A stretch of 64,000 nucleotides of DNA from Verrucomicrobium sp. (GCA_017849585.1 JAFIGT010000010.1:62001-126000); one strand, 5' to 3'; shown: positions 1 to 64,000, numbered from the stretch's first letter. The notes: generated from the letters alone by a model not told the origin. Numbers and translations are program-made.

Positions 1-279
1 ACATGGAGACTCGAAGGAGCTTTGACTCTCTACACGGTTGAGACGTTGCGCCCGCAAATGATGGATCGATTGTCGCACCGGGACGGCTTCGAATGGGATC
101 TCGCGCGCGTCGATTCATGCGATTGCGCGGGACTACAGTTGCTTTGCTCTGCTCGCAAGAGCGCCGTGGCGGCCGAAATTTCCCTGAAAATCATCAATCC
201 CTCTCCAGCCATTGTGACCGCTGCAGAAGGCCTTGGGCTGGATCTCGCTGAAATCACCAACCCCCTAACACCCGTATGA
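1..279 (+). CDS. STAS-domain protein, 5' end cut by window edge
   Basis: The frame is open from base 1, so the gene begins before the window; a TTG at 22 is only an internal codon. The visible residues read as the C-terminal two thirds of a STAS fold: an LTLY strand, then a D-x-C-D-C-A-G-L-Q-L-L segment, then NPSPAIVTAAEGLGLD. STAS proteins of this size are anti-sigma-factor antagonists or chemotaxis accessory proteins. The stop overlaps the cheY start by 4 nt (ATGA), so it is the translationally coupled first visible gene of the chemotaxis operon. The usual phosphorylatable Ser/Thr before the A-G-L-Q helix is Cys/Asp here, so phospho-regulation of the classical SpoIIAA kind is doubtful. Role in chemotaxis is inferred from context. 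Confidence 0.8.
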   Translation, partial: TWRLEGALTLYTVETLRPQMMDRLSHRDGFEWDLARVDSCDCAGLQLLCSARKSAVAAEISLKIINPSPAIVTAAEGLGLDLAEITNPLTPV

Positions 280-641
280 GTAAAAAAATTATGACTGCTG
301 ACGATTCTGCCAGTATGAGGCAGATGATTAGCTTCACACTGAAGCAGGCGGGGTACGACGTTGTCGAAGCGGAGCATGGAAAGGACGCCTTGGGAAAACT
401 AGGCAGCAGTCCAGTGGACATGCTGATTACCGATTTGAATATGCCGGTGATGGATGGGTTGGAATTGATCCGGCAGGTGCGGACCTTGCCGCAGGGAAAG
501 TACATTCCCATCGTCATGCTGACTACGGAATCACAGGCAGGGAAAAAGCAGGAGGGCAAATCGGCCGGGGCCACGGGCTGGATTGTCAAACCGTTTACGC
601 CGGAGCAATTGGTCGCGGTGGTTAAGAAAGTTCTACCCTAA
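276..641 (+). CDS. cheY: Single-domain response regulator CheY
   Basis: A 121-residue lone receiver domain, the usual CheY length. The acidic pair is D9/D10, the phospho-acceptor is D53 in ITDLNMP, the switch Thr is T83/T84 and the conserved Lys is K105 in the KPF motif. It would be phosphorylated by the CheA encoded 11 nt downstream and act on the flagellar switch or another motility output. The start overlaps the STAS gene by 4 nt. No CheZ, CheC or CheX phosphatase is visible in the window. The residues and context make this a confident call. Confidence 0.95.
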   Translation: MSKKIMTADDSASMRQMISFTLKQAGYDVVEAEHGKDALGKLGSSPVDMLITDLNMPVMDGLELIRQVRTLPQGKYIPIVMLTTESQAGKKQEGKSAGATGWIVKPFTPEQLVAVVKKVLP

Positions 642-652
642 GGAATCCGGAT

Positions 653-2704
653 ATGAGCAACACCAACCAGTTTGCCGCCACATTCCTACAGGAGGCTGCC
701 GAGCAGTTGGCCCTCATCGAGGAAATCATCCTGGAGGTGGAAGAGAACCCTCATGACAGTGAGAGCATCAACCGACTATTCCGGGTTTTTCACACGATCA
801 AGGGATCTGGTTCGATGTTTGGTTTCGACAAGGTGGCGGAGTTCACGCACCACGTGGAAACAATTCTCGACAAGGTGCGCAATGGATTGATCCCTATCTC
901 GAAAGAGTTGGTGAATGTGATTCTTGCGGCAAAGGATCAAATTTCCCAGATGCTGAAAGGCGATGACGCTTGTGTGGGCCTACTGGATGGCCGCGCTGAC
1001 CTGATCGCGCGACTCAATGCACTGCAAGCGGCGAATGGTGAGAGCGCCAGCGCGGCAGTTCCAGAGATAGCAAAAGCCACGGAAGGTGCCAAGTCGGCAT
1101 CGGTCACGACCTATCAGATTCACTTTCGTCCGGAAGCGGGAATTTTGACGCGCGGGCTGGATCCCTCCGTGCTGTTGCAGGATTTGCGCGTATTGGGGCC
1201 GTGTCAGATCACGGCTAAGACTGAGGCGGTTCCGCTGTTGGACCAGTGTAAGCCGGAATTCTGTGGATTTTGCTGGGACATTCAACTGACGACCGATTGC
1301 GGTATCGCAGCGATCAAGGATGTATTTATTTTTGTGGAGGATGATAGCGAGATTATCATTAACGCGTTGCCTGCCGTCGAAACCGTGACGGCCCCTTCAG
1401 CGTCTTCGATCGCTCCTGTCATCGAGAAACAAGTCAAGTCAGAGACCGTAGTCAAAGTGGCGCCAACTGCCAAAAATACGTCGAATGCCAAAGCGGGGGC
1501 TGCCAATGGCAAATCGGCAAACTCGCATAAGAATGGGGGAGCGGATGGCTCGGTGCGGGTGCCTTCGGAGCGGTTGGATCGACTGGTAAATTTACTGGGT
1601 GAACTGGTGATCAACCAATCTCGTTTGACTCAGGTGGCGAGTCGGTTTGACTGCCCGGAATTGTCAGCGCCGACGGAAGACCTGGAGCGGCTCGTGGCGG
1701 AATTTCGCGATATTGTTTTGGGCATTCGCATGATGCCGATTGGCACGACCTTCAGCCGGTTCAAGCGCTTGGTGCATGATTTATCGGACGAACTGGGGAA
1801 GGAAATTGATTTGGTCACCGAGGGCGCGGAGACCGAGCTCGACAAGACGGTCATTGATCAATTGGGAGATCCGCTGGTGCACTTGATCCGCAATTCGATT
1901 GACCATGGCATTGCCAAACCAGACGAACGGGAACGGCTCGGGAAGCCACGCCGTGGCGCGATTCGGTTGGCGGCTTGCCACGAAGGTGCACATGTAGCGA
2001 TCAAGATTGAAGACGACGGAGAAGGCATCGACAAGGAAGCCGTCAGAGCCAAGGCGATTGAGAAAAAATTGATCACACCCGAGGCAGTACTTTCAGATCG
2101 AGAGCTTTTCAATCTCATCTTTCTACCCGGCTTTTCCACCGCGAAAGCCATCACCAACGTTTCGGGGCGCGGAGTTGGCATGGATGTGGTCAAGCGTCAA
2201 ATCGATGCTTTGCGCGGTTCGGTCGAGGTTAGCTCGCAGCTCGGCGTGGGTACCTGCATTACGCTGACCCTGCCACTGACGCTGGCGATCATTGATGGAC
2301 TGCTTGTCGAGGTGGATAAGGACCAATTCATTATTCCAATGGCACTGGTGACGGAGAATGTGGAATTGGCTGCAGACCAGAGGACCTGCCACAACGGACG
2401 CAACCTGCTCCCGGTTCGCGGCGAGCAAATTCCCTATTTGCGCTTGCGGGACATCTTCGACATCACGGGTGCGGAGCAGCCGGTGGAACGGGTGGTCATT
2501 GCCAATGTGGTGGGCAATCGTGTCGGCTTGGTGGTGGATCGCGTTCTGGGCAGCCATCAGACCGTCATTCAATCTTTGGGACGTCTTTATCAAAATATCG
2601 AGGTGGCATCGGGAGCCACCATCATGGGGGATGGTCGGGTGGCGCTCATTCTCGATGTGCCGGGGTTGGTGCACTACACCGAGAGTCAGGCGGCATTGTC
2701 CTAA
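653..2704 (+). CDS. cheA: Chemotaxis histidine kinase CheA
   Basis: 683 residues with full CheA architecture. The Hpt domain has the phosphorylated H47 in FHTIKGSG. A P2-like segment lies around 150-245, followed by an Ala/Lys/Asn-rich linker. The dimerisation helices run at about 300-350, the ATPase has an N box at about 408 (HLIRNSIDHGI), a G1 box near 454 (DDGEGID) and a G2 box near 505 (GRGVGMD), and a CheW-like P5 domain runs from about 540 to the end. It autophosphorylates in response to the neighbouring receptor and passes phosphate to CheY and CheB. An AAGGA ribosome site precedes the start. Nothing is missing. Confidence 0.97.
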   Translation: MSNTNQFAATFLQEAAEQLALIEEIILEVEENPHDSESINRLFRVFHTIKGSGSMFGFDKVAEFTHHVETILDKVRNGLIPISKELVNVILAAKDQISQMLKGDDACVGLLDGRADLIARLNALQAANGESASAAVPEIAKATEGAKSASVTTYQIHFRPEAGILTRGLDPSVLLQDLRVLGPCQITAKTEAVPLLDQCKPEFCGFCWDIQLTTDCGIAAIKDVFIFVEDDSEIIINALPAVETVTAPSASSIAPVIEKQVKSETVVKVAPTAKNTSNAKAGAANGKSANSHKNGGADGSVRVPSERLDRLVNLLGELVINQSRLTQVASRFDCPELSAPTEDLERLVAEFRDIVLGIRMMPIGTTFSRFKRLVHDLSDELGKEIDLVTEGAETELDKTVIDQLGDPLVHLIRNSIDHGIAKPDERERLGKPRRGAIRLAACHEGAHVAIKIEDDGEGIDKEAVRAKAIEKKLITPEAVLSDRELFNLIFLPGFSTAKAITNVSGRGVGMDVVKRQIDALRGSVEVSSQLGVGTCITLTLPLTLAIIDGLLVEVDKDQFIIPMALVTENVELAADQRTCHNGRNLLPVRGEQIPYLRLRDIFDITGAEQPVERVVIANVVGNRVGLVVDRVLGSHQTVIQSLGRLYQNIEVASGATIMGDGRVALILDVPGLVHYTESQAALS

Positions 2705-2778
2705 GCGCTTTTCGAAAAATAAGGAATAACTCACACGGCCGGGAGCCGAAATCAACAAAAGAAAAATAAATCAAGCAT

Positions 2779-4485
2779 ATGAAAAACTGGAACATAGGGA
2801 AACGAATAATGGCCGGGTTTCTTGGCGTGATCCTGATCACGGCGATACTCGGGGGGTATGCGTTCATTCAACTGCAAGGGATCAAACAGAAGGCGACGGT
2901 GATCACGAGGAATTCCATTCCGGGAATGACCGTCGTCAGTGAAATTGAATCCCAAACGCGGGAACACTTTGCGTTAACCCTGCGGCATGTGATTGCGGAA
3001 ACAGCAGATCAAAAAGCTCAGATCGAGCAAAAGACCGCGGCGGTCTCGGTTCGAAATGGCGAGCTGTGCAAGAAGTACGAGAGCTTGATCACGAGCCAGC
3101 GGGATCGCGACCTGTTCGGTGAAATCGAGACGGCTCGTGCGGACTATCGCAAGACCTTCGCTGCTGTCACGGCCTTGAGCCGGGAGATGAAGGGCAAGGA
3201 GGCGATGGCGCTGATCCAAAGTCAACTGGTGCCGGAATTCGATCGATATATGAAAGCGGTGGATGGAGTTGTCAACTTTAACAAGCAAAACGCAGAGGCG
3301 GCTGGCGTTGCCATCGACGGCGCTGTGGCCAGCTCGATGTTAGGCATCGTGATTGGCTTGGTTTCGGCGGTCTTGGTCGGCTTGGGTGTGGCGATCTTCG
3401 TCACGCGCAGCATTACGCAGCCGCTGGCTGTGGCCACGGAGGCGGTCGGTAAGGTGGCTGGCGGCGACTTGTCGGCTACCGTGGCGGTGACTTCCACGGA
3501 TGAAGTGGGACAGATTTCGAAGTCTCTGAACCAGATGATCGAAAGCCTGCGCAATGTGGTGCATGAAGTGGCCAGCGCCTCCAACAACGTGGCCTCCGGC
3601 AGTGAGGAAATGAGCGCAACGGCACAGCAACTTTCGCAGGGCGCGACGGAACAGTCTGCCTCAGCGGAAGAATGTACTTCCTCTATGGAAGAAATGGCCT
3701 CGAGCATCCAGCAGAACGCGGACAATGCGCAGCAGACCAACAAGATTGCCGCGAAGGTTGCCCAGGATGCGCAGACAAGCGGCGTCGCCGTGACCAAGAC
3801 TGTGGCGGCGATGAATGAGATTGCGCAGAAAATCAACATCATTGAGGAAATTGCCCGCAAGACAGACTTGCTGGCGCTCAATGCTGCAGTGGAAGCCGCC
3901 CGGGCCGGCGAGCACGGCAAAGGTTTTGCAGTCGTGGCTTCGGAAGTGCGCAAGCTGGCGGAACGCAGTCAAACGGCCGCGGCGGAAATCAGCAAACTTT
4001 CGACCGAGGGTGTTTCCCTGGCGGAAAGCGCTGGCCAGATGCTGACCAAGCTCGTGCCGGAAATTCAAAAGACGGCGGAACTTGTGCAGGAGATCAGTGC
4101 TTCGAGCAATGAGCAGAACAGTGGCACTGCGCAAATCAATCAAGCGCTGCAGCAACTCGATCAGGTGATCCAGCAGAACGCATCGGCGTCCGAGGAGATG
4201 GCATCCACGGCGGAAGAACTGACCAGTCAGTCGGAACAACTTCAGTCGATCATCTCGTTCTTCAAGATTGATCAAAGCAGCCAGCGACTGGCCGATAAGC
4301 CAGCAACGAAGGCCGCGGTCAAAAAACCAGTGGTGGCACATGTGCCATTGCCAAAGCCCGCAGAGCGCGGTGGCAGCAATGGACTCGGTGTGACTGCTCC
4401 CAAGACTAATGGAGTGAAAATTTCCCTGAGCGAAACAGCTCCCGCAGGTGCTGATGAACGGGATAATGAATTCGAACGCTATTAA
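2779..4485 (+). CDS. Methyl-accepting chemotaxis protein
   Basis: 568-residue transmembrane receptor. TM1 lies at about 11-31, a periplasmic helical domain of about 150 residues follows (four-helix-bundle size), TM2 is near 187-207, then a HAMP linker and a long cytoplasmic coiled coil. The hairpin tip carries [20 protein letters not shown], the CheA/CheW contact. A flexible tail of about 60 residues ends in E-F-E-R-Y, matching the CheR-binding C-terminal pentapeptide pattern x-[HFYW]-x-x-[HFYW]. The gene lies between cheA and cheW, so it is likely the cognate receptor. The ligand cannot be told from the sequence. Its start has only a weak, A-rich upstream region. Confidence 0.95.
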
Positions 4486-4505
4486 TCCTGAACCAGGGAG
4501 ATTAT

Positions 4506-5018
4506 ATGAGCGTAGAAAGCATTAAAGAAACAGCGCAGTATATTACCTTCAAATTGGGGGACGAACTCTTCGCGATCAATGTCAGCCAAGTTCGGGAGGT
4601 GCTCGATCTGTCATTGATTACCAAAGTTCCCACGGCTCCCGGTTATATGCGGGGCGTGGTTAACGTGCGGGGCAGCGCCATTCCCGTGGTAGATCTGCGA
4701 TTGAAGTTTGGGTTGCCCAAAGCACCCGATACCGTGCAAACGCGCATCGTGGTGTTGGAATTGGAAATGGACGGCGAAGCCTTGGTGTTGGGCGGTCTCG
4801 CGGATTCGGTGCACGAAGTCATCGAGCTCGAGCCAAACCAGATCAATGCCCCGCCCCGCATTGGCATGCGTTGGAAGACGGAGTTAATTCAAGGCATGGG
4901 CAAGCGCGGCGATCAGTTCATCATCATTCTGGATATCACCAAAGTGTTCTCCATGGATGACATCGTTCAGTTGGAGGCGACTAAGGCCTCCCTGAATGCC
5001 GAGCCGGCCAACGCCTGA
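4506..5018 (+). CDS. cheW: Chemotaxis adaptor CheW
   Basis: 170-residue single CheW domain that bridges receptor and kinase. Recognisable parts are the N-terminal strand YITFKLGDELFAINVSQVRE, the middle MRGVVNVRGSAIPVVDLR, and the C-terminal FIIILDITKVF. An AGGGAG ribosome site sits just before the start, 20 nt after the receptor gene. Acts at the inner membrane in the receptor array. Length is normal and there are no extra domains. Confidence 0.95.
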   Translation: MSVESIKETAQYITFKLGDELFAINVSQVREVLDLSLITKVPTAPGYMRGVVNVRGSAIPVVDLRLKFGLPKAPDTVQTRIVVLELEMDGEALVLGGLADSVHEVIELEPNQINAPPRIGMRWKTELIQGMGKRGDQFIIILDITKVFSMDDIVQLEATKASLNAEPANA

Positions 5019-5135
5019 TCATTGGGGCATGAATCGAGTCGGTCCTCCGTTTCATCGACGGGGGACCGGGCTCGGATCAAAAATCATTCACCCGCTACTG
5101 CAACCCACTTTGATGAGATTGAATACAACGACGTC

Positions 5136-5996
5136 ATGAGCGTTTCTGCTTATAAACCGTGTCCGTACTCAGCGATGTCAAAGGAGAGCTTTGACCGTTT
5201 CAGCAAGTTTATCACTCGCGAACTCGGTATCAAAATGCCTCCTGAAAAACGTATCATGCTGCAGAGCCGTCTCTATAAACGGATGACGCAACTGCACCTT
5301 TCCAGCCTGGAGGAGTATGAGCACCATCTCTTTGATTTGCCGGAAACGAGTGATGAGTGGACGGAATTCATCAACCTTGTCACGACAAACAAAACGGATT
5401 TTTTTCGCGAGCCAAAACACTTTGAATTCTTGACCCAGACGGCCCTGCCATCGCTGGAGTCTGGCAAGCCAGGAGGGCGGCCATTCAAACTTTGGTGCGC
5501 CGGATGTTCTTCGGGTGAAGAGCCCTACACATTGGCCATGGTGCTGAGTGAGTATAGAGTCACCCACTCTGGTTTCGATTTTTCCATTTTAGCCACGGAT
5601 ATTTCCACACGCGTGCTCAATCACGCGCGCACGGGAATCTATGAGGAAATGCAGATTGATCCGGTCTCCATTGATCTGCGCCGCCGATATCTCATGCGCA
5701 GCAAGGACCGCAAGCGCGGGATTATTCGGATCAGCCCCGAGCTGCGGCAAAAGGTGCGCTTTGGGCGTCTGAATTTCATGAATGAAGACTATGGGGTGAA
5801 GGAGCAGTTTGATTCCATTTTCTTTCGTAATGTCATGATCTATTTCTCCAAACAAACGCAGCAGAATGTGCTGGAAAAGCTGTGCCGTAATCTCTGCGTG
5901 GGTGGCTATTTATTCGCGGGACATTCTGAATCCCTGGTGGGATTCGATTTGCCCATTCGTCAGGTATTTAATTCAGTGTTTCAGAAGGTGCGATGA
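5136..5996 (+). CDS. cheR: Chemotaxis protein methyltransferase CheR
   Basis: SAM-dependent methyltransferase that methylates receptor glutamates. The frame is open from a TTG at 5022, but the family begins near S-K-E-S-F-D-R-F, so ATG 5136 (or 5175) is the better start. The N-terminal helical domain is followed by the SAM-binding motif WCAGCSSGEEPYTLAM at about residue 120, the ATDIST strand, and the motif IV-like FFRNVMIYFS near 230. The stop overlaps cheD by 4 nt. The preceding receptor ends in a pentapeptide suited to tethering this enzyme. Neither candidate start has a clear ribosome site. Confidence 0.93.
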   Translation: MSVSAYKPCPYSAMSKESFDRFSKFITRELGIKMPPEKRIMLQSRLYKRMTQLHLSSLEEYEHHLFDLPETSDEWTEFINLVTTNKTDFFREPKHFEFLTQTALPSLESGKPGGRPFKLWCAGCSSGEEPYTLAMVLSEYRVTHSGFDFSILATDISTRVLNHARTGIYEEMQIDPVSIDLRRRYLMRSKDRKRGIIRISPELRQKVRFGRLNFMNEDYGVKEQFDSIFFRNVMIYFSKQTQQNVLEKLCRNLCVGGYLFAGHSESLVGFDLPIRQVFNSVFQKVR

Positions 5997-6508
5997 AAAC
6001 GATTTCTCCGTCTCTGCAAAGTGTGTGTCTGAAGCCGGGGAAGCTGTTTGTTGGCGATCGACCTTGCGAGGTGGTGACGCTGCTGGGATCGTGCGTGGCG
6101 GTAACCATGTTCAGTCCGAGGCTGCGGCTGGCTTCCATCTGTCACGCCATGTTGGCGGACCCGGATGGATCCCGGCATGTCCTGACAGAAATGTCGGAGC
6201 CGTATAAGTATGTCAGTCTGGTCGTTCCTTACATGGCGGAAAAATTTCGTCATTTGGGGATTGATCCGATTGAGACCGAGGTGAAGCTTTTCGGTGGTGC
6301 CAATGTCTTTGGGCATAGTCATACGAACAAACGGGGACATGGTATTGGTGTCGCCAATATTCGCCGCGCGCGGGAAATTCTCGATCAGTATGGTCTGCGT
6401 GTGGCGCGAGAACATACCGGCGGAAATCGCGGGCGAAAACTCATCTTTAACACGGTTAGCGGCGTGGTCTGGCTCAAATGTCTGAGGTCGCGCGACACGC
6501 TCAATTAA
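5993..6508 (+). CDS. cheD: Receptor glutamine deamidase CheD
   Basis: 171 residues, the expected size. The catalytic Cys is C34 in LLGSCVAV, the His is H51 in SICHAML, and the third conserved element is the HTGG segment near the C-terminus. CheD deamidates receptor glutamines. In Bacillus it is controlled by CheC, but no cheC is visible here. The start overlaps cheR by 4 nt, so the two receptor-modifying enzymes are coupled. Confidence 0.94.
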   Translation: MKTISPSLQSVCLKPGKLFVGDRPCEVVTLLGSCVAVTMFSPRLRLASICHAMLADPDGSRHVLTEMSEPYKYVSLVVPYMAEKFRHLGIDPIETEVKLFGGANVFGHSHTNKRGHGIGVANIRRAREILDQYGLRVAREHTGGNRGRKLIFNTVSGVVWLKCLRSRDTLN

Positions 6509-6527
6509 CGATTGAACAATAAATACT

Positions 6528-7631
6528 ATGCCGGAAAAAACGATACGGGTTCTGGTAGTTGACGATTCAGCGACAGTACGTCAAACGCTGAAGGAGGTTC
6601 TGGAGTCCGATCCGGGAATTACGGTTATTGCCACGGCCGCGGATCCATTTCTCGCGGTCGAACGGATGTCGCGCGAAATTCCAGATGTGATTACGCTCGA
6701 TGTGGAGATGCCCCGCATGGATGGGCTCACCTTTCTGGCGAAGATCATGAAGCAGCATCCGATTCCGGTGGTTATGTGTTCGAGCCTGACTGGAACCGGT
6801 TCGGAATCGGCCCTGATGGCGTTGGAGCGCGGTGCGGTAGATATCATTGAAAAGCCGCGCGTGGGTACTAAGCAGTTTTTGGAGGAATCACGGGTACGTA
6901 TCTGTGATGTGGTGAAGTCTGCGGCACGGGCTCGCCTTTTGCGTGGGCGCGGCACGAAACTGGATGCCGCGGCATTTGGTCCGATGACGTGCAATGTGCC
7001 GTGTCCGAAGTTGAGTGCGGATGTCATGCTGCCAAAGCCGGAATCGCATGCCATGATTGAGACCACGGAGAAAATCGTGGCGATCGGCGCATCGACTGGG
7101 GGCACGGAGGCTCTGCGCGAATTCCTGGAGGCGCTTCCGGAGGATGCCCCAGGCATAATTATCGTGCAGCACATGCCAGAGAAATTCACGGCTTGTTTTG
7201 CGCAGAGATTGGATGGCCTTTGTCGTGTCACTGTCAAGGAAGCGGCGAACAACGATTCCGTTTTGCGTGGACAGGCGCTCATTGCGCCTGGAAACAAGCA
7301 TATGCTGCTCAAGCGAAGCGGAAGTCGTTACTTTGTTGAAATCAAGGAGGGACCGCTGGTTAGCAGGCATCGGCCTTCGGTGGACGTCCTGTTTCGCTCG
7401 GTGGCGCGGTATGCGGGAAGAAATGCCGTAGGCGTAATCATGACCGGCATGGGTGACGATGGCGCAAAGGGTATGCAGGAGATGAAACAGGCGGGAGCAT
7501 ACAATCTGGCGCAGGATGAGGCTTCGTGCGTAGTTTTCGGAATGCCACAGGAAGCGATTCGTGCGGGAGGGGTGGATCGCATCATGCCACTCAATCAAAT
7601 GGCCGCGGAGGTGGTTCGGCTTTGTCGTTGA
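6528..7631 (+). CDS. cheB: Chemotaxis methylesterase/deamidase CheB
   Basis: 367 residues: an N-terminal receiver (D12/D13 acidic pair, phospho-acceptor D58 in [11 protein letters not shown]), a linker of about 60 residues, and a C-terminal methylesterase. The catalytic triad is S189 in IGASTGG, H215 in IVQHMP and D311 in GMGDDG. It removes receptor methyl groups when phosphorylated by CheA. It is the last gene of the chemotaxis operon and is convergent with pbpC, with only 8 nt between the stops. No Shine-Dalgarno sequence is evident. Confidence 0.96.
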
Positions 7632-7639
7632 ATGGATTT

Positions 7640-9973
7640 CTATTGAGTGACGGCAATCACTACGTTACGGGTGACGGAATGACCGCTTTCATCCACGGCA
7701 CTGACCGTGAAAGTGCCCGGTTTGGCTCGCCAAGAAATAGTTTCTCCAGGGACGCTGCTGCCCAGATAATTTTTTCCTGCAAACCAATAGATCAATCGCG
7801 TGGTCGATGAAGCTTGTGCCTGCAAGGGTATGGACTGATCTCGGGTGCCTAAACGCATTTGATACGCCAAGCCGGAGCGTGGCGAGGTGATCTCCAACGC
7901 CTGGGCCGTCGAATTTGCTACAGGATGGGCATCGGGTGCGAACGGTGGTGGCGTGGCGCGGGGGAGCCCGGCAAAACGGAAGAGCGTTTGCAAATCGGAG
8001 GGCCAAATCTCGACGATTTCGCGACGGACGTTCGGAACGTTATCCGCATTCGCGACACGATATCCCGTATGTGGGTCGATCAGGATTTCCTGATGCACAG
8101 TACAGGTTTTCAGAGGAGAAACGCCAGGAATGAACCAGCCGCGTTTCTGATGCAGGCAATGGGTGCTCGCGAGTTCACCTGTCACCGCACAAAGATTGAC
8201 CTGCTCCAGATTCAACCGGTCTCTGGATTCCCACGAGGCGGGGGTGACGTCCGGAGGTAGTTGCGCACGCAAGGCTTGGACGATGGAAAAGAAAAGGGGG
8301 GCTGCGGCGGATCGTCCAATAAGGGCCGGATTCGGTTTGCCGTCAAAATTTCCAACCCAGACGACCAGTACATAATGATCGAAGACACCTGCGGTCCAGG
8401 CATCGCGAAAGGAGTAGGAGGTGCCGGTTTTCCACGCGACCGGTTTTGCTGCCAGGGCTGAGGCGCGGATGCCTTGATAAGCGGGCAGATTATTTTTCTT
8501 GAGCATATCGAGAACTAAAAAGCTGGCTTCGGCAGAAAGTAGGGGACGTCCCTTTTCGCTCGGAGTTGTGAGGATTTTTCGAAGAGGACGAAATTCCCCC
8601 CGATTAGCAAGCATGGCATAAAGACCGGCGATGTTTTCGAGACTGACTTCGAGGCCGCCAAGGGGGATGGTTAGTCCATAGGATGATTCTGATCGCAGGC
8701 TGGAAACCTCAGCATGCTGTAGTAATTGATAGAGCGAGTGCTCGTGTAACTTTGATGCCAGCTCGACTGCGGGTACGTTGCGGCTTTGCACTAGGGCGTC
8801 GCATGCCTGAACCGGTCCCATGAAATCGCGGTCAAAATTTTCCGGATTGTATCCGTTGAAGCTGGAGGGGGCGTCCTTTAATAGGGAATGTGGTTGAATC
8901 AAACCTTGATCGAGCGCCAGCGCGTAGACAAATGGCTTGAGCGCGGAGCCGGGGGAACGCTTCATGCGCACCCCGTTCACCTGACCATTGATTTCGGGAT
9001 TGAAATAATCAGCGGAGCCAACCGAGGCAAGAACCTCCATGGTGCGGTAATCAACAAGCAGGGCTGCTGCATTGGTAAGGCCTTCACGGGAGCGCTCGAC
9101 GAGTGCGGTGGCGAGTTGACGTTCCAGCAGTTGCTGCCAACGCCAATCGAGGGTGGTGAGCAGGTGGCGGGAATCGGCTCCGGATTGCAGGCAATCCTCG
9201 CTCAGGTGTGGTGCGCGAAAAGGTAGTTGTGACAGGTTGCGTACTTGCAGTGGCATCTCAATGAAGGCTTGCTTTTCACGGTCGGCGGGATGCTTCTGTA
9301 CCCATGCGTCAAAGAGTCCGCGGCGCGCATCGAGCAGGGATTGCTCTCCCTTTGCTCCGGGTGCGCGACGTTTTGGATTTTGTGGAATAACGCTGAGTGT
9401 CAACGCTTCGGTGAGGCTCAGGTCTGCAGCTTCCTTGCCGAAGTAAATCCGTGCGGCAGCCCCTACTCCCTCGATATTACGGCCATAAGGGGCAAGATTG
9501 AAATAGGCTTCGAGAATCTGCCGCTTGGAGTAATGGCATTCGATGCGCGCTGCCATGAGGATTTGCCTCAGTTTTCCGGACCATGTACGGGTGTTCAAAC
9601 GATAGCGCAACCGTGCCAATTGCATGGTGATGGTGGAGGCTCCAATGCGACGGTGCGAAGGAGCGAGTTCATTCCAAAATGCTTTGGCAAGAGCAATGGG
9701 ATTGGTGCCGGTATGCTGATAGAAGTAGCGGTCCTCATAGAGCAGCGTGGATTCGATCATCAGCTTGGAGATTTTATCCAGTGGCACGAATTGCCGGTAG
9801 CTGTCGTCTGTCGAAAGACCAAAACGCAACAGTTCTCCATTGCGATCGTAAACGACTGGCGAGAAAGAGATGCCCTCGAGTAGCGGCGGACGCGGGGCGA
9901 GATGCAAAGCGAGTAGAATCGTGGCCAGAATAAAGGCGCTGCCGAGCAGGAGTTGGGAAAGGCAGCGTTTCAT
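7640..9973 (-). CDS. pbpC: Penicillin-binding protein 1C
   Basis: 777-residue bifunctional peptidoglycan synthase anchored by an N-terminal membrane helix (about 8-26). The transglycosylase domain contains the catalytic Glu in LLYEDRYFYQHTG (near 79) and RRIGASTITMQLARL. The transpeptidase motifs are S-x-x-K in SPGSALK (about 344), SRN (about 396) and KTG in WKTGTSYSFRDAW (about 515). A BiPBP_C-type beta domain ends the protein. Its start overlaps the stop of the upstream alpha-2-macroglobulin by 4 nt, the same order as yfhM-pbpC in Escherichia coli, which supports a periplasmic repair/defence role. Confidence 0.94.
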   Translation of the reverse strand: MKRCLSQLLLGSAFILATILLALHLAPRPPLLEGISFSPVVYDRNGELLRFGLSTDDSYRQFVPLDKISKLMIESTLLYEDRYFYQHTGTNPIALAKAFWNELAPSHRRIGASTITMQLARLRYRLNTRTWSGKLRQILMAARIECHYSKRQILEAYFNLAPYGRNIEGVGAAARIYFGKEAADLSLTEALTLSVIPQNPKRRAPGAKGEQSLLDARRGLFDAWVQKHPADREKQAFIEMPLQVRNLSQLPFRAPHLSEDCLQSGADSRHLLTTLDWRWQQLLERQLATALVERSREGLTNAAALLVDYRTMEVLASVGSADYFNPEINGQVNGVRMKRSPGSALKPFVYALALDQGLIQPHSLLKDAPSSFNGYNPENFDRDFMGPVQACDALVQSRNVPAVELASKLHEHSLYQLLQHAEVSSLRSESSYGLTIPLGGLEVSLENIAGLYAMLANRGEFRPLRKILTTPSEKGRPLLSAEASFLVLDMLKKNNLPAYQGIRASALAAKPVAWKTGTSYSFRDAWTAGVFDHYVLVVWVGNFDGKPNPALIGRSAAAPLFFSIVQALRAQLPPDVTPASWESRDRLNLEQVNLCAVTGELASTHCLHQKRGWFIPGVSPLKTCTVHQEILIDPHTGYRVANADNVPNVRREIVEIWPSDLQTLFRFAGLPRATPPPFAPDAHPVANSTAQALEITSPRSGLAYQMRLGTRDQSIPLQAQASSTTRLIYWFAGKNYLGSSVPGETISWRAKPGTFTVSAVDESGHSVTRNVVIAVTQ

Positions 9974-12900
9974 TGACCGGATTCCTTTTCAACGGCGATA
10001 TGGCTCGACCGCGCGCGGGCTTGGATTTGTGGTTGATACATCGATTCGGCTTGTGTTCCCGGAACGACATAGGTGCCGCGATTCACGGCCTTGATGCGGT
10101 AGATAAATTCGCGGACCGCGCGATAGGCGGTTCCATAAATCACGACCCGATCTTCACGCACATCAACGGAGTCAATCGGGATCATTTCCCAACGCAGATT
10201 CTTTTCACTGCGTATAATTCCACTTTCAGCGGCACGGACAGAATCAATCACTACTTCGAAGCCACCGGGTAGCAGGTCGATGATGGCCGCATTCTCGAGC
10301 ACGTCTTGGTTCAGGGCACGTACTTTGATATGCACTTCGATTTCCTCTCCGAGCGTCGCCTTGGTCACGACATCGCCTTCAGCGTTACGAAATTCACGCT
10401 GCACTTCCAACCCTTCGGCGATGACCTGATTTGCAGGACTCTTTTCAAAACCCGACTGCACGACCTGATAGAAGACAGGTGGTTGTTTAGTCAGGGAACC
10501 GCCGCCATCGCGGGTAAGGCGTATCGCACGGGTCGCAACTGTGAGGGGCGCTTGTTTGACCAGCGATCCTGTAGTGGAGAGTGGTTGGAAATCGGTGTCC
10601 GTTTTGGCCGCGATCGTGAAATCGCCCGCTTGTGCGACTTGCCCGTAAGCTTGCAGTCCGAGAATGGCATAGGCCGCGCTATGTGTATTATAATTTCCCT
10701 GCAAAATTGGCCGGATGATCGACTGTAAATTCTCAGCAGTAACCAGCTTCAATCGTTCCGGAAAGTGATGAGCCAGGATGTAGAGATACTGACTGTCGCG
10801 ATCCAATTCCGAGTAGAAGTCATCGTTTGCTTTAAGCGATGTGCCCATCGTGAATCCGGCCACGAGGCGTTCGCCTTCGCGTACGTTGCGCAGCTGGGCA
10901 TAAGCTCCGGCGCAATAGAGGGCTGCGAGGTCGTTCTTCCACTCTTTGGGATAATGTTGCTCGAGATGAGAGCGCAAACGGTCGAGGGCATTTGTGGTGA
11001 CAATGTCGTTGCGTGTAAGGAGATAAATAGCGAGCGCCTGATGACGCGCCTGCGACAACGACCGGGGTGTTTCGGTGGCCATTTTTTCGAGATAGGCCAA
11101 ACCTTCTACCAGCATGTCGGTCGGAACCGGGTAGTTGCGCTCCCTGGCTTCGGTCAGGAATTGCATGACATAGGCACTGGTAAAGTGAAGGGGCTCCACC
11201 TTATCGGCCCGCCATAAACCAAAAGCGCCTTGATCATTCTGACGGCCGCGCAGAAGAGCGAAGATTTCGATAAAGGCTTTGGCGGCCTCAGTCTTGCTCA
11301 CGCTGAATTCATTTTCTCCAGCCAGAACGACCAGGGGCAATCCCCGGCTGGTAAGTTGCTCCGAGCAGAGATGTGGATAATCATCCAAATACGATTTCAA
11401 ACCTCGGCATAGACCAAGAGGAAGCGCAGACACATAGGAGACACCCTTGAAATAGGCTGGGTAGAAATCGTGCTTCAATATGACATCCTCTTGTATTCCT
11501 GTGAACGATCCGCCATGAATCACTGTGCGTTGAGCGACTGGTGGACGAATGCTTATATGTGAGACGTATTGAGCGGAGGCAGTCCCTCGCTTTGCGTGGA
11601 AAGTGAGGTCGGCATTACCGAGTTGATCCTTGGCGCGGCAAAGAAAATGGACGACCGTATCGCGCCCTTCAGCAATCGTGAGAGATGACTCGGGCTTCTG
11701 AAGGATTTCAAGAGATGGCGATGCCTCGATATCCAGCAGCACAGTGGCAGTGGGACCGGAGCCCTCCTGTTGATTGGCTACGCTCACACTGACATCGAAA
11801 GTATCGCCTGGAGCTACAAAGGTGGGAACGTTGGGTTGAATGATGAAGGGGCCTCGTGCGATTACTTTTCGCTCTACAGATCCGGCTGCATTCTCCGAGA
11901 TAGCAACAGCCATCAGGCGCAGGGTGCCGTTGAAATACTCCGGCACGGTATAGTGTGCTGTGCGCGATTGGGGACTGCACTCTAAAATGCCAGACCAATA
12001 GACCACTGGCGCTTCATTTTTTCGCTTGAAGGGGTTGAGATTGGCTGCGAGCAAATCCTCCCGACCGTCGCCACCAGCAGCGGCAACTTCACGGGAGATG
12101 GAGTATTCCGGAAGAATTAAATCGAGAATCTGATCGGTTGTGACCTGTAAGGCTCGCTTCTGTAGGAAATAGTCCAGCGGGTCTGGGACCTGATAGTTGG
12201 CGACTTGCAGGATGCCTTCATCCACGGCATAGACAATGACTTTCGATGGTTTGTCGCTGCGATATTGAATTGAGAGTGTTCTCCCGGGGATGACTTTTTC
12301 AGGAACCGAAAGTTCGACGTGGATGGTTCGCTTCGCGCGGCTGACACGAAAGGGGATGACTGCGTAACTCAGGGGACTCATGAAAATCTCTCGGGAATCA
12401 AGAGAGCGCACGAATGCGACATTGATGTAGCCGTTGCCTTCAAAATCTTTCGGGAGCGTGATTTTTTGCACGCTGCTTAGCGAGGTGGCGCGAAACCAGC
12501 GATGAGCATGTACGCGTTCCCTTTCAATCGTGATAAGACCAGAACCCGTATAGGGTGCTGTGATTGCAATGGAGATATCTTCTCCCGGCAGGAATTCATT
12601 TTTTGAGAGTTGAGCTTTGAGTTCGGCGTTGCGTTCGAGCTGTCGTGTGGCGCTGCCGGTACCGACGACAGAGAATCTAATTGCGTTGACGCAGACGTTC
12701 TGGCTGTCATACAAGCGCGCGATGAAGTCGCCGGTTCGACCCGTGGGAACGATCCATTTTTGGCTGACTGCAGCGAGGGTAAGTATTTTGGTTTCGACTT
12801 CCCGCTCTTTAAGAACGGATTGATAGGCATAATTGCCGTTTTCTTTTTTCGTCAATACAGAGAGATAATATTGTTCTGAGAGAACGAGCTTGAGATTGCC

Positions 12901-15804
12901 GGCAGCGAAGGGCCGCAAATGCGGATCAACGGCCAGTAGTTCCACCGTGCGCTGACTGTTGCGATGAATAAACCGTAGATCGCCATCCGTTTTGAACCCG
13001 ACAAGCCATGGACGCGCAGAGACGAGGATTTCACTGCCGATGGCGACGCTGCGGCCTCCTTCCTTTTCGAAGCCACGCGCTACGTAGGTCAGGCGATAAG
13101 CGGAGGCATCAAAGCGGGCAAGATTGAAGTCGAGCTCGGCAAGGCCTTGGTCGTTGGTTGTTGCCGTGGCGAGTTCTTCATCATGAGGTTCGCGTTTGGT
13201 GGTTTCTTTTAAAAATGGATCGTAGAAATTGAAGTCGGAATAGTTTTTGAACGCAATGGCGGCGGGGGTAAGAGACATTTTTCCGGTAATACGATGGCCT
13301 GCTGCGGGGGCTCCATAGAGGTTTTTCAGGTTTACATTGACCTTTAAGCCATCTGGCTGCACCCAACCAATGGACGGTTCGCTGGTGAGTTCCGCCTGGA
13401 TTTTGAGCCGGTCCGGGAGGAATTCCTCGACGCGAATGGATGTGCTGCCGAGTAACTCGCCACGCTTATCTTTTTTGCGCAGGTAGAGGCCAATGGTGTA
13501 AAGGCCGGTGGGGGCGGCTTCACGTGTGGTATATGACCACTCGAAGAATCCATCGACAGGTGACTGAATTTGAATCGTGGTGGATTCTCGTCCTTGCGGA
13601 TCGGTGATGGCAATTTCAAGCGGGAGTCCGGCGAGACGGTCCTTCCAATCCATTTGTTTCAGCGCGATGCCGAAATGGGCTGTATCGCCAGGCCGATAAA
13701 TATCGCGATCAGAAAAGAGGAATGCCCCCAGCGAATCAGGCCGGGGAAGTTCCACGCCCGAGATGTCGTAACGCGAGTAGTTGAGACGACGATCGGCGCG
13801 TCCATAGGGCATGAATGAAAAATCGTTACCGTGACGAACTACGAGAGCGACAGGTTCCTGTTCGCGCTTGAAGTCTTTCAATATCGGCAAGGTCGCATGA
13901 CCGCTCTCATCCGTGGAGGCTGCCACAACGGGGACGCCGTTTTTGCCGAGGACTTCGACTTTTGCACCCTGAACAGGTAGCCCAGTCTTGACGGATTGTA
14001 CAAAAACATCCTGCGAGCCATCGGCGTTTAGTTTGGCGACGAAGCCGAGATCGGTAACGAGAATGAGGCGGCGGTCAGAAACGAGATCCGCTGAGTCGTG
14101 ATCTTCCCAGCGATGGTCGGAGGTGCGGTTGTCCTCCATTGATGAAGCGCTGGGAGAGGATTCCGATTCATCGTCGGACGGTTTGACCTCGGCTACGCGA
14201 ATAAGAAACAGACCGCGATGCTCGCCGGTACGTTTATCGGTGAGGCAGTCGTTGAGATTGAGCGTTAGATAGCTGGACTTGCCGGGTTCCGCAACGACAT
14301 CGATTTTGCGGGTTGATATATCGCAAATATTATCTTCACCGAAGTGGTAGCTCTGAAAAACGGGCGATTGGAAATTACCGCTCGACTGGCTGATGAGGTG
14401 ATTGATTTCCTTTGGGTCGACGCGGCCGATGCGATATTCGACTTGTGAGAGGCTTCGAGCGAGCACGGACAACTTGTGTTCTCCACTGAGTGCGAGTATC
14501 GCGCCCTCATGGAGAAAGCGGATTTCCTTGGCGTAAGGAGTCACCTTGACCACGGTTCGATAGTCATTCTTCATGACGAAGCCTCCAAGGCTGGTGAGAC
14601 CGTTCCGAACCTGTATCAGAAGATAGCGGTTTTCCGGCACCGATAATTGCAGGCTGTGAGTCTCGGGATAGTCGATCTCGGGAGTGTTCCATTTGATTGC
14701 GATGGGCTTGGATTGCGCGAGCAGCGCGTCGTCCACTTCACCCGCGCCGGACCAGTCGTAGTTCTGAACTGCAGGACGCGATCCGCGGGCGGGTTTATCT
14801 GCGGGAAGCAGATGAACTGTGATGGCTTTCTTCAAGTCATCCGGCTTCACGCCGATGGTGGTTTCCAGAATCAGAGTTTGCTCTGGTTCTCCATTGAGAT
14901 TGGTGGCAATGACCGTCTCTGCGCGCTTAAAGCGGAGAAAACTGTAGAGATTTGGCACGCGCAATTCACCACTGAGCGGAGCATGGAGAGTGGCCTCTCC
15001 AGAGCGATTGGTGAGTTCCTTGCGTACCTGAAGCCGCAGATAGTTGTCTTCTTTCGGCAACCGGATGGGGAGCGAGCGAAGGTAAGCGGTGCGACCATCA
15101 GGAGTGAGCGTGATGGCGAAAGGCGCTTCGTCTTTTTGAGCGTGCGCAAAAAGATCCTCCCGACCTTGCCATTTCCATTCGAGGGATCGCAAAAGTGCGG
15201 CGGCATCGACGGGATGTGTGAAGGTGATGGTGGCGGTGGTGCGTCGTTCGCTCGGATCTTTCGGATTCACATAGAACTCCACGGCATGGATCGAGGCGCG
15301 AAATTTCTCCGTCGTGAATCGCGGACGGTAGGTATTGAGCTTCACTTGGGCTGGGAAGAGGGAAGATTGCAACCTCACGGTATATTCTTTTCCCGCGGGC
15401 CAATCGGTTTCCGGTTGAAAGGTCAGTTCGCGATCTCTGAGCCATGTCCATGTACCGGGGAGGGCGGGTTGCAGTTCGACGCCACGCACCACTTTTTTTC
15501 CAATCTGGTCGAGGAGCGCAGCGGATTGGGAAAATTTGACGGAGAGTGGTGCGGGCCTGATTTTGCCATCGACGACCGGGGAGACGGGTGGGGCGATGAC
15601 GGAGACGGTGGTGAGATCGGCTTTGGGTTGATTGGAATTCCACCAGGACGAAATACCGATGATCAAAGCGATGGAGAGTAAGAAAATCAGAATGCGCTTG
15701 AGGCTCGTGGAGTTGGACGATTTTTGTAGCCAGCGCGGGGGCTGCCAGGAGAGGGTGCCGAAGGTTGAGGAAAAAATTCGTTCGAGAAAAGCGAAGCGAT
15801 TCAT
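9970..15804 (-). CDS. Bacterial alpha-2-macroglobulin, membrane-anchored
   Basis: 1944-residue protease-trap protein of the bacterial A2M family. Large N-terminal MG-like beta domains lead to a bait-region segment and a thioester domain. The thioester motif C-S-E-Q is intact, with Cys at residue 1480 (codon 11365-11367) in the context YPHLCSEQLTSRGLPL. Residues about 37-54 form an N-terminal membrane helix. There is no lipobox Cys, unlike the lipoprotein form in E. coli, so this appears to be an uncleaved signal-anchor variant facing the periplasm. It is translationally coupled to pbpC. The longer length relative to E. coli YfhM (about 1650) suggests extra N-terminal domains. Confidence 0.92.
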   Translation of the reverse strand: MNRFAFLERIFSSTFGTLSWQPPRWLQKSSNSTSLKRILIFLLSIALIIGISSWWNSNQPKADLTTVSVIAPPVSPVVDGKIRPAPLSVKFSQSAALLDQIGKKVVRGVELQPALPGTWTWLRDRELTFQPETDWPAGKEYTVRLQSSLFPAQVKLNTYRPRFTTEKFRASIHAVEFYVNPKDPSERRTTATITFTHPVDAAALLRSLEWKWQGREDLFAHAQKDEAPFAITLTPDGRTAYLRSLPIRLPKEDNYLRLQVRKELTNRSGEATLHAPLSGELRVPNLYSFLRFKRAETVIATNLNGEPEQTLILETTIGVKPDDLKKAITVHLLPADKPARGSRPAVQNYDWSGAGEVDDALLAQSKPIAIKWNTPEIDYPETHSLQLSVPENRYLLIQVRNGLTSLGGFVMKNDYRTVVKVTPYAKEIRFLHEGAILALSGEHKLSVLARSLSQVEYRIGRVDPKEINHLISQSSGNFQSPVFQSYHFGEDNICDISTRKIDVVAEPGKSSYLTLNLNDCLTDKRTGEHRGLFLIRVAEVKPSDDESESSPSASSMEDNRTSDHRWEDHDSADLVSDRRLILVTDLGFVAKLNADGSQDVFVQSVKTGLPVQGAKVEVLGKNGVPVVAASTDESGHATLPILKDFKREQEPVALVVRHGNDFSFMPYGRADRRLNYSRYDISGVELPRPDSLGAFLFSDRDIYRPGDTAHFGIALKQMDWKDRLAGLPLEIAITDPQGRESTTIQIQSPVDGFFEWSYTTREAAPTGLYTIGLYLRKKDKRGELLGSTSIRVEEFLPDRLKIQAELTSEPSIGWVQPDGLKVNVNLKNLYGAPAAGHRITGKMSLTPAAIAFKNYSDFNFYDPFLKETTKREPHDEELATATTNDQGLAELDFNLARFDASAYRLTYVARGFEKEGGRSVAIGSEILVSARPWLVGFKTDGDLRFIHRNSQRTVELLAVDPHLRPFAAGNLKLVLSEQYYLSVLTKKENGNYAYQSVLKEREVETKILTLAAVSQKWIVPTGRTGDFIARLYDSQNVCVNAIRFSVVGTGSATRQLERNAELKAQLSKNEFLPGEDISIAITAPYTGSGLITIERERVHAHRWFRATSLSSVQKITLPKDFEGNGYINVAFVRSLDSREIFMSPLSYAVIPFRVSRAKRTIHVELSVPEKVIPGRTLSIQYRSDKPSKVIVYAVDEGILQVANYQVPDPLDYFLQKRALQVTTDQILDLILPEYSISREVAAAGGDGREDLLAANLNPFKRKNEAPVVYWSGILECSPQSRTAHYTVPEYFNGTLRLMAVAISENAAGSVERKVIARGPFIIQPNVPTFVAPGDTFDVSVSVANQQEGSGPTATVLLDIEASPSLEILQKPESSLTIAEGRDTVVHFLCRAKDQLGNADLTFHAKRGTASAQYVSHISIRPPVAQRTVIHGGSFTGIQEDVILKHDFYPAYFKGVSYVSALPLGLCRGLKSYLDDYPHLCSEQLTSRGLPLVVLAGENEFSVSKTEAAKAFIEIFALLRGRQNDQGAFGLWRADKVEPLHFTSAYVMQFLTEARERNYPVPTDMLVEGLAYLEKMATETPRSLSQARHQALAIYLLTRNDIVTTNALDRLRSHLEQHYPKEWKNDLAALYCAGAYAQLRNVREGERLVAGFTMGTSLKANDDFYSELDRDSQYLYILAHHFPERLKLVTAENLQSIIRPILQGNYNTHSAAYAILGLQAYGQVAQAGDFTIAAKTDTDFQPLSTTGSLVKQAPLTVATRAIRLTRDGGGSLTKQPPVFYQVVQSGFEKSPANQVIAEGLEVQREFRNAEGDVVTKATLGEEIEVHIKVRALNQDVLENAAIIDLLPGGFEVVIDSVRAAESGIIRSEKNLRWEMIPIDSVDVREDRVVIYGTAYRAVREFIYRIKAVNRGTYVVPGTQAESMYQPQIQARARSSHIAVEKESGQ

Positions 15805-15895
15805 GGTCTTGCGGTATCATCGCAATTCCGAACCGGGTTCTTTCAGGATTCGTGATTTATTTTAAAAAAAGTCGCGCACCTAGCAAACCTTGTGG

Positions 15896-18769
15896 TCAGT
15901 TGCAGAGGATATAAGGACCGGCGGAGCGGACGGCTTGCCAGAGTCCGTTTTCTTTTCGGATGGTAACGAGTTGATCACGTTGAACTTGTGATAAATTGAA
16001 GGCGCGGCGGTAGAATGCTTGCATGAAGGTGGCGGCATAGGCGTCGTCGACGGGCCAGAGGGTCATGACCAGATTTTGCGCTCCGGCGAGGAGGAATCCC
16101 CGGCGCAGGCCGAGCACGCCTTCCCCGGCTTGAATCGGGCCGGTGCCGGTATCGCAGGCGGACAGGACAACCAGCCACGTATGATGCAGGTTAAGCGTTC
16201 CGACTTCCGAGGCGGTGATCACGCCATCTTTTTCGGGCGTCGGGAATTCGCCGCGCTGCCAGGCGTAGAGCGTGGCTTGGGCTCCAGCGAGTGCGAGCAG
16301 ACTGGTGGAGCCGGAATGGGCCGCGCGGGTGGTCACGCCCGGAATCGGATTGGCAGTCACGGGTTTGGTCGTCGCCCAAGCGAGACCATGCGTGGCGAGG
16401 TGGAGAATCCGGGGCGAACCGATGGCCTTGAGCTTCGCTTCGGTGGCTTGGGGGCCGGAATAGGATTCCACCTCGAGCCCGCTTTCCTTCGCGGCGCTTT
16501 GCAAAAGGGCGGCCTCGCGTTGAGCACCGGGCAGGGGTGATAACCGGATGGCATCGCTGGCCGTGCCGGTGGATTTGGCCGGGCCGAAATCGGGAGAGGA
16601 GAAGAGGACGAGTCGCCGATCCGATTCATGGATGGCGGTAGATGTCCGCAACAGGTCGCGCGCGCTGGTCACATATTCGAAGGTGTATTTTTCGGCCAAA
16701 AAGCGGTCATCCGGCGAGAGCAGGGTGGCGAAGGAAATGGAATTCAGGGCGGAGTCCGGGCTCAGAATCACACGCTGGCAGTCGTTGCCCAATGCCGATT
16801 CGAGGGGCTGCCAGAGACGCTGTTCCAGCTGCTGCAGGACGGCGCGTAGCGCGGTATCGCGCACACGGCGGCGCACATACTTTTGATAAAGTTGAATGGA
16901 CGCGTCGATCGTCTCCGCGTTGCCGAGTTCGATCCAGCGCGGGGGTTGATTTCGCCGTTGCACCACCGCGCCGTAGGCCGGTTGAAAAGTGAGGTTCTTG
17001 CCGCAGGTCTGATAGCGGACGAACTCGATGAGCGCGGCGTGTTCCGGTATGGCGGCGGCGATGGTGGCGGGCTCGACTTGCAGGGCGCGGCGGCTCGATT
17101 GGGCGCGACCCATTTTCTCGCCCAGCTGCCATTGCAGGCGGTCGATCTCGCGCTCGAGCGGTTCCCGTTCGGTGGCGGTGGGATTTTTTTCGAGCGTGCG
17201 CGCGGTCGCTTGCAAGCGGGCCAGCAGCGCGGCGATCTCGGGATTGTCCGAGGCGCGCGCCTCGGCGAGTTTATCTTCCAGAATGGAATCGAGCACCACA
17301 CCCTTCGTGCGATAGACCACGCGGGCGATCTCGGTGGCATCCCCCAGCGTGGCGGTGAGGTTGTAGAAGCGGAGTGTACGTTGGAAATCGATACGTTGTT
17401 TTTCCGACGTGAAGAGAAACAGATTTTGCAGCAGATGTTCGCGTACGGTGGAGGCTTCGCGCGCCAGCGCGGTCGCTTCCGGGCGATGTCCCAGTTCGAG
17501 CTGGAGACACGCGCTGTTCTCCAGGGTTTTCAGCAAGTCGGGATGATATGGTCCGAGGGCCGCCCGCTGAATGGTCAAAGCCTGCTCGTAGAGCGGAGCT
17601 GCGGACGCGAGCTGGCCGCTGAGATGATAGTGGCGGGCGAGGAATCCATAGCTTGCGGCGGTTTCGGGATGTGGCTCGCCGAGAATGCGGCGGCGAATGT
17701 CGAGGGCGCGTTGGTGCAGCGGTTCCGCACGGCCGTATTGACCGAGCGTGTCGTAGAGATAAGCGAGATGAAAAAAGGAGCGGGCGGTGTCGGGCTGATC
17801 CGCGCCGATAACTTTCTCCCGCGACTGCGCGGCGCGTTGCAGGAAGGACTCCGCCGCCGTGTAGTCGCCGAGATCGTAGTAGAGAAGGCCGAGGTGATTG
17901 ACTGATGTGAGTGTGAGCGGATGATTCACGCCGAGCTTTTGCTCGCGGATGCGCAACACGCGCCAGAACAGGGTTTCGGCCCGTTCGTAATCGCCCATGC
18001 CGAGATACACCAAGGCGAGGTTATTGACCGTGGTGGCGGTGGCGAGCGAGCCGCGGCCCTTGACCCGTTCGCGAATGGCGAGGGCCTGCGAGAAATAATG
18101 TTCCGCCTGCTGGTAGTCCCCGCGCACCCAGTAAAGGGTCGCAAGATTGTTGAGCGTGGTGGCGCTCGTGGCGGTATCAGGGCCGAGGGTTTCCTTCTGG
18201 ATGGCGATGGCTTCCAGAAAATAATTCTCGGCGGCGGTGTAGTTGCCCTTGTTCTCGTTCAAAACACCGAGACTGTTCAAGGCCAGCGCGGTGCGCGGGT
18301 GACGCCGCCCCACCTGTTTCTCATCAATCGCCAGCACGCGCAGAAAGAGCGGTTCCGCCTTCGCGTAGCTCGACATGTTGGAATAAAACCAGGCGAGATC
18401 GTACAATGCCTCGCCCACGCGCAAGTCCTCCGGGCCATGCGCTTGCTCGCGGGCCGAGACGACTTCGGTCAGGCATTTCTCCGCTTCGGGAAAACGGTGG
18501 CAACGCAAATAGAGTTGAGCCAATTCGTAGCGGGCCGTGGTTGTCGTGCTGGGATCGTGGGCGCCGAATTGTTGTTCGGCCAGAGCGACGGTTTCCCGGC
18601 CGAGCGCGAGAGACTCCTCGACCTTGCCGGTTTGCATCTGCTCTTTGGCCAGCTCAAAGCGCTTGGTCCAGTCGATGACTGAAGGTGGGGTGGTCGAGGG
18701 ACTTTGTGCCCACATCAGCCCCGGGACGAGCGCGAGCAGCAAGAGAAGAAGGAGCAAGCGGGGCGGCAT
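15896..18769 (-). CDS. Secreted TPR-CHAT caspase-like protein
   Basis: 957 residues. A Leu-rich signal peptide (about 1-22, ending MWAQ) is followed by roughly ten tetratricopeptide repeats of the Kinesin-light-chain/TPR_12 type (about 60-450, with recurrent AEPLFLRVLAI, AENYFLEAI and AEHYFSQALAI elements), a helical linker (480-560), and a C-terminal CHAT domain (about 650-957). The CHAT catalytic dyad is present: H794 in LHLATHGLAW and C872 in VLSACDTG, followed by GEGVLGLRRGFLLAGA. CHAT proteins are caspase-fold peptidases; the predicted location is periplasmic. It is divergent from a sigma/anti-sigma pair, so regulated proteolysis linked to that pair is a plausible inference. The substrate is unknown. 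Confidence 0.9.
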   Translation of the reverse strand: MPPRLLLLLLLLALVPGLMWAQSPSTTPPSVIDWTKRFELAKEQMQTGKVEESLALGRETVALAEQQFGAHDPSTTTTARYELAQLYLRCHRFPEAEKCLTEVVSAREQAHGPEDLRVGEALYDLAWFYSNMSSYAKAEPLFLRVLAIDEKQVGRRHPRTALALNSLGVLNENKGNYTAAENYFLEAIAIQKETLGPDTATSATTLNNLATLYWVRGDYQQAEHYFSQALAIRERVKGRGSLATATTVNNLALVYLGMGDYERAETLFWRVLRIREQKLGVNHPLTLTSVNHLGLLYYDLGDYTAAESFLQRAAQSREKVIGADQPDTARSFFHLAYLYDTLGQYGRAEPLHQRALDIRRRILGEPHPETAASYGFLARHYHLSGQLASAAPLYEQALTIQRAALGPYHPDLLKTLENSACLQLELGHRPEATALAREASTVREHLLQNLFLFTSEKQRIDFQRTLRFYNLTATLGDATEIARVVYRTKGVVLDSILEDKLAEARASDNPEIAALLARLQATARTLEKNPTATEREPLEREIDRLQWQLGEKMGRAQSSRRALQVEPATIAAAIPEHAALIEFVRYQTCGKNLTFQPAYGAVVQRRNQPPRWIELGNAETIDASIQLYQKYVRRRVRDTALRAVLQQLEQRLWQPLESALGNDCQRVILSPDSALNSISFATLLSPDDRFLAEKYTFEYVTSARDLLRTSTAIHESDRRLVLFSSPDFGPAKSTGTASDAIRLSPLPGAQREAALLQSAAKESGLEVESYSGPQATEAKLKAIGSPRILHLATHGLAWATTKPVTANPIPGVTTRAAHSGSTSLLALAGAQATLYAWQRGEFPTPEKDGVITASEVGTLNLHHTWLVVLSACDTGTGPIQAGEGVLGLRRGFLLAGAQNLVMTLWPVDDAYAATFMQAFYRRAFNLSQVQRDQLVTIRKENGLWQAVRSAGPYILCN

Positions 18770-18895
18770 GGGTGGGGTTTCGTCATCATCGGGACAAATA
18801 GCCGGGTTTCAAGCGTCTAAGAGCCTGTGAGGAAGGAGCTATCGAGGGCGAGTGCACTTGCCAGTGAAGCTGTTTTTATGAAGGATGGGGGAACG

Positions 18896-19507
18896 ATGTG
18901 GAGCGAGGCGTCTTTGCTGAAAGCGTTGCAGGCGGGGAGTGAATCCGCCTGGGATGACGCTTTTCGCCGTCTCTATCCCTGTGTCCTGGCTGCGGCGCAA
19001 CATCCGCTCGCGGGCTTGACCGCGAGCGAGGCGGAGGATGTGGCCATGGAGGCGTTGACGCAGCTGGTACCCAAGGTGGGTGAACTGGAGACGTGGGAGG
19101 ATTTGCGGGCGCTGGCGGTGACGATTGCGGGACGTCGGGCGATTTCCGAGAAGCGTAAATTGACCGCGGAAAAGCGCGGGAGCGGCCAGACGGAGAGTCT
19201 GGAATTTTTGCGGGAAAAGACGGACGGTTTATTCGAACCCGCCGATTTGATTGCGAACCTGCAACCCACGGAATTACGCGAACTCGCGGCCCTGTTGGGC
19301 GACGCCATGAGTGAGCTCGAACCGCCCGCGCCGCAACTGATTCGCGAGTTTGTGGTCGACGGCATTTCCTATAAGGAACTCGCAGCGCGGCATCGGCTCC
19401 CCATTGGCACGGTGGGCGTGCATTTGGCCCGGGGCTTGAAAAAGATCCGGTTGCGCATTGAAAAAAATCCCCTTTTGTTGAAAGAAATTACGGCCCATTG
19501 GCGATGA
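18896..19507 (+). CDS. ECF-like RNA polymerase sigma factor
   Basis: 203 residues from ATG 18896, chosen because a GGGGGA ribosome site precedes it and because M-W-S-E-A-S-L-L-K-A-L starts like region 2 of sigma-70 proteins; upstream GTG 18827 and ATG 18878 are in frame. Region 2 is recognisable from SAWDDAFRRLYPCVLAAAQ and EAEDVAMEAL. Region 4 has the helix-turn-helix SYKELAARHRLPIGTVGVHL followed by ARGLKKIR. The next gene, 14 nt downstream, encodes a membrane protein of anti-sigma shape. Divergent to the TPR-CHAT gene. The region 2 sequence is divergent, so the exact ECF group is not assigned. Confidence 0.8.
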   Translation: MWSEASLLKALQAGSESAWDDAFRRLYPCVLAAAQHPLAGLTASEAEDVAMEALTQLVPKVGELETWEDLRALAVTIAGRRAISEKRKLTAEKRGSGQTESLEFLREKTDGLFEPADLIANLQPTELRELAALLGDAMSELEPPAPQLIREFVVDGISYKELAARHRLPIGTVGVHLARGLKKIRLRIEKNPLLLKEITAHWR

Positions 19508-19521
19508 TAGAGTAGCAAGAT

Positions 19522-20217
19522 ATGCACGACGACGAATTCCAGCATCTGGCCCTGAAGGCGCTCTCCGGCGAAATTTCCCCGGAGGAGAATGCCGCGTTGG
19601 AGCGTGGCCTGAAGGAGGAACCGGCCCGGCAGGCGGAGTTGGAAGACTTGCGCGCGGCGTTGGAGCTCACGCGCGCCACGCTACCGCTGGCCTCGTCGCT
19701 GGAAGCGCCTCCGGCGGAATTGCCCGCGCATCGCTTGAACCAACTGCGCTCCGCCGTTCGATTACATTTCCAGAAAGAAGAAGCGAAACCGGAAGCGGCG
19801 ACTCGTTTCGCGGGCTGGAACTGGCTGCGCACGACGTGGGGTCAAGGACTGAGCGGGGCGGCCTTGGCAGTGCTGTGCGTGGTGTTGATTTTTGCCTCGT
19901 GGCCAAGCCCGTCCGGGATCGAGATCGGACTCTATGCGGAATCGACGACGCGCGATGGCGTGACGGCGTTGACGCTGCCGGAGAGTGCGTCGGTGCGGGT
20001 GACGCGCTTCGAGAATGATCAGGCGTTCGATCGCTGGCTTTCGCGTCCGTTTGACCGGGAGGAAAAGGCCCGCATCTGGTTCGATGACGAGCACGATCTC
20101 ATTCATGTGCGACTGCGCCCAACGCTCTTCCGGGAGAGTCGCGAATGGACCCGGCCGCTGCCAGCCAGCGACGCGGATCGCCGCGCGGCACTGGAGTCGC
20201 TACTGCGCTCGCTGTGA
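19522..20217 (+). CDS. Putative membrane anti-sigma factor
   Basis: 231 residues with one membrane helix at about 114-132 (ALAVLCVVLIFASW core). The cytoplasmic N-terminal part (about 1-105) is helical and Glu/Leu-rich, beginning HDDEFQHLALKALSGEISPEE, like the anti-sigma domain of ECF partners but without the zinc motif HxxxCxxC. The external part (about 100 residues) is unrecognised. Position immediately after the sigma factor gene is the main argument for its role. It could be a substrate or sensor for the neighbouring secreted CHAT protein; this is inference only. Confidence 0.65.
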   Translation: MHDDEFQHLALKALSGEISPEENAALERGLKEEPARQAELEDLRAALELTRATLPLASSLEAPPAELPAHRLNQLRSAVRLHFQKEEAKPEAATRFAGWNWLRTTWGQGLSGAALAVLCVVLIFASWPSPSGIEIGLYAESTTRDGVTALTLPESASVRVTRFENDQAFDRWLSRPFDREEKARIWFDDEHDLIHVRLRPTLFRESREWTRPLPASDADRRAALESLLRSL

Positions 20218-20245
20218 GCGAGGACGTTGATGTGACGGGCGAGGT

Positions 20246-21442
20246 TTATTCGCCCAACCGCTTGCGGATATTTTGCAACTGCTGGTTCAGGCGAGAATTG
20301 GATGTGACGTTGACCGGTGCGGCTGACTTTTCCGGGGTTTTCGATTTCGTGCCCGTGGCGCTCGGGATGGCGGCGGGAATGGAAACGGTCGTGCCGCTGC
20401 CCCCGTAGCTCATGATGCCGGTGGTGAGCTGCATATCCTCCGCGAGCGGACGGTGCGGCGTGAGGGAGAATTTCTGGAGCAAATCGTGGTAGGCCTTGAC
20501 GGCTTCCTCGGGCGTGATCTGGTGCTCGACGATGCGGCGCAGCATTTCGATGAAGGAGAGCGGGTGCTCGGAGTAGTTGATCTTGCGTCCGAACAAGGCC
20601 ACGCGCGCGCCGTACTTCTGCGCTTCGGCGATGAGCTTGAAGGCGTCGTAGGTCGTCCCGGCAGAACCGCCGAGAATGCCCACGACCATTTGCGGATCGT
20701 ACGCGGCGAGTTCCTCCATCGCCTGCGGCCCGTGGTAGACGATCTTCAGGAAGAGGGGACGGCCTTTTTGCGTGACGCCGGCGAGGCTGCGAATGATGTG
20801 GTCGTTGATGAAGGAGGGAAGTTTTTCCGGGGGAATGCCCGCATCGACGTTCGGATCGAACACTTCGAGGAAGTAGCGGAAATTCTTGCGCTCGGCTTCT
20901 TCGCGGAATTCCTTGAACTCGGTCAATGTCTCGTAATCGCGGTGGAGATCGTTCGTGAACGTCACGGAATAAAGTCCCAGATCGGCCCCGAGCACGGGAG
21001 CGGAGGGATCGCAATCAATCTCGCCGCACCGGATGTGGTCGAGCGTGGCGGAGCGGAACGGGCGCGACGGCACGCTGACGTATTGGCCACCGCGTACGAC
21101 CCAGATGTCGGTGGTGTCGTTGGCGCGAGCGGCGGGAGTGATGTGATTGTTGGCGAAAAGTTTTTCGCGGATGGCGAGCTGCTCGATGTTCGAGGCGGAG
21201 CAGAGCATGATGTCGATGAGGCCTTGCTGCACGACGTCGCGAATTTGTTGGCGGTATTCTTCGAGGGTCTTCCAGTGGATTTCCGATTTCATCACCCGCT
21301 CGGGATTCTGCGGACGGCGATGGCCGGGGGCGGTGATGCCGAGGGCCATGTCGGCGTCCTTGGCGTCGGCGATGATGAAGGCTTTGCTGGTGGAGGGATT
21401 CGCGCGGATGTCGGCGATTTTGGTGTCGAGGCTTTTTTGCAT
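20246..21442 (-). CDS. DhnA/LacD-like class I sugar-phosphate aldolase
   Basis: 398 residues from the ATG at 21442; a longer frame to 21505 would overlap the kinase gene by 44 nt and adds a low-complexity leader. The barrel features are IIADAKDADMALG at the start, a lysine at about 233 in FLKIVYHGP in the position of the Schiff-base Lys of DhnA-type aldolases, and GILGGSAGTTYDAFKLI with GARVALFGRKIN as the phosphate-binding end. The last 50 residues are Ser/Thr/Lys-rich. It is the last gene of the DeoR-isomerase-kinase operon and would split the phosphorylated ketose. Tagatose- or fructose-type substrates are possible; the exact reaction is not known. Confidence 0.65.
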   Translation of the reverse strand: MQKSLDTKIADIRANPSTSKAFIIADAKDADMALGITAPGHRRPQNPERVMKSEIHWKTLEEYRQQIRDVVQQGLIDIMLCSASNIEQLAIREKLFANNHITPAARANDTTDIWVVRGGQYVSVPSRPFRSATLDHIRCGEIDCDPSAPVLGADLGLYSVTFTNDLHRDYETLTEFKEFREEAERKNFRYFLEVFDPNVDAGIPPEKLPSFINDHIIRSLAGVTQKGRPLFLKIVYHGPQAMEELAAYDPQMVVGILGGSAGTTYDAFKLIAEAQKYGARVALFGRKINYSEHPLSFIEMLRRIVEHQITPEEAVKAYHDLLQKFSLTPHRPLAEDMQLTTGIMSYGGSGTTVSIPAAIPSATGTKSKTPEKSAAPVNVTSNSRLNQQLQNIRKRLGE

Positions 21443-21461
21443 GGGAAGGGAGGGTGTGAAG

Positions 21462-22604
21462 TCAGAGGGTGAGGGCGTCGGGATTGCCCTTCGCCCAGTT
21501 TTCAATAAAGGGAATCAATTCGGCCAGCGTGGCGCTGCGGCCCTGGCGCACGAAAAAGCCGGTCACAGCGGCGGCGAGGTTCAGACAGGAAACGGGGTCC
21601 AGTTCGAGCAGCAAGCCGAGACAATATCCGGCGTTGAAGCGGTCCCCGGCCCCGGTGCTTTTCTTCGGTGCGGCGCAGAAAGGGCCGTGCGCGTGGTGGA
21701 CTCCCGAGGCGTCCGCCACGACGGCGAATTTGCGGTGGTGAATGACGATCTGGGCGAGTGCGAGCCGTTCGCGCAAGGCGACGGCTTGCTTTTTGACCTC
21801 GGCGATGTCGGTGCCGGTGAGGTTCAGATCGAGCAGGCGCGAGAGAATGTTGGCTTCGTTTCCGTTCAGGCCGAGCACGGTTTTGCCATGGGCTTCGAAT
21901 CCCGAAAGGACTTCAAGCATGGCGCGAATGTCGGCATCGGAGCGCGTGGAGGGATCGACGAGATCAATAAAGAACGCGGGCTGATGCGTGAGCTTGGAAT
22001 AAACTTGTTCCTGCAGCGCGCGCCAGCAGGCGGTCATGTGCGGGTAGAGGGTCCAATCGGTCAACGCGATGACGCGCGCCTGCTGACAGGCATTGAGGTA
22101 AGTGCCGTCGCTCAGGACGCGATCGAGCAGGGCGGTGTCGAACTCCGCGAGTTGCGCGACGGCACTATACATGAGCTTGCCGTCGTTGAACTCGAAGGCG
22201 AGGGTGCGGCCATATTCGCGGCCCCAGGAGTGGCACCCGTGCAGCTTGCGGGCGAGGTCATCGAAGGCGGGGTGGCGCGGCGTGCCCATCGTGGCGAAGC
22301 AATCCACGCTGACACCGAGTTCCGCTATGCCGTCGGCGAAGTTGACCGCGCAGCCGCCCGCGTCGAGGCGGTTGATCACGATTTCGCGGAGACTGCTGTG
22401 GCCTGCCGCCTTCGCGATGAGCGCGTTGAACGCAGGGATGTCGCTGACCGGTTTCCAGTCGGTTAAATTTTTGCGCTCCTGCACGACGGAGATGATCTCG
22501 TCGACGAAGCCGTCGAAACCGGCGACGACCCGCTGTTGCGGAATCGAATCCGCGACGGCGCGCAGCCGGGAGGCGAGCCAATGGAGGGAATCCTGGGAGC
22601 TCAT
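21462..22604 (-). CDS. PfkB-family sugar kinase
   Basis: 380 residues of the ribokinase/PfkB fold. The N-terminal substrate-side motif is AGFDGFVDEI. The C-terminal signature STGAGDRFNAGYCLGLLL contains the catalytic Asp and anion hole. It starts 2 nt after the stop of the isomerase gene, so the two are coupled. It probably phosphorylates the ketose made by the isomerase before aldol cleavage. The sugar is not identifiable from sequence. Confidence 0.87.
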   Translation of the reverse strand: MSSQDSLHWLASRLRAVADSIPQQRVVAGFDGFVDEIISVVQERKNLTDWKPVSDIPAFNALIAKAAGHSSLREIVINRLDAGGCAVNFADGIAELGVSVDCFATMGTPRHPAFDDLARKLHGCHSWGREYGRTLAFEFNDGKLMYSAVAQLAEFDTALLDRVLSDGTYLNACQQARVIALTDWTLYPHMTACWRALQEQVYSKLTHQPAFFIDLVDPSTRSDADIRAMLEVLSGFEAHGKTVLGLNGNEANILSRLLDLNLTGTDIAEVKKQAVALRERLALAQIVIHHRKFAVVADASGVHHAHGPFCAAPKKSTGAGDRFNAGYCLGLLLELDPVSCLNLAAAVTGFFVRQGRSATLAELIPFIENWAKGNPDALTL

Positions 22605-22606
22605 GG

Positions 22607-23179
22607 TCAGGCCTTGTCGCTGAGCAGGCGCACTTGCGCGGGCTCGTCTTCGTCCACGTGAGGATAACGGCCGATGTCGGGATTCACGAAAAAATTGTCA
22701 TGCGCGTCGTCATTCGCGGTGGAGACTTCGCCGATGATGCATTCGTCCGAGACCGGGAAAAATTCATGGTAGACGCCCGGAACGAGCGTGACGCGCGATC
22801 CGGCGGGGAGATCAATGGTGGAGCCGGAGGCGATGGTTTGCAGGGCGCCATTCACTTGAATCTGGAATTCACGCGTGCCGCTTTCGGCGGGGACGCCCGC
22901 CCAGACTCTTACCCGCAGCACGCCCCAGCGCGAGATGATGTCTTCTTTTTTTTGGCGGTGACAATGGGCAGGTGTGGTCATGTCGCGCTGCGCGTACATG
23001 AGCTTTTCGCAATACTCCGGTTCCTCGGCGAGGTTGACCAGTACGAGCGCGTTTTCGCGCCAGCGGCCCAAGCCGAAATCGGTCACATCCCAGCGCGGGT
23101 GCGGAGGCAGCGACCAGCCGTGGTTGACGAAGCAGATGTTGGCGGCGTGGACAAGACGGTTGATTTCACTGCGCTTCAT
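22607..23179 (-). CDS. D-lyxose isomerase-like cupin
   Basis: 190 residues from the ATG at 23179 (MKRSEINRLVHAA), which fits the family start; the frame continues to 23248 without support. This is the D-lyxose ketol-isomerase/DUF1498 cupin family. Metal-binding residues are visible in TPAHCHRQKKEDII (two His and a Glu) and in PGVYHEFFPV. Members interconvert D-lyxose with D-xylulose and often D-mannose with D-fructose. The start overlaps the DeoR regulator stop by 14 nt. With the PfkB kinase and aldolase it forms an isomerise-phosphorylate-cleave pathway. Confidence 0.85.
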   Translation of the reverse strand: MKRSEINRLVHAANICFVNHGWSLPPHPRWDVTDFGLGRWRENALVLVNLAEEPEYCEKLMYAQRDMTTPAHCHRQKKEDIISRWGVLRVRVWAGVPAESGTREFQIQVNGALQTIASGSTIDLPAGSRVTLVPGVYHEFFPVSDECIIGEVSTANDDAHDNFFVNPDIGRYPHVDEDEPAQVRLLSDKA

Positions 23180-23942
23180 TTTTGACCTGGATGAGGTGAA
23201 GGTGATGACGGGACAGGGCGGCGCGTTCGCGAGGGGTGAGCGTGGCATCGGTCACCCACGTGTCGAAGCTGTTCCAGTCGGCAAACTTTGCGGTGCTGGG
23301 GACATTCCACTTGCTGCTGTCGGCGACGAGAATGCGCTTGGTTGAGCGGGCCAGAAATTGTTGTTTCATTGCGGATTCGGCGAGTTCGGTCGTGCTGGCG
23401 CCGTCCTCAAGCGACAAACCGGACGCCGCGACGATGGCGATGTCGGCGTGGACGGAGGCGAGCCATGAGAGCGCCAGAGAGCCGGTCAGAGCGCCGGAGA
23501 CAGCGCGCAATTCGCCGCCGAGCCCGATGACGGTCGCGGCGTGTTCGGTCGTGGCGAGTCCGAGCAGCGGGACGGAGTTGGTGATCAGGGTGAGATCGCG
23601 GCGCGTGAGCAGCAGCCGGGCGACTTCGAGGCAGGTGGTACCGGCGTCAATGAAGAGCGTGGCGCCGTCGGGGATCAGTTCGGCGGTGGCGCGGGCGATG
23701 GCGCGTTTGGCCGCCATGGAGCGGGCGCCCTTTTGGGTGAAGGTGGGTTCGCTTCGCAGCGCGGAGGGATGGACGACGCCGCCGTGGACGCGCACGACGA
23801 GGTTGTCGTTTTCAAGCTCGGTCAAATCCCGGCGCAGGGTGGCGGAGGAAACCTTGAGTTCCCGCTGCAGTGCGGCGACGGAGAGCCGCCGCTTTTTTGA
23901 GAGGAGTTGCTGAATGGCCTGGTGACGTTCGTGAGCGAACAT
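23166..23942 (-). CDS. DeoR-family transcriptional regulator
   Basis: 258 residues. The N-terminal winged helix runs from ERHQAIQQLL through LSVAALQRELKVSSATLRRDL to the wing VRVHGGVV. The C-terminal sugar-phosphate sensing domain includes GATLFIDAGTTCLEVARLL. First gene of the operon with the isomerase, kinase and aldolase, and most likely their repressor, with a phosphorylated sugar as inducer. Its start codon lies inside an 8-bp-arm palindrome (23940-23968), which suggests autorepression and perhaps a leaderless mRNA because no ribosome site precedes it. Confidence 0.9.
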   Translation of the reverse strand: MFAHERHQAIQQLLSKKRRLSVAALQRELKVSSATLRRDLTELENDNLVVRVHGGVVHPSALRSEPTFTQKGARSMAAKRAIARATAELIPDGATLFIDAGTTCLEVARLLLTRRDLTLITNSVPLLGLATTEHAATVIGLGGELRAVSGALTGSLALSWLASVHADIAIVAASGLSLEDGASTTELAESAMKQQFLARSTKRILVADSSKWNVPSTAKFADWNSFDTWVTDATLTPRERAALSRHHLHLIQVKNEAQ

Positions 23943-23968
23943 GATCGTATCTAATCGATTCGATCATG
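23940..23968. promoter_or_regulatory. Probable DeoR operator over start codon
   Basis: Perfect inverted repeat CATGATCG, 13 nt, CGATCATG. The left arm includes the DeoR start codon (complement of 23940-23942). It lies at the head of the isomerase-kinase-aldolase operon, so it is the natural site for autoregulation. Confidence 0.6.
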
Positions 23969-24039
23969 ACTTGTCAAGGGCGGGTTGGTGCGACGCGGGG
24001 AGTGTCCGCGCTCCGTACAGGGAAAACGTTGGCGGAGAA

Positions 24040-25173
24040 TCAGGCCGCTTGGGAGTGGAGGAAGGCGACGTTCAGCGGGCAGGTGACCTGTTTGCCGGAC
24101 TTCGCGGTGAGGGTCACGGACTGGTTGTCGCGGGCGGGCTTGATTGTTTTCACGATGTCGAACCCACGGGGAATCGCCGCGACGGCCATGATGTAATTAA
24201 TGGCGGTGGGGCGTTTCGGGTCGAGCTTGGCGTGGGTGGGGACTCCGGCGCGGTTCAGTTCATTGGGGCGAACGGACTCGGCCAGACCGTAATGGAAATA
24301 GGAACAGACTTCCTCCACGCCGATGGCGTGACGGTGACGTCCATTCCACGGGGCGTAGTGGCGGCCGCCGTTCGACATCCAGAAGACGGTCGAGGGCAGG
24401 ACGCGCGGATCTTTCAGCGCGAACCAGACATAGTTTTTTTCCGCCACGACGACAGCGGTCCAGCCGAAGGGTTGGTTCGGGGTGGTGGCCATCAAGACGA
24501 GGTCTTCGTAACCGGGGCGGGCTGGGTAGGTGGTGAGGTCGGCGAATTGGCCGTTGGTCTGCGGTATGCGGCTGAGGGATTTGAATCGGGCTCCGGGTTG
24601 CAGGATGGAATAGCCGCCATACGCGGGATTTTCGAAGGGCTTGGGGCAGGTCGCGCCGAAGTGGAAGGGGCTGACGCTCACGCGGCCCGCGCCTTCGGAT
24701 TCCAATTGCAGAATGGCGTGATGACCCAATGCCATCGGCCCGCGCATGCCGGAGATCACGTGCTGCTCATAGACGGCGGTCTGCCCATCGACGAGGGAGA
24801 TGATCTTGTCCACTCGACCGGGGCGGACGGAGTTGTTCTGGGCGAGATGGATCCGGTTTGTGGTGGCGGATAGCAATTTCCATTTGGCGTTCGCGGTGTC
24901 GCCATGAGCGGGATGCTGCTCGCCGCGCCAAGGGGTGTCGTTGCCGCCGAAGGGCATGCAGAAAAAATCGCCGCGCAGGGAGCGCAGAATCGGTGGGGTA
25001 TTGGCCGGAAGTTTTTCCTCGGCCCACGGGGCCAGATCCATCGGGGCAATCCAGCGCCGGCCGAGTCGAAAGCGGATCGGGCCGAGATGGCCTCCTTGTT
25101 GGGTGAGGGCGGCGGTAACGGTGCTGGTGCCGAAGGTCCAACTCTCTTGTCCGGCAATGGGGCGGGTTTTCAT
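24040..25173 (-). CDS. Galactose-mutarotase-like sugar-binding protein
   Basis: 377 residues, no signal peptide, so probably cytoplasmic. Long beta-rich sequence with GGHLGPIRFRLG near the start, DFFCMPFGGNDTPWRGEQHPAHGD around 70-95, and many aromatic and His residues spaced as in the aldose-1-epimerase/galactose-mutarotase superfamily. No clear catalytic His/Glu pair can be assigned, so the call stays at fold level. Divergent from the GntR-LacI regulator and probably under its control or that of the nearby DeoR. An unannotated sugar-cluster protein otherwise. Confidence 0.5.
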   Translation of the reverse strand: MKTRPIAGQESWTFGTSTVTAALTQQGGHLGPIRFRLGRRWIAPMDLAPWAEEKLPANTPPILRSLRGDFFCMPFGGNDTPWRGEQHPAHGDTANAKWKLLSATTNRIHLAQNNSVRPGRVDKIISLVDGQTAVYEQHVISGMRGPMALGHHAILQLESEGAGRVSVSPFHFGATCPKPFENPAYGGYSILQPGARFKSLSRIPQTNGQFADLTTYPARPGYEDLVLMATTPNQPFGWTAVVVAEKNYVWFALKDPRVLPSTVFWMSNGGRHYAPWNGRHRHAIGVEEVCSYFHYGLAESVRPNELNRAGVPTHAKLDPKRPTAINYIMAVAAIPRGFDIVKTIKPARDNQSVTLTAKSGKQVTCPLNVAFLHSQAA

Positions 25174-25273
25174 GAGGGGGAGGCTGATGCAACTGCCAGC
25201 ACACTCGTCCGAGTTCCAGACGTCAAGAAGAGTCCAATAGTCGGCGCGAAAAAGTATGGAGGCCGATTATAGC

Positions 25274-25300
25274 CATTTAAGATTGCGCTTGATTTAAATG
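25274..25300. promoter_or_regulatory. Inverted repeat in divergent intergenic region
   Basis: Perfect 7-bp arms CATTTAA and TTAAATG separated by 13 nt, followed at 25301-25309 by the palindrome CGATAATCG. Lies 25 nt before the start of the GntR-LacI regulator, in an AT-rich stretch between two divergent genes. Probable autoregulatory operator and promoter region. Confidence 0.5.
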
Positions 25301-25324
25301 CGATAATCGTATTATGTATGTTTT

Positions 25325-26440
25325 ATGGTCTTTTCAACTGCTTTATCTAAGCCTGAGATGGTTTATAAGGAGATGGAAAGTCGTATACTGAGCGGAAAAT
25401 GGCCAATTAACTGTTTAATTCCCTCGGAGCAGGAGCTTTGTCGAGAATTCGAGTGTGGACGTTCCATCGTAGGCAAAGCGATTGAGCACTTGGTTCATGG
25501 TGGATTAGTGGAGAGGCGGCGGCGCAGCGGCACGCGGGTTATTCAGAATGCGTTGCCATCCGGATCTCCGGCCGCCCGGCTCAATGCTTATGCGTTCATC
25601 TATCCCGGCGAGAGTGAAGCGCATGACGGCATCTGGCGCACCGCGAAGGGATTTCAATCCACGGCGCGGGTGCAACAGCGGCGGGTGATTACGCTTTCGG
25701 CGGAGAGTGACTACGAAAAAGAGGCGGAGAGCTTGCTCCGGTTGCTGGAGTTGGATGTACGGGGCGCGGTCATATACCCCCTCGTGGCGTCGCCGGAGGG
25801 GCAGATTCGATTCTGCCGGATGTTGCTCGAATCGAAGACGCCGATTGTGTTGGTCGATCTGATTTTATCGGGCATGCATTGCCCCTCAGTGGTGGTGGAT
25901 AATTTTCATGCGGGCTATACGATGACCCGTCACCTGCTCGACCAAGGGCTTACGCGCATCGGTTTTTTTGCCAATCAATCCTTCGCGACTTCGGTGCTGG
26001 ACCGCTACAACGGTTATCTCTGGGCGCTCGAGGAAGCGGGGCTGGCGAAGGCGGAGGCGTGGGTGATGCTCGGGGCGGATTGTCATTCCGATTACGCCCA
26101 GCCTTTGCGCGAACCCACGACACAAGCCCGCGCCTATTTGCAACGTGTGCGGGGGATCGAGGGCGTGGTTTGCTCGCAGGATTCCGTGGCACATGGATTG
26201 ATGGGCGCGGCGAGCGAACTGGGATTGTCCGTGCCAGCGGATCTGAAAGTGACCGGTATTGATGATCTGGCGGTGCCGGGGGGGGGGAAGCCGGGTTTGA
26301 CATCCTACCATGTCCCGTTCGAGCGAATGGGCGAAAAAGCTTTTGAGATTTTGGACGCAGCCGTGAACCAGCAGTCCCGGCCCGCGCTGCAGAGCCGGGT
26401 ACGTGGGGAAATTGTGATTCGAGAAAGCAGCGCCTCCTGA
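25325..26440 (+). CDS. GntR-LacI hybrid sugar regulator
   Basis: 371 residues. An N-terminal GntR winged helix (MVYKEMESRIL, then PSEQELCREFECGRSIVGKAI and VERRRRSGTRV; about 10-75) is joined to a LacI-type periplasmic-binding-protein effector domain (AYAFIYPGESE, then VVVDNFHAGYTMTRHLLDQG, GIEGVVCSQDSVAHG and LKVTGIDDL). Such GntR/peripla_BP_3 proteins respond to sugars. It stands upstream of the PEP-CTERM/glycosidase/pseudopilin genes on the same strand and is the likely regulator of that module. A run of ten G lies inside the coding sequence at 26278-26287. Confidence 0.88.
   Translation: MVFSTALSKPEMVYKEMESRILSGKWPINCLIPSEQELCREFECGRSIVGKAIEHLVHGGLVERRRRSGTRVIQNALPSGSPAARLNAYAFIYPGESEAHDGIWRTAKGFQSTARVQQRRVITLSAESDYEKEAESLLRLLELDVRGAVIYPLVASPEGQIRFCRMLLESKTPIVLVDLILSGMHCPSVVVDNFHAGYTMTRHLLDQGLTRIGFFANQSFATSVLDRYNGYLWALEEAGLAKAEAWVMLGADCHSDYAQPLREPTTQARAYLQRVRGIEGVVCSQDSVAHGLMGAASELGLSVPADLKVTGIDDLAVPGGGKPGLTSYHVPFERMGEKAFEILDAAVNQQSRPALQSRVRGEIVIRESSAS
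26278..26287 (+). repeat. G10 homopolymer inside regulator gene
   Basis: Ten consecutive G encode P-G-G-G in the GntR-LacI regulator. The reading frame is correct on both sides as read. Such tracts are prone to slippage and to sequencing error. Confidence 0.7.
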
Positions 26441-26475
26441 TTTATATCCACTTAACATCCACCCTCCATCCTCCT

Positions 26476-27348
26476 ATGAAAACGATCCTACATTCCCTGT
26501 CAGTCAAGTCCCTTTGGAAGCAGCTGGCTCTTGTTTCCACCGCAAGCTGCCTCCTGGCGGGTTCGCTCTCTGCGGCGACGATCTCCAGCGGCTTTGAGCC
26601 GACGACCAACGGCAATTACACAGCGGGCGGAGATGTCATCGGTAAACAGGATACGTCATTGGGCGGGACATGGACCTCGATCTGGACGACGCCTCCCACG
26701 GGCGTCATCTTTTCTTCGCCAACGGGTCAAGCGGGATCCACTTCGCTCCGCATTGCCAGCGATGGAACGGCCGCCCGCGGGGCGAACATTCAAGTGGCCA
26801 ATGCCGCTTCGCTGCTCACGTCGACGTTTTCCTTCTCGCTGGCCATGAACGTGCAGTCCGTGGGAACGCCCACCTCAGGACAGCAGGTACAGGTTCAATT
26901 TGGAGCCCAGACCTTTGGCAATAATTCTTCTTGGTTGAAGTTCGGCTATGACGGGTCGGCTGGGGGCAATCAGTATTACTATATCCAGGGATGGAACGGC
27001 ACGGCGCTCACTGCTAAAAACGTTCTCACATCGAGCGTGACTGCTGGCTTGGGGGAATGGGTCACCTTCAATTTCACGGTGGATCCTTTCTCTCACACCT
27101 ATACCAGCGCCACCGTCACGGGCAGCAAAGGAACGGTGGCGTTTGATTTGACCGGTTTACAAATGGCCTGGGATGGAACGACGACGCCTTCGAATTATTT
27201 GAGCCTGGTCACCGGCAACGGCGACATGGTGACAGTCGATTTCGACAATGTTTCCATTTCCACCATTCCCGAGCCAGCGACGGCGGGGTTGCTGATGAGT
27301 GGTTTCCTGCTTGGAGTTGTCTATCATCGCCGGCAACGCCTCGTGTAG
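26476..27348 (+). CDS. PEP-CTERM sorted exoprotein
   Basis: 290 residues. Signal peptide of about 34 residues (hydrophobic ALVSTASCLLAGSLSAA), then a beta-sandwich resembling a LamG/concanavalin-like domain, and a C-terminal sorting tag IPEPATAGLLMSGFLLG followed by YHRRQR, the PEP-CTERM exosortase signal. It is a distant paralogue of the two PEP-CTERM proteins at 48550 and 50484: the shared frame is S-x-F-E-x-T, K-x-D-T-S-x-G, V-D-F-D and the tag. Predicted to be exported and processed at the cell surface, perhaps in an extracellular matrix. Next to a secreted glycosidase. Binding partner unknown. Confidence 0.88.
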   Translation: MKTILHSLSVKSLWKQLALVSTASCLLAGSLSAATISSGFEPTTNGNYTAGGDVIGKQDTSLGGTWTSIWTTPPTGVIFSSPTGQAGSTSLRIASDGTAARGANIQVANAASLLTSTFSFSLAMNVQSVGTPTSGQQVQVQFGAQTFGNNSSWLKFGYDGSAGGNQYYYIQGWNGTALTAKNVLTSSVTAGLGEWVTFNFTVDPFSHTYTSATVTGSKGTVAFDLTGLQMAWDGTTTPSNYLSLVTGNGDMVTVDFDNVSISTIPEPATAGLLMSGFLLGVVYHRRQRLV

Positions 27349-27399
27349 TTTGTGCGTGGCGTGGGAATAAGGTCGTTTGATTTTGAGTGAAAGATTGTC

Positions 27400-29670
27400 A
27401 TGTATTTGACGATGTCCCATTGCCGGGTTGGCTTGTTGTCGGGTGTCTTGCTGCTCGGACTACGCAGTCTGGCGGTGAATGCCGCGCCGGAGTGGTCACC
27501 CTCTGCGGCGGAAGGCTGGAAGCCGGTCGTTCTCGAGGATTTGCTGGTCAAGGAAGGGAGCGCGCTCGATTTTTCCAATCTGGTCGAGCCCGGTCCGGCG
27601 GGCAAGCATGGCAAGCTGCAGATCAACGCGGCGGGTCAATTCGTCTTTGAAAAGCAGCCGGGCAAGCCGGTGCGCTTTTTCTCCTGTTCGAACCCGATGG
27701 AATATTGGGCTCCGGAAACTCCGGAGGAGATCGCTGAGTACGCGAAGCAGGTGCGGCTCGCGGGATATAATTGTTTCCGCGCGCATTATCTCGATCTGAT
27801 GTTGATGATCGACACCGATACCGATCACGTGCCGAATCCGAAGCAATTCCAGCGCTGGGATCGGCTCGCGGCGGAATTGAAGAAGCAGGGGGTGTATCTT
27901 TACGTCGATATTTCCTCGATCTGGTATTCTTACTACGGCAACAAGGTGCGCGGAAAAGCGTGGGGACCCGAAGGCCGGAAGGTGAATCTCACCGGGCGGA
28001 TGTACTGGGAGCCAGCGGCGCGCGAGCATTGGGCCAAGGGGGCGCGGCTGTTGCTGGAGCATGTGAATCCTTACACGGGGATGGCGCTCAAGGATGATCC
28101 GCAAGTGATCATTTTCGGTCTGCGCAACGAGGCGGGCATTCATTTTTCCCTCACGCACTATAACAAGAATCGCGAGCAGGAGTTGGGTTTGATCGGTCCT
28201 TTCCGCACGTGGCTGCAGAAACGCTACCAGACGATCGAGGCCTTGAATAAAGCGTGGCGCCTTGCCACGCCGTACGCGGATTTCGCAGCGATTCCGTTCC
28301 CGGCCCGCGAAGGCGTTGCTCCGGCGACGGCCGACTTGCAGCGGTTCATTGTCGATACCGAGCTGGAGTTGCTGAGGTGGATGAAAAGCGAGATTCAAAA
28401 AATCGGCACGCACGCGCTGATCCAGGATTACAACGTCGGCGTAGCCTTCGGGAATAATCTGACCCGTTCTGCTCTGCCGATGGTGGAGACGCATTCTTAC
28501 CACGATCATCCGTCAGCTTATATCAGTGCAGGCTCCACGATGGCGAACGAAAGTGCCGCGTCCATGGGCATGGCCTATGTCTCGTGGGCGAATGAAGTGC
28601 AGCAACTGGATCGTCCGTTCATCGTGACCGAGTGGGGTTATCCGTACTGGAACCAATGGCGGTATGAGGCGGGCTTGTCCGCTCCGGCGTATGGAGCGTT
28701 GCAAGGCTGGCAGATGTTGAATCATTCGCACGAGCCGATTCATTTGCAGGCGAGGACGACGTTGCGGCCGTTCAAGATTCCGCACGACCCGCCCGAAAAA
28801 ATCGCGGAACGCATGGCGGTCCTGCTTTTCGCTCGTGGCGACGTATCGCCCTCGACGCACACGGTGGAAGTGAAGATTGATCCCGAGGGCGTTTTCTCCC
28901 GCTGGGGCGGCGATGGTTACATGCCATTGGCGATACGCCGACTCACGCTGTTGCTGCACTCCGGCATTCGCGTGGTGAGTTTTTCCTCCTCATTAACCGG
29001 AGCTCCGATCCAGGTGGACGCGTCGTTGCGGATTCATCCCACGGCACAGGCACTCGTTTGGGAGGATGATCCCGAGGCGAAGGAAACGCCGAACGTCGTG
29101 GCCATGGTGGAGGCGTTGAAGAAACGGAAGCTGCTTCCCGCGTCGAATCGCACCGACGCTGCCGCCGGAATTTTCCAGAGCGACACGGGACAGCTCACGC
29201 TCGATACGACGCGGAAGATCATGACCGTCGACACGCCGCGCAGTCAGGCGGCAGCGCTTCCGATGGGCAGCGCCCCGGTCAAATTGAAGGAGGTGGACAT
29301 CGCCAATCAGGGTGAGTCAGCGAGCTTCTTTGTCGGATCGCTCGATGCGGTGCCGCTGGTTGAGAGCAAACGTCTGTTGATCCTGAGCGTCGGGGACGCG
29401 ATTAATAGCGGCGCGGTGTTCACCGACAAGAACCGCAAGGTGCTCAAGGAGCTGGGGTCCTTTCCGATTCTCGCGAAATCGATCCGGGCCGAGATCGTGC
29501 TGCGGCGTCCCATGGCGAAGAATGCGAAGGTGCGACTCTGGGCGCTGGCGTTCAATGGCGATCGACTCAAGGAAGTGCCGGTTCAAGTCACGCCGGATCA
29601 AATCAAAATCCAGTTGAACACAACGGAAGAGCCCCATCCGATTTTTCAATACGAGCTGGTCGTGGAGTGA
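27400..29670 (+). CDS. Secreted clan GH-A glycosidase (GH5-like)
   Basis: 756 residues with an N-terminal signal peptide (about 1-28). A short beta domain leads into a (beta/alpha)8 barrel. Acid/base Glu lies in GLRNEAGIHF (N-E motif) and the nucleophile Glu in PFIVTEWGYPYW, both standard for clan GH-A. The beta-rich C-terminal part (about 440-756) is unassigned. It is clearly paralogous to the larger protein at 45561, sharing GSALDFS, QFVFEK and LLLEHVNPYTG. The pseudopilin gene starts 4 nt after its stop, with the ribosome site GGAG inside this gene. Substrate likely a beta- or alpha-linked polysaccharide; no family number beyond GH5-like can be given. Confidence 0.85.
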   Translation: MYLTMSHCRVGLLSGVLLLGLRSLAVNAAPEWSPSAAEGWKPVVLEDLLVKEGSALDFSNLVEPGPAGKHGKLQINAAGQFVFEKQPGKPVRFFSCSNPMEYWAPETPEEIAEYAKQVRLAGYNCFRAHYLDLMLMIDTDTDHVPNPKQFQRWDRLAAELKKQGVYLYVDISSIWYSYYGNKVRGKAWGPEGRKVNLTGRMYWEPAAREHWAKGARLLLEHVNPYTGMALKDDPQVIIFGLRNEAGIHFSLTHYNKNREQELGLIGPFRTWLQKRYQTIEALNKAWRLATPYADFAAIPFPAREGVAPATADLQRFIVDTELELLRWMKSEIQKIGTHALIQDYNVGVAFGNNLTRSALPMVETHSYHDHPSAYISAGSTMANESAASMGMAYVSWANEVQQLDRPFIVTEWGYPYWNQWRYEAGLSAPAYGALQGWQMLNHSHEPIHLQARTTLRPFKIPHDPPEKIAERMAVLLFARGDVSPSTHTVEVKIDPEGVFSRWGGDGYMPLAIRRLTLLLHSGIRVVSFSSSLTGAPIQVDASLRIHPTAQALVWEDDPEAKETPNVVAMVEALKKRKLLPASNRTDAAAGIFQSDTGQLTLDTTRKIMTVDTPRSQAAALPMGSAPVKLKEVDIANQGESASFFVGSLDAVPLVESKRLLILSVGDAINSGAVFTDKNRKVLKELGSFPILAKSIRAEIVLRRPMAKNAKVRLWALAFNGDRLKEVPVQVTPDQIKIQLNTTEEPHPIFQYELVVE

Positions 29671-29674
29671 TGTT

Positions 29675-30307
29675 ATGAACGAGATCGTCCACCGCAAAAA
29701 AAGGAATGCCTTCACGTTGACCGAGTTGTTGGTGGTTGTCGCGATCATTGGGGTCTTGATGGCGGCGCTGTTGCCCATGTTGAAAAAGGCCATGGAGATG
29801 ACGCGGCAGACGAAATGCGCCTCCAATCTGAAGCAAATCGGGGTGGTCATGAATTTGTTTGCCAGCGACAACAACGAGCGTTATCCCGCCGCGTTTGGCG
29901 ACAGCATGAACACGGTGAACTTGACCTGGATGTGGCAGCTCAAGAGTTATCTGGGGTTGCCGGAAAATTCCATGGGGATGTCGCCCCTGCCGCGCGCGGC
30001 GGGCGTTCTGATCTGCCCCTCGCTGAAGCAGGTGACCGTGCGCGATGCGTCCTACGCCGAGAATAATTTCATGACGTCGAACTCCGGGCGAATCTGGCGT
30101 TACAGCCGACTGACAATTCCGCAGTCCACCACGATTATCATCGCTGAGATTTCCGCCAACGCCGACGCCTATTCGCCGATCAGCGGCGGTCCCGTCACCC
30201 GCCGTCATCCCGGTCCTTCTGCGAATTATCTTTTTGCGGATGGCCACGTGGAGAGTTTCAAGGATCTCATCCCCGCTACGGACAAACGGTGGGAACCTGA
30301 TCTGTAG
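29675..30307 (+). CDS. Pseudopilin with H-X10-DG box
   Basis: 210 residues of the type IV pilin-like/DUF1559-type group. The N-terminal segment NAFTLTELLVVVAIIGVL is the prepilin cleavage/membrane helix; the residue before Phe is Ala instead of Gly. The C-terminal box is H-PGPSANYLFA-DGH, one residue longer than the usual H-X9-DG. Processing would be by prepilin peptidase and use a type II-like machine not present in this window. Translation is probably coupled to the preceding glycosidase, 4 nt away. Function of this family in Verrucomicrobiota and Planctomycetota is unknown. Confidence 0.88.
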   Translation: MNEIVHRKKRNAFTLTELLVVVAIIGVLMAALLPMLKKAMEMTRQTKCASNLKQIGVVMNLFASDNNERYPAAFGDSMNTVNLTWMWQLKSYLGLPENSMGMSPLPRAAGVLICPSLKQVTVRDASYAENNFMTSNSGRIWRYSRLTIPQSTTIIIAEISANADAYSPISGGPVTRRHPGPSANYLFADGHVESFKDLIPATDKRWEPDL

Positions 30308-30329
30308 TAGATAACCAAGAGAATACCCC

Positions 30330-31631
30330 ATGCATGGAAGTCGTATCATGTGGCTGAGTTTACTTTGCTTGTTACAAATTTCGGTGAGCGGTGCAAAAGA
30401 CGTTCCCCGCGAGGTGGAGGTGCTGCACGAGGATAACTGGAAGCGCTTTGTTTATTCCAACGGCCTCGTGCTCGATTACGTGCCCGAGGGGGGCGAGAAG
30501 GGTTTTCCAACTGCCGAGGAATGTGCCGAGGGAAAGCCGAATGCGGTCTCGTGGTGGGCACCGGTCGAGAACGGAGCCTTCTTTACCGGGCTGTATCTGG
30601 ACGGTATTTGCCGTCGGTGGCAGCTGACGAATGCTGCGGAGGACAAGGCCAAGGCGCAGCGTTTGGTTTCAGGATTGATGCAATGCGCGTCGGTGGGAAA
30701 TACTCCGGGATTTGTCGCGCGCTTTGTGCTCGCGGACGGACGCAGTCACTACGGGCTGGGTTCGGACGATCAAACGGGGCCGTGGTTTTACGGTCTCTGG
30801 TGCTACGTCCGGTCCGGTATGGCCGACGCGGCAGAGAAGGAACGTGTGACGGCGAAGATGGTGGAAGTGGCCACGGCATTGAAAGCCCAGCGCTGGATGC
30901 TGCCGTGCAGTCCGGTGGGTGAGTTGCCGCCGGGACAATTTCGCGGCGGTTTCGGCGGAGCGGATTACCGCGCGGCGAGCCGGTTGCTGTTTGTGACGCG
31001 GGCGTTGTTTGAACTGACTGGCGATGCGCGTTGGCGGGCAGAGTATGACAAGGTGCGGGAAGAAAAACCGCCGGGCAGCGACAAGACTCGATTGCAAATC
31101 GTGGGGGAAGCGATGGCGGGCGACTTTGCGTTGTTGCCGATGTTGTCGAAGCAGCAGTTGTGGATTTTCATCAATTCGCAGGCGATGATCCGGGATTTGT
31201 ACGACATGGAAACCGATCCGGTCGTTCGTGGAATTTATTTGCAAACACTCCAATCCAATGCGCGAACGGTGCTGCCGCAGCTGGCGGAGAATACCATGGC
31301 GACGGATTGGACATCGGTGCCGTTCAATGCCGACTGGCGGGCGCTGAATGAGATTTGGACGGCTCAAAAAAGTTCGGACGAAGCGACGCAACTGGCGCAA
31401 AAACAATTCAAGCTCTGGAACAACAAGGGGCGCACTCTGGAAATCAAATCGCTGCGCGAGCCGGTTTGTGCGGCGTGGATCATCTTTCTCACCCCCAAGG
31501 AAGGCGGGGTAGAAGGTAATGCGGCGGAAATTTTCCAGCGCCTCGTGCGGCGCACCGATTGGAGGAGTGTTTCGTCCTCGTTCGGTGTGTTTGCCGAGGC
31601 GGCTTGGTACCGGATGCACTCCCGGGAGTGA
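30330..31631 (+). CDS. Secreted protein of unknown family, possible alpha/alpha barrel
   Basis: 433 residues with a signal peptide (about 1-22, ISVSGAKD cleavage region). The rest is helix-rich with conserved-looking tryptophan and glycine motifs (SWWAPVENGAFFTGLYLDG; TGPWFYGLWCYVRSGMAD; LPPGQFRGGFGGADYRAASR), reminiscent of (alpha/alpha)6 toroid hydrolases or lyases. I cannot name a family or catalytic residues. It is the last gene of the first glycan module, 22 nt after the pseudopilin, and probably part of the same transcript. A role in polysaccharide breakdown is inferred only from context. Confidence 0.6.
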   Translation: MHGSRIMWLSLLCLLQISVSGAKDVPREVEVLHEDNWKRFVYSNGLVLDYVPEGGEKGFPTAEECAEGKPNAVSWWAPVENGAFFTGLYLDGICRRWQLTNAAEDKAKAQRLVSGLMQCASVGNTPGFVARFVLADGRSHYGLGSDDQTGPWFYGLWCYVRSGMADAAEKERVTAKMVEVATALKAQRWMLPCSPVGELPPGQFRGGFGGADYRAASRLLFVTRALFELTGDARWRAEYDKVREEKPPGSDKTRLQIVGEAMAGDFALLPMLSKQQLWIFINSQAMIRDLYDMETDPVVRGIYLQTLQSNARTVLPQLAENTMATDWTSVPFNADWRALNEIWTAQKSSDEATQLAQKQFKLWNNKGRTLEIKSLREPVCAAWIIFLTPKEGGVEGNAAEIFQRLVRRTDWRSVSSSFGVFAEAAWYRMHSRE

Positions 31632-31657
31632 ATTGCAGGGGCGATCGAGAACAACTT

Positions 31658-33478
31658 TTAGAGAAGTTCGAGGCTGAGCTCATACCGCAGGAACGGTGTG
31701 ATGAGATAGATGCCGTTGAAGTGCTCGAGCACCGTCTGGCGGATTTCCCGGGCGAGTTCGAGACCGATGGCGGGGCCGTCTTTTTCATCCGCCGCGCGGA
31801 GCCGCTCGCGGACATTCTCGGGAATCTTGATGCCGGGCACTTCGTTGTGCAGGAATTCGGCGTTGCGGGAGTGGAGCAGCGGCATGACGCCGATGAAGAC
31901 CGGGACGCCGAGCGGCTTGAGCCGTTGCGCGGTCATCTTCGCGAGGGCGGGATCGAAGACCGGTTGTGTCATGACGTATTGCGCGCCGGCGGCGATTTTC
32001 ATCTCCAGCTTTTTGACCTGCGAGTCGAAGTTGAGGGCGTTCGGGTTGAAGGCGCAGCCGATCACGAACTTCGTCTGGCCGTTGAGCCCCTTGCCGACGG
32101 CATTCACACCGCGATTCATTCCGGCGATCAATTTGATCAGGCCCACCGAGTTCACATCGTAAACCGAGGTGGCTCCCGGATGATCGCCCACTTTGGCGGG
32201 ATCGCCACTGATCGCGAGGATGTGGCGGAAGCCGAGGATGCCGATGCCCATGAGTTCGGACTGGATGCCGAGGAGATTGCGATCGCGGCAGGCGAGGTGA
32301 AGCAAGGGCGTGATGCCCACTTTTTCGCGGAGCAGCACGGCGGCGGCGAAATTGCTCACACGCAGGATGGCGAGGGAGTTGTCGGCGAGGGTGACGGCGG
32401 CGGCTCCGGCGTCCTTGAGGGCTTGCGCGCCCGTGAGGAACTTGTCCATCGAGAGCGTCTTGGGCGAATCGAGTTCGACGATGCTGACGACCTTGTGCTT
32501 CACCTGATCGAGCAGTGATTCTTCCTCGCTCTCCACAGTGGCGGGAGCGGCGGTCTTGCCGGTGACGGTCACACGCGATTTCGTCCGCGCGGCTTTCTGG
32601 CGCACCGGTTTCAATTCCTTGGCAGCTTCGGCGAGTGCGGCAATGTGCGCGGGCGTGGTGCCGTAATCGCCACCGATGAGGTTGGCTCCTTCCGCGACGA
32701 AGCGGGGCAGATTTTCTGCAAAGTATTCGGGGCTCGCTTCGTAGTTGAAGCGGCCCTCATAGAAGGCCGGCTTGCCCGCGTTGGGATAAACGGCGATGCG
32801 GTCGTCGATACCGACTTCGATGCCGGAGAGGAGATAGAGACTGGCCTGAATGCCGACCGTGCCGTTGATGCCGACGATGTCGGCTCCGGCTTCGCGCAGT
32901 TTTTTCCACGCGGTGGCGAGGTCTTGACCCGAGGCGAGGCGGCCTTCCTCGCTGACGGCGAGGGCGGTGCAGACCGGGATGTTGGACAGATTCTGGAAGA
33001 CGTCGAGCGCGAGCAGCAGTTCGGAGAGATCGGTGAACGTTTCCAGCGAGATGTAATTCACGCCACCATCCAGCAGCGCGCCGATTTGCTCGCGGAAGAA
33101 GGCCTTGCGGTCGCTCTCGCTCAGGGGCGGATCGGTCGGACGCAGGGAGAGGGGGCCGACGGAGCCTCCGACGAACACGTTCTTGCCCTTCGCGGCGTCG
33201 ACGGCGAGACGGGCCGCGCGCCAGTTGATCTCGTTGACCTTGTCTTCGAGGCCGAACCGGGAGAGGCGGAATTTGTTCGCGCCAAAGCTATTGGTCTCAA
33301 TGATATGAGCGCCCGCGCCGATATATTCTTCATAGACCCGGGTGACCAGTTCTGGTTGTTGGAGGTTGGCTTCCTCCAGACAATGGTCAGACCCGATGCC
33401 GAGCGAGTACAGGTATGTCCCCGTCGCACCATCCCCAATCAGAATCCGATCTTCCAGAGCGTCTATTAGATTTGCCAT
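31658..33478 (-). CDS. Homocysteine S-methyltransferase / MTHFR fusion
   Basis: 606 residues from the ATG at 33478; the frame to 33517 adds a non-conserved leader. The N-terminal domain (about 1-290) is the homocysteine S-methyltransferase fold (DGATGTYLYSLGI; SFGANKFRLSRFGLED). The C-terminal domain (about 325-606) is methylenetetrahydrofolate reductase (LLHLACRDRNLLGIQSELMG; ILAISGDPAKVGDHPGA; AQYVMTQPVFDP). In the first domain the zinc cysteines are absent: the G-x-N-C motif reads GING (G206) and the G-G-C-C-G motif reads GGDYG (D271, Y272). YitJ-type fusions normally keep these, so methyl transfer is questionable while the reductase looks intact. Confidence 0.88.
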   Translation of the reverse strand: MANLIDALEDRILIGDGATGTYLYSLGIGSDHCLEEANLQQPELVTRVYEEYIGAGAHIIETNSFGANKFRLSRFGLEDKVNEINWRAARLAVDAAKGKNVFVGGSVGPLSLRPTDPPLSESDRKAFFREQIGALLDGGVNYISLETFTDLSELLLALDVFQNLSNIPVCTALAVSEEGRLASGQDLATAWKKLREAGADIVGINGTVGIQASLYLLSGIEVGIDDRIAVYPNAGKPAFYEGRFNYEASPEYFAENLPRFVAEGANLIGGDYGTTPAHIAALAEAAKELKPVRQKAARTKSRVTVTGKTAAPATVESEEESLLDQVKHKVVSIVELDSPKTLSMDKFLTGAQALKDAGAAAVTLADNSLAILRVSNFAAAVLLREKVGITPLLHLACRDRNLLGIQSELMGIGILGFRHILAISGDPAKVGDHPGATSVYDVNSVGLIKLIAGMNRGVNAVGKGLNGQTKFVIGCAFNPNALNFDSQVKKLEMKIAAGAQYVMTQPVFDPALAKMTAQRLKPLGVPVFIGVMPLLHSRNAEFLHNEVPGIKIPENVRERLRAADEKDGPAIGLELAREIRQTVLEHFNGIYLITPFLRYELSLELL

Positions 33479-33507
33479 CGCGTAGTGAAAGTGGCACTTT
33501 GCGGCCT

Positions 33508-34551
33508 GTGACGCCAAGTAAAAATTTACCGTATTCTACTGGCAATGCCGAGATGGATAAGCGTATCCGCGAACTTTTACGCGATTGGGGCGTGGAAGGA
33601 CACAGCCAGGATTTCTTCGAAATGGTCGTTTCTGTGCTGAAATTGGCCCAGCAAAAGCCCTCTACCGCTGATCTGCGGCTCTTTAATAACTCACTGAAGG
33701 AGATGCGCTATGCGCACAAGATTTTCACTCCTTTCGACAACGTCAAGAAGGTGACCGTCTTCGGCTCCGCCCGGACGTACCCCACCACGGCGGAATACAA
33801 GGCCGCGCATGATTTCACGGAGTTGATGACGAAAAATAACTTCATGACCATCACCGGTGGCGGCGGGGGGATCATGGGGGCGGCGCAAGCCGGAGCCGGA
33901 CGCGAGCATAGCTTTGGGCTGAACATCCGGTTGCCCTTCGAGCAGAAGCCGAATCCGACGATCGACGGCGATCCGAAGCTGATCAACTTCCGCTACTTTT
34001 TCACCCGCAAACTGAACTTTGTCCGCCAGACACACGCCATCGCCCTTTTTCCCGGAGGATTCGGCACGATGGATGAGGGCTTCGAAGCGCTCACCCTGCT
34101 GCAAACCGGCAAGGGTCGGCTCATGCCGGTTGTCTTCATCGATGCACCCGGCGGCAATTTCTGGCGCACGTTCGAGCATTATCTTCGCGAGCATTTGCTG
34201 CGCGACGGCTGGATTTCGCCGTGGGACTTCGACCTGTTCAAGATCACGGATGATGTGGAGGATGCCTGCCACGAGATTGTCCATTTCTACCACAATTTCC
34301 ACTCGTACCGCTTCGTCGGCGACTTGCTCGTTGTTCGCGTCCTGCGCGCTCTGCCGGAGGAGGCGCTCGTCTCCTTGAAACATGACTTCGCCGATATTAT
34401 TGTACCCGATGGACGGGTCTACATGTCGGAACCGCATCCGGCGGAAGCGAACGAACCGGAACTCGCGCATCTGCCTCGGCTGTGTGTTGATTTTGACCGG
34501 ATCAGCTTTGGCCGCTTCCGCAAGATGGTGGACCGGATTAACGAGTATTGA
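33508..34551 (+). CDS. LOG-family Rossmann protein (TIGR00730-like)
   Basis: 347 residues from GTG 33508, chosen because LPYSTGNAEMDKRIRELL looks conserved and the longer frame would overlap the divergent fusion gene; ATG 33553 is the alternative. Typical LOG features are VTVFGSARTYP, MTITGGGGGIMGAA and the phosphate-binding FPGGFGTMDEGFEAL. Proteins of this family are cytokinin-riboside-monophosphate phosphoribohydrolases or related nucleotide hydrolases, and this longer form has an N-terminal helical extension and C-terminal tail. Followed, with the stop next to an alternative start, by the L,D-transpeptidase gene. Exact substrate unknown. Confidence 0.85.
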   Translation: MTPSKNLPYSTGNAEMDKRIRELLRDWGVEGHSQDFFEMVVSVLKLAQQKPSTADLRLFNNSLKEMRYAHKIFTPFDNVKKVTVFGSARTYPTTAEYKAAHDFTELMTKNNFMTITGGGGGIMGAAQAGAGREHSFGLNIRLPFEQKPNPTIDGDPKLINFRYFFTRKLNFVRQTHAIALFPGGFGTMDEGFEALTLLQTGKGRLMPVVFIDAPGGNFWRTFEHYLREHLLRDGWISPWDFDLFKITDDVEDACHEIVHFYHNFHSYRFVGDLLVVRVLRALPEEALVSLKHDFADIIVPDGRVYMSEPHPAEANEPELAHLPRLCVDFDRISFGRFRKMVDRINEY

Positions 34552-34568
34552 TTTTGGAAAGTCCCGCA

Positions 34569-35057
34569 ATGAGTGCTTCTCCTGACTTTACGAGCAACCG
34601 TCATTTCTACGTCGATGTTCCCGCGCAGAAAGTGCGGGTGATCACCGAGACGGGTTCGCTGCTCTGGGAAACCGATGTGAGCACTTCGCGCTACGGACTG
34701 GGCGAGCAGGAGGGCAGTCTGCGCACGCCGCGCGGCTGGTTCGAGGTGATCGAAAAGGTCGGAGACGGTGCTCCGCTGGGTACGGTATTTCAATCCCGGG
34801 TGCCGACCGGGGTTGTCTGGACGCCGAACTCCCCCATCGTCAGCGAGGATCTGGTGCTCACCCGCATCCTGTGGCTTCGCGGGCTGGAGCCGCATAATGC
34901 CAACACGCAACAACGCTACATCTATTTTCACGGCACCAATCACGAATCGCAAATCGGCACGCCGGGAAGCCATGGCTGCATCCGTTTACGCAATGCCGAC
35001 ATGGTCCAGCTTTTCGATTATGCCGTCATTGGCACGCGCGTGTTCATTTTGGAGTAA
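34569..35057 (+). CDS. YkuD-type L,D-transpeptidase, no signal peptide
   Basis: 162 residues from ATG 34569, which has GGAAAG upstream; a TTG at 34548 is the only alternative. The YkuD domain fills the protein: FYVDVPAQKVRVI at the start and the catalytic IYFHGTNHESQIG then SHGCIRL at the end, with the Cys nucleophile in SHGC. These enzymes make 3-3 peptidoglycan cross-links or attach lipoproteins. No export signal is visible, which is unusual for a periplasmic enzyme. Follows the LOG-family gene closely, so probably co-transcribed. Confidence 0.87.
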   Translation: MSASPDFTSNRHFYVDVPAQKVRVITETGSLLWETDVSTSRYGLGEQEGSLRTPRGWFEVIEKVGDGAPLGTVFQSRVPTGVVWTPNSPIVSEDLVLTRILWLRGLEPHNANTQQRYIYFHGTNHESQIGTPGSHGCIRLRNADMVQLFDYAVIGTRVFILE

Positions 35058-35180
35058 CCTAACCCAGCTCGCATTCCATCCTACCCTGTGGTAGAAATGT
35101 ATTGCGGGAATGGAAATAGCCGCCATTGTTTGGGGTTTGTTCATGTTCTAGTTGGTGCGAAATTAAACAGATTCGAATTT

Positions 35181-35876
35181 ATGCCTTCGCTGGTGTACAT
35201 TGCTGAGGATTCCCAGAATGTTGCTTACCCCTTGGGCAAAGCGGCCTTCACCATTGGCCGAAACAGCGATTCCAGCCTGCAACTGCCGAGCAGCCAGATT
35301 GCTCCCGAGCATGCCACCATCTATCTCGATGAGGGCCAGTATTATCTCCATGACAACGGGTCCGAGTATGGCAGCTACGTCAACGGCGAGCGCGTGACGC
35401 AGGTTCAGCTTAAGCACCATGATATCCTGCGTTTCGGGGAATACCGATTCCGCATGAATTTATTCGACGTGGTCGATCCCACACCGGCCACCAATCCGGC
35501 CAATATGGAGACGAGTCGTATCGATCTTCCTCCGGACCTCGTGCGACGCGCGACGCGGGGATTGCCCACCGTGGCCGATGTGCGCCGCGTGGTCGTCGAG
35601 TCGCGGCCCCAGTCCCTGAAAGCGGCGGAGACGTCGCAGATCGAACCGGCCGGATTGCCCAAAAAAGTTGTCCGGGCTGGCAAGCTCTCCGATTCCGCCG
35701 TGGTGAAACGATCGCCTGTGAGCGTTCGCATTCCCGGTGGCCCGGCCACCACGCCGTCACCGGATCTGGTGGTGAAGGAACCGCGTCGGCCCCTCCCCGC
35801 GTGGGCGTGGTTTGTTCTGGGGGCCATTCTGGCGGCTATCGTGACCGCTGCAGCGATGCATTTCCTGCGGAGTTGA
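35181..35876 (+). CDS. FHA-domain membrane protein
   Basis: 231 residues from ATG 35181; the frame opens at 35088 but the earlier 31 residues are not FHA-like. N-terminal FHA domain with GRNSDSSLQLPSS, APEHATI and NGSEYGSYVNGERV, which bind phospho-threonine peptides. A Pro/Ser/Arg-rich linker follows, and a C-terminal membrane helix (about 207-227, WAWFVLGAILAAIVTAAAM) anchors it, so the FHA domain faces the cytoplasm. No kinase gene is nearby. Partner unknown. Confidence 0.88.
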   Translation: MPSLVYIAEDSQNVAYPLGKAAFTIGRNSDSSLQLPSSQIAPEHATIYLDEGQYYLHDNGSEYGSYVNGERVTQVQLKHHDILRFGEYRFRMNLFDVVDPTPATNPANMETSRIDLPPDLVRRATRGLPTVADVRRVVVESRPQSLKAAETSQIEPAGLPKKVVRAGKLSDSAVVKRSPVSVRIPGGPATTPSPDLVVKEPRRPLPAWAWFVLGAILAAIVTAAAMHFLRS

Positions 35877-35923
35877 TGCGGGCCATTTGGGGCAAACCAG
35901 CTATGGAGTCAGCGTTACGCTGG

Positions 35924-37210
35924 CTAGGCGGCTTCCTTGTCCTGCTTGCGGCGGATGATGGGTGCCTTTTTGCCTTCGACGACGGAGCGATTGATGGTCA
36001 CTTCGGCGATGTCGTCGCGCGAGGGAAGTTCGTACATGAGGTCGAGAGTGACTTTCTCCAGCAGGGCGCGGAGGGCGCGGGCGCCGGTGCCTTTGCGGAT
36101 GGCGTCTTGAGCAAGGGCTTTGAGGGCGTCTTTGGTGAAGGTGAGTCCGACATTCTCCATCGCGAAAAGTTTCGTGTACTGCTTGATCAGCGCGTTCTTC
36201 GGCTCGGTCAGAACATTGATCAGATCTTCCTCGGTGAGTTCATCGAGGGCGGAGACGACCGGCAGGCGGCCGATGAATTCAGGGATGAGACCAAATGAGA
36301 TGAGATCTTCCGGTTCGCATTGACGGAGCGCGGCGTGGCTGACTTCCTCCGGGGTGGCGTCGGCGGAGGCGCCGGTAAAGCCGAGTGTCTTGCGGCCGAC
36401 GCGGCGCTGGATGATCTTGTCGAGGCCGACGAACGCTCCGCCGCAGATAAAGAGAATGCGGTCGGTGTTGATCTGGATGTATTCCTGATGCGGATGTTTG
36501 CGGCCGCCTTGGGGTGGGACGTTGCAGACGGTGCCTTCGAGAATTTTGAGCAGTCCTTGCTGGACGCCTTCGCCGGAGACGTCGCGTGTGATCGAGACGT
36601 TGTCCGTCTTGCGGCCGATCTTGTCGATCTCGTCGATGTAGACGATGCCGAGCTCGGCGCGCTTCACGTCGTAATCGGCGTTTTGGAGCAGGCGCAGTAC
36701 GATGGTTTCCACGTCTTCGCCGACGTAACCGGCTTCGGTGATGGTGGTGGCATCGGCGATGCAAAAGGGGACGTCGAGGATGCGGGCCAGGGTTTTGGCG
36801 AGGAGCGTTTTGCCCGAGCCAGTGGGGCCGATCAGCAGGATGTTGCTCTTCTCGATTTCCACATCGCTGGCGGTGCCGGTGTTGATGGGAATCTCGGTTT
36901 TGCCGGCATCCTTTTGTCCGGCGAGGATGCGCTTGTAATGATTGTGAACGGCGACGGCGAGGGTCTTCTTGGCTTGGTCTTGGCCGATGACGTGATTGTC
37001 GAGTTCGCGGCGGATCTCCATTGGTTTGGAGAGGCGGACTTCGGCGCCGGTGCGGCGGCTTTCCTCGCGGGTTTCCTTATCGAGGATGTTTTTACAAACC
37101 GTGATGCAGCTATCGCAAATATAGACGCCCGGCCCGGCGATGAGCTTTTTGACTTCTGCGTGGCTTTTGCCGCAGAAGGAGCACATCGTCAGATTGGCCG
37201 GGCGTGCCAT
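35924..37210 (-). CDS. clpX: ATP-dependent Clp protease ATPase ClpX
   Basis: 428 residues. The N-terminal zinc-binding domain has [11 protein letters not shown] and CDSCITVC. The AAA+ module contains Walker A GPTGSGKT (near 135), Walker [11 protein letters not shown], and the [19 protein letters not shown] loop. It unfolds substrates for ClpP, whose gene lies immediately upstream in the same transcript with 9 nt between them. Normal length and order tig-clpP-clpX. Confidence 0.97.
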
Positions 37211-37219
37211 GTTTTTGAA

Positions 37220-37846
37220 TTACTTCTTATCGAGTTCCGGGGCGATGGACTTGATTTCGCGGCGGGATTTCACCACATCGTCGACGAGTCCGTACGCCTT
37301 GGCTTCGTCGGCGCTCATGAAGTTGTCGCGGTCGGTGTCCTTTTCCACTTTGTCCACGGTCTGCCCGGTGTGGGAGGCGAGGATTTCGTTGAGGCGCTTT
37401 TTCGTGCGCAGGATTTCCTTGGCTTGAATGGCGATGTCCGCGGCCTGACCCTGGGCGCCGCCGAGCGGCTGGTGGATCATGATGCGGGCGTTGGGCAGCG
37501 CGAAACGCTTGCCCTTGGTGCCCGCCGCCAGCAGAACCGCACCCATGCTCGCGGCCTGACCGATGCAATAGGTCGCCACGTCGCAGGTGAGGAACTGCAT
37601 GGTGTCGTAGATGGCCATGCCCGCCGTCACGTATCCGCCCGGGGAGTGGATGTAAAGATGGACGTCTTTCTTGGGGTCATCGGTCTGCAGGAAAAGCAGT
37701 TGGGCGATGATCATGTTGGCAACGTCATCATTGATGGGCGTGCCGAGAAAGATGATCCGGTCTTTGAGCAACCGGGAGTACACATCGTAGGCGCGTTCGG
37801 TCCGTCCGTCGCGTTCGATGATCGTGGGGTTCGGGATGATGGGCAT
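37220..37846 (-). CDS. clpP: ATP-dependent Clp protease proteolytic subunit ClpP
   Basis: 208 residues. Catalytic triad S100 in [12 protein letters not shown]125 in [13 protein letters not shown] and D174 in [22 protein letters not shown] and [14 protein letters not shown] are the usual handle and oxyanion parts. It forms the tetradecameric protease chamber served by ClpX. It lies between tig and clpX on the minus strand, and is 29 nt after tig. One full-length catalytic copy in this window. Confidence 0.97.
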
Positions 37847-37875
37847 GGCTTGGTTTAATCCTTATGCTATTAAGC

Positions 37876-39174
37876 CTACTCGACTTTGGCGTTCTGCAAG
37901 AGGAAATCGAGCACCTTGCCCAAAAGCAGGCGGTCCTCGATGTTCGCAATCGCACCGTTTTCGCTTACCGTCTTGATCAGCTGTTCAATGGGCATCTGTT
38001 GCTGTTGCGCGAGGAATTGCAGTCGTCCGAACAGCTCATCCTGCGTTACAGTGATCTTCTCTTCATCGGCAATTTTGCGCGCTACGAAAGTCAATTTCAC
38101 CTTTTCCTGCGCGGTTTTGGTCGCGTTGGCGTAGATTTCGGCTTTCTTTTCCTCGAGCATGCTCACGGGAATGCCGCGGGCCTGGTTCTCGGAGACGATG
38201 TCATAGACCGTCTGGTTGGTTTCGTCGGCGACCACGGAGGGCGGCAGGTCGAAGCTGACTCCGGAGAGGAGCTTTTCCACGAGCTGGCCTTTTTCATCGC
38301 GTTCGGCGGCCTGTTTTTTCTGTTCCACGAGGTTTTCGCGCACCTTGGTGCGGAATTCGTCGAGGTTGATCTTGGCGAGGTCCTGCGTGAAGGCGTCGTT
38401 CAGTTCGGGGCGCTTGCGGGCCTTGATCTGCTTGAGTTCGACGGTGTAGGTCGCCTTCTTGCCGGCCACTTCCGCATGGCGGAAATCGGCGGGGAATTCG
38501 ACGTTCACGTCGCGGCGTTCACCCACGTTCAGGCCGATGCACTGGTCCGCGAACTTCGGCAGGAACGCTTCGTCCTTGACCCAGAGCCAGAAATCGGTGC
38601 TTTCGGCGAGCGACGCGGCGGCGGGGGGCAGGATTTCCTTCAAGCCCTTGCCTTCGCAGATGGCGCTGTAGTTGATCACGGCGAAGTCGTCCTTCACCAG
38701 CGGGCGCGGGTCGACGTCGACGAATTCGGCGTGTTGATCGAGGATGTTGTCGATGGCTTTCTGCACGTCTTCATCGGTCACGTCCTTGTCGGCTTTCTTG
38801 ACGACGAGCCCCTTGTACTCGGGGAGTTTGAATTCCGGGGCGAGTTCCACCACGGTGGAGAAACTCAGGGAAAGACCGGGCTGGTACTTCAGGTCTTCGA
38901 TTTCCGGACGGCTGACGACGTTGAGCTTCTTGTCCTTGATGACTTCGCGGCACGTCTCGGGGACGAGGGTGCGTTGCATTTCTGACTCGATATCCTTGGA
39001 AAACTTCTTCGCGATAACGGCGCGGGGCGCCTTACCGGGACGAAAGCCGGGGATCTTGGCCACTTTCTGGTATTCATCCGTGACGCGATCGATCGCTTCG
39101 GTGACGCGATTGGGCGGGATTTCAATCTTGAGCCGCTTGCGGCACGGAGATACTTCTTCTACGGTAACATTCAT
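37876..39174 (-). CDS. tig: Trigger factor
   Basis: 432 residues from the ATG at 39174, which is preceded by a strong AGGAAGGA ribosome site; the frame extends to 39333 but that leader is not family-like. The ribosome-binding signature is GFRPGKAP (canonical GFRxGKxP) in the N-terminal domain, followed by a PPIase-like middle domain (VKDDFAVINYSAI region) and a long helical C-terminal chaperone part. It holds nascent chains at the ribosome exit. First gene of the tig-clpP-clpX operon. Confidence 0.96.
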   Translation of the reverse strand: MNVTVEEVSPCRKRLKIEIPPNRVTEAIDRVTDEYQKVAKIPGFRPGKAPRAVIAKKFSKDIESEMQRTLVPETCREVIKDKKLNVVSRPEIEDLKYQPGLSLSFSTVVELAPEFKLPEYKGLVVKKADKDVTDEDVQKAIDNILDQHAEFVDVDPRPLVKDDFAVINYSAICEGKGLKEILPPAAASLAESTDFWLWVKDEAFLPKFADQCIGLNVGERRDVNVEFPADFRHAEVAGKKATYTVELKQIKARKRPELNDAFTQDLAKINLDEFRTKVRENLVEQKKQAAERDEKGQLVEKLLSGVSFDLPPSVVADETNQTVYDIVSENQARGIPVSMLEEKKAEIYANATKTAQEKVKLTFVARKIADEEKITVTQDELFGRLQFLAQQQQMPIEQLIKTVSENGAIANIEDRLLLGKVLDFLLQNAKVE

Positions 39175-39268
39175 GGTCCTTCCTGTTCTAGGGAAGCCGC
39201 CCAGAATGTCAAACCAGCGTGATGGGCGCTTGCAGAGGGGAGCCGGCGGGCTACGATAACGGCACCCG

Positions 39269-39541
39269 ATGCATCCCCACCTCATCCAGATCGAACCGGA
39301 CGATGCGGCCCGGACCCGGCAGCGGCAGGTCAAGGTCTGGGTGCGCGAGGCGCTGGCGTTGCCGGAAGAAACCGTGGTTACGGTGACGGAAACCCGTTGC
39401 CCGGACCCGGCGTGTCCTCTGATGGAATTGGTGATTCTGGTGCATGATACCCAGCCCGCCCGGGTCTATCGCGTGGCACACCCCAAGGCGGCGCTCACGA
39501 AAATGCATGTCGTTCAGGCCTTGCACGTTAAAGGAGAGTAA
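39269..39541 (+). CDS. Small conserved C-P-motif protein
   Basis: 90 residues, divergent from tig. The central motif is TETRCPDPACPLMELVILV, with two Cys five residues apart each followed by Pro, then ARVYRVAHPKAALT. Similar small proteins with a C-x-x-P-x-C-P-x-x-E segment occur in many bacteria, sometimes beside metal-handling GTPases, but I know of no established function. The Cys pair could bind a metal. The start has no clear ribosome site, so the coding status rests on the conserved-looking motif. Confidence 0.6.
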   Translation: MHPHLIQIEPDDAARTRQRQVKVWVREALALPEETVVTVTETRCPDPACPLMELVILVHDTQPARVYRVAHPKAALTKMHVVQALHVKGE

Positions 39542-39877
39542 GCGCCAGCCCGCGATCCTTTCGGGGAGGCGCAAAAAAATACCGTCGACAAGGCGCTACA
39601 AGGATCAACCGCCTCTGTTGGCTGTCGACAATGGTGTCGACCAAATGGGGCGATTTCGCATTTCAGATCGGACATTTCAGAGGTAGACGGCTTGCGCATG
39701 GGATCAGTTCTAGCAGGAATTGCGCGGAAGCGTTTGCGTTAGGTGAGATAGGTTGGCTGCGTGTGCGATATTTTTGGCAGCTCCGCCTCAGCTCGCGCGT
39801 AGATGGATTAGCGGAAGGCAGGTGTCGGGGACTCTTTTGATTGCATTGCGTTTGAGGCGATATATGGTTTGGTCTTG
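39542..39877. other. Spacer without a recognisable gene
   Basis: 336 nt between the small CP-motif gene and the serine hydrolase. It starts with a GC-rich hairpin (39542-39572) and an A7 run. Three GTCGAC hexamers lie at 39584, 39624 and 39636. The remaining sequence gives no coding frame with homology or ribosome site that I can support. The promoter of the serine hydrolase must lie towards the right end. Confidence 0.5.
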
Positions 39878-41065
39878 ATGTCAATGAATCATCAAATCAG
39901 TCGCCGCCAATTTCTTGGCACGGCCGCCGGTGCGCTCGCTTTTAGCCAACTTCCCGGCTCGTGGCTCTGGGCGCAAGCGGCGTCGGCTTCTGCCTCGGTC
40001 GTCGATTTCATTCATAACGAAATTGTCGCCGGCTCCTTTCCCGGCGCGGGATTGCTCGTCTTTCAGAACGGAAAACTCGTTCTGGAACATTTCGAGGGAA
40101 CCTATTGCAGCAGCACGGCACGCGACAACCCAATGCAGCGGGATGTCACCCACATGCTCTACTCTTTTTCCAAGGGGGTGTCGGCGACGGTCGTGGCCAT
40201 CGCGCGGCAAAAGAAGCTGATTGATTTTGATGCTCCCTTGAGTACGTACATTCCCGGTTACAAAGGGGAGTGGAAGGATGAAACGACGATTCGCCATTTG
40301 CTGACGCATACCGCTGGCATTCCGAATATCCCGCTTGGCGTGGTCTATACTGAGGAGGAGTGGCAGAAAGCTGTCGAAACCTGTTGTGCGGCCAAGGTGG
40401 AGTGGAAACCGGGCAGCCGCTCGGAATACCATGCGCGATCCGGCCTGTTCCTCGCGGCGGAGGCGGTGCGCAGCCGTATCGCGGGTCGGCCCTCCTGGGA
40501 ATCGATTTGCCGCGAGTGGCTCCTCGATCCCATCGGTGCGACCACGTTGTCCTTCCTCATTCCCACCTCGGGAGCGGTCTCCATCACGCCTCAACCGAAG
40601 GAACTGCCCAAGCCGCTTAATCCCGCCACCGTGGGCATGGCCGGTCAACCGGGCGGCGGGGCCTTTGGCAAACTCGATGACATGATCAAGGTGCTCCAGC
40701 TTCACCTGAACGGCGGTACGTGGGAGGGGAAAGTGATCCTTGAACGCGAGTCTTGGGCGGAGATGCACCGCGTCCATTATCGCGACCGGATTTTGCAGGC
40801 GCAGGCAGAGAATCGCAAACCGGATCACGAGCCGTTCGCTTTGGGGTGGAAGCTGAAGCTCAACCAGAAGGGCGATGGTTTTGGCGTGGGCGATAAAACG
40901 CCGGAAGGCACCTTTGGCCACGCCGGTATCTGGACGCTCATGGGCATGGGCTTTCCGCAGAAGCAGGGAGCCCTGGCCTTTATTAGTACGAATCCCCCGA
41001 CGCTGCCGAACCTGAGCCGTATCCGCAATGGCATCACGGACCGGGTCTATGATTCGCTGACGTAA
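39878..41065 (+). CDS. Tat-exported class C beta-lactamase-like serine hydrolase
   Basis: 395 residues from ATG 39878 (ATG 39884 also possible). The twin-arginine signal is NHQISRRQFLGTAAG with a cleavage region LWAQAASA. The serine beta-lactamase/PBP-like domain has S-x-x-K in YSFSKGVSA, a Tyr-x-Ser-like YHARSGLFLA element, and HAG in FGHAGIWT in place of KTG. Members include esterases, D-aminopeptidases and carboxypeptidases; beta-lactam hydrolysis is not implied. Located in the periplasm after Tat export. Neighbours do not suggest a pathway. Confidence 0.88.
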   Translation: MSMNHQISRRQFLGTAAGALAFSQLPGSWLWAQAASASASVVDFIHNEIVAGSFPGAGLLVFQNGKLVLEHFEGTYCSSTARDNPMQRDVTHMLYSFSKGVSATVVAIARQKKLIDFDAPLSTYIPGYKGEWKDETTIRHLLTHTAGIPNIPLGVVYTEEEWQKAVETCCAAKVEWKPGSRSEYHARSGLFLAAEAVRSRIAGRPSWESICREWLLDPIGATTLSFLIPTSGAVSITPQPKELPKPLNPATVGMAGQPGGGAFGKLDDMIKVLQLHLNGGTWEGKVILERESWAEMHRVHYRDRILQAQAENRKPDHEPFALGWKLKLNQKGDGFGVGDKTPEGTFGHAGIWTLMGMGFPQKQGALAFISTNPPTLPNLSRIRNGITDRVYDSLT

Positions 41066-41216
41066 AAGCAGGTCGCTTCGTCGCGATTTTCTTATCGCGT
41101 AAAGGGTGATAGTTCACATCGCCTTAACTTTGTCTCAAGTAACGCGACGCAGTGGTCGACTACCTCCGTAGACGTAAAATCACCCGGAACGGGGGATTAA
41201 GGGAGAAAATACAGGG

Positions 41217-41245
41217 ATTAACACAGCTACTTAAATGGTGTTAAT
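41217..41245. promoter_or_regulatory. Inverted repeat upstream of porin-like gene
   Basis: Perfect arms ATTAACAC and GTGTTAAT separated by 13 nt. Its left arm overlaps the second of two GGGATTAA direct repeats (41193 and 41214, 21 nt apart). An AT-rich stretch with TATAAAAT-like sequence follows at 41261-41272, then AAGGTGG as a ribosome site and the ATG at 41291. Candidate operator for the outer-membrane protein. Confidence 0.5.
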
Positions 41246-41290
41246 GTAAATTAGGTTGTCTAATATAAAATAAATCATAAGGTGGTTACC

Positions 41291-42685
41291 ATGGCCTTGA
41301 AATCACGAAGTTTAATGAAAGCAGTATTAGTTTTGATTCTTGCATCGGCGGGCGGTGTGTTCGCTGGACAAGAGGCCAAAACAGGAACAGTCGATCCCAA
41401 GCAGATTGAAGCTCCTGTGGCGGATGCCAAACAAATCAAGGTTTCCGACGATCTCAAAAAACCGGCTTGGTTGACGGAGCTTTCCGTGACGACGCGGGAA
41501 GTGTATGACAGCAATGTCTTCGGCACGGATGTGAACCGCACGGCGGCTTTCCCCAAGATTGCCAACGTCAGTTCGTGGATGACGGCCGTCACGCCCAAGG
41601 TGGCGATCAATTTCGCGCCTATGCTGGGTATGGCCAAGGATGACAAGTCCGTGGAGACTCTGGCGCTGTCGTATGCTCCGGAAGTGGTTCGCTACTACGA
41701 TGCGGCGACGGAAAACTACGAAGCGCATCGCGTGGGAACCCAGATCAAGGGCAAGATCGACTCGTTCTCTTACAATCTGGACAGCGCGTTTGTCTATATT
41801 GACGGTAACGAGAACTCGCCCCAGTACAGCACGGCCAGCGCTTATGGTACGGCCATCGCCCGCGAGCGCCGCGACCAGATGCAGGAGCGTGGCAAGCTGG
41901 TTCTGCGCAATGATTGGGACGCGTGGTTTGTCCGCGGCGTGGCCAATACGACCTACTATGACCTGAATACGAAGACGTACGACAACAGCGCCACCAGTGC
42001 GCATCCGGGTTGGCAGAACTGGGTGGATCGTTACGATGTGAACGGCGGTATCGACATCGGGTACAAGATTACCAAGGAATTTGCCGCGACCCTCGGCTAT
42101 CGCTACGGCCACCAGTACCAGCAGAACTTTAACTGGGCGTCGGGCGTTCCGAGCAATACCAATGATTACAACCGCGTGCTGGGTGGCTTTGAAGGCAAGC
42201 CGGCCAAGTGGTTGAAGGTCGAGGTGCAGGGCGGCCCGAGCTTCCACTCCTACGACCAGAGCCAAACCCAACCCGGTCACGCCAACGACATCACGCAGTT
42301 CTTCTGCGAAGGCACGGCGGTGGCGGAAATCACGGCCGTCGATTCCCTGGCCCTGAGCGTCAAGCAATGGCAATGGGTGTCCAGCACGGGCGTTTCCTCT
42401 TACGAGGACAAAACCTACGGAGCGGTCTACAAGCGCAAATGGCTCAAGGAATTCAGCACCACGACGGGCATCCTGATCCAGAATTCCAACTACGATGCGC
42501 CCATGATCCGCACCGACTGGTTATACACCTACTCCTTCGGGGCGAAGTATGACCTCAATGAACACCTGAGCTTCACGGCGGACTACTCCTACAGCCGGGG
42601 CGAAAATGGTGTGGATGAATCGTCGGCCAATGGCCGCGAATTCGAACGCAACCTGGTGACGCTCGGCGTCAAGGCGCAGTTCTAA
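41291..42685 (+). CDS. Outer-membrane beta-barrel protein
   Basis: 464 residues from ATG 41291, supported by AAGGTGG just upstream. The signal peptide (about 1-27, ending GVFAGQ) is followed by a sequence rich in alternating hydrophobic and aromatic residues: AVTPKVAINFAPML, GYRYGHQYQQNFNW, LSVKQWQWVSSTG. It ends in LVTLGVKAQF, whose terminal Phe is typical of outer-membrane barrels. Similar to the BBP2-type outer-membrane barrels. Followed by a strong hairpin terminator. Function may be a porin or surface protein; substrate unknown. Confidence 0.8.
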   Translation: MALKSRSLMKAVLVLILASAGGVFAGQEAKTGTVDPKQIEAPVADAKQIKVSDDLKKPAWLTELSVTTREVYDSNVFGTDVNRTAAFPKIANVSSWMTAVTPKVAINFAPMLGMAKDDKSVETLALSYAPEVVRYYDAATENYEAHRVGTQIKGKIDSFSYNLDSAFVYIDGNENSPQYSTASAYGTAIARERRDQMQERGKLVLRNDWDAWFVRGVANTTYYDLNTKTYDNSATSAHPGWQNWVDRYDVNGGIDIGYKITKEFAATLGYRYGHQYQQNFNWASGVPSNTNDYNRVLGGFEGKPAKWLKVEVQGGPSFHSYDQSQTQPGHANDITQFFCEGTAVAEITAVDSLALSVKQWQWVSSTGVSSYEDKTYGAVYKRKWLKEFSTTTGILIQNSNYDAPMIRTDWLYTYSFGAKYDLNEHLSFTADYSYSRGENGVDESSANGREFERNLVTLGVKAQF

Positions 42686-42706
42686 TCCAAAGAGCCTCGA
42701 GAACCC

Positions 42707-42741
42707 CCACGCGCGCTCCGGTTTTGGCCGGGCGCGCGTGG
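42707..42741 (+). terminator. Rho-independent terminator after barrel gene
   Basis: Hairpin with arms CCACGCGCGC and GCGCGCGTGG extended by CCGG/CCGG pairing across one bulged T, loop TTTTGG, followed by the T-rich tail GTTTCGTTTT. Placed 21 nt after the stop of the outer-membrane protein gene. Confidence 0.8.
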
Positions 42742-42826
42742 TTTCGTTTTGGAGTGGAATGGAAAATGGGCGGGAATGCCAACACGTGTTTGCATTCCGC
42801 CCGGGTTCATGCCAGTATCTCGGGTC

Positions 42827-43729
42827 ATGACCTCATTTCTTCCCTTCTTTCTCGGTGCGACCCTGGTTTCCGGCTTGGCGCTGTCCGGAGTCCGGGCGGC
42901 AGATTTCACGTTTCAGTCTGATGTGGCGTATCTCGGCCCGGATCGGGCGGAAAAGCTGGATGTCTATTTGCCACCGGAGAGTTTTCCGCGACCGGTACCG
43001 GCCATGCTTTTGATTCACGGGGGTGGCTGGACGATTGGCGACAAGGCGGACAAGCGGGAACGCAATATTGGGGCCACGCTCGCCGCGCACGGTATTGCCG
43101 TCTTCTCGATCAATTACCTGCTGGACAAGGTGGAGAAGGATGAGCAGGGGAAAAAGAAGTCGGTGACAAGGGCGTGGCCGCAGAATTTTTATGACTGCAA
43201 GTCCGCCTTGCGTTTCATGAAAAAGGAGTCGGCACGATTTGGTATTGATCCGCAACGCATTGGCGTGATGGGCGGTTCGGCGGGTGGGCATCTGGCCATG
43301 CTGGTCGGGGTTACCGGAGAGGCCGGAGCGATGAATCAAGGCGGTCTCTATCTGGAGCAGGACAATCGTGTTCGCTGCATCATTGATCTCTACGGTATTC
43401 ATGATGTGCGCAAATTCCAGCCGTCGCATTTTTCCGGCTCAACGCCGGAAGAGACCGAGCGCAATCTCGATGCGGCATCGCCGTGCACTTATTTCAGCAG
43501 CCAGACGCCGCCGCTGCTCATTCTCCATGGTGATGCGGATAAAATTGTGAATGTCGAGATGTCACGCGATCTCGTGCGGCAGCTTCAGGCGAAGGGGGTT
43601 GTTCATGAATATGTGGAAGTTCCCGGTGCGCCGCACACGTTCCACCTTGAGCCGAAGGAGATGGATCTACGTCCCGTGACACTCAAGTTTCTCGACACCT
43701 ATCTGGTCGCAACGCCGGGCAAACCCTAG
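42827..43729 (+). CDS. Secreted alpha/beta-hydrolase esterase
   Basis: 300 residues from ATG 42827; the frame opens at 42749, but a normal signal peptide (MTSFLPFFLGATLVSGLAL, cleavage near VRAAD) starts here. The oxyanion HGGG lies in LLIHGGGWTIG, the nucleophile Ser in GVMGGSAGGHLAM, the Asp in LHGDADKIV and the His in APHTFHLE. This matches the BD-FAE/esterase-lipase group that removes acyl groups from polysaccharides. Its place at the entry to the glycan region supports that, but the true substrate is unknown. Confidence 0.86.
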   Translation: MTSFLPFFLGATLVSGLALSGVRAADFTFQSDVAYLGPDRAEKLDVYLPPESFPRPVPAMLLIHGGGWTIGDKADKRERNIGATLAAHGIAVFSINYLLDKVEKDEQGKKKSVTRAWPQNFYDCKSALRFMKKESARFGIDPQRIGVMGGSAGGHLAMLVGVTGEAGAMNQGGLYLEQDNRVRCIIDLYGIHDVRKFQPSHFSGSTPEETERNLDAASPCTYFSSQTPPLLILHGDADKIVNVEMSRDLVRQLQAKGVVHEYVEVPGAPHTFHLEPKEMDLRPVTLKFLDTYLVATPGKP

Positions 43730-43736
43730 GCTCTGG

Positions 43737-44561
43737 CTACGGCAGGGAGGCGCGCCGGTAATGACCGGGGGCGACGCGGGTTTGCCTCCGGAAGACGGCG
43801 GAGAAGTAATACTCGTCCTTGTAACCGCACAGGCGCGCGATTTCTTTGAGGGGCAGGCGGGAATGTGTGAGCAGGCTTTGCGCGCGCTCGAGGCGCACTT
43901 CATTCAGATAGGCGATCATGCTTTTGCCGTGCACCGTCTTGAAGAGATGGCGGAGATGATTTGAACTCAAGCCGACATGCCGGGCCACCTGCTCGAGCGA
44001 TTCGATGTTTTGGAATTCCTTGCGGAGGTAACGTTCCGCCTCGCGCACGAAGTTGGCTCCGGAGGGAGCCTTGGCCGCGTCGCGCCAGTTGAGCGCGAGA
44101 TGAATCATTTGCAGGATCAATGTCGTGGCGCGTGCGTTGAGAAAAGCCTGCTCGGTGCGGCTGGCCTTGGTGTAGCCGCGGGAGAGCGATTGAAATTCGG
44201 TAATCGCGCGGGGGTCTTGCAACTGCGGCAGGTAAAGCGCGCCGCGCAGCTTGGCGCGTTGCTGGCTGGGGATGGCGATTTGCACGCAATGATCTTCCCC
44301 TGCCTTGGCGGAGGTTTGATCGTGCAATTGTCCGGGCGCGTAGAGGACGACGCTGCGTTCCTCGAAGGTGATGGCTTGTCCGTGGCCGAGGCGCGTGACG
44401 CCGCTGCCGGTGGGGTGAAAGACGGCTTCCAGTCCCTGATGCCAGTGGCGGCGGCAGGGAGCTTCGGGCCGCGCCTGATTGCAGATGCCGGTGACGTAGC
44501 GAAGGGGGCGAGACTGGAGGCGTTGCTTAAGAAACTGCTGCCAGCGGGCGACATCTTGCAT
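43737..44561 (-). CDS. AraC-family regulator
   Basis: 274 residues. An N-terminal cupin-like sensor domain (HWHQGLEAVFHP, then FEERSVVLYAPGQLHDQ) and a C-terminal double helix-turn-helix (IESLEQVARHVGLSSNHLRHLF and LKEIARLCGYKDEYYFSAVFRR). Divergent from the secreted protein and glycosidase at 44776 and 45561, and separated by 214 nt, so it likely activates them. The inducer, presumably a sugar, is not known. Convergent with the esterase gene with 7 nt between the stops. Confidence 0.9.
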   Translation of the reverse strand: MQDVARWQQFLKQRLQSRPLRYVTGICNQARPEAPCRRHWHQGLEAVFHPTGSGVTRLGHGQAITFEERSVVLYAPGQLHDQTSAKAGEDHCVQIAIPSQQRAKLRGALYLPQLQDPRAITEFQSLSRGYTKASRTEQAFLNARATTLILQMIHLALNWRDAAKAPSGANFVREAERYLRKEFQNIESLEQVARHVGLSSNHLRHLFKTVHGKSMIAYLNEVRLERAQSLLTHSRLPLKEIARLCGYKDEYYFSAVFRRQTRVAPGHYRRASLP

Positions 44562-44775
44562 CGCCGTTTCTTATAAATTTTTGAGGAGATAAAATCAATC
44601 TGAAAGAGTGTTCGTTTCGAGTGAAATCCACGAAAAACACCAATGATCGTCGATTATTCCAATTGCGAAGAAGTACTAGGCGGCGATAATGGTGATCAAG
44701 TGCCGGTCTCGTGTCGGGAGGGTCCGATCGCTCAGCCGGTATAAGGTCCGTTCAATCCACAACCTCATTCCAAAT

Positions 44776-45543
44776 ATGAATTCACTCCCTCTTCGCCTGA
44801 TTGTCCTGTTGGGCTTGCTTGGAACCTCATTGCCGCTCTTTGCGGCATCCCGGGTGGAGTGGCCCCTGGGTGGCCGCTTAACGCTCGAGATCACGGAGTT
44901 CGGCGGCATCGGACGCCTTTCCGAGGCGGGCAAGGTGATTGTCGGTAACAGTCAGATTTATCTGCACAAGGTGGGCAAGGAAGGCGTGATTTATCAGGGC
45001 TCGGGTTTCGTCGCGGGCGGCGCGGCGGACATCAAGCGCACCGACACAGAGGTGGTGGCGACGGGTTCGCTGCTGAAAGAGAAAAGCGCCGACGCGCCCA
45101 AGGTGGCCGATTATGTGGTCACTTACAAGAAGGTCACCGATGGCGTTGTGCAGGTTCGGGTCGAGGTGACTTATCTGACGGAGGGTTCCTGGAGTATTCC
45201 GGCGCAGTTCTCCCTGTCGTTTCCGTTTGCCGATTATGCGGGAGCCCAATTCGTCACGCTGGATCACGAGAGTACGGAGCGCACGTATGAGTTTGGCTCG
45301 GCTCCGGTGAAATTCGCCGGATATGGATTTAAAAGTGCCGTTCTGACCAAGGGGGCGCAGAGTGTGACGATTGAACCGATGGGGGATACCACGGCGATCA
45401 ATTTTCAGGATTCGCGCGGTTGGGGGGGGGATTACCTGCGCGTGGATCTGACGGCGCGGCAGGAGTGGAAGACGCCTTTCACTTTCAAGGCCGGTACGAA
45501 GCAAAGCTTCGAAGCCAAGATCAGCATCAAGAGCGGTCATTAA
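44776..45543 (+). CDS. Secreted protein of unknown family
   Basis: 255 residues from ATG 44776; the upstream frame to 44689 lacks support. Signal peptide about 1-24 (LGLLGTSLPLFAAS). The mature part is beta-rich (SRVEWPLGGRLTLEITEFGG; SIPAQFSLSFPFADYAGAQF) and looks like one beta-sandwich domain with no recognised catalytic residues. Its stop is 17 nt before the glycosidase start, so the two are probably co-transcribed. A G9 run lies in this gene at 45422-45430. Could be a carbohydrate-binding accessory; that is a guess from position. Confidence 0.6.
   Translation: MNSLPLRLIVLLGLLGTSLPLFAASRVEWPLGGRLTLEITEFGGIGRLSEAGKVIVGNSQIYLHKVGKEGVIYQGSGFVAGGAADIKRTDTEVVATGSLLKEKSADAPKVADYVVTYKKVTDGVVQVRVEVTYLTEGSWSIPAQFSLSFPFADYAGAQFVTLDHESTERTYEFGSAPVKFAGYGFKSAVLTKGAQSVTIEPMGDTTAINFQDSRGWGGDYLRVDLTARQEWKTPFTFKAGTKQSFEAKISIKSGH
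45422..45430 (+). repeat. G9 homopolymer in secreted-protein gene
   Basis: Nine consecutive G in the unknown secreted-protein gene encode W-G-G. The downstream glycosidase frame is open back to this tract in another frame, so insertion of one G would join the two coding sequences. Confidence 0.65.
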
Positions 45544-45560
45544 TCTACTGGAGTTCGTTC

Positions 45561-48437
45561 ATGATTTCGTTCCTCTCCCGTGTTGTTCTGTCCTGTCTCG
45601 TGCTGCCGGGATTTCTGGTGGCGGCCGATGTTTCTCTCGATTTTTCCAAGGTCGCGAACCGCGCCTTTGTGGATGACGTTTCGGGCGATGGCAAGGGCGG
45701 CTGGAGCGATCAGGGACCGGACAATTCGTTGAGTCGATTGAAGTCGGGCACGCTCTCGCTTGGTGATATTGGCTTCACGATTCTCGACGGTCCGCGGGCC
45801 ATTCTCGTGCTAGAAAGTGGCTTGCTCACCAAAGCCGAAGTTGCCGTGCCTGACAGCGCGCCGGAGGACGGTGGTGTTCTTTATCTCCTTCACACCGCAT
45901 GTCGTGCGGGTCGTGCGCAGGAAAAGATCGGTACCATTACGGTGCGCTATGCTTCGGGCAAGACGGTGGAGTTTCCGGTGGAAACACGCCGCGAACTCGA
46001 CGACTGGTGGGGGCCGGGAGACAAGCCGAATGGCGTGGTGGCGTACCGCGAGGAGAATAATTCCGCGCAAGTCGGTGCCTACGCGTCGCGTTTTGTGTTG
46101 CCCAAGGGCATGGGCCGCCCCGTGGCGGTGCAGTTTGTCCAGCAGGGCAGTCCGATCTGGATCGTCATGGCGGCGACTCTTTCTCCGGTGGATCGACCGC
46201 TGCCCAAGCGCGACACGTGGACGGTGACGGCGAACGAGGAGTGGCGTCCGTACCAAATCAATAATGACAACATCGACATCGTGCCCGGCTCCGCGCTCGA
46301 TTTTTCCACCATGTTCCCGAGCAGCGAGGCCGGCAAGGACGGATTCCTCAAGATCAACGAGAAGGGGCAATTCGTTTTTGAAAAAGCGCCGAATCAGCCG
46401 GTGAAGTTTTTCTGCGACATGCCGCAAATCACCTTTTTGCATACACTCACGCCGGAAAAAATCGAGCGTTTTGCCGATCAGGTGGCGCGGGCCGGTTACA
46501 ACATCTACCGCACCCAGTTTCTCGATTATGGACTGATGTATGGGAGCACGGAGAATCACGTCTTCAACCCGAAACATCTCGACGCGTGGGACCGGTTCGC
46601 GGCGGCGCTGAAGAAGCGCGGCATTTATCTGCAGCTCGATCTCAGCACCTCGTGGGCCTCGTTCTACGCCACGCCCAATCACTGGAATGAGGACGCCCAC
46701 AGTAAACGACTGCGCAGCCGCATGTATTACGACTCCACCGCGCGCGAGCATTGGAAGAAGGGCGTCAAGTTGCTGCTCGAACACGTCAACCCCTACACCG
46801 GCGTTGCGCTCAAGGATGAACCGCAGGTTGCCATCGTGCAGCTGCGCAACGAGGCGGGCATCGACTTCCTGATGGGGACGAAGGATGACAGCGATCCGGA
46901 CATCATCCATCCTTTCCGCGCCTGGTTGAAAAAGAAGTACGGTACCACCGAGGAATTGCGCAAGGCGTGGAGTCGCAAGGACGGTGACGCCCTCATTTCC
47001 GATCTGCCCCGCAGCCAGACCATCGAGACGGTGCCACTGCCGCCGCGCTCCAGTAGCAAGGCGTCCACGCGCGATCTCATGTGGTTCTACACCGAGATCG
47101 AACGCGAGACGTATCAGTGGATGGCCGCCACCGTGCGCGAAATCGGGGTCAAGGTACCGCTCACCGAGTACAATAACGGTGGCTCCCTGCAGGTGGCGTT
47201 GTCTCGCGATATCGTGCAGGTCTCGGACAATCACGCTTATCACGATCTGCCGCACGGCGACGCCCGCAATCCCGGTTCCACACAGGACGGTAACAGCTCG
47301 CTCACAGTTGGTGTCAGTTACTATCGCTACCTCGCCAGCACGCGCTTCTGGGGGCGGCCCTTCCTCTGCACGGAGTGGGGGCACGTTTTCTGGAACGCCT
47401 ACCGCTACGAGGCCGGGTTGACCGTCCCCGCTTATGCGTCGTTGCAGGGGTGGGAGATGCTGACGCACTTTGGCGTGCGCGACGAACTCGAGGTCAAGGC
47501 GCTCACCGATACGGTCATTTCGTTCGATCCGCCGTTGAAGGCGGCGGAATATATGTCGGCACTCTTTTATCGACGGGGCGACGTGAAACCTTCGCCGCAT
47601 AAGGTCGAGGTGGTCATCAATCCGAACCTGCCCGAAAAACCACTCGCGCTGCAGAATGCCATGTCGTCCACGCTCAATCGACTCTCCCTCGTCACCGGTC
47701 TCGGCATCCGTGTGGAAGGCATGCCCGATTCCGCTCCCCGCGCCAACGTGGCTACCGATCTGACGTTGCTGCCCGATGCGGGCGAAAAAATCATCAGCGG
47801 CAGCATGGACCAACGTCTCGGGGGCGACAATACGCCGACCGCTCAGCAGGCCGGACTCATCGCGCAACTGCGCGAGAAGGGGATTCTGCCGAAGGACAAT
47901 GAGACCAATCCCGACAAGGGCATTTACGAAAGCGACACGGGCGAAATTTTCCTCGATCAGAACAAAAAGCAGATCACCGTGGTCACGCCCTACAGTCAGG
48001 GCGTTGCACTGGCCCAAGCCGGAATGGAAGCGAGTCTGCCGGCATTCCGCGTGAAGAATAACGGCGCGGGCGTTTCCGTTTTCCTCGGTGCCCTGGGCCA
48101 GAAACCGCAACCGCTCGCGGAGAGCAATCGACTGCTCTTCATCACCGCCACCGATGCGCTCAACAGCGGCATGACCTTTGCCGATGAGAAACGCAACAAG
48201 GTCTTGAAGATTGGGGCGCTGCCCATTCTTTTGCGCGTGGCCAAAGTGGACGTCAAAATCCGGCACCAAAAGCCGACTCTGTTGAAAATGTGGGCGCTGG
48301 GCTATAACGGCAAGCGGGTGGAAGAGATCCCGCTCAAGGTGGAAAAAGAGGGGGTCTCAGTTTCCATTGATACGGGCAAATTAAAGAATGGTCCTACTCC
48401 CTTTTTTGAACTGGCTGTGCAGGAGGAGAAGAAGTGA
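45561..48437 (+). CDS. Secreted large GH-A glycosidase with N-terminal accessory domain
   Basis: 958 residues from ATG 45561 (the frame is open to 45420 but that leader is out-of-frame sequence of the previous gene). Signal peptide about 1-22. An extra N-terminal beta domain of about 220 residues (ANRAFVDDVSGDGKGGWSDQG region) precedes a barrel paralogous to the glycosidase at 27400. Acid/base Glu in QLRNEAGIDF and nucleophile Glu in PFLCTEWGHVFW. A long beta C-terminal part (about 650-958) follows. Clan GH-A, GH5-like, substrate unknown. Followed by the PEP-CTERM gene at 48550. Confidence 0.85.
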   Translation: MISFLSRVVLSCLVLPGFLVAADVSLDFSKVANRAFVDDVSGDGKGGWSDQGPDNSLSRLKSGTLSLGDIGFTILDGPRAILVLESGLLTKAEVAVPDSAPEDGGVLYLLHTACRAGRAQEKIGTITVRYASGKTVEFPVETRRELDDWWGPGDKPNGVVAYREENNSAQVGAYASRFVLPKGMGRPVAVQFVQQGSPIWIVMAATLSPVDRPLPKRDTWTVTANEEWRPYQINNDNIDIVPGSALDFSTMFPSSEAGKDGFLKINEKGQFVFEKAPNQPVKFFCDMPQITFLHTLTPEKIERFADQVARAGYNIYRTQFLDYGLMYGSTENHVFNPKHLDAWDRFAAALKKRGIYLQLDLSTSWASFYATPNHWNEDAHSKRLRSRMYYDSTAREHWKKGVKLLLEHVNPYTGVALKDEPQVAIVQLRNEAGIDFLMGTKDDSDPDIIHPFRAWLKKKYGTTEELRKAWSRKDGDALISDLPRSQTIETVPLPPRSSSKASTRDLMWFYTEIERETYQWMAATVREIGVKVPLTEYNNGGSLQVALSRDIVQVSDNHAYHDLPHGDARNPGSTQDGNSSLTVGVSYYRYLASTRFWGRPFLCTEWGHVFWNAYRYEAGLTVPAYASLQGWEMLTHFGVRDELEVKALTDTVISFDPPLKAAEYMSALFYRRGDVKPSPHKVEVVINPNLPEKPLALQNAMSSTLNRLSLVTGLGIRVEGMPDSAPRANVATDLTLLPDAGEKIISGSMDQRLGGDNTPTAQQAGLIAQLREKGILPKDNETNPDKGIYESDTGEIFLDQNKKQITVVTPYSQGVALAQAGMEASLPAFRVKNNGAGVSVFLGALGQKPQPLAESNRLLFITATDALNSGMTFADEKRNKVLKIGALPILLRVAKVDVKIRHQKPTLLKMWALGYNGKRVEEIPLKVEKEGVSVSIDTGKLKNGPTPFFELAVQEEKK

Positions 48438-48499
48438 TAATAGGTCGATTTTTGCGATTCACCGTAAGATGCTTATTGATATATGCTTGGGATTAATTT

Positions 48500-48522
48500 T
48501 AGTTTATAGATGAAATAAACTA
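48500..48522. promoter_or_regulatory. Inverted repeat, candidate LacI-type operator
   Basis: Perfect 8-bp arms TAGTTTAT and ATAAACTA separated by 7 nt, 28 nt before the PEP-CTERM start. The word TTTATAGAT inside it recurs at 50425 next to the LacI gene, suggesting shared control. Confidence 0.45.
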
Positions 48523-48549
48523 TCGGTATCTCTCTGGCTAACATAAGCG

Positions 48550-49395
48550 ATGATAGTGGTGATGAGAATGCCATCATTTTTCTTGGTTCTCGGTATTGTA
48601 CTGTTGGGTTGTGGAGGTGCCAGTGCGCTGGCGGTGGGCTCCAGTTTTGAGACCACCGATGGGACGTATGTCAACGGCAGTTCCATAGGTGGCAAAACCG
48701 ATAGCTCCATTGGTGCGAGTTGGACCAACGTGACGGGCGCGGTTTCGTCCAACGCGAACGTTCTGGATGGCTCCCTTGCCATTCGCGTGACCGATTCGAG
48801 CGCGTCTACTTCCTCGGGCGGTACGATTTCATGGACCAATGCGGCGTCGTTAATGACCAGTCCCTTTACCCTTCAATTCTCCCTCGCCATTGCTGGTGAT
48901 TACAGCACCGGAACGACCAACCAGGTGCAGGTTTATCTCGGTCAGGCGCAGGCGGGGGATTTCAATCACTGGGCGTCGGTTTATTTTGACGAAGGCAATT
49001 TCAAGATGGCGACGGGCAACGGTACCTCCGATAGCTGGGTGAGCTTGGGCAGCTATACCACCTACTCCAATTACGGCGAGTATGTCACCTTCTCCCTCAC
49101 CATCGATCCGACTACGAAGAAGTTCACCGATGTGACGGTGGATGGCACCAAGACGACGGTGCCGACCAGTCTTACAACCGCGGTGCTGGCTAGCAATGGC
49201 GGCACGATCCCGTGGAATTCCGCCAGCGGCACGCCTCCCAATCAGATGCTGCTCATCACGGGCGGAAACGATACGGTTACGGTCGACTTCGATGCTTTCA
49301 GCATCGCCTCCGCCGTGCCCGAGCCTTCGGGATGGGCGTTGCTTCTGCTCGCGAGCGCGTTGCTGCCGTTGCGGCGGCGGTTTATGTCCGTTTGA
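48550..49395 (+). CDS. PEP-CTERM exoprotein, paralogue 1
   Basis: 281 residues. Signal peptide within the first 27 residues (FFLVLGIVLLGCGGASAL). One beta-sandwich domain (GSSFETTDGTYVNGSS, QVQVYLGQAQAGDFN, DPTTKKFTDVTVDG). The C-terminal sorting tag is SAVPEPSGWALLLLAS followed by RRR, a PEP-CTERM signal. Closely similar throughout to the protein at 50484 on the other side of the LacI gene, so the pair arose by duplication. Predicted to be secreted and sorted by exosortase. Alternative starts at 48562 and 48568. Confidence 0.9.
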   Translation: MIVVMRMPSFFLVLGIVLLGCGGASALAVGSSFETTDGTYVNGSSIGGKTDSSIGASWTNVTGAVSSNANVLDGSLAIRVTDSSASTSSGGTISWTNAASLMTSPFTLQFSLAIAGDYSTGTTNQVQVYLGQAQAGDFNHWASVYFDEGNFKMATGNGTSDSWVSLGSYTTYSNYGEYVTFSLTIDPTTKKFTDVTVDGTKTTVPTSLTTAVLASNGGTIPWNSASGTPPNQMLLITGGNDTVTVDFDAFSIASAVPEPSGWALLLLASALLPLRRRFMSV

Positions 49396-50422
49396 TTCGG
49401 CGCACGGTCTTTCCCTGCATCCAATGCGGGTGAATGAGAATTTCGCGCGGAATCTTCGGCTCGCCGGTTTCGCCGCGCAAAAGCATGGAGTGTAGTTGCT
49501 CGACGGCGGCTTCACCGGCGATGTCGAGGTGCTTGGAAATACCGCTGATTTCCAAGTCGAGGCTGGATTCATTGGAGAGACAGGCAAAACCGATGTCCTG
49601 TGGCACGCGGTATCCAGCCTCCTTCAGCCAGAGGTAAACACGCCAGTAATTGCTGACGACACACTCCGGTTTATATTTTTTCACCCACTTGAGAATGCCT
49701 GTTTCCGTGGACTCTTCGGGAAGGTAGGGAGGAACCACTTCCCAGCGGGGTTTCGGGCTGAAATGTTCTTTCGTGAGACCGCCGAGCCATTCGAAGCGCA
49801 TGCGCTCCTCGTTGTCAAAACGGTTGGCCAGACCGATGTGGCGATAACCCAGTTCGGCGAGCTTTTCGCCCACGAGATTGGCGGCGGCAAAGGCATCGCC
49901 GCCGATGCGGTGCCACTGGATGCGAAAGGGTGTATAGCTGCCGATGGAAATCACCGCGTAGTGGGACCACTGCAACGGCAGGATCAAATCCTGTTCCACG
50001 AGAGAGAGAATGGTGATGGCCCGGATACCACGCCCTTGCAGGATGCGATCCGGATTTTTCGAGGAGAGTAAATCGCGCTGAATGTTAAACACATCCAGGC
50101 TGTACCCCAGCCGCGTGCAGGCCGTGCGCATGCCGTCGAGTACCGTCTTGATCCAGCTTGTGTGACTGAAGTCGTCCCAGCGGTCATCGATCAATACGGC
50201 CAGATTTGCCACCACATGGTGCGGATGTGTGTTGTCGCGGCGGGCGACCAGGGCCGAGAGATGCGGATCGGGGCGGTAACCGAGCTGCCGGGCGGCCTTG
50301 CGCACACGGGCCTGCGTGGCGCGGGAGATGCGCGGGCTGTTGCGCATCACGAGCGATACGGTCATGGCACTGACGCCAGCCGCGCGGCCGACATCGGCGA
50401 GGGTGGGGGCTGGAATATTCAC
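49382..50422 (-). CDS. LacI-family regulator
   Basis: 346 residues from a GTG start. The N-terminal helix-turn-helix is TLADVGRAAGVSAMTVSLVMR with the hinge region up to about 60, and the effector domain contains YAVISIGSYTPF, HIGLANRFDNEERM and DIGFACLSNESSLDLEISG. Its tail overlaps the 3' end of the upstream PEP-CTERM gene by 14 nt, and it is divergent from the PEP-CTERM gene at 50484. Likely represses the two PEP-CTERM genes and the following operon; the operator word at 50425 and 48502 fits this. Confidence 0.9.
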   Translation of the reverse strand: MNIPAPTLADVGRAAGVSAMTVSLVMRNSPRISRATQARVRKAARQLGYRPDPHLSALVARRDNTHPHHVVANLAVLIDDRWDDFSHTSWIKTVLDGMRTACTRLGYSLDVFNIQRDLLSSKNPDRILQGRGIRAITILSLVEQDLILPLQWSHYAVISIGSYTPFRIQWHRIGGDAFAAANLVGEKLAELGYRHIGLANRFDNEERMRFEWLGGLTKEHFSPKPRWEVVPPYLPEESTETGILKWVKKYKPECVVSNYWRVYLWLKEAGYRVPQDIGFACLSNESSLDLEISGISKHLDIAGEAAVEQLHSMLLRGETGEPKIPREILIHPHWMQGKTVRRIKRT

Positions 50423-50424
50423 GC

Positions 50425-50459
50425 TTTATAGATAAACCTGACAAATTGTTTCCTATAAT
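50425..50459 (+). promoter_or_regulatory. Operator half-sites and TATAAT promoter element
   Basis: TTTATAGATAAA (50425-50436, 5-bp inverted arms) sits 2 nt from the LacI start codon. A perfect TATAAT lies at 50454-50459, about 25 nt before ATG 50484, so it fits the promoter of that PEP-CTERM gene. No good -35 hexamer is visible. Confidence 0.45.
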
Positions 50460-50483
50460 GCAATGCGATTCATGATTGGTGCC

Positions 50484-51362
50484 ATGAAAACGTTATCCCT
50501 TTTGGGTCGGACCGCAGGCTGCCTTATCGCGTGCGTCGCGGTGGGTCTGATTTCCGCCCATGCGGCCAGCAGCAGCTTTGAGACCACGGATGGCAGCTAC
50601 GTGAATGGGGCCTCGATTCAGGGCAAGACGGACACCTCGATCGGCTCGGCTTGGACCAATGTGGGCAATGCCAATTCTTCCACCGCCAACGTGTACGACG
50701 GCTCCCTGGCTATTCGCGTGACGGATACATCGACGACCAACTCCTCCGGCGCGACCACGGCTTGGACAAATGCCGATTCGCTTTTACTCAGTCCCTTTAC
50801 CTTCAAGTTCTCCATGGCGGTCGGGGCGGATGTCAGCGATGGTACAGGCAATCAAGTGCAGGTTTATCTCGGCCAGCCCGTAGCGGGCGACGCGAACAAC
50901 TGGACCAAGGTGGTCTACGATGATAGCGCCGTGGACGGAGTGCGAAACGGTGTGTTGCGGATCAGCACCGGCACAGGCGCTGCGAATTCCGATTATGGTG
51001 TGAATCTCGGATTGTACACAGCCTATTCCGCGTTTGGGGAGTATGTGACAATTTCGATTACGATTGATCCCACGACGATGAAGTACACCAGCGTCACGGT
51101 CGATGGCACGCTGACGGCGAACCCTGTCGATCTGACCACGACGGTGCAAGCCAGCAACGGCGGCACTGTCCCCTGGACATCCACTCTCGGCACGCCGTCC
51201 GATCAGATGTTGATTGTTACTGGTGGCAACGACACCGGCACTTTCGATTTCGATGCCTTCAGCATCACCTCCGCCGTGCCGGAACCGGGCACGTGGGCGA
51301 TGGTGGTCCTTGCGATGATCCTTCTGCCGCTGTTGCGTCGCCGCCGGGCATCGTGTGAATGA
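50484..51362 (+). CDS. PEP-CTERM exoprotein, paralogue 2
   Basis: 292 residues from ATG 50484, chosen because a TATAAT box lies about 25 nt upstream; ATG 50463 is in frame. Signal peptide about 1-27 (TAGCLIACVAVGLISAHAA). The mature domain matches the 48550 protein along its length (SSSFETTDGSYVNG; GNQVQVYLGQPVAGD; VTVDG; SNGGTVPW). The tag is SAVPEPGTWAMVVLAM followed by RRRR. Predicted exosortase substrate at the cell surface. First gene of the operon that includes 51475 to 56411. Confidence 0.9.
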   Translation: MKTLSLLGRTAGCLIACVAVGLISAHAASSSFETTDGSYVNGASIQGKTDTSIGSAWTNVGNANSSTANVYDGSLAIRVTDTSTTNSSGATTAWTNADSLLLSPFTFKFSMAVGADVSDGTGNQVQVYLGQPVAGDANNWTKVVYDDSAVDGVRNGVLRISTGTGAANSDYGVNLGLYTAYSAFGEYVTISITIDPTTMKYTSVTVDGTLTANPVDLTTTVQASNGGTVPWTSTLGTPSDQMLIVTGGNDTGTFDFDAFSITSAVPEPGTWAMVVLAMILLPLLRRRRASCE

Positions 51363-51474
51363 TCCATATTTTCATGATCTGCCTCCATCTGATGTCCGTT
51401 TACCGTGAATGAGGATGGCGTATTCTGATGGCATGAGTTCATTCATCAAGAAGTGAGCTTGCCAGAGGAACCTC

Positions 51475-52275
51475 ATGAAAACAAAAATAACGGATAGCGT
51501 GCGATGGGGAGCCTGTGCGGCATGGGTTCTCATGCTGTGGGCTTTACCGGTGGCCGTACAGGGCGGCGTGGTTTACGAACAATATTTCACCAACACCTCG
51601 GCTCCTCTGGCTAATCAGCCGGTCAATTATGTGGGTTGGTCGAGCTATCTGACCACGGCGACGCAGAGCGCCCTGAATATTTCCAATACGACGTCCACCA
51701 CGCCATGGACGGGCATCAGTAGTGCGGTAGGCAACCCGAGCGGTACAAATGGATATCTCGCCTTGGTCAACTATGCGACGACGGCGTCGATGTCGGCGGT
51801 GACGACCGGATTGAGTTTGAATTTGACGGGTGCCACCACCGTGACATGGAACATGAATTCCAATGTGGCCATGGGCGTGCGGTTTCTGGTGCAGATTGGC
51901 GGCGACTGGTATGCGTCCGACAGTTTGATTTCTACGCCGACGGCGGCGGTGAATACGACATTTTCGGACGTGGGTACGGCAGCGCAGGTGTCGTTTGCGT
52001 TCAATTCGTTGAAGACCACATGGCGCAATTTCACGCTCGTTGATGGTGGATCGTCAGGCGCCGGGGCGATGTCATTGGGGAGCGCCACGCTTTCCAGCGA
52101 TCTGGACACTTCCCTGGTCACAGGCATCGGTTTCTATCAGACGGGCGGTGCCATTTCCCGGATCGACAGTCTCGTGATCAGTACCGTGCCTGAACCGGGA
52201 ACGTGGGCTCTATTGGTTCTCTCCATCAGCTTTGGTGCGGTATTCAACCGGGTTCGTCGGTCCGCGCTGGGTTGA
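51475..52275 (+). CDS. PEP-CTERM exoprotein, distinct domain
   Basis: 266 residues. Signal peptide about 1-30 (WVLMLWALPVAVQGG). The mature domain is a Thr/Ser/Asn-rich beta-sandwich that is different in sequence from the three related PEP-CTERM proteins. Tag: STVPEPGTWALLVLSI followed by RVRR. An AGAGGA ribosome site precedes the start. Lies 112 nt after the preceding PEP-CTERM gene. Predicted exported and sorted, ligand unknown. Confidence 0.86.
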   Translation: MKTKITDSVRWGACAAWVLMLWALPVAVQGGVVYEQYFTNTSAPLANQPVNYVGWSSYLTTATQSALNISNTTSTTPWTGISSAVGNPSGTNGYLALVNYATTASMSAVTTGLSLNLTGATTVTWNMNSNVAMGVRFLVQIGGDWYASDSLISTPTAAVNTTFSDVGTAAQVSFAFNSLKTTWRNFTLVDGGSSGAGAMSLGSATLSSDLDTSLVTGIGFYQTGGAISRIDSLVISTVPEPGTWALLVLSISFGAVFNRVRRSALG

Positions 52276-52315
52276 TAGCTAAAACGAGCTTGGAATTGTT
52301 ACGTTTGAGTCGCAC

Positions 52316-52945
52316 ATGCACACTCATTCTATGCGGCGCTGGATCATCCTTGGCGGATTTTGGGCGGTGAGCCTGATGGTCGTTCGGGCCTCCGAGGAGA
52401 AGCTCGCGCGTCTGGATATTTCCGGCCTTTTGAAGACGCCTGTTCCTATCGAGATCCTTTCGGTTTCGGAGGGCGGACGGGGGGCGCAGGCGGAGTGGGT
52501 TGGGGTGAATCGCGACAAGATGATCACGGCGCAGTTCCCTGCCACGACGGATTGGCAACAGGCCAGCGTGACCTTCAAGCCCGCCAAGAGCGGTGGGGTG
52601 GTGCTTCAATTTCTGGCACCCTTTGTACGTGTCGCGGAGGGGGAGAAAGCCCTGAAAGTGATTTTTATGGATTACGATGCCGTCCGTGCTGACGGCGCGG
52701 CCGTGCTGAACGGTAGTTTTGAATCGGTCGATTCGAAAGGACAGCCGAAGTCGTGGGCCCCGAACGACAACGATTCGAGTAATCCCCCTCTTGAGGAGAC
52801 CAATCGCGCGCGCGTCCTGTCCGGGGAGGCCGCAGACGGTTCCAAATTTGTCCGGGTCTGGCATAATTCGCGGTACATCCAGATCATCATTGTGGAGGAA
52901 AATGTGCCAGTGACGGTGCATTTTTCCTATCGGTTGCCCCAGTAA
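52316..52945 (+). CDS. Secreted protein with carbohydrate-binding-like fold
   Basis: 209 residues, signal peptide about 1-24 (MRRWIILGGFWAVSLMVV). An NGSFESVDSKGQPKSW element near the middle resembles the start of CBM_4_9-like modules, also seen as NPGFE in the next protein. The rest is a beta-rich domain without clear catalytic residues. It lies 29 nt upstream of the glycosidase start, and so is probably an accessory protein. Family not known. Confidence 0.55.
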   Translation: MHTHSMRRWIILGGFWAVSLMVVRASEEKLARLDISGLLKTPVPIEILSVSEGGRGAQAEWVGVNRDKMITAQFPATTDWQQASVTFKPAKSGGVVLQFLAPFVRVAEGEKALKVIFMDYDAVRADGAAVLNGSFESVDSKGQPKSWAPNDNDSSNPPLEETNRARVLSGEAADGSKFVRVWHNSRYIQIIIVEENVPVTVHFSYRLPQ

Positions 52946-52974
52946 ACTCGAAATCATTGATAAGGAGTTGTCTT

Positions 52975-55662
52975 ATGCGTTCCCTTTGGCCGGTGTGGTT
53001 TTTCGTGCTGGGCGCGATTGCCAGTAATGCTCAGATGGCGCAGCCTTATTCCGATCCGTTCAGCCAGTTGTCCTACTGGGCGCCGGGTATCATCAACCCC
53101 GAGGCGGGCACGGTCGAATTGGATGTGCGCTTTCTGGGCGACCGGGCGTCATTGAGTAACGATTATCAAAACCTCTTCGTGCTTTCCGGCAATGGTGGGC
53201 CTAACGCGGGTATTACGCTCATCTCCATGATCTTTGCCCCGCCGCAGGATGGACGCGAGTTCTCCACGGTGATTCGCGGACTCAAATCCTACACCAACAT
53301 TACCGGGGTCGCCCCGGCCTGGAGCATCGGAGCGGAGGCCAAACCCTCGCGACTCGTGGTGGCGTGGGGTGGGGGGCAGGCGCAAGTCTGGTTCGATGGG
53401 AAGCTCATCGGTCGGGCAAAATTCTCGGGCTCGCTTCCTCTCTTGCCGGAGAGATTTCGCTGCGGCTACGCCCTCGACTCCGGTCGGGCCGGAGCTTACC
53501 GCCTGCAGGCGGTGCGCATTTCGGACGCGCCATTGCCGGAGACGGCGCTGGCCAATCCGGCGCCCTTGGCGGCTGACGAACACACGACCTTGCTCGCCTC
53601 GGAGGGACTGACCAAGTTCGCCCTGCCGGTCACTCCCTGGCAAAAGCAATCCTACCAGAGCGGGGTGTTTCTCGAACGGTATGCCTCGCGCTACGTCACC
53701 CCGGAGGGACAACCGCTGAGCGTGCCGTTGCGACTGGTCAACTACACCGGCAAGGCCGTGGAGTACACCCTGCAGGTCCACTTGCGCAACCGCGAGGGCA
53801 AGGAAATCGCGACGCAGAAATATCCGCTGACGGTACCTGCTGAGAGTCGCTACACGTCGGCCTCGATCAATCTACCCAAGATCGACACGACCGGCTATTA
53901 CGAGGCGACGCTTTCGGTGACTCCCTCTGCCGGTGCGGAGGTGAACTACGATTTCGCTTTCGTCGTGCAGCCGCAGGAGAATCTCAAACCGGGCAAGCTG
54001 GCCGACTACCTCGGACACCACGACCGCTTCTCGGTCAAATCCGATTCTTTTTCGCAACTGGGCATCCGCTGGCATCGCATGTGGGCGCGGGACCGCGGCA
54101 TGAATTGGTGTGTGGTGGAGCCGACGCAGGGGCAGTTTTTCTGGGAAGCGGCAGACGCCTCGATGGCAACGGCCCGCGCGCAAGGAGTGGAAGTGCTCGG
54201 AGTGCTCGGCTATCCCCCGGCCTGGGCCAGTACGTACTCTCCGGCTGAGCGCGACCGTCTGAAGTTACCGAACAAGAAGGGACGCAACAGCAACACGCCC
54301 GAGCGTTATCAGCCGCGTAATCTTGAGGAATGGAAGAAATACGTGCGCGCTGTGGTCGGTCGTTATCACGATCGCGTGAAGTACTGGGAGATTTATAATG
54401 AGGTCGATTTCCACCCGCCCGCCATGCATGCGACGTTCAGCGGTTCCACGCAGGACTACTTCGATCTGCTCAAGAGCGCCTACGAGATCATTAAGGAAAT
54501 TGATCCCAGCTGCCAGATGATGACGGCCGGTTTCAGTCTCAGCAAGGGGATCACCGATTGCCAGATGCCGATCGATCTGCTCGCGCTCGGGGCCGGTTCC
54601 TACTTCGACATCTTCGCCGTGCACGGTTATGCCGATTTGGGGACGCTTGCCGAAACCACGAAAGCGGTCCGCGCCGCCAAGCCGGCTGCTCCGTTCTGGA
54701 TGACCGAGTATATGTTCGAGGCGCCCTCGGACGATTATGGCGTGGTCGTGAAAGCGTTCTGGTTCCTCGATCAGGGTTACGAAAAATACTTTCTCCACGG
54801 GGGCGAACTCGATCGCAATTACGGGGAGCTCAAGATCACGCCGTTCTATGCCGTGGCCGCCGAACTGGCGCGGCAGATGCGCTTTTGCGAGAAGTATCTG
54901 GGCCCAGCCGAAGGCACGGAGGGCAAGTTCCGCTCGTGGCGTTTCAAGCGCAGCGACGGCTCCTATCTGAACGTCTTTGCCGTCGATAATGGTACCGTCT
55001 CCGTCACGCTCGCGGGTCCGAAGAAAGAAGCCCCGATGCGCGTGACCGGTCTCTATGGCGACACGCTTTCGCATGGTGCCTACGACCTTTCCAAGCCACT
55101 GGAATTCTCCAGCCTTGTCTACATCGTGAGCGCCGACGACTTGAAGATCACGAAAGTCGTGCGTCATCACGGCAACATCGTCGTCAATCCCGGCTTTGAA
55201 ATGCGCGAGGGTGATTATATGACCGATGAAACGCTGGCTCGACCCGTCGGCTGGGATCTGCGCCCCGGCGGAGTGCCGCCGAGTGCGATGAGTTTTGTGC
55301 CCGGTCACGTGGACAAATACGCGCTGAAGCTCGCGACTCCCGCCGGAGGCAAATCGGTCTATACCGGTCAGGTCGTCATGCTCGATGTGCCCGGCATCTG
55401 GACGATTTCCGCCGACGTGAGGGTCAAAGCTGGCAGCACCGGCGTGCTCATCTTCAAGCAAAACCAGAACGGCATCTGGAAGGAACTGGTCCGTCAAAAT
55501 ATTGTCGGAACCGGCGATTGGAAAGCCATCACTGCCACGATGGAAATCAAGGGGGAAAACTCTCGCGGCGTACTTCTTTTCGGACTAGAGTCCGAGGGTA
55601 GCGCCATTGAGATTGATCAAGTCAAACTACAATACGCGCCGCTGGAGGCGGCTTCGCCATGA
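52975..55662 (+). CDS. Secreted multidomain GH-A glycosidase (GH39/GH5-like)
   Basis: 895 residues from ATG 52975, supported by AAGGAG upstream. Signal peptide about 1-18. N-terminal LamG-like beta domain (TVELDVRFLGDR, VWFDGKLIGRA), then a linker beta domain and a (beta/alpha)8 barrel with acid/base Glu in KYWEIYNEVDF and nucleophile Glu in PFWMTEYMFEAPS, then a C-terminal CBM-like domain starting VNPGFEMREGD. Clan GH-A, resembling beta-xylosidase-type GH39 or GH5. Its stop overlaps the pseudopilin start by 4 nt, and GGAGG for that gene lies within it. Confidence 0.85.
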   Translation: MRSLWPVWFFVLGAIASNAQMAQPYSDPFSQLSYWAPGIINPEAGTVELDVRFLGDRASLSNDYQNLFVLSGNGGPNAGITLISMIFAPPQDGREFSTVIRGLKSYTNITGVAPAWSIGAEAKPSRLVVAWGGGQAQVWFDGKLIGRAKFSGSLPLLPERFRCGYALDSGRAGAYRLQAVRISDAPLPETALANPAPLAADEHTTLLASEGLTKFALPVTPWQKQSYQSGVFLERYASRYVTPEGQPLSVPLRLVNYTGKAVEYTLQVHLRNREGKEIATQKYPLTVPAESRYTSASINLPKIDTTGYYEATLSVTPSAGAEVNYDFAFVVQPQENLKPGKLADYLGHHDRFSVKSDSFSQLGIRWHRMWARDRGMNWCVVEPTQGQFFWEAADASMATARAQGVEVLGVLGYPPAWASTYSPAERDRLKLPNKKGRNSNTPERYQPRNLEEWKKYVRAVVGRYHDRVKYWEIYNEVDFHPPAMHATFSGSTQDYFDLLKSAYEIIKEIDPSCQMMTAGFSLSKGITDCQMPIDLLALGAGSYFDIFAVHGYADLGTLAETTKAVRAAKPAAPFWMTEYMFEAPSDDYGVVVKAFWFLDQGYEKYFLHGGELDRNYGELKITPFYAVAAELARQMRFCEKYLGPAEGTEGKFRSWRFKRSDGSYLNVFAVDNGTVSVTLAGPKKEAPMRVTGLYGDTLSHGAYDLSKPLEFSSLVYIVSADDLKITKVVRHHGNIVVNPGFEMREGDYMTDETLARPVGWDLRPGGVPPSAMSFVPGHVDKYALKLATPAGGKSVYTGQVVMLDVPGIWTISADVRVKAGSTGVLIFKQNQNGIWKELVRQNIVGTGDWKAITATMEIKGENSRGVLLFGLESEGSAIEIDQVKLQYAPLEAASP

Positions 55663-56411
55663 AATCTACCCATCACCAGAGCCGCAGATCTTTTAAGGAG
55701 ACGGCCAGCTTCACGCTCATTGAATTGCTCGTGGTCGTGGTCATCATTGCGATCCTCGCGGCCTTGTCCACCTCGGCGGTCGGACCGATCCGGGCGTCGA
55801 TGCTGCAAACGCAATGCTCCAACAACATGCGCCAGATTGGGCAAGGACTCTTTGCCTACGCCGGCGAGCACGACAACACCCTGCCGCCCGTTTTTCTCGT
55901 CAAACCCTCCGAGGCTAAGGGGCAGGAGGCCTACTGGAATTGGGCCATTTGGAGTTATGTGTATCCCGGCACGACGCCCCAATGGCCGAATAACGACACG
56001 CAGTTTTCCTCCAAGGCGGTCGTCAAGTGGTCGAAGAACGCATTTCGTTGCCCCTCGACCAGTCGCGGAGCCATCAAGGCACCGAGTGTCGGTGCCCTCA
56101 GCGATGCCCGGATGTCGTATGGGCTCAATAACACGATGATGCTCATGGATAGTAGCGGTACCTGGCAGGATATGCGTACGGCGAGCATTCCACTGGCGCG
56201 AATGATGCGTCCGGGGCAGACGGCCATGGTGCTGGAGGCCTGCAATGCCGATGCAGGTTTCAATACCTGGGGGAGCAGTAGTGGCCTCATTCCGCATCGC
56301 AGCGGAGCCAATGTTCTCTTCTTCGACGGTCATGTCGAATGGTGGTCCGGATCGAGCATCCCCGCGGGCAGCTGGAGCGTTTACACCAACGTTTTCTGGC
56401 GTGGACTGTAA
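55659..56411 (+). CDS. Pseudopilin with H-X9-DG box
   Basis: 250 residues. N-terminal prepilin segment SFTLIELLVVVVIIAILAAL, in which the residue before Phe is Ser. The C-terminal box is H-RSGANVLFF-DGH, the standard H-X9-DG of DUF1559-type proteins. Its start overlaps the preceding glycosidase by 4 nt, so the two are translationally coupled. This is the second pseudopilin that follows a secreted glycosidase in the window. Secretion or surface-display role is a hypothesis; function is unknown. Confidence 0.9.
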   Translation: MKSTHHQSRRSFKETASFTLIELLVVVVIIAILAALSTSAVGPIRASMLQTQCSNNMRQIGQGLFAYAGEHDNTLPPVFLVKPSEAKGQEAYWNWAIWSYVYPGTTPQWPNNDTQFSSKAVVKWSKNAFRCPSTSRGAIKAPSVGALSDARMSYGLNNTMMLMDSSGTWQDMRTASIPLARMMRPGQTAMVLEACNADAGFNTWGSSSGLIPHRSGANVLFFDGHVEWWSGSSIPAGSWSVYTNVFWRGL

Positions 56412-56436
56412 ATGCCCTCACGCGCCTACTCATGAT

Positions 56437-57339
56437 CTACTTGCGAGTCGCAGCCTGCTGCTGTCGATAGGCGGAGGGGCTTTGTCCCGTGGCAGCGTGG
56501 AAACACCGGGTGAAGTAATTGCTGTCCCCGTAACCACACGCCAGGGCAATTTCAGTGATGGAAAGCGGGTGGCTCGCGTCGGTGAGCATTTCGGTTGCAC
56601 GCTGCATGCGCGCCCGGGCGAGGTACGCTTGCGGGGTGACTTGCAGGGCAGTGCGAAACACGCGGTAAAACGTGCGCGAGGACATGCCGCTTTGCTCGGC
56701 CAGATGGATGATTTTCAGCGGACGGTCGAGATTCTTTTCGATCCAGCTCAAGAGATGGCCGAGGCGGTGCGGCGTACTCGGCACGGGATGACGCCGTGTG
56801 GGGGCGTGCTGCCGTTCGTAGTGGCGGCAGAGCAGGTCGATGATGAAGGCGAGGCAGGCCTCCTGCAGTAAATTGGCGGCGCGGGAGCCGCGTCGCATTT
56901 CCTCCTCCATGCGATGAACCCACTCCTCCACGCGCTCCAATTCTGCCGGACTCAGGTGCAGGCGGCTCGTATATTCCCGCTGTCGCCAGCGGGAGGATTC
57001 GAGGTGGAAGAGCGCGTGATAGCCGGGTAGATCACCGAGCGAACGGCCAATGCGCGTGAGCACGTCGTCACGGATGAGGACATTGATGATGTTCAGGCTG
57101 AGGCAATCCTCATAGCCATGGGTGCGGCGGGGATTGAGTACGAAAATGTCGCCGCCCTGCAAATGATGTCGGTATGTTCCCGTGACATGCGTGCCGGTGC
57201 CGGAGAGGACCACCACGATCTCGAAGAACTCGTGACGATGTTGCCCCACCGGCTCCTGTCGCTGGACGCGATGGATGTTGAGCCGCTTGCCGTGGTCGAG
57301 AAAACTGCGGCGCGTGATCGTGTAGGGCCTGCCAGGCAT
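56437..57339 (-). CDS. AraC-family regulator
   Basis: 300 residues. Cupin-like N-terminal part (RQEPVGQHRHEFFEIVVVLSG, then HLQGGDIFVLNPRRTHGYED) and AraC helix-turn-helix pair (IIHLAEQSGMSSRTFYRVFR and ITEIALACGYGDSNYFTRCF). This arrangement is typical of rhamnose- and melibiose-type regulators. Divergent from the GH78 gene with 70 nt between, so probably its activator. The sugar inducer is unproven. Confidence 0.9.
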   Translation of the reverse strand: MPGRPYTITRRSFLDHGKRLNIHRVQRQEPVGQHRHEFFEIVVVLSGTGTHVTGTYRHHLQGGDIFVLNPRRTHGYEDCLSLNIINVLIRDDVLTRIGRSLGDLPGYHALFHLESSRWRQREYTSRLHLSPAELERVEEWVHRMEEEMRRGSRAANLLQEACLAFIIDLLCRHYERQHAPTRRHPVPSTPHRLGHLLSWIEKNLDRPLKIIHLAEQSGMSSRTFYRVFRTALQVTPQAYLARARMQRATEMLTDASHPLSITEIALACGYGDSNYFTRCFHAATGQSPSAYRQQQAATRK

Positions 57340-57409
57340 GGCGCGATCTTGCTAGTAATTGGCGGCATTTTCAAGGTATTCCTGAACCGGGTTGTCATAC
57401 GATGACGAC

Positions 57410-59695
57410 ATGAATTCCTCCTTGTTCTCTCCGCTTGCCTCCTGGATTTCCTCACATCTGGTTGGGAGTCCGCGCACGGGCACTCCGGCTCCTTATGTGC
57501 GCAAACCCTTCCGGCTGGATCAGCCGGTGAAGTCCGCCCGATTGACCGTCACGGCGCTGGGTTTCTACGAAGTTGAACTCAATGGGCAGCGCGTGGGGGA
57601 CGAGATTCTCGCTCCCGGTTGGACCGATTACAGCAAGCGGGTCATGGCGCGCACGCATGATGTGACCTCGTTGCTGCACGCAGGCGAGAATGTGTTTGGT
57701 GCGATTCTCGGCGATGGTTGGTATTGCGGTTTCCTCGCGTGGCGCAACCGCCAAGTCTACGGCGATCGTCCCAAATTTTTAGCCGAGCTGGTCGTGACTC
57801 TGGCCAATGGCTCCACCGTCACCGTATCGACCGATGCGAGTTGGAAGACAACGACCGGTCCGATTTGTGAAAGCGACATGCTCATGGGGGAAACCTATGA
57901 TGCGCGTTTGGAATTGGGTGCTTGGTCGCAAGCGGGGTATGACGATCGTTCCTGGTTGCCGGTGGTGGTGGAGGCGATGGATCCGGCCGTGGAAATCGCG
58001 GAACGCCTCGGACCGCCCGTGCGCCGGATCGGGGAGATCACTGCGAAGTCGATGAGCCTGAGACTGGATTGGAATCAGGCCCGGCGTATTTTTGACATGG
58101 GCCAGAACTTTGCGGGACGGGTGCGGATTGCTGTCACCGCTCCACGCGGCACGTTGGTGCGCTTGCGCTTCTCGGAAATCCTGGAGCCGAATGGCGATCC
58201 CTACATTGAGAATTTGCGCGGCGCGCGTGCGACGGATTACTACGTGTGTAAGGGAGAAGGGCAGGAAATCTGGGAACCGCGCTTTACCTTCCACGGATTC
58301 CGTTACGTCGAAGTACATGGGCTGAACGATTCGCATAAAATCGAAGTGACCGGCGTGGTGCTGCATTCCGACACGAAACCGACCGGCACGTTCCGCTGCT
58401 CGAACGATCTGTTGAATCAGCTTCAGCACAACATCGTGTGGGGACAGAAAAGTAATTTCCTCGAAGTGCCCACCGATTGTCCGCAGCGCGATGAGCGACT
58501 GGGCTGGACGGGCGATGCCCAAGTCTTCGTCCGTACGGCGGCGTTCAACATGAACGTGCAGGAATTTTTCCGCAAGTGGGTGCGCGACATCCGCGATGCT
58601 CAGTACGCCAGTGGAGCTGTGCCGTCGGTAATTCCGGAAAATAAATTTACAGGCGAGGATGATGGAGGTCCGGCGTGGTCGGATGCGACGATCATTTGTC
58701 CGTGGACGATTTACCTTTGCTACGGCGACAAACAGATTCTCGCCGATCATTACGAGTCGATGCAGCGTTACTTCGACTTCCTCGGTCGTGAGAAGTGCAA
58801 GGGACTCATCCGCTGTCACCACGAAGTGGACAAGTGGGGCGGCTACGGGGATTGGCTCGCGCTCGACGGCAGCGGCAAGGTGGACGGCGGTACGCCGAAG
58901 GATCTGATCGGTACGGCCTTCTATGCATATGATGCCGGCCTGATGGAGAAGATTGCCACGGTCCTGGGCCATAAGGCGGATGCGGCAAAGTACGCTCAGC
59001 GGCGCGCGGAAATCGCGGAGGTGTTTCAACGCCGTTATCTCACCCCGGATGGATTGATTGCTTCCGGCACGCAGACCGCCGCTGTGCTCGCGCTGCATTT
59101 TGGTCTCGTGGCCAATGCCGAACAGCGGAAGTTGCTCGCGCAGGAGTTGGCTCGCGATGTGGAGAAGCGGGGATTCCATCTCGCCACCGGATTTGTCGGC
59201 ACGCCGTACCTGCTCGAAGTGCTGGAAGAAAACGGCTACCTCGATACCGCCTACAAATTACTCGAACAGGAAACTTTCCCCTCGTGGTTGTTCCCGGTGA
59301 AGAACGGCGCGACGACGATTTGGGAGCGGTGGGATGGTTGGACTCCGGAAAAGGGACCGCAGGACAAGGGGATGAATTCCTACAATCACTATGCCTATGG
59401 AGCGGTCGGCGCGTGGATGTATCGGTCCGTCGCCGGTCTGGAGCTCGATCCTGCGCAACCGGGCTACCAGCACATTATTTTCCGTCCGCGTCCCGGCGGC
59501 ACGATCACCTGGGCGGAGGCGTCGCTGGAAACTGCGCACGGACTGGTGAGCATTCGTTGGGAAAAATCGGAGTCGGCTTTGAAGGTGGCAGTGACGGTTC
59601 CCGCCGGAACGAGCGCCACGCTGCTGCCTCCCGCTGGCTACGGTTCCGCACAGGAATTGAAGCCAGGACGGCACGAGCTGACGTTGAAGGCGTGA
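57410..59695 (+). CDS. GH78 alpha-L-rhamnosidase
   Basis: 761 residues from ATG 57410 (TTG 57392 in frame is less likely). N-terminal beta domains with SARLTVTALGFYEVELNGQRVG and LAPGWTDYSKRV, then an (alpha/alpha)6 catalytic domain containing DCPQRDERLGWTGDAQVF with the expected acidic residues, and a C-terminal beta domain. No signal peptide, so cytoplasmic or retained in the cell. Removes terminal alpha-L-rhamnose from glycans or glycosides. The divergent AraC gene fits rhamnose control. Followed by a palindrome that probably terminates transcription. Confidence 0.9.
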   Translation: MNSSLFSPLASWISSHLVGSPRTGTPAPYVRKPFRLDQPVKSARLTVTALGFYEVELNGQRVGDEILAPGWTDYSKRVMARTHDVTSLLHAGENVFGAILGDGWYCGFLAWRNRQVYGDRPKFLAELVVTLANGSTVTVSTDASWKTTTGPICESDMLMGETYDARLELGAWSQAGYDDRSWLPVVVEAMDPAVEIAERLGPPVRRIGEITAKSMSLRLDWNQARRIFDMGQNFAGRVRIAVTAPRGTLVRLRFSEILEPNGDPYIENLRGARATDYYVCKGEGQEIWEPRFTFHGFRYVEVHGLNDSHKIEVTGVVLHSDTKPTGTFRCSNDLLNQLQHNIVWGQKSNFLEVPTDCPQRDERLGWTGDAQVFVRTAAFNMNVQEFFRKWVRDIRDAQYASGAVPSVIPENKFTGEDDGGPAWSDATIICPWTIYLCYGDKQILADHYESMQRYFDFLGREKCKGLIRCHHEVDKWGGYGDWLALDGSGKVDGGTPKDLIGTAFYAYDAGLMEKIATVLGHKADAAKYAQRRAEIAEVFQRRYLTPDGLIASGTQTAAVLALHFGLVANAEQRKLLAQELARDVEKRGFHLATGFVGTPYLLEVLEENGYLDTAYKLLEQETFPSWLFPVKNGATTIWERWDGWTPEKGPQDKGMNSYNHYAYGAVGAWMYRSVAGLELDPAQPGYQHIIFRPRPGGTITWAEASLETAHGLVSIRWEKSESALKVAVTVPAGTSATLLPPAGYGSAQELKPGRHELTLKA

Positions 59696-59751
59696 CTTCC
59701 GCTTTCCGCTTGAGGCTTTTAAGAATTGCTGAAGCCATCGACTGCGAGGGT

Positions 59752-59788
59752 TTTCTGTAGGGCGCGATACAATCGCGTCCTACAGAAA
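59752..59788. terminator. Bidirectional hairpin or dispersed palindrome
   Basis: TTTCTGTAGG and CCTACAGAAA arms plus CGCGAT/ATCGCG pairing around an ACA loop, with one G-T wobble. Lies between the convergent GH78 and LacI genes, so it can terminate both. T-run is short. Confidence 0.6.
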
Positions 59789-59792
59789 GACA

Positions 59793-60827
59793 TCAACGCG
59801 GAGCGGGGCCGGTGGAGGCGCGGACGATGAGATGCGTCGGGAGAATTTCGTGGGGCGGAGTCCACTGTCCGGGATTCGCCCACGCCTGCGCAATCGCTTC
59901 GGCCGCACGGTAACCGCCTTGTTCGATGGGATGGTTTACCGTCGTGAGGGCGGGGAACCAGACGAGTGTTTCGGGATAGTTATCGAATCCGATGAGGGAG
60001 ATTTCCTCCGGAATTTTGCGTCCGCTCTGGTGAATGGCGGTGAGTGCTCCCAGGGCCATGTCATCGTCGAGGGCCATCACGGCCGTGATTTCCGGTGCCT
60101 GTTTCAGCAGTAATTCCATGGTGCGCAATCCGGCCATGCCGCGGACATGTTCACTAGGTTTGATTGGCGGTGTACGCGCGATCCAGTGTTCCAGTGGTGT
60201 GATGCCGGCGGCAAGGAGCGTGTCCTTGTACCCGCGCAGACGTTCACGATGGTCCAGATTGCTGACGTGGGCGTGGCAGATGTAGCCGATACGGCGGTGG
60301 CCGAGTTCGATCAGATACCGCGCGGCGGCACAGGAGCCGGAATAGGAATCGTTGTCGATGTAGCCGAGCTTGGGCAGGTCGCTTTGCGAATCGAGCAAGA
60401 TCACCGGGAGTCCGGAGTCGTTCAACGACTGAAATTCCTCCCGGAAGTGATCGGGGATAATCATGATCACGCCGGAACATTGCTGGTCGCGAATTTGTTG
60501 CAGGAGCGAGGTCTTCGATTTTTCGCGGTAATGAATGATGCTGACATCGATGCCACGATCGGCCACGTATTGAAAGACGCCGTTGAGCGCCTTGCGTATG
60601 TAATCATTCAGGCCGTTATTGCTGGGAACCGTAAAGGCGATCTTGGGCGCACGTTGCAGTGGGTAGTCGGGCAGGAAGTGATACCGGCGCAATAATTCAT
60701 CGATGCGCGCGCGCGTTGCTTCGCTGACACCGACGCGGCGATTGATGACGCGCGATACCGTGGCTGCCGAAACTCCGGCTTCCTCGGCGATACGGTAAAT
60801 GCTGATTTCGCGGCGGCGTCTGGCCAT
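59793..60827 (-). CDS. LacI-family regulator
   Basis: 344 residues. N-terminal helix-turn-helix ISIYRIAEEAGVSAATVSRV followed by the hinge (ARIDELLRRYHFLPD), then the effector domain (IAFTVPSNNGLNDYIRKAL, GYIDNDSYSGSCAARYL-like segment, AVMALDDDMALG, SLIGFDNYPE). Divergent from the hydrolase at 61007; a promoter with the palindrome GTTGCGCAAC lies between them. Likely represses that hydrolase. Convergent with GH78. Confidence 0.91.
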   Translation of the reverse strand: MARRRREISIYRIAEEAGVSAATVSRVINRRVGVSEATRARIDELLRRYHFLPDYPLQRAPKIAFTVPSNNGLNDYIRKALNGVFQYVADRGIDVSIIHYREKSKTSLLQQIRDQQCSGVIMIIPDHFREEFQSLNDSGLPVILLDSQSDLPKLGYIDNDSYSGSCAAARYLIELGHRRIGYICHAHVSNLDHRERLRGYKDTLLAAGITPLEHWIARTPPIKPSEHVRGMAGLRTMELLLKQAPEITAVMALDDDMALGALTAIHQSGRKIPEEISLIGFDNYPETLVWFPALTTVNHPIEQGGYRAAEAIAQAWANPGQWTPPHEILPTHLIVRASTGPAPR

Positions 60828-60924
60828 GATGAAAAGGACTGTCGTTACAAATAATTACAGCGCAAACATAGACCCACACCAACGAACCCGTCAAATGAAA
60901 ATCGGGAGCGGAACGAGTGTAGCG

Positions 60925-60963
60925 TTGACAGGAAAAGAAAAAGGCTGGAATATGTTGCGCAAC
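60925..60963 (+). promoter_or_regulatory. Promoter with LacI-type operator
   Basis: TTGACA at 60925-60930, a 17-nt spacer, a weak GAATAT -10 at 60948-60953, then the perfect palindrome GTTGCGCAAC at 60954-60963. The palindrome core TTGCGCAA is the usual LacI-family form, placed where a repressor would block initiation of the hydrolase gene. Confidence 0.6.
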
Positions 60964-61006
60964 TATATTGGTCGTTTTCCCCATTGAATCCAACTCTTTT
61001 CTTTTT

Positions 61007-62935
61007 ATGAAATCGTTTCTGCCTTCGGGCCAAGTTCGCATTGGAGCTAATTACTGGGCATCGCATGCCGGAATGTTGATGTGGCGCCATTGGCGCGCCG
61101 ATGTGGTAGAGCAAGATTTCGCCCAGCTTCACGAGCACAAACTCGAAGTGCTGCGGGTGTTTCCGCTTTGGCCCGATTTCCAACCGCTCAACCGGATGCT
61201 GACAGCCCACAGTCATTTCGTGGAAATGCGTCACGACGAGCAGCCGCTGCCGGATGAACAATTCATTCAGGATGGTGTCTCGGAGGAAATGTTGGAGCGC
61301 TTTGGCGTGATGGCCGATCTGGCGCAGAAATATAAACTGGGCTTGGTCGTGGGCCTCGTCACCGGCTGGATGAGCGGACGTCTTTTCGTTCCTACTGCTC
61401 TTCAGGCGTTCAATCCGATCACGTCTCCGGAGTCGATCCTGTGGCAGGTGCGTATGGTTCGCGCCATTGTGCGCCGCTTTAAGGATCATCCGGCGATTTA
61501 TGCCTGGGATCTCGGCAATGAATGTAACTGCATGGGCGCTGCCACGCGCGAAGAAGCCTGGGTCTGGACGAATACCATCGCCAGCGCGATTCGCGTCGAA
61601 GATCCGTCGCGGCCGATCGTCTCGGGCATGCACTCGCTGCCAGCCGATGCGACCAAGCCGTGGTCCATTCGTGATCAAGGGGAACTGACCGACCTGCTCA
61701 CCACGCATCCTTACCCGCCCTTCACGCCGCATTGCGATCGCGATCCGATCAACACGATGCGACCCTTGCTGCATGCGATTGCTGAGACCCGGCTCTATAC
61801 GGATCTCTCCGGCAAGCCCGCCTTTGTTGAGGAATTTGGCAATCTCGGACCGTCCGTTTGTAGCGAAAAAATTGCGGCCGACATGGCCCGCGTGCGGCTC
61901 TACGACATCTGGGCGCATGATTGCCGCGCCGCTGTCTGGTGGTGCGCCTTTGACCAAACGGAACTCGAAAACGCGCCGTATGATTGGATCAGCGTCGAAC
62001 GTGAGCTCGGACTGTTCCGCGCCGATCGCACACCCAAGCCGGTCGCCAAAGAGTTTCAAGCCTTTGCCAATACCGTGGCCCAGTTGCCATTGCAAACGCT
62101 GGCTCCGCGCCGCGTCGAAGCGGTCTGTCTGCTCACCCATGGCCAGGATCAATGGGGCGTGGCCTACTCCGCCTTTATCCTTGCCCGCCAAGCTGGCTTT
62201 GATCTGCGCTTCCACTACGCCGACCGCGAATTGCCCGAAGCGGATCTCTATTTTCTGCCGAGTGTCCGGGACCACCGCGCCATCCCGCGCCGGTTGGAGA
62301 AGACTCTCTGGGAGAAGGTGGCGAAGGGGGCCACGCTTTACCTCTCGATTGATGAACATGGCAGCTTGGGTGATTTCACGCATAACTCTGGCTTGACCAT
62401 TCAAACGAGTTCCCGCCGTGCCGGAGCTTGCGAATTCCAATGGAATGACCGCGATAAGAATCCGGCCCTGCGCCTTGCCTCGACCTTGCGGATTCGATTG
62501 AGCGTGGAAAAAGGTGAGGTACTGGCCGCCGAAGCGGACGGGTCTCCCGTCTTTTGCCGCTCCCACTACGGCAAAGGCACGGTCTATACCATGGCGATTC
62601 CGCTCGAAGCCTCGCTTGCCTTGGAAGCCGAAGCCTTCACCCCCGGCAAAATGCAGCCCTTCTGGGAAATTTACCAGACCGTCGCCGCCACCGCCCTGTC
62701 CACCCGGCAGATTCGCAAGACATCGCCGTGGCTCGGCGTGACCGAACACCAGACGACCGAAGGCAATCTCGTTGTCATGCTCATCAACTACTTGCCCGAA
62801 AAGCTGGAGGACACCATCACGATCGCCCCCGGCTATCGCCTGACCAAAATATTGGTCGGAGCCGGTCCGCGGCCGGATGGGCGGGTCGAACTACCTGCCA
62901 ATGACGTAGCCCTCTGGCTGCTTTCACCCGTGTAA
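61007..62935 (+). CDS. Cytoplasmic GH-A hydrolase (GH5-like)
   Basis: 642 residues from ATG 61007; the frame to 60968 is an unsupported extension. No signal peptide. (beta/alpha)8 barrel with acid/base Glu in YAWDLGNECNCM and nucleophile Glu in PAFVEEFGNLG. A domain of the glutamine-amidotransferase-like kind follows from about 380 (VCLLTHGQDQWGVAYSAFIL; LYFLPSVRDHR), as seen in some beta-galactosidases, and a C-terminal beta domain ends the protein. Controlled by the divergent LacI gene. Likely an intracellular oligosaccharidase; substrate unknown. Confidence 0.82.
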   Translation: MKSFLPSGQVRIGANYWASHAGMLMWRHWRADVVEQDFAQLHEHKLEVLRVFPLWPDFQPLNRMLTAHSHFVEMRHDEQPLPDEQFIQDGVSEEMLERFGVMADLAQKYKLGLVVGLVTGWMSGRLFVPTALQAFNPITSPESILWQVRMVRAIVRRFKDHPAIYAWDLGNECNCMGAATREEAWVWTNTIASAIRVEDPSRPIVSGMHSLPADATKPWSIRDQGELTDLLTTHPYPPFTPHCDRDPINTMRPLLHAIAETRLYTDLSGKPAFVEEFGNLGPSVCSEKIAADMARVRLYDIWAHDCRAAVWWCAFDQTELENAPYDWISVERELGLFRADRTPKPVAKEFQAFANTVAQLPLQTLAPRRVEAVCLLTHGQDQWGVAYSAFILARQAGFDLRFHYADRELPEADLYFLPSVRDHRAIPRRLEKTLWEKVAKGATLYLSIDEHGSLGDFTHNSGLTIQTSSRRAGACEFQWNDRDKNPALRLASTLRIRLSVEKGEVLAAEADGSPVFCRSHYGKGTVYTMAIPLEASLALEAEAFTPGKMQPFWEIYQTVAATALSTRQIRKTSPWLGVTEHQTTEGNLVVMLINYLPEKLEDTITIAPGYRLTKILVGAGPRPDGRVELPANDVALWLLSPV

Positions 62936-62945
62936 TTGTCAAGAG

Positions 62946-62994
62946 AACCGCAACGTGCGGTTGGATTGGAGTGCTCCGGCCCCTCCAATCCAAC
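62946..62994 (+). terminator. Double hairpin after hydrolase gene
   Basis: Hairpin AACCGCA-ACG-TGCGGTT (62946-62962) abuts a 12-bp perfect hairpin GTTGGATTGGAG, 11-nt loop, CTCCAATCCAAC (62960-62994). Begins 10 nt after the hydrolase stop. There is no T-tract, so it may slow polymerase or protect the 3' end instead of being a classic terminator. Confidence 0.5.
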
Positions 62995-63051
62995 ACCGCA
63001 GTCCCACCGCGCGAAGGCCCTTCGGCGCCGCGCCTTTATTTAATAGCTTCA

Positions 63052-63083
63052 ATGGCTCGGCAATTGTTGCCGCGACGAGCCAT
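63052..63083. repeat. Nested inverted repeat
   Basis: Outer arms ATGGCTCG (63052-63059) and CGAGCCAT (63076-63083) are perfect. An inner GCAA/TTGC pair (63060-63063, 63067-63070) stacks inside. Typical of a structured RNA element or palindromic repeat. Confidence 0.5.
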
Positions 63084-63315
63084 CGTTAATCTCATTTAAG
63101 ATCATTGAAATGCGGTCGATCTAGATTTTGGATCTATGATCAATCTTATTTCAGCCGGGAGCAAACTGATTGATGCATTGTCGTGCACCCTCGACTAAAA
63201 TAAGAAATAGATTAATCGTACGCCCAAAGGCAGAAATATTAGTGATCCGAATAAGTCAGGCTTATGTTTTTCGACATTTTGGAGACAAAAAGCTTGCCTT
63301 TCCTCCCTTATGTCG

Positions 63316-63345
63316 TACTTATTAAGTAAATACTAAGTACGTATT
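63316..63345. promoter_or_regulatory. TACT/AGTA palindrome cluster at start codon
   Basis: TACTTA-T-TAAGTA (63316-63328), TACT-A-AGTA (63331-63339) and AATAC/GTATT (63329-63345) abut each other and end directly at ATG 63346. No Shine-Dalgarno sequence fits in this space, so it may be an operator at a leaderless start. Confidence 0.45.
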
Positions 63346-64000
63346 ATGAAGCGTAAATGTCATCAAATGGGTCTTACGCTACGTTCGCAGGCCAATGCGG
63401 GCTTCTCTCTAGTTGAACTTCTCGTCGTGATTGGAGTGATGTCACTTCTCGTCACCGTCACCATGGTGAACATGCAGGGCTTCAACAAGGGCGGTAACCT
63501 CACTGCCGCGGGCAACCAGCTAGTAGACATGGCCAATCAAGCCCGCCAGCTCGCCACCACCCGGAACGCAAGTACTGCCTTAGTTGTTATTTCGAAAGCG
63601 ACCGCTGCGGATAGTGGGAAGAACCTGACCGAAACCAAAGTGGCACTCAAAACCTTTTGCTTGATGCAATACGTGCCAACTGCGACGTCGTCACAGTGGC
63701 AGATGGTTACCCGATGGCAATCGCTTCCAGCTTCCGTAACGATCGATAATAGCAATGCTACGACCGACGTTACCCAGTTTTTGTATTCGCCGACATTGAG
63801 CACGGGAACGTTGTCGGCCAAGCACCTCTCCAAGTCTTATTCGAGTAATCCTTCCGATGCCAATCTTCTCGCCTTTCAGGTTTTTACTCCCGAGGGATCC
63901 ATGGAGACGGGGGGGAATATCAAGCGTTTGAAGCTTGTTCCGGATAAAAACGGAGTTGCAGATACGAACGGTGATAATTTCTACGAGATTGTCTTTAATC
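63346..64000 (+). CDS. Prepilin-like protein, Verru_Chthon cassette D type, 3' end cut off
   Basis: At least 218 residues; the frame is open at the window end. N-terminal prepilin segment with a canonical Gly before Phe: NAGFSLVELLVVIGVMSLLV. The region after it, with GNQLVDMANQARQLATTRNA, resembles Verru_Chthon cassette protein D (TIGR02596-like), a family restricted to Verrucomicrobiota in tandem cassettes A-D. This gene is probably the start of such a cassette continuing to the right. Unlike the other two pseudopilins in the window, no H-X9-DG box has been reached by the edge. Function unknown. Confidence 0.8.
   Translation, partial: MKRKCHQMGLTLRSQANAGFSLVELLVVIGVMSLLVTVTMVNMQGFNKGGNLTAAGNQLVDMANQARQLATTRNASTALVVISKATAADSGKNLTETKVALKTFCLMQYVPTATSSQWQMVTRWQSLPASVTIDNSNATTDVTQFLYSPTLSTGTLSAKHLSKSYSSNPSDANLLAFQVFTPEGSMETGGNIKRLKLVPDKNGVADTNGDNFYEIVFN

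Follow-up and report, generated by a model that had tools for sequence, protein, structure and literature searches.

Three adjoining genes, encoding a TPR-CHAT protein predicted to be secreted, an ECF sigma factor and a putative one-pass membrane anti-sigma factor, occupy positions 15,896 to 20,217 of a 64,000-nucleotide stretch of DNA from Verrucomicrobium sp. (GCA_017849585.1 JAFIGT010000010.1:62001-126000), here called the window. The linkage of the three genes is conserved across numerous families of a single bacterial class, and is far above what chance would give. Together they may represent a CRISPR-free, outside-to-inside switch in Verrucomicrobiota, resembling the protease arm of Craspase. 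The working scheme, to which we give about even chances, is a three-part transmembrane switch, in which the exported CHAT protease cuts the anti-sigma factor and the sigma factor is thereby freed.

The host genome (4.8 Mb, 96% complete) carries the window on contig C32. The host most likely belongs to the Methylacidiphilales, Verrucomicrobiota, since the sigma factor of the nearest named relative, the MAG 'Verrucomicrobia bacterium Tous-C9LFEB' (L105), is 99% identical, and other relatives bear the label Candidatus Methylacidiphilales.

The three gene products

The initial annotation had described a 957-residue protein with a signal peptide, many TPRs and an intact CHAT dyad, divergent from an ECF-like sigma factor and from a one-pass membrane protein with a cytoplasmic helical domain. 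All these components were recovered; their coordinates are collected in Table 1, together with the evidence for each of them.

Table 1. Features of the three-gene locus, numbered from the first nucleotide of the window
Feature	Position	Strand	Evidence
TPR-CHAT protein, 957 aa; caspase/separase-like cysteine protease by family, predicted secreted	15896..18769	-	domains, model
Signal peptide, about residues 1-21	18707..18769	-	sequence read directly
TPR superhelix, kinesin-light-chain type, about residues 34-454	17408..18670	-	PF13424/PF13374; helical pairs in model
CHAT protease domain, residues 643-922	16004..16843	-	PF12770, E 9.7e-57, over cut-off
Catalytic His codon, H794	16388..16390	-	invariant in 22/22 homologues
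Catalytic Cys codon, C872	16154..16156	-	invariant in 22/22 homologues
Divergent intergenic region, with CTTGCCA at 18857-18863 (+)	18770..18895	.	recurs by inspection
ECF sigma factor, 203 aa	18896..19507	+	TIGR02937, Sigma70_ECF, Sigma70_r4_2; conservation from ATG 18896
Membrane anti-sigma factor (predicted), 231 aa, one TM segment	19522..20217	+	fold, position, weak family matches
Cytoplasmic anti-sigma domain (predicted), residues 1-83	19522..19770	+	model helices 3-83; RsiW/MucA matches
TM segment, residues 109-127	19846..19902	+	mean hydropathy 2.18
Extracytoplasmic domain, residues 128-231	19903..20214	+	conserved in linked anti-sigmas; model
Arg144 codon, candidate recognition or cleavage point	19951..19953	+	R in 27/27 anti-sigmas

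The CHAT protein begins with the hydrophobic signal segment MPPRLLLLLLLLALVPGLMWA-QS, ending in ...GLMWA-QS, and a hydrophobic N-terminal segment is common to nearly all linked CHAT homologues. The TPRs match PF13424 with an E-value of 1.6e-99; in structure, this part of the protein is similar to kinesin light chain and APPBP2, both of which are peptide binders. The catalytic dyad is intact in all the aligned homologues, the identity of which goes down to 21%. The AlphaFold model of the protein (22 homologues) shows a mean pLDDT of 85.5 and a pTM of 0.82, while two loops near the active site, residues 801-820 and 873-883, fall below a pLDDT of 50 and may be mobile.

Among known structures, Csx29 is the one that the CHAT protein matches best (7y9x_B, Z 27.1; Z 24-27, with about 490-580 residues aligned). 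By sequence, the best match among solved CHAT proteins is DdvA (hmmsearch E 4.1e-8), with a structural Z of 19.0 over 577 residues; the aligned regions of DdvA retain the His motif, ATHG, as well as the Cys motif, AACEGG. Analysis of the window by PADLOC returned just a generic TPR model and a weak match to BovA. Membership of the locus in a defence system was rejected, these matches being generic or weak and no RAMP gene having been found in the genome.

The sigma factor scores over the cut-offs of TIGR02937 (47.7 bits), Sigma70_ECF and Sigma70_r4_2, and its best solved relative is SigW. Translation probably starts at ATG 18896, because the listed ORF is conserved from residue 24 onwards and the preceding 23 residues are shared by the closest relatives only; the start of the listed ORF, GTG 18827, was rejected on this ground, as it probably makes the ORF too long. 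A profile search of contigs, performed by using the sigma alignment A1, identified 12 relatives of the Verrucomicrobiota group, 2 of them in mislabelled records, and 3 weak matches in Bacteroidota.

A sigma-dependent promoter in the divergent intergenic region had been put forward as a check of the initial proposal. Comparison of upstream regions by eye did not establish a sigma-specific promoter for the CHAT gene. Of 16 relatives, 11 carry the sequence CTTGYCW upstream of the sigma gene (counted by eye, without a shuffle control); it was not recognised upstream of CHAT genes when their upstream regions were compared in the same way. It resembles an ordinary -35 box and, for both these reasons, a sigma-specific motif is not claimed.

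The third gene follows the sigma gene after a gap of 14 bp, and this order is kept in the genomes of the order, wherever contigs allow. Its product is called an anti-sigma factor because of its predicted fold, its position and weak family matches, the latter obtained against the NCBIfam anti-sigma models (E 3.6e-8, below cut-off). The N-terminal helices match RsiW (5wuq_C, Z 7.3, residues 1-74) and MucA (6in7_A, Z 6.6, residues 1-54); with Z below 8, these matches are supportive of an anti-sigma fold rather than proof of it. In the model, the N-terminal helices are accompanied by a TM helix and by a small alpha/beta outer domain, with a pLDDT of about 79-87 for residues 161-231. For this outer domain, the best PDB matches are aminoacyl-tRNA synthetase domains of the anticodon-binding type (Z 6-7.6), which are too weak for an assignment.

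Linkage of the genes within the class

Conservation was evaluated on 62 genomes for the order and on a sample of 384 for the class. In the order, 12 genomes carry the sigma gene; strong CHAT matches occur in 9 genomes, every one of which has the sigma gene as well. The three genomes of the host's genus have the trio adjacent, as do two genera belonging to a different family (L017, L033, L021, L025).

At the level of the class, an anti-sigma factor with a TM segment and an outer domain is carried by 25 genomes. A CHAT gene is present in 19 of them, as compared to 57 of the 359 others (p 4e-10, shared ancestry ignored). When the order of the host is set aside, the corresponding figures are 10 of 13 and 57 of 309 (p 1e-5, shared ancestry again ignored). 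The anti-sigma and CHAT genes are adjacent in 12 of the 19 sampled genomes having both, distributed over seven families (f1, f6, f10, f12, f19, f25 and f64). An eighth family, f21, is probable: here (G091, L121) the sigma and anti-sigma genes are accompanied by a TPR-CHAT-like N-terminal part, ending at the contig edge. A phylum-wide search with the anti-sigma profile yielded almost nothing outside the class.

Two layouts are observed, in which the genes are either divergent, or arranged as a co-directional sigma/anti-sigma/CHAT operon. In one genome, G344, three anti-sigma/CHAT pairs are found on three contigs, each of them adjacent. In three others (G064, G087 and G095) the order sigma/one-TM protein/CHAT is kept, and the anti-sigmas are very divergent, barely alignable.

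The conserved adjacency of the three genes, which the initial annotation had named as a check, holds in at least seven families, but not in the sister genus g2, where both parts are kept unlinked. In this genus a cytochrome P450 gene adjoins the sigma/anti-sigma pair, and the CHAT gene lies elsewhere, near an alpha-2-macroglobulin gene. Adjacency of the anti-sigma and CHAT genes is also absent in G038, G143, G147 and G269. No CHAT gene was found in three g2 genomes carrying the anti-sigma gene, these genomes being incomplete, nor, at a threshold of E 1e-15, in G193 and G197, in which the anti-sigma gene is present.

In a tree of 44 CHAT domains of the class, 18 rows from anti-sigma genomes fall into a single clade, which comprises 20 rows and has a support of 88/95; the genomes of the remaining 2 rows, G101 and G281, have no full anti-sigma that could be confirmed. 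In G101 the sigma gene is cut at the contig edge. The CHATs of f25, of G147 and of the genomes with divergent anti-sigmas form a neighbouring group, and that of G269 is a long unplaced branch. For the sampled CHATs outside both groups, no sigma of this family was found within about 5 kb, with the exception of L074 and L101; some loci had been chosen for adjacency, and this control is valid for the unchosen ones only.

A proposed switch and its alternatives

At rest, the N-terminal domain of the anti-sigma factor, with its predicted RsiW-like fold, would retain the sigma factor on the cytoplasmic side of the membrane. The TPR-CHAT protein, exported according to prediction, would be a separase-like protease residing in the periplasm in a latent state, with the TPR superhelix as its likely sensor or docking arm. 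On a signal, the CHAT domain would cut the outer domain of the anti-sigma factor, possibly at the Arg144 loop, and the shortened anti-sigma factor would be degraded by site-2 and cytoplasmic proteases, by analogy with the RseA and RsiW pathways, leaving the sigma factor free. A homologue of the M50 site-2 protease is present in the host genome. The predicted topology fits, as it places both the CHAT protein and the outer domain of the anti-sigma factor outside. Release of the sigma factor is proposed because the topology, the conserved dyad, the conserved linkage and the comparison with Csx29 and DdvA are all in agreement; cleavage is plausible since Csx29 cuts a sigma-factor inhibitor, and DdvA is a transmembrane anti-sigma factor.

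Arg144 is the sole outer-domain residue which never varies in 27 anti-sigmas, although the median identity of their outer domains is 18%; in the four most divergent of these sequences the alignment around this residue may be forced. It is followed by Gly in 21 of the 27, and it is located within an uncertain loop of the model (residues 143-149, pLDDT below 50). Since several clan-CD families cleave after Arg (PMC4357240), R144 is a candidate P1 site; it could equally serve for docking. In separase, the residue binding the P1 Arg is D2151, which corresponds to K670 of Csx29 (PMC9729208). The equivalent position in the CHAT protein of the window is Ala913 and is variable across the family, so that the acidic residue is absent and this position lends no support to a separase-type Arg specificity.

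The same arrangement could operate by binding rather than by cutting, the TPR-CHAT protein being an external sensor which attaches to the outer domain of the anti-sigma factor, perhaps by way of the invariant Arg loop, and holds or loosens it, much as the CHAT part of DdvA may act inside a single chain. DdvA, which among solved CHAT proteins is nearest by sequence, is itself named a transmembrane anti-sigma factor, and its structural match given above (Z 19.0, 577 residues) shows that TPR-CHAT and anti-sigma can be parts of one protein; furthermore, R144 may be invariant without being a cleavage site, and the Arg pocket of separase is not conserved. A pure binder, however, would have no need of the catalytic His and Cys, which are invariant in 22 homologues even at 21% identity. 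Docking alone is judged rather unlikely, and cutting of the outer domain by the CHAT protein is the preferred inference.

It could also be supposed that the CHAT gene is nothing but a target of the sigma factor, which would drive its promoter, while the protease cuts something else. Both the divergent and the operon layout would also be expected of the regulon of the sigma factor itself, and the unlinked persistence of the CHAT gene in g2 fits a regulon member. Yet the element recurring before the sigma genes was not recognised before the CHAT genes, and neither the grouping in the tree of CHATs from anti-sigma genomes nor the three linked pairs of G344 would be explained; a role as a target only is considered unlikely. 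The genomes lacking adjacency, namely those of g2 and the four listed with them, are what would be seen if the CHAT gene and the sigma pair were independent genes, adjoining by chance. One pair within 6 kb is, however, expected in about 0.25% of genomes, and the linkage is observed in seven to eight families, in two layouts and in three paralogous pairs of one genome. Chance adjacency is refuted by these counts for the class as a whole, and is regarded as extremely improbable.

Relation to known systems

Protease-triggered release of sigma factors is known already, as are the pairings of TPR-CHAT proteins with sigma inhibitors in Craspase and DdvA. New here is a CRISPR-free variant, made of two genes for protease and inhibitor, with the protease predicted to act outside the cytoplasm, which recurs in many families of one class; no description of the chromosomal trio was found in the open-licence literature. 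Substrates are known for few CHAT proteases, and Csx29, the one best known for its action on a sigma inhibitor, belongs to CRISPR. The trio, with its fused counterpart DdvA, offers a testable case for the ordinary role of TPR-CHAT proteins and for a possible origin of the Craspase cassette. Cleavage, if true, would add a new class to the site-1 proteases that act on anti-sigma factors. That the secreted CHAT protein is a dedicated site-1 protease recognising the Arg loop, and that such switches were a source of the type III-E cassette, is put forward as a tentative extension, somewhat doubtful as a whole.

The RsiW/SigW, MucA/AlgU and RseA/RpoE systems share with the window an ECF sigma factor and a one-TM anti-sigma factor, in addition to the M50 site-2 protease present in the host. 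Their site-1 proteases are DegS or PrsW, and not a CHAT protein encoded at the same locus, and the outer domain differs from that of the window. In the CalpL/CalpT/CalpS system, a CRISPR-associated protease of the Lon type frees a sigma factor by cutting its inhibitor; compared to the window, the protease is unrelated and the signal is a cytoplasmic cyclic nucleotide.

The Craspase, or type III-E CASP, system includes Csx29, Csx30 and CASP-sigma (RpoE) (PMC10028731, PMC9729208). Csx29 is a TPR-CHAT protease which cuts Csx30, an inhibitor of the ECF-like sigma factor (PMC10028731, where a Lon protease is also mentioned). As in the window, a TPR-CHAT protease is encoded together with an ECF-type sigma factor and its inhibitor, and the His and Cys residues are retained. 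In Craspase, the inhibitor Csx30 is soluble and Csx29 is a cytoplasmic protein which the Cas7-11/crRNA complex activates, whereas in the window the CHAT protein is predicted to be exported and the inhibitor is a putative one-TM, RsiW/MucA-like anti-sigma factor. A search for Cas7-11 (gRAMP) gave no RAMP (PF03787) match in the whole host genome, at 96% completeness.

DdvA-DdvS of Myxococcus xanthus (PDB 8rot, 8rw5) is similar in that DdvA is a transmembrane anti-sigma factor for an ECF sigma and contains a TPR/CHAT region; the signal inactivating DdvA was unknown as of PMC4374960. No anti-sigma domain is fused to any of 52 CHAT ORFs sampled from the class. DdvA carries anti-sigma and CHAT in one chain, whereas in the window they are encoded by two genes, and the predicted anti-sigma factor has an outer domain of its own.

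Genes flanking the CHAT gene

The gene for the secreted TPR-CHAT protein is immediately followed downstream by a pair encoding a bacterial alpha-2-macroglobulin (A2M, 1944 aa) and a PBP1C-type penicillin-binding protein (PbpC). At two loci of the sister genus g2 (L029 and L031), A2M either adjoins the CHAT gene or lies one gene off. A protease-trap gene therefore accompanies the secreted protease, within family f1 only. Beyond the A2M/PbpC genes, on the far side, a series of open reading frames looks like a chemotaxis cluster, as judged from their starts, which are CheA-, MCP-, CheW- and CheB-like. Elsewhere in the genome that the window comes from, a second, weak CHAT match is found within a 1264-aa frame.

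Coordinates of the features described
Feature	Location	Strand
A2M/PbpC pair	window 7640-15804	-
Chemotaxis-like ORFs	window 653-7631	+
Second CHAT match	G000:C23:190618-191019 (L002)	
Split CHAT gene, G009	L025:6466-9155	
Palindrome, G039	L017:10358-10472	
TPR-CHAT proteins, f38	L076:6782-10417; L104:4060-7515	
Sigma/partner, G196	L125:7039-7746	
Sigma/partner, G067	L126:7660-8355	

Variation at related loci

In G039, a close relative, the divergent CHAT and sigma genes are separated by a near-perfect palindrome of 115 bp (49-nt arms, 94% matching), which looks like a small mobile repeat and whose core is missing from the window. The CHAT gene of G009 is split into two overlapping frames, by either a frameshift or a sequencing error; the sigma and anti-sigma genes of this genome are intact.

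Domain architecture of related proteins

Sigma factors of the same family are found in G196 and G067, whose genomes gave no CHAT match at a threshold of E 1e-15. Each is paired with a protein in which the shared N-terminal anti-sigma domain is followed by a long helical tail, with no transmembrane segment. In the TPR-CHAT proteins of family f38, the signal peptide is replaced by an N-terminal FHA domain and a transmembrane segment, and in family f25 the anti-sigma-like proteins at L127 and L129 each have a region of FHA-like appearance fused to them. Together, these FHA regions hint at a connection with Ser/Thr phosphorylation.
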